13,103 nt of DNA from contig CANGUI010000026.1 in NCBI GenBank assembly GCA_947457025.1, positions 1-13,103 of the forward strand, in the 5' to 3' direction. Below, in pieces: positions 1-13,103 of this stretch (its first letter is position 1; the number at the start of each line of letters is the position of its first letter). A program made the position numbers and the translations under genes. The notes under the pieces are model-generated. The model searched no databases. It saw only the letters and a program-made list of their open reading frames with translations, and was not told the origin of the DNA. The stretch comes from Flammeovirgaceae bacterium. GTDB lineage: Bacteria > Bacteroidota > Bacteroidia > Cytophagales > Cyclobacteriaceae.

Positions 1-275
1 AACTCCATACCGATCCCCATAGCGCGTGACCTGGGATCCGCAAAGTAACGTTCGCGGTGGGCGGCATGCTCCGACATCCGGTCGGCTGGCAACAGGATAT
101 CTACCGGCTTACCGATAAGCTCCTCAGCCGTATACCCGAATACCTTTTCTGCATATCCATTAAAAAATCGGATAGCTCCTTTATCATTGATCACCAGAAT
201 ACCGATTGCTGCGCGTTCAAAGAGAGCGCGAAACCCGTTCCGGGCATCGTCAGATAATGATCCTGCTTCATCCAC
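1..275 (-). CDS. PAS-domain sensor protein, N-terminal fragment (3' part outside window)
   Basis: Reading the minus strand from a GTG at 275 gives 91 residues that run off the left edge. They form most of one PAS domain: a first beta strand (GILVIND, residues 25-31), a turn leading to FFNGYAEKVFGY (37-48), then EELIGKPVDILLPADR (51-66) and a helix ending in GIGME (87-91). This is the standard PAS order. His70 sits where FixL carries its haem-ligating histidine in an ungapped comparison from memory, but many non-haem PAS domains also have a histidine there. An in-frame stop lies at 339-341. No in-frame ATG lies between that stop and the PAS core, so the GTG start is the best guess and an upstream non-standard start is possible. 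The missing C-terminus would decide between histidine kinase, diguanylate cyclase and others. It may be a signal receptor for the neighbouring stress genes, but no operator was found upstream of it. The PAS call is firm; the start is weak. Confidence 0.75.
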   Translation of the reverse strand, partial: MDEAGSLSDDARNGFRALFERAAIGILVINDKGAIRFFNGYAEKVFGYTAEELIGKPVDILLPADRMSEHAAHRERYFADPRSRAMGIGME

Positions 276-784
276 TACGTAATCAGAATTTTCCGAATAG
301 AGCGAAAAGATAACAAAAATTTCTGAGGATGCGATTCGTTATGAGATGCCCGGCGAAAGAAAAAGTTGCCCATGGGAAAGGTGTTGGATGCCGCTAATCT
401 TACCAGAGTTAGGCCATGTAACGTCTCGAACGCGAAAGAAAATACGCGAAAAAAGCATGGTGAATGAGTTAGAGAGGAGACACGAAAAAAGTTACGATTG
501 CACATTGGAAGGACGTTGGCACCTGGCAGTCGAAAACGGAGTAAGGTTGCGTCTCGTTTCAGGTGTAAAAATGCAAAAATGAGTAATCAGGATCATGAAG
601 AAAAAACCGGTAAACAAAACCCGCATACAAAGATGCTAATCCAATTTACTCGCGCCAGCAGCAATACGACTTCTTCGATAGTGGTATTTGCTCGCTATGA
701 TCGGATGGCCGTGATCTTTACCAGAAGCGCCCAAGTAAACCATTACGTTTTACTACACGCATGCGCAATACATATATCTCCTCG
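276..784. other. 509 bp without a supported gene
   Basis: This stretch lies between the start of the PAS gene and the end of the first phosphoribosyltransferase gene, both on the minus strand. Open frames up to 116 codons exist, but they lack recognisable domains, overlap one another and have unlikely composition. I found no TGA-N6-TCA operator and no clear -7 element in the right place for the PAS gene, and no strong terminator hairpin after the phosphoribosyltransferase gene. It may be long untranslated sequence or decayed coding DNA; nothing decides this. Confidence 0.5.
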
Positions 785-1423
785 TTACGAGCCGGTTTCC
801 ACAAAACGCCTGATTTCCTGGCGGCTGGGTCGGGTGGTATCAGAATAATACTTTTTTGACGTTCCGATCTCGTGTTCCATACGAATAAAGTGCAACTCGT
901 CCACCTCGGCAATAAGAACCCGCGCTGCCTCCGCTTCCACAATCGGAATCGCCACCACGACTTTACCCGGCTTTTGCTTTCGGATTTCGTGTATACACGC
1001 GGCCAACACTTCGCTGGAGTGAAGCATGTCATCTACCACGATGACCGTTCGGTGAGCGAGAGAGATGGGTGGTTTCTTTTCGTGATAATACCGATTATCG
1101 TTGGCATTTCTCGCTTTTAGTATCGCGATTTGGTGGGCCACCAAATCCTGAGGAATACCACCGGTATCTGCTGGCATCACAACTTCCGTCAGACAAACAG
1201 AGCCGAGGTTCAGCGCATTGTTTCCCGGATGGTTGACTCGCTGCGCAGGTATCACATCCAATGGCAATGCCAACTGCCGGGCAATGGCAACTGCTACCGG
1301 AAGCCCACTCTGCGGAATTCCGATCACGACGGCATCCGTACCGGTATACCGAGCTAACTTTCTGGCGAGAATCACTCCAGATTCCTCACGCGAGATCATA
1401 GATACCTGTTCCCGAAGTTCCAT
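785..1423 (-). CDS. Phosphoribosyltransferase-fold protein with altered PRPP loop
   Basis: The 212-residue protein has the type I phosphoribosyltransferase layout found in many stress islands. The N-terminal strand-loop VIGIPQSGLPVA (33-44) matches the usual IPRGGVPVA segment. The hydrophobic strand and acidic pair TVIVVDD (126-132) begins the PRPP-binding motif. The loop that normally reads GLATGAT is here MLHSSEV (133-139), so the residues that hold the PRPP phosphate are largely replaced. That suggests loss of normal transferase activity, a different ligand or a regulatory role. The ATG at 1423 has AGGA close upstream. A Crp/Fnr-type dyad and a -7-like element lie just upstream, predicting a leader of about 14 nt. 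Length is close to that of the second copy (8351-8986), with clear divergence, so this is an old duplication or separate acquisition. The fold is well supported; the substrate is unknown. Confidence 0.85.
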   Translation of the reverse strand: MELREQVSMISREESGVILARKLARYTGTDAVVIGIPQSGLPVAVAIARQLALPLDVIPAQRVNHPGNNALNLGSVCLTEVVMPADTGGIPQDLVAHQIAILKARNANDNRYYHEKKPPISLAHRTVIVVDDMLHSSEVLAACIHEIRKQKPGKVVVAIPIVEAEAARVLIAEVDELHFIRMEHEIGTSKKYYSDTTRPSRQEIRRFVETGS

Positions 1424-1441
1424 ATTCCTGATTTATTTCCC

Positions 1442-1485
1442 CGAAACTACGTGATTACGGAACTGAGGTAAATGACTTCTGTCAT
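1442..1485 (-). promoter_or_regulatory. Crp/Fnr-type operator plus -7 element for the first phosphoribosyltransferase gene
   Basis: The dyad ATGACagaaGTCAT (minus-strand sense, 1485-1472) is a perfect inverted repeat with a 4-nt spacer. TAGTTTCG (1449-1442) matches the Bacteroidota -7 consensus TAnnTTTG at all but one fixed base. Centre-to-T distance is 29.5 bp, the class II activator spacing. If the first T is -12, transcription starts near 1437, about 14 nt before the ATG. Confidence 0.7.
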
Positions 1486-1855
1486 CAAGTAAAATGTAAA
1501 TAAGTCAGCGGGCGCATTGGCTTGACCATGCAGGTATGCTTTTCTCCGCTTAAGCAGAGCTTTTACTCCAGAATAGTGGCTGCGCCCTATACCCGAACCT
1601 GTTGCCACTCATTCTTATTTTTTGGAAAATGGTACTTTGTAACGCAACCCGGCCAATTTCAAACTCTAAAAAAAGCGATATGCCAAAAATCAGAAAGAAT
1701 TTCAGTTTACAGATTTCACGGTGCTAGCGAAAAACTCAAACAATCAACAAATCGCATGGATCGCTGGCTTTGTCTGCGGTCTCTCCCGGCTATGGAAGTG
1801 TGTCTCCTGACATGACAGCTACACCGGAGTCGTAGGCGCAAGCACGAGATTAAAT
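1486..1855. other. 370 bp between the reductase gene and the phosphoribosyltransferase promoter
   Basis: The stretch follows the stop of the minus-strand ribonucleotide reductase gene. The only sizeable open frame (plus strand, 1522-1815, 97 codons) shows no domain, signal peptide or plausible start context, so I do not call it a gene. I saw no convincing terminator. The presence of an independent operator for the next gene implies that the phosphoribosyltransferase gene is its own transcription unit. Confidence 0.45.
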
Positions 1856-3655
1856 TTACCTGCTGCACACGCTGCACCCCCTCAGGCCGGAGCTAAAACC
1901 CTGATAGAGTACTTGTTCAGATCTGGAATTATACCGATACACGGTGATGCCCTTGAGTCGGGATTTCCAGGCCCTCTCGTAGACGTGGCTGATGTCCGCG
2001 CGCGTTGCCGTCTCCGGGAGATTGATCGTCTTTGAAACCGCGTTGTCGGTAAATTTTTGAAAAGCCAGTTGGTGCTCCAGATGCCAGTTTGGAGCAATCT
2101 CCAGCGCTGTTTTGAAAATGTCGGACACGCCGGGTGGCAGATCCGGCACGTTCTGAAGTGTGCCGGTCTCCCGGATCGAAGCCATGACATCCGCTTTGTC
2201 GAGATGATGTGCCGAAAGGAAATGGATCAGTACCGGATTGATTTCCTGCCAGGTTTCATTTTCGAGCACATGCCAGCGGCGGGACGCGAGGGCAAAAAAT
2301 GGCTCGATCGAAGACGATGTGTTGGCGATAACGGAAATACTGCCGGTAGGCGCAATACTATTGCATGCCGCATGACGAAGGGGCAAACCCGGATAATAAA
2401 TGCTGCTCGGCCAGTTTTTGAATGCGCCCCGCTCGTCTGCCAGTTGGCGGGAGGCATTACGGCTTTGATACGATATGTAGTGCATCAACTGTCCACCCAG
2501 TTGAACTGCATGTTCGGAGTCGTAGGGAATCTCCAGCAAACTGAGTGCCTCAGTCCAGCCCATCACGCCCAACCCGATTTTCCGGTTTCCCCGCGCAACT
2601 GCTTCGATATCGGATGACAGGTACCTGTTGACCTCGATTACATCATCCAAAAAACGAATCACCGCGGCCACTGTCTTACCAAGATCTTCCCATTGAAAAG
2701 AATGATTTTCGGGTGACACAAACCGGATAAGGTTGATGGAAGCCAGGTTGCATGATTCGAATGGGAGCAAGGGCACCTCGCCACACGGATTGGTTGCATC
2801 GATTAAACCCGAGGCCGGTGTGGGGTTGACTTGGTTGATAGCATCCAGAAAAATTAGTCCTGGATCACCACCCTGCCAGGCACTGTCGGTAATCGCATTC
2901 CAAAGATCGCGTGCATTGACGGTTTGCGCCACCGTGCCGCTACCAGGATGAACAAGATTCCACACACCATTTCGTGCGACGGCATCCATAAATGCATCCC
3001 GTATCCCCACCGACAGGTTAAAATTCCGAAGCTGATGTTGTTCAGATTTACTCCGGACAAACTCGAGAATATCGGGATGGTCAACATTCAGAATGCCCAT
3101 GTTTGCCCCTCTTCGCTTTCCCCCCTGGCGGATATGATCCGTAACCGTATCAAAGATTTTCAGAAACGATACCGGGCCAGAAGAAAGGCCGGAGGTGGAT
3201 TGCAGCGGAGCTCCCTTCTCACGAAGTTTAGAAAAGTTAAAACCCGTACCTCCCCCACTCTGCTGAATCAGGGCCGAGAGTTTCAAAGTCGACAAGATAC
3301 TCTCCAGTGAATCCTCAATCGGCAACACAAAACATGCACTCAACTGATGTGCCGCCGTACCGGCATTCATGAGCGTCGGAGAATTTGGCAGAAATTTGAG
3401 TTCACACAACAACTTGAAAAAGCGTTCCTCCCAAAGCGCTGCAACCTGTGGCGTCGCCCACGCGAGTTCAGCCTGCGCAACGGCACGGGCCACCCGCCGG
3501 AACAGTTCACCGGGCGACTCATGAGTTCCATCCCCGCGTAACCGCACGTACCTGCTCTCCAGCAAATGACGGGCAGTTGGCGAAAGTCCGCTATCGCTGG
3601 CAGTGGCAAGATATTCACGCTGCCAATTCGTTTTCGTAACAGATGTTGCGCGCAT
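1856..3655 (-). CDS. nrdJ: Adenosylcobalamin-dependent (class II) ribonucleotide reductase
   Basis: This 599-residue enzyme reduces ribonucleotides to deoxyribonucleotides using vitamin B12 coenzyme, without needing oxygen for radical formation. Catalytic features are visible in order: LPNSPTLMNAG (89-99), the first redox cysteine in SACF (Cys108), QSGGGTGFNFS (132-142), the Asn-Pro-Cys-Gly-Glu triad (Asn289, Cys291, Glu293), the second redox cysteine in ESCNLASINL (Cys302), APTGSISVIANTSSSIEPFF (435-454) and a C-terminal CxxC tail (Cys594, Cys597) for re-reduction. It is shorter than many NrdJ proteins and starts without an ATP-cone domain, as in the compact NrdJ/NrdZ group. The ATG at 3655 lacks a clear ribosome site. 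It lies 67 bp after hsp20 on the same strand with no operator of its own, so read-through from the hsp20 promoter is likely. In M. tuberculosis the related nrdZ belongs to the DosR hypoxia regulon. Confidence 0.95.
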   Translation of the reverse strand: MRATSVTKTNWQREYLATASDSGLSPTARHLLESRYVRLRGDGTHESPGELFRRVARAVAQAELAWATPQVAALWEERFFKLLCELKFLPNSPTLMNAGTAAHQLSACFVLPIEDSLESILSTLKLSALIQQSGGGTGFNFSKLREKGAPLQSTSGLSSGPVSFLKIFDTVTDHIRQGGKRRGANMGILNVDHPDILEFVRSKSEQHQLRNFNLSVGIRDAFMDAVARNGVWNLVHPGSGTVAQTVNARDLWNAITDSAWQGGDPGLIFLDAINQVNPTPASGLIDATNPCGEVPLLPFESCNLASINLIRFVSPENHSFQWEDLGKTVAAVIRFLDDVIEVNRYLSSDIEAVARGNRKIGLGVMGWTEALSLLEIPYDSEHAVQLGGQLMHYISYQSRNASRQLADERGAFKNWPSSIYYPGLPLRHAACNSIAPTGSISVIANTSSSIEPFFALASRRWHVLENETWQEINPVLIHFLSAHHLDKADVMASIRETGTLQNVPDLPPGVSDIFKTALEIAPNWHLEHQLAFQKFTDNAVSKTINLPETATRADISHVYERAWKSRLKGITVYRYNSRSEQVLYQGFSSGLRGCSVCSR

Positions 3656-3722
3656 ACCGGTCTCTCAAACAAAACGGAAAAAAGGCTTCAACCTTACGGG
3701 ACTGAAACCTCCAATCGAAAAC

Positions 3723-4181
3723 CTACTTCACTGTTATTTCCTTTTTTGCCTTGGTTACCGTTACCTCCTTTTTTGGAAGGGTTAACGTGAGGATTCCATC
3801 TTCATACCGAGCCTGGATGTTATCGGGCTGGGCATTTTCCGGCACCAAAAAAGAGCGACTAAAAGAATGAAAGGAATACTCCTTGCGGGTATATCCATCC
3901 TTCTCCTCTTTGGTCTCCTCTTTCTCTAGACGTACCGTAAGCACATCATCGCCAGTCTCAACCTTGAAATCTTTCTTCGTCAAGCCAGGGGCGGCTAAAT
4001 CTATGCGGTAGTCCGCATCTGTCTCCCGAATGTTTACAGATGGAAGGTTGACACCCAGCCGGGACGGAAGCGTGGCAACATCTGCATCAAACAGGCCGGG
4101 CCTTGAAAATGGTCTGACACCAAAAAAATCGGATAGTAGCGCCGGGAACAAAGTCCCGCTTGTTCTGACAATTGTTTTCAT
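3723..4181 (-). CDS. Hsp20/alpha-crystallin small heat-shock protein
   Basis: The 152-residue protein is a cytoplasmic ATP-independent holdase chaperone. A short N-terminal arm (about 1-45) precedes the alpha-crystallin domain, which begins at PSVNIRETDADYRIDLAAPG (47-66) and carries the hallmark DGILTLTLPKK near 127-137. The tail KEITVK contains an I-x-V oligomerisation motif. Acidic and lysine-rich KEETKEEKDGYTRKEY marks the dimerisation loop. The length is typical of bacterial class A small heat-shock proteins. The ATG at 4181 lies about 18 nt after the predicted transcription start. It is probably the first gene of a unit with nrdJ. The pairing with a class II reductase and a phosphoribosyltransferase parallels hspX in the DosR regulon. 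Confidence 0.95.
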   Translation of the reverse strand: MKTIVRTSGTLFPALLSDFFGVRPFSRPGLFDADVATLPSRLGVNLPSVNIRETDADYRIDLAAPGLTKKDFKVETGDDVLTVRLEKEETKEEKDGYTRKEYSFHSFSRSFLVPENAQPDNIQARYEDGILTLTLPKKEVTVTKAKKEITVK

Positions 4182-4203
4182 ACCATTTTGATTTTTGTAT
4201 TGG

Positions 4204-4247
4204 CAAACCTAAGATGCTACGCCCCGGCCTGTAATGAGAAACGTCAT
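4204..4247 (-). promoter_or_regulatory. Crp/Fnr-type operator plus -7 element for hsp20 (and probably nrdJ)
   Basis: In minus-strand sense the dyad is ATGACgtttCTCAT (4247-4234), one base short of perfect symmetry. TAGGTTTG (4211-4204) matches the Bacteroidota -7 consensus at every fixed base. The spacing from dyad centre to the first T is 29.5 bp. The predicted start is near 4199, leaving an 18-nt leader. Confidence 0.72.
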
Positions 4248-4454
4248 ATTCGCAGCGGATTCTTGTCACGCCCTGACTGGAAAAAGTAAGGATTTGCTTA
4301 CTGCGCCATAATCGTTTAGCTGCTGGTGGGTGATGATGGGAATCGAAGCTAAAAGCCGTCATAGCCCTACTTTGCCCGTTGTAATAATCGTGGTAAACCG
4401 AAGACACTTTGCCAACCGGTGATCTCTTTGCCAGGTAGCTCATCTAGCGGCAAA

Positions 4455-4498
4455 ATGATTTTGATCATTGACCCCCGCTGGCCAGCCCGCTATTTTTG
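4455..4498 (+). promoter_or_regulatory. Crp/Fnr-type operator plus -7 element for the L,D-transpeptidase gene
   Basis: ATGATtttgATCAT (4455-4468) is a perfect dyad, and TATTTTTG (4491-4498) is a perfect -7 element 29.5 bp from its centre. This is the clearest example of the shared promoter in the window. The predicted start is near 4503, 19 nt before the ATG at 4522. It therefore argues against any coding start upstream of 4503. Confidence 0.75.
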
Positions 4499-4521
4499 AT
4501 TGTCAATTGGGCCAAAAATGT

Positions 4522-5490
4522 ATGGTAACCTTAGGGAAACAACAATTGGGTTGGCACTTGTGCCACAGTTGGTGGTTGCTACTGATTCTCTGGGGCAGTG
4601 TTTGTTCTCCTAAACATGAGCCCATTGTCTTCCCTCCTCCCTCCATTACGGATAGCCAGCAGGCGTCAAAGCAAAAAACCATCGAACCTGTCCGGGTTGA
4701 GGTGCCGCGTGCGATTACGATAAACACCTATTTTGATTTTATGGACAGTCTGGTACTTCGCCATGCGATAGACACCGCCTACGGCCTCGGTGAATATTTG
4801 CTGGTGCATGCTAATCCCTGGATTTTAGACTCGCTCAGAGCCACCGACTACTACACATTAAAAAACAAAGGCATCTACCAACCGGATCAACGCACCAGTG
4901 TGATACTTCAGAAAGGGGCTCACCTCATCATTCCCGACACTAGTGTCCGTCGCCAGATCCGAGAAAGACTCCGGACTACAACCGTAGATGTTAACATCCC
5001 GGAGTTTACCCTACGCCTCATTCAGCTCGGCGATACCATCCTGAGCTGCCGCGTCCGCGTCGGACGCTTTGCTGTAGAGTTCTTGCCGGTCGTTGGACAT
5101 GATGTGAATCTGCAGACCCCTATTGGCAGGGGTGAAATCGTGCGCATAGAGCGTAATCCCCTGTTCATTGATCCTGACAACGGCATACCAACACGGCGCA
5201 CAAGACGCGATGATGGAAGGTATACCGCCATGCCGCGTATTCCATGCCTCGAACCGGCCATCAATGGTATCCGGCACGGCTCCTTGATCCACGCCACGAC
5301 AAATATCCAGACACTTGGTAAGGCATATTCCCACGGCTGTATTGGCACCTCCGAGCCCGATGCCTGGATGATTTATTACAATGCACCACTCGGCACACGG
5401 GTATTGTTTCGATACGATCTCAAAATCCGCGATCAAACCGGGAAGATGGTTGCTCTCCGCGATATCTATAAAAAAAGAAGACGGGAATAA
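4522..5490 (+). CDS. L,D-transpeptidase (YkuD fold), exported
   Basis: The 322-residue enzyme is predicted to form 3-3 peptidoglycan cross-links or anchor proteins to the wall in the periplasm. A hydrophobic segment WWLLLILWGSVCS (17-29) follows a short basic start and acts as signal peptide or membrane anchor; the cysteine might be lipidated but the lipobox is poor. The YkuD domain occupies about residues 155-310. It has HGSLIHATT (His252, His257) and the catalytic SHGCIG motif (His271, Cys273). The residue after CI is Gly where Arg is usual. The frame is open back to a TTG at 4468, but the predicted promoter overlaps that stretch, so the ATG at 4522 is chosen. A short inverted repeat, TGGCACttGTGCCA (4552-4565), lies inside the early coding region. 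The gene is divergent from hsp20 and under the same type of operator. Confidence 0.9.
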   Translation: MVTLGKQQLGWHLCHSWWLLLILWGSVCSPKHEPIVFPPPSITDSQQASKQKTIEPVRVEVPRAITINTYFDFMDSLVLRHAIDTAYGLGEYLLVHANPWILDSLRATDYYTLKNKGIYQPDQRTSVILQKGAHLIIPDTSVRRQIRERLRTTTVDVNIPEFTLRLIQLGDTILSCRVRVGRFAVEFLPVVGHDVNLQTPIGRGEIVRIERNPLFIDPDNGIPTRRTRRDDGRYTAMPRIPCLEPAINGIRHGSLIHATTNIQTLGKAYSHGCIGTSEPDAWMIYYNAPLGTRVLFRYDLKIRDQTGKMVALRDIYKKRRRE

Positions 5491-5511
5491 CATCCGCCGT
5501 TACTGCCATAC

Positions 5512-5529
5512 ACCGGGAAAAATCCCGGT
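5512..5529 (+). terminator. Possible terminator or mRNA-end hairpin after the L,D-transpeptidase gene
   Basis: ACCGGGAaaaaTCCCGGT is a perfect 7-bp stem with a 4-nt loop, 22 nt past the stop codon. It lacks a T tract, so it may stabilise the transcript end or give weak termination, not classical intrinsic termination. Confidence 0.45.
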
Positions 5530-5619
5530 TGCGAGGCTCTGCCCAGGTGTAATTCCGCTAAGTAGCCTGAAGGGTATTGTCGCTAACGCCCGACTCTCCT
5601 CGAAGGCTACAGCCTGATG

Positions 5620-5643
5620 ATTTCAATCTCGACAAGTTGAAAT
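5620..5643. repeat. Inverted repeat upstream of the bactofilin-like gene
   Basis: ATTTCAA (5620-5626) and TTGAAAT (5637-5643) form a perfect 7-bp inverted repeat with a 10-nt spacer. It abuts and slightly overlaps the degenerate operator at 5639-5652. It could bind a second regulator or be chance in AT-rich DNA. Confidence 0.35.
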
Positions 5644-5682
5644 GAAAATCATGTGCCGGCAGGTACTTCTGAGATACTTTTG
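5639..5682 (+). promoter_or_regulatory. Half-degenerate Crp/Fnr-type operator plus -7 element for the bactofilin-like gene
   Basis: TACTTTTG (5675-5682) is a perfect -7 element. At exactly the spacing seen for its neighbours lies GAAATgaaaATCAT (5639-5652): the promoter-proximal half is perfect and the distal half is degenerate. The predicted start is near 5687. Weak regulator binding, or loss of the distal half, is the likely reading. Confidence 0.5.
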
Positions 5683-5744
5683 ACCGTCCGGATGAAGTGC
5701 TCGAAAAAAGCATCTTCCGGCTGACGAATCCAATCCAGGTAACC

Positions 5745-6929
5745 ATGAAACTAGTACTTGCGTTTTTGCTGATCTTGCTCACCCCACTCGGCATATCTAC
5801 CCGATCGGGGGATAACATTGTCATTGACACGCCTCAACCTGACGACGTATATATTGCCGGCGGTACGGTTATCGTTAATGCGCCCATACGGGGAGACTTG
5901 ATCATCGCTGGTGGCGACGTTACCATCAACGACTCAGTGCAACATGATCTGCTAATCGCCGGAGGAAACGTCGTGATCAACGGGTACGTTGGCGATGATC
6001 TTCGATGTGTGGGCGGTAACATACACCTGTCACAAACCATTGCTGACGATGCGATGGTAATGGGTGGCGGGATCGCCGTGACAAAGGCCGCCAACATCCG
6101 GGGGAATCTTATCTCCCTGGGCGGGGAGACTTCGATTGACGGACAAGTGGACGGTATCGTCAATTCGTGGGCAGAAGAAATCACCTTCACGGGCGTAGCC
6201 CTCCAGGCACTGGATTTACGGGCAGATGAAATTGAATTTAATGGGCGTGTTGCAGGAGAAGCAACTTTGGCGGCTCAGCACATTTCCTTTGGCCCCGAGG
6301 CAGCGCTGGAAAAAGGAATCAGATTTTGGAACCCGGAAGGGAAACTGGACATCCCGAATCGCGCGGCAGCAACGCCTGCAGTTTTTGACAACTCCCTCAG
6401 CACCGAATCGCCGCGATGGGATTTTGCGGATTTTTCATTCGGTTTACTGCTCGTTGGCTACTTCATCACGGCATTGTTGATGATCTATATTTTCGAAACC
6501 ACAATCGGATCTACCGTGCAAAGGGCGGCTGGTAACGTACTCAACAAATCCCTTGCATCGCTTGGGCTCGGCATACTGCTTTGCCTGGGCTTACCTATCG
6601 TTACCGTGCTGCTGCTGATCACGATCATCGGCATTCCGATCGCACTCATCTTGTTGTTTGTGACCATTGCACTCCTATTGGCGGGAACATCCCTGACTGC
6701 GCTGATGACCGCTCATTGGATCAACCGGGTGTTTTACAAAACATCGTGGACCACCACCCAGCTGATCCTGACTGCTTTCGGTATTTTCATGCTCTTCAAA
6801 CTGATCACCTTCACACCTGTTGTAGGACCTGCTGTTATGGTTTTGCTGATTTGTATGGCTTACGGTGCTATGCTGATTACTGTGCGCAGAAATATTGAAC
6901 CGGGAACGCCCGCCTGGCGCAAAACATAA
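5745..6929 (+). CDS. Bactofilin-like polymer-forming protein with signal peptide and C-terminal membrane helices
   Basis: The 394-residue protein begins MKLVLAFLLILLTPLG, a clear signal peptide. Residues about 25-200 are short beta repeats of the kind GDLIIAGGDVTIN and HDLLIAGGNVVIN, the right-handed beta-helix pattern of bactofilin and polymer-forming domains. Hydrophobic segments at about 231-250, 272-292, 294-322, 338-356 and 358-380 form the membrane part. The repeats are thus exported and anchored, unlike classical cytoplasmic bactofilins. An in-frame GTG at 5697 would add 16 residues before the signal peptide; the ATG at 5745, preceded by AGG, is preferred. It lies between a wall cross-linking enzyme and a hydrolase on the same strand, which suggests an envelope-scaffold role under stress. 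That role is inference. Confidence 0.8.
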   Translation: MKLVLAFLLILLTPLGISTRSGDNIVIDTPQPDDVYIAGGTVIVNAPIRGDLIIAGGDVTINDSVQHDLLIAGGNVVINGYVGDDLRCVGGNIHLSQTIADDAMVMGGGIAVTKAANIRGNLISLGGETSIDGQVDGIVNSWAEEITFTGVALQALDLRADEIEFNGRVAGEATLAAQHISFGPEAALEKGIRFWNPEGKLDIPNRAAATPAVFDNSLSTESPRWDFADFSFGLLLVGYFITALLMIYIFETTIGSTVQRAAGNVLNKSLASLGLGILLCLGLPIVTVLLLITIIGIPIALILLFVTIALLLAGTSLTALMTAHWINRVFYKTSWTTTQLILTAFGIFMLFKLITFTPVVGPAVMVLLICMAYGAMLITVRRNIEPGTPAWRKT

Positions 6930-6940
6930 AATCACCAACC

Positions 6941-6956
6941 GGCAAAACAAATTGCC
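6941..6956 (+). other. Small stem-loop between the bactofilin-like and hydrolase genes
   Basis: GGCAAaacaaaTTGCC forms a 5-bp stem 12 nt after the stop codon. The stem is short and no T tract follows. The 93-bp gap has no operator, so read-through into the hydrolase gene is likely. Confidence 0.3.
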
Positions 6957-7022
6957 CTGATGTACTTTCCCGATCCTCATCGCCCCCGTGTTAACCGGTA
7001 ACCAAAAAACAAGGCCTCTGGT

Positions 7023-7745
7023 ATGAACCCAATGCCATCCGTGTGGATAGAAAGCAGCACACCCCGGCAACTACCACCCGAAACCGAGAAACACATCCGG
7101 ATTCCGGTCGGTCAAACCCTACTGGCAGCAAATCTCACGCTCCCCGCACGCGCAAACTCGCTGGTAATCTTTTCGCACGGTAGTGGGAGCAGTCGATTCA
7201 GCCCCAGAAACAACTTTGTTGCCAAGCACCTGCAAAAAATGAAAATGGGTACGTTGTTGGTTGACCTGCTTACCCCGGGGGAGGATTCCGTCTATGCTAA
7301 CCGATTCAACATTGACTTGCTTACCGATCGCCTGCTGAGCATTACGAAATGGGTAGCTACACACACAGATCTGAAAGGCATGCCTATTGGTTACTTTGGC
7401 GCGAGTACCGGTGCCGCTTCTGCCTTACGTGCGGCCATCCGGTTACCACAACGGATTGGCGCTATCGTCTCCCGCGGTGGAAGGCCTGATCTTGCCCAAC
7501 ACAAACTGGGTCAGGTAAAAGCGGCCACGCTGCTGATCGTGGGAGAGCTGGATTCTGATGTCTTGCGGCTGAATCAGCAGGCCTTTGAGGCGTTACATTG
7601 TATGAAAGAACTGCGGGTGATCGCCAATGCCACTCACCTGTTTGAAGAACCCGGAGCACTGGAAGAAGTAGCCCAATTAGCCGGCACCTGGTTTACAACT
7701 TTCTTGTCTCCTGCCGATCGGGGAATGGTGCAATCGCCAGAGTGA
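7023..7745 (+). CDS. Alpha/beta hydrolase, dienelactone-hydrolase-like
   Basis: The 240-residue protein has the full alpha/beta hydrolase order: oxyanion-region SHGSGSSRFSPRN (51-63), a nucleophile elbow GASTG (Ser128), an acid in GELDSD (Asp177 or Asp179) and the catalytic histidine in NATHLFEEPG (His205). The HGSGSSRxSPRN signature and the histidine followed by LFEEPG are typical of the stress-island group that is often fused to, or next to, a phosphoribosyltransferase, as in M. tuberculosis Rv0571c. Here the two are separate genes, 605 bp apart. There is no signal peptide, so it is cytoplasmic; the substrate is unknown. A second ATG three codons in is an alternative start. No own operator was found, so cotranscription with the upstream gene is likely. 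Confidence 0.88.
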   Translation: MNPMPSVWIESSTPRQLPPETEKHIRIPVGQTLLAANLTLPARANSLVIFSHGSGSSRFSPRNNFVAKHLQKMKMGTLLVDLLTPGEDSVYANRFNIDLLTDRLLSITKWVATHTDLKGMPIGYFGASTGAASALRAAIRLPQRIGAIVSRGGRPDLAQHKLGQVKAATLLIVGELDSDVLRLNQQAFEALHCMKELRVIANATHLFEEPGALEEVAQLAGTWFTTFLSPADRGMVQSPE

Positions 7746-8350
7746 ATGCCTACCTGAATGGGATGAGGCTGACCGTAATCCCAAAATAGTATCGGCAGTA
7801 ATGTGGCAATTCGCCCGATCGTAGCGCCACAGGATAAAGGCTCCTTCGAATTCATTTCCACTGATTTCAAGATGTTGCATAAGCTATTTTCTATACAGAG
7901 CCCGATTACGACCAGCTAAAAAATCAACCCGCCCCATGTAGCCATACAAGCGAAACTCAGGAATAATTTTCTCTGAAAAAGTATGCGCCTGTATCTATAC
8001 CCCGAACGGTACGTAAAAAGCACGGGTGTTTACAGTGTCCGCCTTGAGAATGTAGCCGGCCAATCGACAGTGTCAGTACGTTTCGTAGGGTGAGGTAAAC
8101 TACTTGAGCAAACAATAATCTGCTGCCAGGCTGACGGACGTCAGTGCAGCTGCATGCGGTGGTGGATAAATTCGCAACAGGTGGTTGAGATCAACGGTCT
8201 GAAACAGTTGACGGCGAGGTGAAGTGCCGCCTAAAGGCCAGATCACAGCAGATACCTTGGGGCCAATAACCAGAACCCATTCAAAAGTAGATTACAGCCC
8301 AGGGCGAATAAAATTGAAACTAGTAACAATACAAGAAAACGAAGAACACT
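7746..8350. other. 605 bp intergenic region holding a promoter and long leader
   Basis: The only supported elements are the operator and -7 element at 8131-8174. The left 385 bp contain short open frames on both strands without reliable identity. One (7983-8093, 36 codons) resembles a beta-strand sorting or immunoglobulin-like tail, but upstream frames are closed by stops. The region may include decayed genes between the hydrolase and phosphoribosyltransferase genes. Confidence 0.45.
8131..8174 (+). promoter_or_regulatory. Crp/Fnr-type operator plus -7 element for the second phosphoribosyltransferase gene
   Basis: CTGACggacGTCAG (8131-8144) is a perfect dyad. TAAATTCG (8167-8174) differs from TAnnTTTG at one fixed base and starts 29.5 bp from the dyad centre, as at the other genes. 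Predicted transcription starts near 8179, giving an unusually long leader of about 172 nt. Confidence 0.62.
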
Positions 8351-8986
8351 ATGATACGCGATCGGATACAAGCTGGGCATTTACTGACAGCCAGATTAAA
8401 GCACCTCACCTTTGAGAACGGTGTGGTTCTGGCAATTCCTCGAGGCGGTGTGCCCGTGGCAGCAGTCGTGGCAGGTGAATTGAATCTTCCGCTAGACTTG
8501 TTAATGTCTAAAAAAATCGGTCACCCGCTGAATGCTGAATTTGCTATTGGATCGGTGACCGTCAAAGACGTTATTCTGGATGAGAGCACAGCGGACTTCC
8601 CCCGTTCGTATGTAGACGCCGAAATTCGAAAAATACGCGATTCGCTTTCGAAACGATACGCATCCCTCACCAACGGAAAAACCCCTTTGACCTTACATGG
8701 TAGAGATGTTGTTATCATTGACGATGGTTTAGCAACAGGCAATACGATGCTGGCCTGCGTGAAGAGCGTAAGGCGGCAACATCCACATTCGGTCACTGTC
8801 GCGGTCCCGGTAGCCTCGCCGTTCGCATTAGAAAAAATCAGCGCCACGGCAGATCGCTTCATCTGTTTAGAAACCCCCGCACTCTTTCGAGCTGTTGGCG
8901 AATGCTATGAGGATTTTTCGGAGATATCCGATGAATCGGTACGCGAATTAATGACTGCCTCTCAATCACACCTGAAAAACGCCTGA
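8351..8986 (+). CDS. Phosphoribosyltransferase (canonical PRPP-binding motif)
   Basis: The 211-residue protein is a type I phosphoribosyltransferase. It begins MIRDRIQAGHLLTARL, like many stress-island members. It has the IPRGGVPVA loop (29-37), a KKIGHP segment (54-59) and an intact PRPP motif VVIIDDGLATGNTM (120-133). The family includes the N-terminal half of M. tuberculosis Rv0571c; its substrate is not established. An in-frame stop at 8324-8326 with no other start codon before 8351 fixes the ATG. In contrast to the first copy (785-1423), the catalytic loop is conserved, so this copy is probably enzymatically active. A long leader separates it from its predicted promoter. Confidence 0.92.
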   Translation: MIRDRIQAGHLLTARLKHLTFENGVVLAIPRGGVPVAAVVAGELNLPLDLLMSKKIGHPLNAEFAIGSVTVKDVILDESTADFPRSYVDAEIRKIRDSLSKRYASLTNGKTPLTLHGRDVVIIDDGLATGNTMLACVKSVRRQHPHSVTVAVPVASPFALEKISATADRFICLETPALFRAVGECYEDFSEISDESVRELMTASQSHLKNA

Positions 8987-9112
8987 GGTATACTGAAATT
9001 ACAATCAATCCCTCATCTGGCGGCTACGACTATTTTCAAGATACACATATCCCTCTACTGGTTTATCTCGCAAACTGCCAAAATGGACTACCCATTTCTC
9101 GGTCTCACACAA

Positions 9113-9853
9113 TTACGGCGCACCCGGCTTGCCTATTTCGCCTCTTGCCCTCCAGAAAACCACACGCTCCCGAATTTTGAAATCGTTCCGGAGTTCCTTC
9201 CGATGGAGCGGCTTTACCGGAAACCTCCGCATGATCCGGTCAATGGCGGGGTGAACATCATAGCGTATGTACGATGGATCATATATGTCGCCCTCCGCAC
9301 TGCCCGTCCATATCAGTCTTTGCAGCTGTCTGTCGTAAACATTGACCGTAATGGTACCCCGCACAAAATATCGATTGTACGTTGTAAGCCGCTCGTCCCA
9401 GCCGGGGGGATAGTATCCCCACCCGTACCAGGTGTAGTATCGGTAGTATGGATAATAGTACGGAAAGTAGTACGGGCTGTGGAAGTAATAGGGTGGATAC
9501 GGCCGGCTGCTGTAGGTAACGATCTTCTCCCGCTTTTCATTCAGCAGCACGAGCTGGAGGATCAGATCAGGCGAATCAACATCTACCAAGTAGCCCCGAT
9601 GACCCAGGCAGTGTGTAATGTAGTTCTTTGCATTGTTTCGAACGATGTCGTTATCATACGGTGTGCCTTCGAACTCTTTTTGCGGCAGCGCCACCCCACT
9701 ATCGGGTGCCCACGCAAAAGTTCTGTAGCTCGAGAAATCGATACGGCGATCCACATCAGAATAAATATCCTGATACGTGCCGCAACTGAAAGCCATGTAG
9801 GCAAATACAACGATGGTTAAAAGCCGGACGTAGGAAGTCATACTCTTTAGCAT
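9113..9853 (-). CDS. DUF4136-type lipoprotein with Tyr/Pro-rich insert
   Basis: The 246-residue protein has a hydrophobic signal segment ending in AFSCG (21-25), with Cys24 the likely lipidated residue. The following IYSDVDRRIDFSSYRTFAWAP (30-50) is the characteristic opening of DUF4136 proteins, common in Bacteroidota envelopes. A central stretch (about 113-150) is extremely rich in Tyr, Pro and Trp and probably forms an extended loop. The C-terminal part resumes beta structure (GTITVNVYDRQLQRLIWTGSAEGDI, in pieces at 166-190). The family function is unknown. An alternative ATG four codons in (9841) gives a shorter signal peptide. An operator-like dyad lies about 130 bp upstream, but without a -7 element at the expected spacing, so regulation is unclear. 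Confidence 0.82.
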   Translation of the reverse strand: MLKSMTSYVRLLTIVVFAYMAFSCGTYQDIYSDVDRRIDFSSYRTFAWAPDSGVALPQKEFEGTPYDNDIVRNNAKNYITHCLGHRGYLVDVDSPDLILQLVLLNEKREKIVTYSSRPYPPYYFHSPYYFPYYYPYYRYYTWYGWGYYPPGWDERLTTYNRYFVRGTITVNVYDRQLQRLIWTGSAEGDIYDPSYIRYDVHPAIDRIMRRFPVKPLHRKELRNDFKIRERVVFWRARGEIGKPGAP

Positions 9854-9978
9854 TTATGTTCTGCCGCAAATTTCTACTCATCGCAGTCAACCGCCAATGA
9901 CCGATCTGTGCGCCACCGGTGATTGTTATCCTGGGGCTGAGCCATTTTCGGTGACCGCCTGCATTTCCATCCAAAATC

Positions 9979-9992
9979 CTGATATTAATCAT
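9979..9992. promoter_or_regulatory. Orphan Crp/Fnr-type dyad
   Basis: CTGATattaATCAT matches the shared operator with one asymmetric outer base. Neither strand has a TAnnTTTG-like element at the 29.5-bp spacing found elsewhere. It lies between the DUF4136 lipoprotein gene (minus) and a doubtful small lipoprotein frame (plus). It could act at a distance, repress, or be fortuitous. Confidence 0.4.
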
Positions 9993-10003
9993 CGCTTTTA
10001 CAG

Positions 10004-10018
10004 GCCATGTGTCATGGC
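10004..10018. repeat. Short perfect inverted repeat next to the orphan dyad
   Basis: GCCATGtgtCATGGC is a perfect 6-bp stem with a 3-nt loop, 11 bp right of the dyad at 9979-9992. It could be a regulator site or a small RNA hairpin; no T tract follows on either strand. Confidence 0.35.
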
Positions 10019-10196
10019 TGAAAAATGAGACATCCCGTAATTTCGAATCTGATCAGGAAAAAATCGAGAAGGAAATGACAACGCCAGCAGGTGCTTTCAA
10101 TGCGGGGATTTGGGTGCCATTACATGCATCCGCACCATGCACTGTTGGGTTTGGACTAAGGATACTGCTTACCACTACTCCTATCTACGATCGCAT

Positions 10197-10442
10197 ATGA
10201 AAATCGGGTTGCTTTGCTTTGTGTTGCTGTGTTTATGTGAGTTGGGTTGCCGACCCAGCCGGCAATTGAAGACCATTTTGGAGGGGGGAACGACCCGCGA
10301 TACAAGCCACCCGGCGGTAACGAACAATCCCGTCTATCGGAAATGGTCTCATCCTGGACAAGGGTTATTAACAACCTGCTGCAAGTTGCGTCCAGAGGAC
10401 TGTGATCAGGGCGCTGCCTCGGCTGAATCTTGCAGCCACTGA
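10197..10442 (+). CDS. Possible small lipoprotein (uncertain)
   Basis: An 81-codon frame starts with MKIGLLCFVLLCLCELGC, a plausible lipoprotein signal peptide with a lipobox-like LGC at Cys18. The remainder is polar and Cys-containing, without a recognised domain. Its last 37 bp overlap the convergent end of the 10406-10891 gene. The signal peptide is the only evidence, so it may be a small gene, a truncated lipoprotein gene or chance. No matched promoter was found. Confidence 0.35.
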   Translation: MKIGLLCFVLLCLCELGCRPSRQLKTILEGGTTRDTSHPAVTNNPVYRKWSHPGQGLLTTCCKLRPEDCDQGAASAESCSH

Positions 10443-10891
10443 AGTAGCGGAAGGGCCCGACCGAATTCAATTTCCCAAACCAACAGCATAACATTTGCTG
10501 CACTTGCCAGCACGATCATCCCAACCAGGAAGAGGCGGAAGTTGTTTCGGCTGACGATGCCGGCCAGGGCAAGGAGCACCGGCGCGAGGGTGATCCAATT
10601 CGGATAAACCGGAAAAATCAGATGACCCGCAATGCCACAGATCAGGGTGAAGATGTGTCCCACGAGGAAGAGCAACCGCTGAGTTTCAGTGCGGTTGGCA
10701 ATCGCGGCCACTCCAAAAATGAGGTATCCATTTAACGGTAACAGCACTGCCAATCCGATGATCTCAAATCCCCACGGACCACCACCCTCCCGAATGGTTT
10801 TCAGCGTGAGCGGCAGAGACACAAGTAACGAGAGCCCGATTAGCATCCAGCCGGATAGTTTGAGTACGAGACCGACCTTCGGGTTTGTCAT
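10406..10891 (-). CDS. Small four-helix membrane protein, translationally coupled to ftsH
   Basis: The 161-residue protein consists of about four to five hydrophobic segments (about 11-29, 42-64, 73-92, 99-112 and 115-140), with a short charged C-terminus. I do not recognise a family. Its ATG (10891-10889) overlaps the TGA of ftsH (10890-10888), an overlap typical of coupled translation. It therefore probably works with, or is controlled alongside, this FtsH; a modulator or substrate-adaptor role is conceivable but unproven. Confidence 0.8.
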   Translation of the reverse strand: MTNPKVGLVLKLSGWMLIGLSLLVSLPLTLKTIREGGGPWGFEIIGLAVLLPLNGYLIFGVAAIANRTETQRLLFLVGHIFTLICGIAGHLIFPVYPNWITLAPVLLALAGIVSRNNFRLFLVGMIVLASAANVMLLVWEIEFGRALPLLQWLQDSAEAAP

Positions 10892-12831
10892 GCTTGCGTG
10901 TCGGGTTTCAGCGGTATTTCCGCCTCCACTTGGGGGCGGTGCCCCAATAGGTCTTCAAGTTCCTTCCGGAAGATTACCTCCTTTGAGAGTAATCGGCCGG
11001 CAAGGGTATCCAAAGCCGCGCGGTGACGGGCCAGAATTTCTTTGGCACGATCGTAGCACCCCTCCACCAGGGCGCGTACTTCCTGATCAATCAGGCGGGC
11101 GGTATCTTCACTATACGGTTTCTGAAATTCCGATCGGCCGGTGGAGTCAAGAAAACTCACGTTGCCAATCGTTTTGTTAAAACCAAAGTAAGCCACAACG
11201 GTGTAGGCATCGCGGGTAACTTTCTCCAGATCATCTACTGCTCCGGATGTGACCTCGCCGAACACTACTTCTTCCGCGGCCCGTCCGGCAAGAGCTGCGG
11301 TGATGCGTTGCGTAAACTGCCGCAGCGACCGCAACTGGCGCTCCTCGGGCAGGTACCAGGCAGCGCCAAGTGATTTCCCCCGCGGAATGATGGATACTTT
11401 CATCAGCGGATCAATGTCGGGCAACATCCAGCCCACCACTGCGTGCCCAGCTTCGTGAAAGGCAATGATCTTTTTTTCTGTGGGTGAGATGATTTTACTT
11501 TTCTTTTCTAAACCCGCTATGATTCGGTCGATGGCATCGATGAAGTCTTCCTTTTCTACCTGTCCTTTCTTTTTACGGGCTGCAATCAATGCGGCCTCAT
11601 TGCAGATATTGGAAATGTCAGCTCCGGAAAAGCCCGGCGTTTGGGCTGCGAGAAAGTCAACGTCTACGCCGGCCGCGCAGGTTAGCGGGCGCAGGTGTAC
11701 GCCGAAGATTGCCTTCCGCTCACTCTGATTGGGCAACTCCAGATAAATGTGCCGATCGAAACGGCCGGGTCGGAGCAAGGCCGGGTCGAGGATGTCCGCG
11801 CGGTTAGTAGCAGCCAGCACGATCACACCGCTGTTGGTACCGAAGCCATCCAGCTCGGTTAGCAATTGGTTGAGCGTGCTTTCCCGCTCATCATTTGCCC
11901 CGCTGTAGAGGGTATTGCGCCCGCGCGACCTGCCGACAGCATCAATCTCATCGATAAAAACAATGCAGGGAGCCCGTTCTTTTGCCTGCCGGAAAAGGTC
12001 GCGCACGCGCGACGCCCCCACGCCTACAAACATCTCAACAAACTCCGATCCAGAAAGGGTAAAAAATGGAACCTGGGCTTCACCCGCAACAGCCTTCGCC
12101 AGCAGCGTTTTGCCTGTGCCCGGCGGCCCAACAATGATTACTCCTTTCGGGATTTTGGCGCCAAGCCGCGTGTAGCGCTGCGGCTCCTTCAGAAAATCCA
12201 CAATCTCTTTCACTTCCTGCTTGGCTTCTTCCAACCCCGCCACATCTTGGAAGGTAACCGTACTCTTGTTGTCTTTATCGAGCAGACGCGCGGTTGTTCT
12301 TCCGAAGTTGAAAACTGACGACCCACCCATACCGCTTCCACCCAGCGCTAGCAGCCATCGCCCCGAGAGCAGGATGATCAGCATGAAAAACAACCACGGC
12401 AGCCACGTCGTAAAGTCACCCCGATTTTCATATTCTACTGCCACCTGGCGTGCCGGTGGCAGCCCACGCTGCGCTTCCTCTAATTTGCGCTCCAGCGATT
12501 CCACTGATCCGATTGTAAACCTATAATGCGGACCAGGCTGAATACCCTGACCCCAGCGCGGTGTCATGACAGCCCGAAACGCGGAGTCGTTGGCAAACTC
12601 CTTCTTGATGTAAACGGTGGCCATTTCCTGATTCTGAACCACCAGCTTTTCAACCGCGCCGCGGCTGAGCATCTCGGTTTGAAACCTCTGCCAGGAGATT
12701 ACGCGGCCAGCGGAAGCCGGGCGATAGAGAAAGTAGAAAAGAATCACGAAAAGCACCAGCAGGGTAATCCACCAGAAACCAATTTTGACTCTGGGGCGAT
12801 CTGGCTGCTTTTGTGCTGCTTTTTTTGACAT
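10888..12831 (-). CDS. ftsH: ATP-dependent zinc metalloprotease FtsH
   Basis: The 647-residue inner-membrane AAA+ protease degrades damaged membrane and regulatory proteins. Order of features: N-terminal membrane helix (about 17-37), periplasmic domain (about 40-138), second helix (about 143-163), Walker A GPPGTGKT (235-242), pore loop EMFVGVG (Phe268), Walker B VFIDEID (291-297), SRH arginines (Arg354, Arg357) and the zinc site HEAGH (His459, Glu460, His463) with third ligand Asp534 in [10 protein letters not shown]. All key residues are intact and the length is normal. Its location among stress genes and the shared operator suggest a condition-specific paralogue beside a housekeeping FtsH elsewhere; this is inference. 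It is the first gene of a two-gene unit. Confidence 0.97.
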
Positions 12832-12885
12832 CCCTTTTTGTGGCGGCGGCCGGATGAATTAAATGCCGCCTGCCCAACCTTTGGC

Positions 12886-12929
12886 TAAAGATGGGCAAGA
12901 TGCCGATCGCTCACCATGATAAAAATCAT
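12886..12929 (-). promoter_or_regulatory. Crp/Fnr-type operator plus weak -7 element for ftsH
   Basis: In minus-strand sense ATGATttttATCAT (12929-12916) is a perfect dyad. At the shared 29.5-bp spacing lies CATCTTTA (12893-12886), matching TAnnTTTG at four of six fixed bases. The poor -7 element would make the promoter more dependent on the activator. The predicted start is near 12881, giving a leader of about 50 nt. Confidence 0.6.
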
Positions 12930-13103
12930 AAGACGTGAATAAACCTGTTCAGCCGGGGTCTGTCTTGGGCAACCAGCGCTGTATGCCGGTGGCCCGCGCC
13001 GCCGGGAAAAGGAAGTTTCAACGGAAAATGGACGCACAGGCATCAGACCTTCCTCTAGGTGTTGTATCAACAAAGTGCTGAGTCAAGAAAGAAGAAGACA
13101 ATA
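12930..13103. other. 174 bp at the right edge without a supported gene
   Basis: No gene start, operator or hairpin could be supported here. A 62-codon minus-strand frame (12885-13073) overlaps the ftsH promoter and has no recognisable features. Confidence 0.5.

What the first reader, a model, noticed from the sequence alone, without database searches (positions are those of the whole stretch)
1442..12929. A Crp/Fnr-type regulon with rigid class II promoter geometry in a Bacteroidota genome
A dyad close to ATGAY-N4-RTCAT precedes five genes or operons (positions 1472-1485, 4234-4247, 4455-4468, 8131-8144, 12916-12929), with a half-degenerate copy at 5639-5652. In all six the dyad centre is exactly 29.5 bp from the first base of a -7-like element (TAGTTTCG, TAGGTTTG, TATTTTTG, TACTTTTG, TAAATTCG, CATCTTTA). 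TGA-N6-TCA should occur by chance about 0.7 times in the roughly 3 kb of non-coding DNA here (my arithmetic); I count six. Known class II Crp/Fnr promoters have the activator centred at -41.5, which gives exactly this distance to the first base of the -10 hexamer. The site differs from classical FNR (TTGAT-N4-ATCAA) at the outermost base. A Bacteroidota -7 element combined with such an operator replacing the -33 element looks little described.
Basis: partly seen in the sequence, partly recalled or inferred. Interest (0 to 1): 0.88.

Follow-up and report, generated by a model that had tools for sequence, protein, structure and literature searches.

The report
Twin-operator low-oxygen stress promoters
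A cluster of stress genes in an uncultured Cyclobacteriaceae bacterium is preceded by promoters in which Fnr-type DNA sites, often two spaced two helical turns apart, sit at a fixed distance from the phylum's own kind of promoter box, probably so that an oxygen-responsive regulator can switch the genes on.

Summary
All six dyads are where stated, each 29.5 bp from a -7-like element. Six strict TGA-N6-TCA dyads in 2,983 non-coding bases compare with 0.80 in shuffles (0 of 3000 reached 6).

(1) Many such promoters are twin: a second dyad lies 22 bp upstream. In 80 loci around the FNR-like gene the 22-bp pair occurs 49 times against 0.44 for other spacings. The window's sixth strict dyad (9980) is the distal site of a probable seventh promoter. 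(2) Two candidate regulators: an FNR-like protein with four invariant cysteines, and a receiver-Crp fusion, beside a PAS kinase in 17 of 29 loci; most of these kinases keep the FixL/DosP haem histidine, as does the PAS at the window's left edge. (3) In relatives the same promoters precede ccoNO, usp and hsp20, so the regulon looks microaerobic.

Against: an unbiased 800-kb sample of one relative shows no general enrichment, so the regulon is small and clustered. Starts, binding and oxygen response are unmeasured. Verdict: new variant of a known kind.

The parts
1472..1485 (-). proximal dyad (-41.5) of phosphoribosyltransferase-1 promoter; -7 TAGTTTCG at 1442-1449; only a weak distal match
785..1423 (-). 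phosphoribosyltransferase (PF00156)
4234..4247 (-). proximal dyad of hsp20 promoter; -7 TAGGTTTG at 4204-4211
4257..4268 (-). distal dyad (-63.5), TGACAAGAATCC, 7 of 8 consensus letters
3723..4181 (-). Hsp20; probably in one operon with nrdJ (67-bp gap)
   Evidence: coordinates; operon is inference
1856..3655 (-). adenosylcobalamin-dependent ribonucleotide reductase NrdJ
   Evidence: TIGR02504 above cut-off
4455..4468 (+). perfect proximal dyad ATGATTTTGATCAT of the L,D-transpeptidase promoter; -7 TATTTTTG at 4491-4498
4522..5490 (+). L,D-transpeptidase (YkuD); start moved from TTG 4468 to ATG 4522, downstream of the predicted start site
   Evidence: start is inference
5618..5629 (+). distal dyad TGATTTCAATCT (7 of 8)
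5639..5652 (+). degenerate proximal dyad; -7 TACTTTTG at 5675-5682
5745..6929 (+). weakly bactofilin-like protein (below Pfam cut-off), followed by an alpha/beta-hydrolase-like protein 7023-7745 (also below cut-off)
8131..8144 (+). proximal dyad CTGACGGACGTCAG before phosphoribosyltransferase-2 (8351-8986); -7 TAAATTCG at 8167-8174
10003..10014 (+). proximal half-site (..TCA) of the seventh promoter; -7 TAATTTCG at 10038-10045; before the small ORF 10200-10442 (no Pfam match)
12916..12929 (-). proximal dyad of ftsH promoter; -7 CATCTTTA (off consensus) at 12886-12893
10888..12831 (-). FtsH protease, overlapping a downstream ORF 10406-10891 (no Pfam match)
3..338 (-). N-terminal PAS domain of a protein cut by the contig end; nearest solved structures are the haem-PAS oxygen sensors DosP and FixL, with the haem-ligand histidine retained (ligand role recalled)

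Best explanation
These are activator-dependent promoters of a small microaerobic/stress regulon. A Crp/Fnr-type dimer binds TGAY-N4-RTCA centred at -41.5 (or -42.5), where it replaces the weak -33 contact of the Bacteroidota sigma factor and touches RNA polymerase in class II fashion. A second dimer, where the distal dyad is good, binds 22 bp (two turns) further up on the same face and strengthens binding or polymerase contact. The input is most likely oxygen, through one or both of two regulators with the same recognition-helix type (E-x-x-I/N-R): an FNR-like protein with four invariant cysteines, and a receiver-Crp fusion, often next to a haem-PAS histidine kinase, which works like FixL-FixJ-FixK with J and K in one chain. 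Shown: sites, spacing, conservation, gene content, regulator anatomy. Inferred: binding, activation rather than repression, oxygen as signal, which regulator acts on which promoter.
For: Window sites exceed shuffles and the genome's own background. Of 58 genomes searched for hsp20, 30 loci were kept; offset 29 scored 8, no other offset (5-69) above 4; two of the 8 are the window itself, two (L071) precede usp, four precede hsp20 in G022, G038, G016, G053. In 80 loci around the FNR-like gene: offset 29, 38 hits; offset 51, 55 hits; no other above 12; dyad pairs at 22 bp 49, next 66 bp with 9, mean of others 0.44. The composite follows the FNR-like gene in 22 of 25 own-genus loci, each time before a Usp gene, and in 13 of 20 Roseivirga-group loci, before a gene without Pfam match in the three scanned; half-sites and -7 hold 1.4-1.9 bits per base, the 21-base spacer 0.35-0.42. 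Around 30 receiver-Crp genes offset 52 gives 13 hits and offset 30 gives 5, no other above 3, and 22-bp pairs number 6 against at most 1 at the other spacings shown. Twenty stretches of 14 relatives (328,948 bp, partly overlapping those loci): offsets 29/51/52 = 12/14/9 vs mean 0.94, max 3; 30 of 31 sites were not flagged as inside a called gene other than their target. Targets include ccoN-O, Usp, Hsp20, erythromycin esterase. The own FNR-like and receiver-Crp contigs carry the composite before usp and before the receiver-Crp gene. Cysteines C11, C14, C60, C113 invariant in 81 of 81. Phospho-acceptor D and K in 33 of 33 receiver-Crp rows; haem His in 22 of 24 PAS proteins found.
Against: No transcription start, binding or oxygen response is measured. 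In an evenly spaced 800-kb sample of relative G024, offset 29 is not enriched (3 vs mean 1.1, max 4) and no 22-bp pair occurs (0 of 11 pairs within 200 bp); one clean hit precedes ccoNO. Only 3 of 35 Algoriphagus/Echinicola/Persicobacter-side loci have the composite. In the window the distal dyad is good at 3 of 7 promoters; among six single-dyad composites of relatives a 22-bp shift is not among the six best. The own receiver-Crp promoter and most window promoters use offset 29, whereas receiver-Crp loci of relatives mostly use 30/52, so which regulator acts here is open. Two own-genome -7 boxes (TAGGTTTG) have G at -10 and -9, nearly absent in Flavobacterium promoters. FNR ligand C29 has no counterpart. 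No ccoO was found in the own genome (70% complete).
Confidence: 0.75

Rival explanations
1. Same operators, but the bound protein represses: a dimer at -41.5 covering the -33 region blocks the polymerase and is released by a stress signal.
For: The proximal dyad overlaps the region just upstream of -33. The receiver-Crp gene's own promoter carries the site, as does the FNR-like gene itself in L215, compatible with negative autoregulation.
Against: A fixed helical distance to the -7 box is expected of activators and not needed by repressors. Targets such as ccoNO are FNR/FixK targets elsewhere (PMC4999443, passages).
Confidence: 0.12
2. The regulator is a cAMP- or other ligand-driven Crp (carbon or general stress), not an oxygen-responsive one.
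For: Both candidates scanned have a cyclic-nucleotide-type domain. The best PDB match of the FNR-like protein is a Crp/Fnr-family protein (2gau, E 1.8e-36) ahead of FNR. Crp/Fnr homologues of Bacteroidota MAGs have been predicted to sense carbon (PMC8510549, abstract and passages).
Against: Four invariant cysteines, pairing of receiver-Crp with haem-PAS-like kinases and cbb3 oxidase as target point to oxygen.
Confidence: 0.1
3. Chance or compositional artefact: AT-rich intergenic DNA gives TGA/TCA dyads and TAnnTT boxes.
For: Single composites do occur elsewhere at low rate (2 in 741 kb; 3 at offset 29 in 800 kb).
Against: Shuffles, offset specificity and conservation of half-sites over spacer.
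Confidence: 0.03

Closest known systems
E. coli-type FNR class II promoters (TTGAT-N4-ATCAA at about -41.5; recalled, and PMC5934665 passages, for class II overlap of the -35 region)
   Same: Dyad core TGAT-N4-ATCA, centre at -41.5 from the -7/-10 box, Crp-fold regulator with E and R of the recognition helix conserved, usp gene next to the fnr gene in the own genus (uspE in E. coli).
   Different: Bacteroidota -7 box instead of TATAAT; outer base not T-fixed and S212 replaced by I or N; often a second dyad 22 bp upstream; one cysteine ligand position not matched.
FixL-FixJ-FixK cascade of rhizobia and Caulobacter
   Same: Haem-PAS-like kinase, receiver with phospho-acceptor, Crp/Fnr-type output, cbb3 oxidase among FixK targets (PMC4999443, passages).
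   Different: Receiver and Crp parts are one protein, so there is no separate FixJ and no transcriptional step to FixK.
Rhizobium leguminosarum FnrN anaerobox promoter of a small heat shock protein
   Same: Low-oxygen, FnrN-dependent sHsp gene with one good and one imperfect anaerobox (PMC11784457, passages).
   Different: There the boxes are 56 bp apart (centres -87.5 and -143.5 from the start codon), not 22 bp; different phylum and sigma factor.
HcpR2 regulon of Bacteroides and others
   Same: Crp/Fnr family member in Bacteroidota.
   Different: Common HcpR2 motif is GTAACnnnnGTTAC (P. gingivalis differs) and the predicted regulon in most Bacteroides only hcp (PMC1274295, passages).

Membership tests
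FNR (oxygen-sensing Fe-S regulator) | Crp fold: cNMP-type domain plus Crp HTH | tested here: met
   Pfam PF00027 and PF13545 over cut-off; matches FNR structure 8qto at E 1.5e-20
FNR (oxygen-sensing Fe-S regulator) | four cluster cysteines at positions of E. coli C20, C23, C29, C122 (ligand roles recalled) | tested here: inconclusive
   C20, C23, C122 matched by C11, C14, C113; C29 absent; a fourth invariant Cys at C60 (81 of 81). NCBIfam Fnr model hit below cut-off (94 vs 228 bits)
FNR (oxygen-sensing Fe-S regulator) | recognition helix E-x-x-S-R | tested here: not met
   E and R kept, S replaced by I in 80 of 81 rows, one row gapped
FNR (oxygen-sensing Fe-S regulator) | oxygen-labile DNA binding | not testable with these tools
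   needs protein
Class II activator promoter | activator centred at about -41.5 | tested here: met
   centre 29.5 bp from T-12 (T-12 from PMC6847099); mapped starts of this organism not available
FixL | haem-PAS with conserved proximal histidine | tested here: met
   window PAS aligned to DosP with the His matched; His in 22 of 24 PAS proteins. Search by similarity to a His-bearing query favours His; haem binding itself not testable here
FixL | HisKA + HATPase kinase | tested here: inconclusive
   present in the four relatives scanned; the window copy is cut by the contig end
FixJ | receiver plus LuxR-type HTH output (recalled) | tested here: not met
   output is cNMP-type domain plus Crp HTH
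FixK | stand-alone Crp/Fnr protein without receiver (recalled) | tested here: not met
   PF00072 receiver at N-terminus
HcpR2 | operator GTAACnnnnGTTAC, target hcp | tested here: not met
   operators are TGAY-N4-RTCA; no hcp-type match among the targets scanned with Pfam

The most novel reading that the evidence does not exclude
Cytophagales run a one-step FixL pathway: a haem-PAS kinase phosphorylates a FixJ::FixK-like receiver-Crp protein, which, together or in competition with a variant-cluster FNR, binds as two dimers 22 bp apart on promoters tuned to the Bacteroidota sigma factor. The two regulators would prefer registers one base apart (-41.5/-63.5 and -42.5/-64.5), giving cooperative, oxygen-graded control of cbb3 oxidase and a stress-gene island.
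Probability: 0.4. Interest if true: 0.72.

Novelty: new variant of a known kind. Interest (0 to 1): 0.58.

Why it matters
Activator-dependent promoters seem little described for the Bacteroidota sigma factor. Searches for 'TAnnTTTG' with 'Crp' (0 papers), for Bacteroidetes + FNR + class II + promoter + universal stress (1 paper, on universal stress proteins in disease), and the related searches in an open-access library showed no description in the titles and abstract starts listed (searches listed 20 of 29, 10 of 37 and 12 of 99 papers); subscription journals are mostly not covered. A rule as simple as 'dyad at -41.5, optional second dyad 22 bp up, TAnnTTTG' would let low-oxygen regulons be read from sequence in a large group of bacteria, and gives a concrete test of how a class II activator meets a sigma factor that hardly uses a -33 element. 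The kinase/receiver-Crp pair would be a compact version of the FixLJ-K cascade.

Tried and rejected
The position-weight-matrix scan is trained on its own sites and is used only to list candidates; its best reversed-sequence control scored 17.0. Candidates at or below about that level (L009, L013, L022, L032, L037, L038, L052 and lower rows) were not counted as members.

Splitting the sites between the two regulators by outer base (A for receiver-Crp, T for FNR-like) was considered and not kept: G053, where no full-length receiver-Crp match was listed, has an A-type site before hsp20, and both families share the recognition-helix type. A split by register (29/51 beside FNR-like, 30/52 beside receiver-Crp genes) fits most loci with a hit but not the own receiver-Crp promoter (29) nor two FNR-like loci, L142 and L144 (30/52). 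A genome-wide large regulon was rejected. In one search three of the four offset-30 hits are copies within one repeated unit (L275).

Mends made on checking: one search read the wrong PAS column (69 instead of 70); one search corrects it. I had taken the gene after the composite in the Roseivirga group for usp; searches show that it is not recognisably Usp (0 of 13). I had counted PAS adjacency only from loci where a PAS was found; one search gives it per receiver-Crp locus. Structure prediction was not run because its output, as described, gives no coordinates with which to measure cysteine distances.


Full report
Setting. The window is the whole of contig C26 of a 70%-complete, 2.26-Mb metagenome-assembled genome in 358 contigs. 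Its nearest relatives by FNR-like protein (80-89% identity) are MAGs labelled Cyclobacteriaceae, Flammeovirgaceae, Cytophagales or Bacteroidetes bacterium. The window encodes two phosphoribosyltransferases, Hsp20, an adenosylcobalamin-dependent ribonucleotide reductase, an L,D-transpeptidase, a weakly bactofilin-like protein, an alpha/beta-hydrolase-like protein, a DUF4136 protein, FtsH and, at its left edge, the start of a PAS protein.

The observation. All six dyads and -7 boxes are as described. Twelve strict TGA-N6-TCA dyads occur in the window; six are non-coding, against a shuffle mean of 0.80 (0 of 3000 shuffles reach six), and four form strict composites with TAnnTT at 29.5 bp (shuffle mean 0.0047). 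In 57 contigs of the same genome not chosen for a regulator (741,479 bp) there are 245 strict dyads and two such composites. Published promoter maps place the T of TANNTTTG at -12 (PMC6847099, passages; PMC9723704 gives -12 to -5, passages), so the dyad centre is -41.5. The predicted start then lies 14, 18 and 19 bases before the first phosphoribosyltransferase, hsp20 and the transpeptidase (the last with its start moved to ATG 4522), which is sensible; for the second phosphoribosyltransferase the leader would be 172 bases, which is long (arithmetic).

Outside the window. The 30 loci kept from a search of 58 genomes for hsp20 give eight hits at offset 29 against at most four at any other offset from 5 to 69; four of the eight precede hsp20 orthologues in other genomes, two are the window itself, two precede usp genes. 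The own genome's contigs that carry the FNR-like and receiver-Crp genes hold the composite before usp (C103), before a 200-residue gene (C86) and before the receiver-Crp gene itself (C86; -7 TACTTTTA). The exact TAnnTTTG form is found in no other contig of the 60 sampled besides C86 and C103.

The twin architecture. In 80 loci around the FNR-like gene, offset 29 gives 38 hits and offset 51 gives 55, all other offsets at most 12. The second peak is a second dyad 22 bp upstream of the first, as the printed sites show; strict pairs at 22 bp number 49, at 66 bp nine, and other spacings up to 200 bp average 0.44. The composite lies after the FNR-like gene in 22 of 25 own-genus loci, each time before a Usp gene, and in 13 of 20 Roseivirga-group loci, where the next gene is not recognisably Usp (0 of 13) and has no Pfam match in the three scanned. 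In L215 the composite stands 29 bp before the FNR-like gene itself. In the own genus the consensus is cTGACAAAAgTCAT-TTTT-TTGAT--c-ATCATTA, then 21 weakly conserved bases, then TActTTTG. Half-sites and -7 box hold 1.4-1.9 bits per base, the inner four bases of the distal dyad 1.4-1.7 and the linker 1.2-1.4, against 0.6-0.7 in the inner bases of the proximal dyad, 0.35-0.42 in the spacer and 0.28-0.73 upstream. These loci are related by descent, so the counts are not independent events; the uneven conservation is the argument. In 20 stretches of 14 relatives chosen for hsp20 or receiver-Crp genes (so overlapping the loci above in part), offsets 29, 51 and 52 give 12, 14 and 9 hits against a mean of 0.94 and a maximum of 3. 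Of 31 sites listed there, 30 were not flagged as inside a called gene other than their target, and 29 lie between 37 bp after and 145 bp before a called start.

Two registers. Around 30 receiver-Crp genes (about 1.5 kb each side), offset 52 gives 13 hits in 12 loci and offset 30 gives five, no other offset exceeding three; offset 29 gives three, two in the own locus and one in G023; 22-bp pairs number six against at most one at any other spacing shown. In the 30 loci kept by the FNR-like search the pair is at 29/51 (13 and 14 hits; 30/52 give five and three). So the pair keeps 22 bp but sits one base further up beside most receiver-Crp genes that have one. The own receiver-Crp promoter (29) and FNR-like loci L142 and L144 (30/52) are exceptions.

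The twin in the window. Over the nine own-genome composites (six in the window, two in C86, one in C103), a shift of 22 bp gives the best mean match to TGAY-N4-RTCA (5.11 of 8 letters; next best 3.22). It is clear at hsp20, the bactofilin-like gene and the receiver-Crp gene (7 of 8) and at usp (8 of 8), middling at the second phosphoribosyltransferase (5) and poor at the others. For six single-dyad composites of relatives 22 bp is not among the six best shifts. The dyad 9980-9991 is probably the distal member (-64.5) of a seventh promoter with a proximal half-site and TAATTTCG at 10038. A strict 22-bp pair in contig C8 stands before a 71-residue gene followed by genes that read as hypA and hypB, the latter with Pfam CobW/HypB/UreG support.

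What the regulon holds. Targets in relatives include cbb3 oxidase ccoN-O fusions (G023, G031 by Pfam; G024, from the unbiased sample, recognised from its sequence only), eight Usp proteins confirmed by Pfam, Hsp20, an erythromycin esterase, a pyridoxamine-phosphate-oxidase-like protein, baeRF family 3, DUF892, a membrane-fusion protein and a PAS kinase; four other scanned targets have no Pfam match. No ccoO was found in the own genome, which is incomplete. This resembles FNR/FnrN/FixK regulons; FnrN-dependent low-oxygen induction of a small heat shock protein is reported in Rhizobium leguminosarum (PMC11784457, passages).

Candidate regulators. Three proteins pass the Crp HTH cut-off. (i) The FNR-like protein (P0002) has four cysteines invariant in 81 of 81 sequences; three align with E. 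coli FNR C20, C23 and C122, the fourth, C60, does not align with C29 (E. coli sequence; ligand roles recalled). (ii) P0001 is a receiver joined to a Crp; full-length relatives were listed in 28 of 57 relatives (counted from the listing). The phospho-acceptor aspartate and lysine are in 33 of 33 rows, the own protein counted twice. A PAS ORF stands beside the receiver-Crp gene on the same strand in 17 of the 29 loci with a full receiver-Crp ORF (flanks of about 1.5 kb; the own locus has none) and in 7 of 10 longer stretches, two of which (L258, L260) repeat loci already counted. Of 24 distinct PAS proteins found in these 50 loci, 22 keep the haem-ligand histidine; the search by similarity favours this. 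The PAS at the window's edge matches DosP (E 1.5e-9) and FixL (E 9.7e-8); 13 of its 16 PDB hits are DosP or FixL, and the histidine is aligned in the DosP match shown. The kinase half of the window's protein is beyond the contig end. (iii) A third Crp protein on C146 was not pursued. In both families the recognition helix keeps E and R of FNR, but the serine between is I (80 of 81 rows, one gapped; 26 of 33 rows) or N (6 of 33 rows, two of them the own receiver-Crp). That fits a relaxed or altered outer base; the link of FNR S212 with the outer T is recalled.

Results against. An evenly spaced 800-kb sample of a closed relative (G024, which has the FNR-like gene) shows no enrichment at offset 29 (3 against a mean of 1.1, maximum 4) and no pair at 22 bp (0 of 11 pairs within 200 bp); of two hits at offset 52 one stands 32 bp before ccoNO. 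The regulon is therefore small and clustered. The Algoriphagus/Echinicola/Persicobacter-side loci mostly lack the composite (3 of 35). Two own-genome -7 boxes (TAGGTTTG, hsp20 and C86) carry G at -10 and -9, which Flavobacterium promoters almost never have; this could mean weak, activator-dependent boxes, or a different sigma preference. No experiment bears on binding, starts or signal.

Comparison and novelty. Each element is known: class II FNR activation (PMC5934665, passages), the -7 box, haem-PAS kinases, Crp/Fnr regulators. In the open library I saw no paper that joins a Crp/Fnr operator to the Bacteroidota -7 box (16 papers hold TAnnTTTG, of which I opened passages in two), and none describing the 22-bp twin or a haem-PAS/receiver-Crp pair in Bacteroidota. 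Apart from the papers named with 'passages' (and the abstract of PMC8510549), only listings, titles and starts of abstracts were seen. Passages of PMC12040651 (P. gingivalis Crp homologue) gave nothing on promoter geometry. I file it as a new variant of a known kind.

Noticed in passing
window 3-338 (-): PAS domain most similar to DosP and FixL haem-PAS sensors, cut by the contig end; relatives carry similar PAS proteins beside receiver-Crp genes.
   Followed up: partly
L001 / C103; L266: The FNR-like gene is followed by a usp gene, as fnr is by uspE in E. coli K-12.
   Followed up: no
L012 (C8) about 5305 (-): Strict 22-bp twin dyad before a 71-residue gene and genes that read as hypA/hypB.
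   Followed up: partly
L032 (C29) 2593 (+): Dyad CATGATTAAAATCAGT with TATCTTGC at 29.5 bp, 28 bp before a gene that reads as an acetyl-CoA hydrolase/transferase; matrix score just below the best control.
   Followed up: no
L275 10487-11134: Three copies of a unit about 323 bp long in G024, each with a dyad and a -7-like box; looks like a repeat array.
   Followed up: no
L003 (C146): Third Crp/Fnr protein of the genome, beside a protein that reads as metallo-beta-lactamase fold; perhaps a different regulon.
   Followed up: no
L189-L210, after the FNR-like gene: In the Roseivirga group the twin promoter stands before a gene of about 260 residues without Pfam match (three scanned), in the place where the own genus has usp.
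   Followed up: partly
L166-L210, linker between the two dyads: A conserved TTTT run just after the distal dyad, in both the own genus and the Roseivirga group.
   Followed up: no
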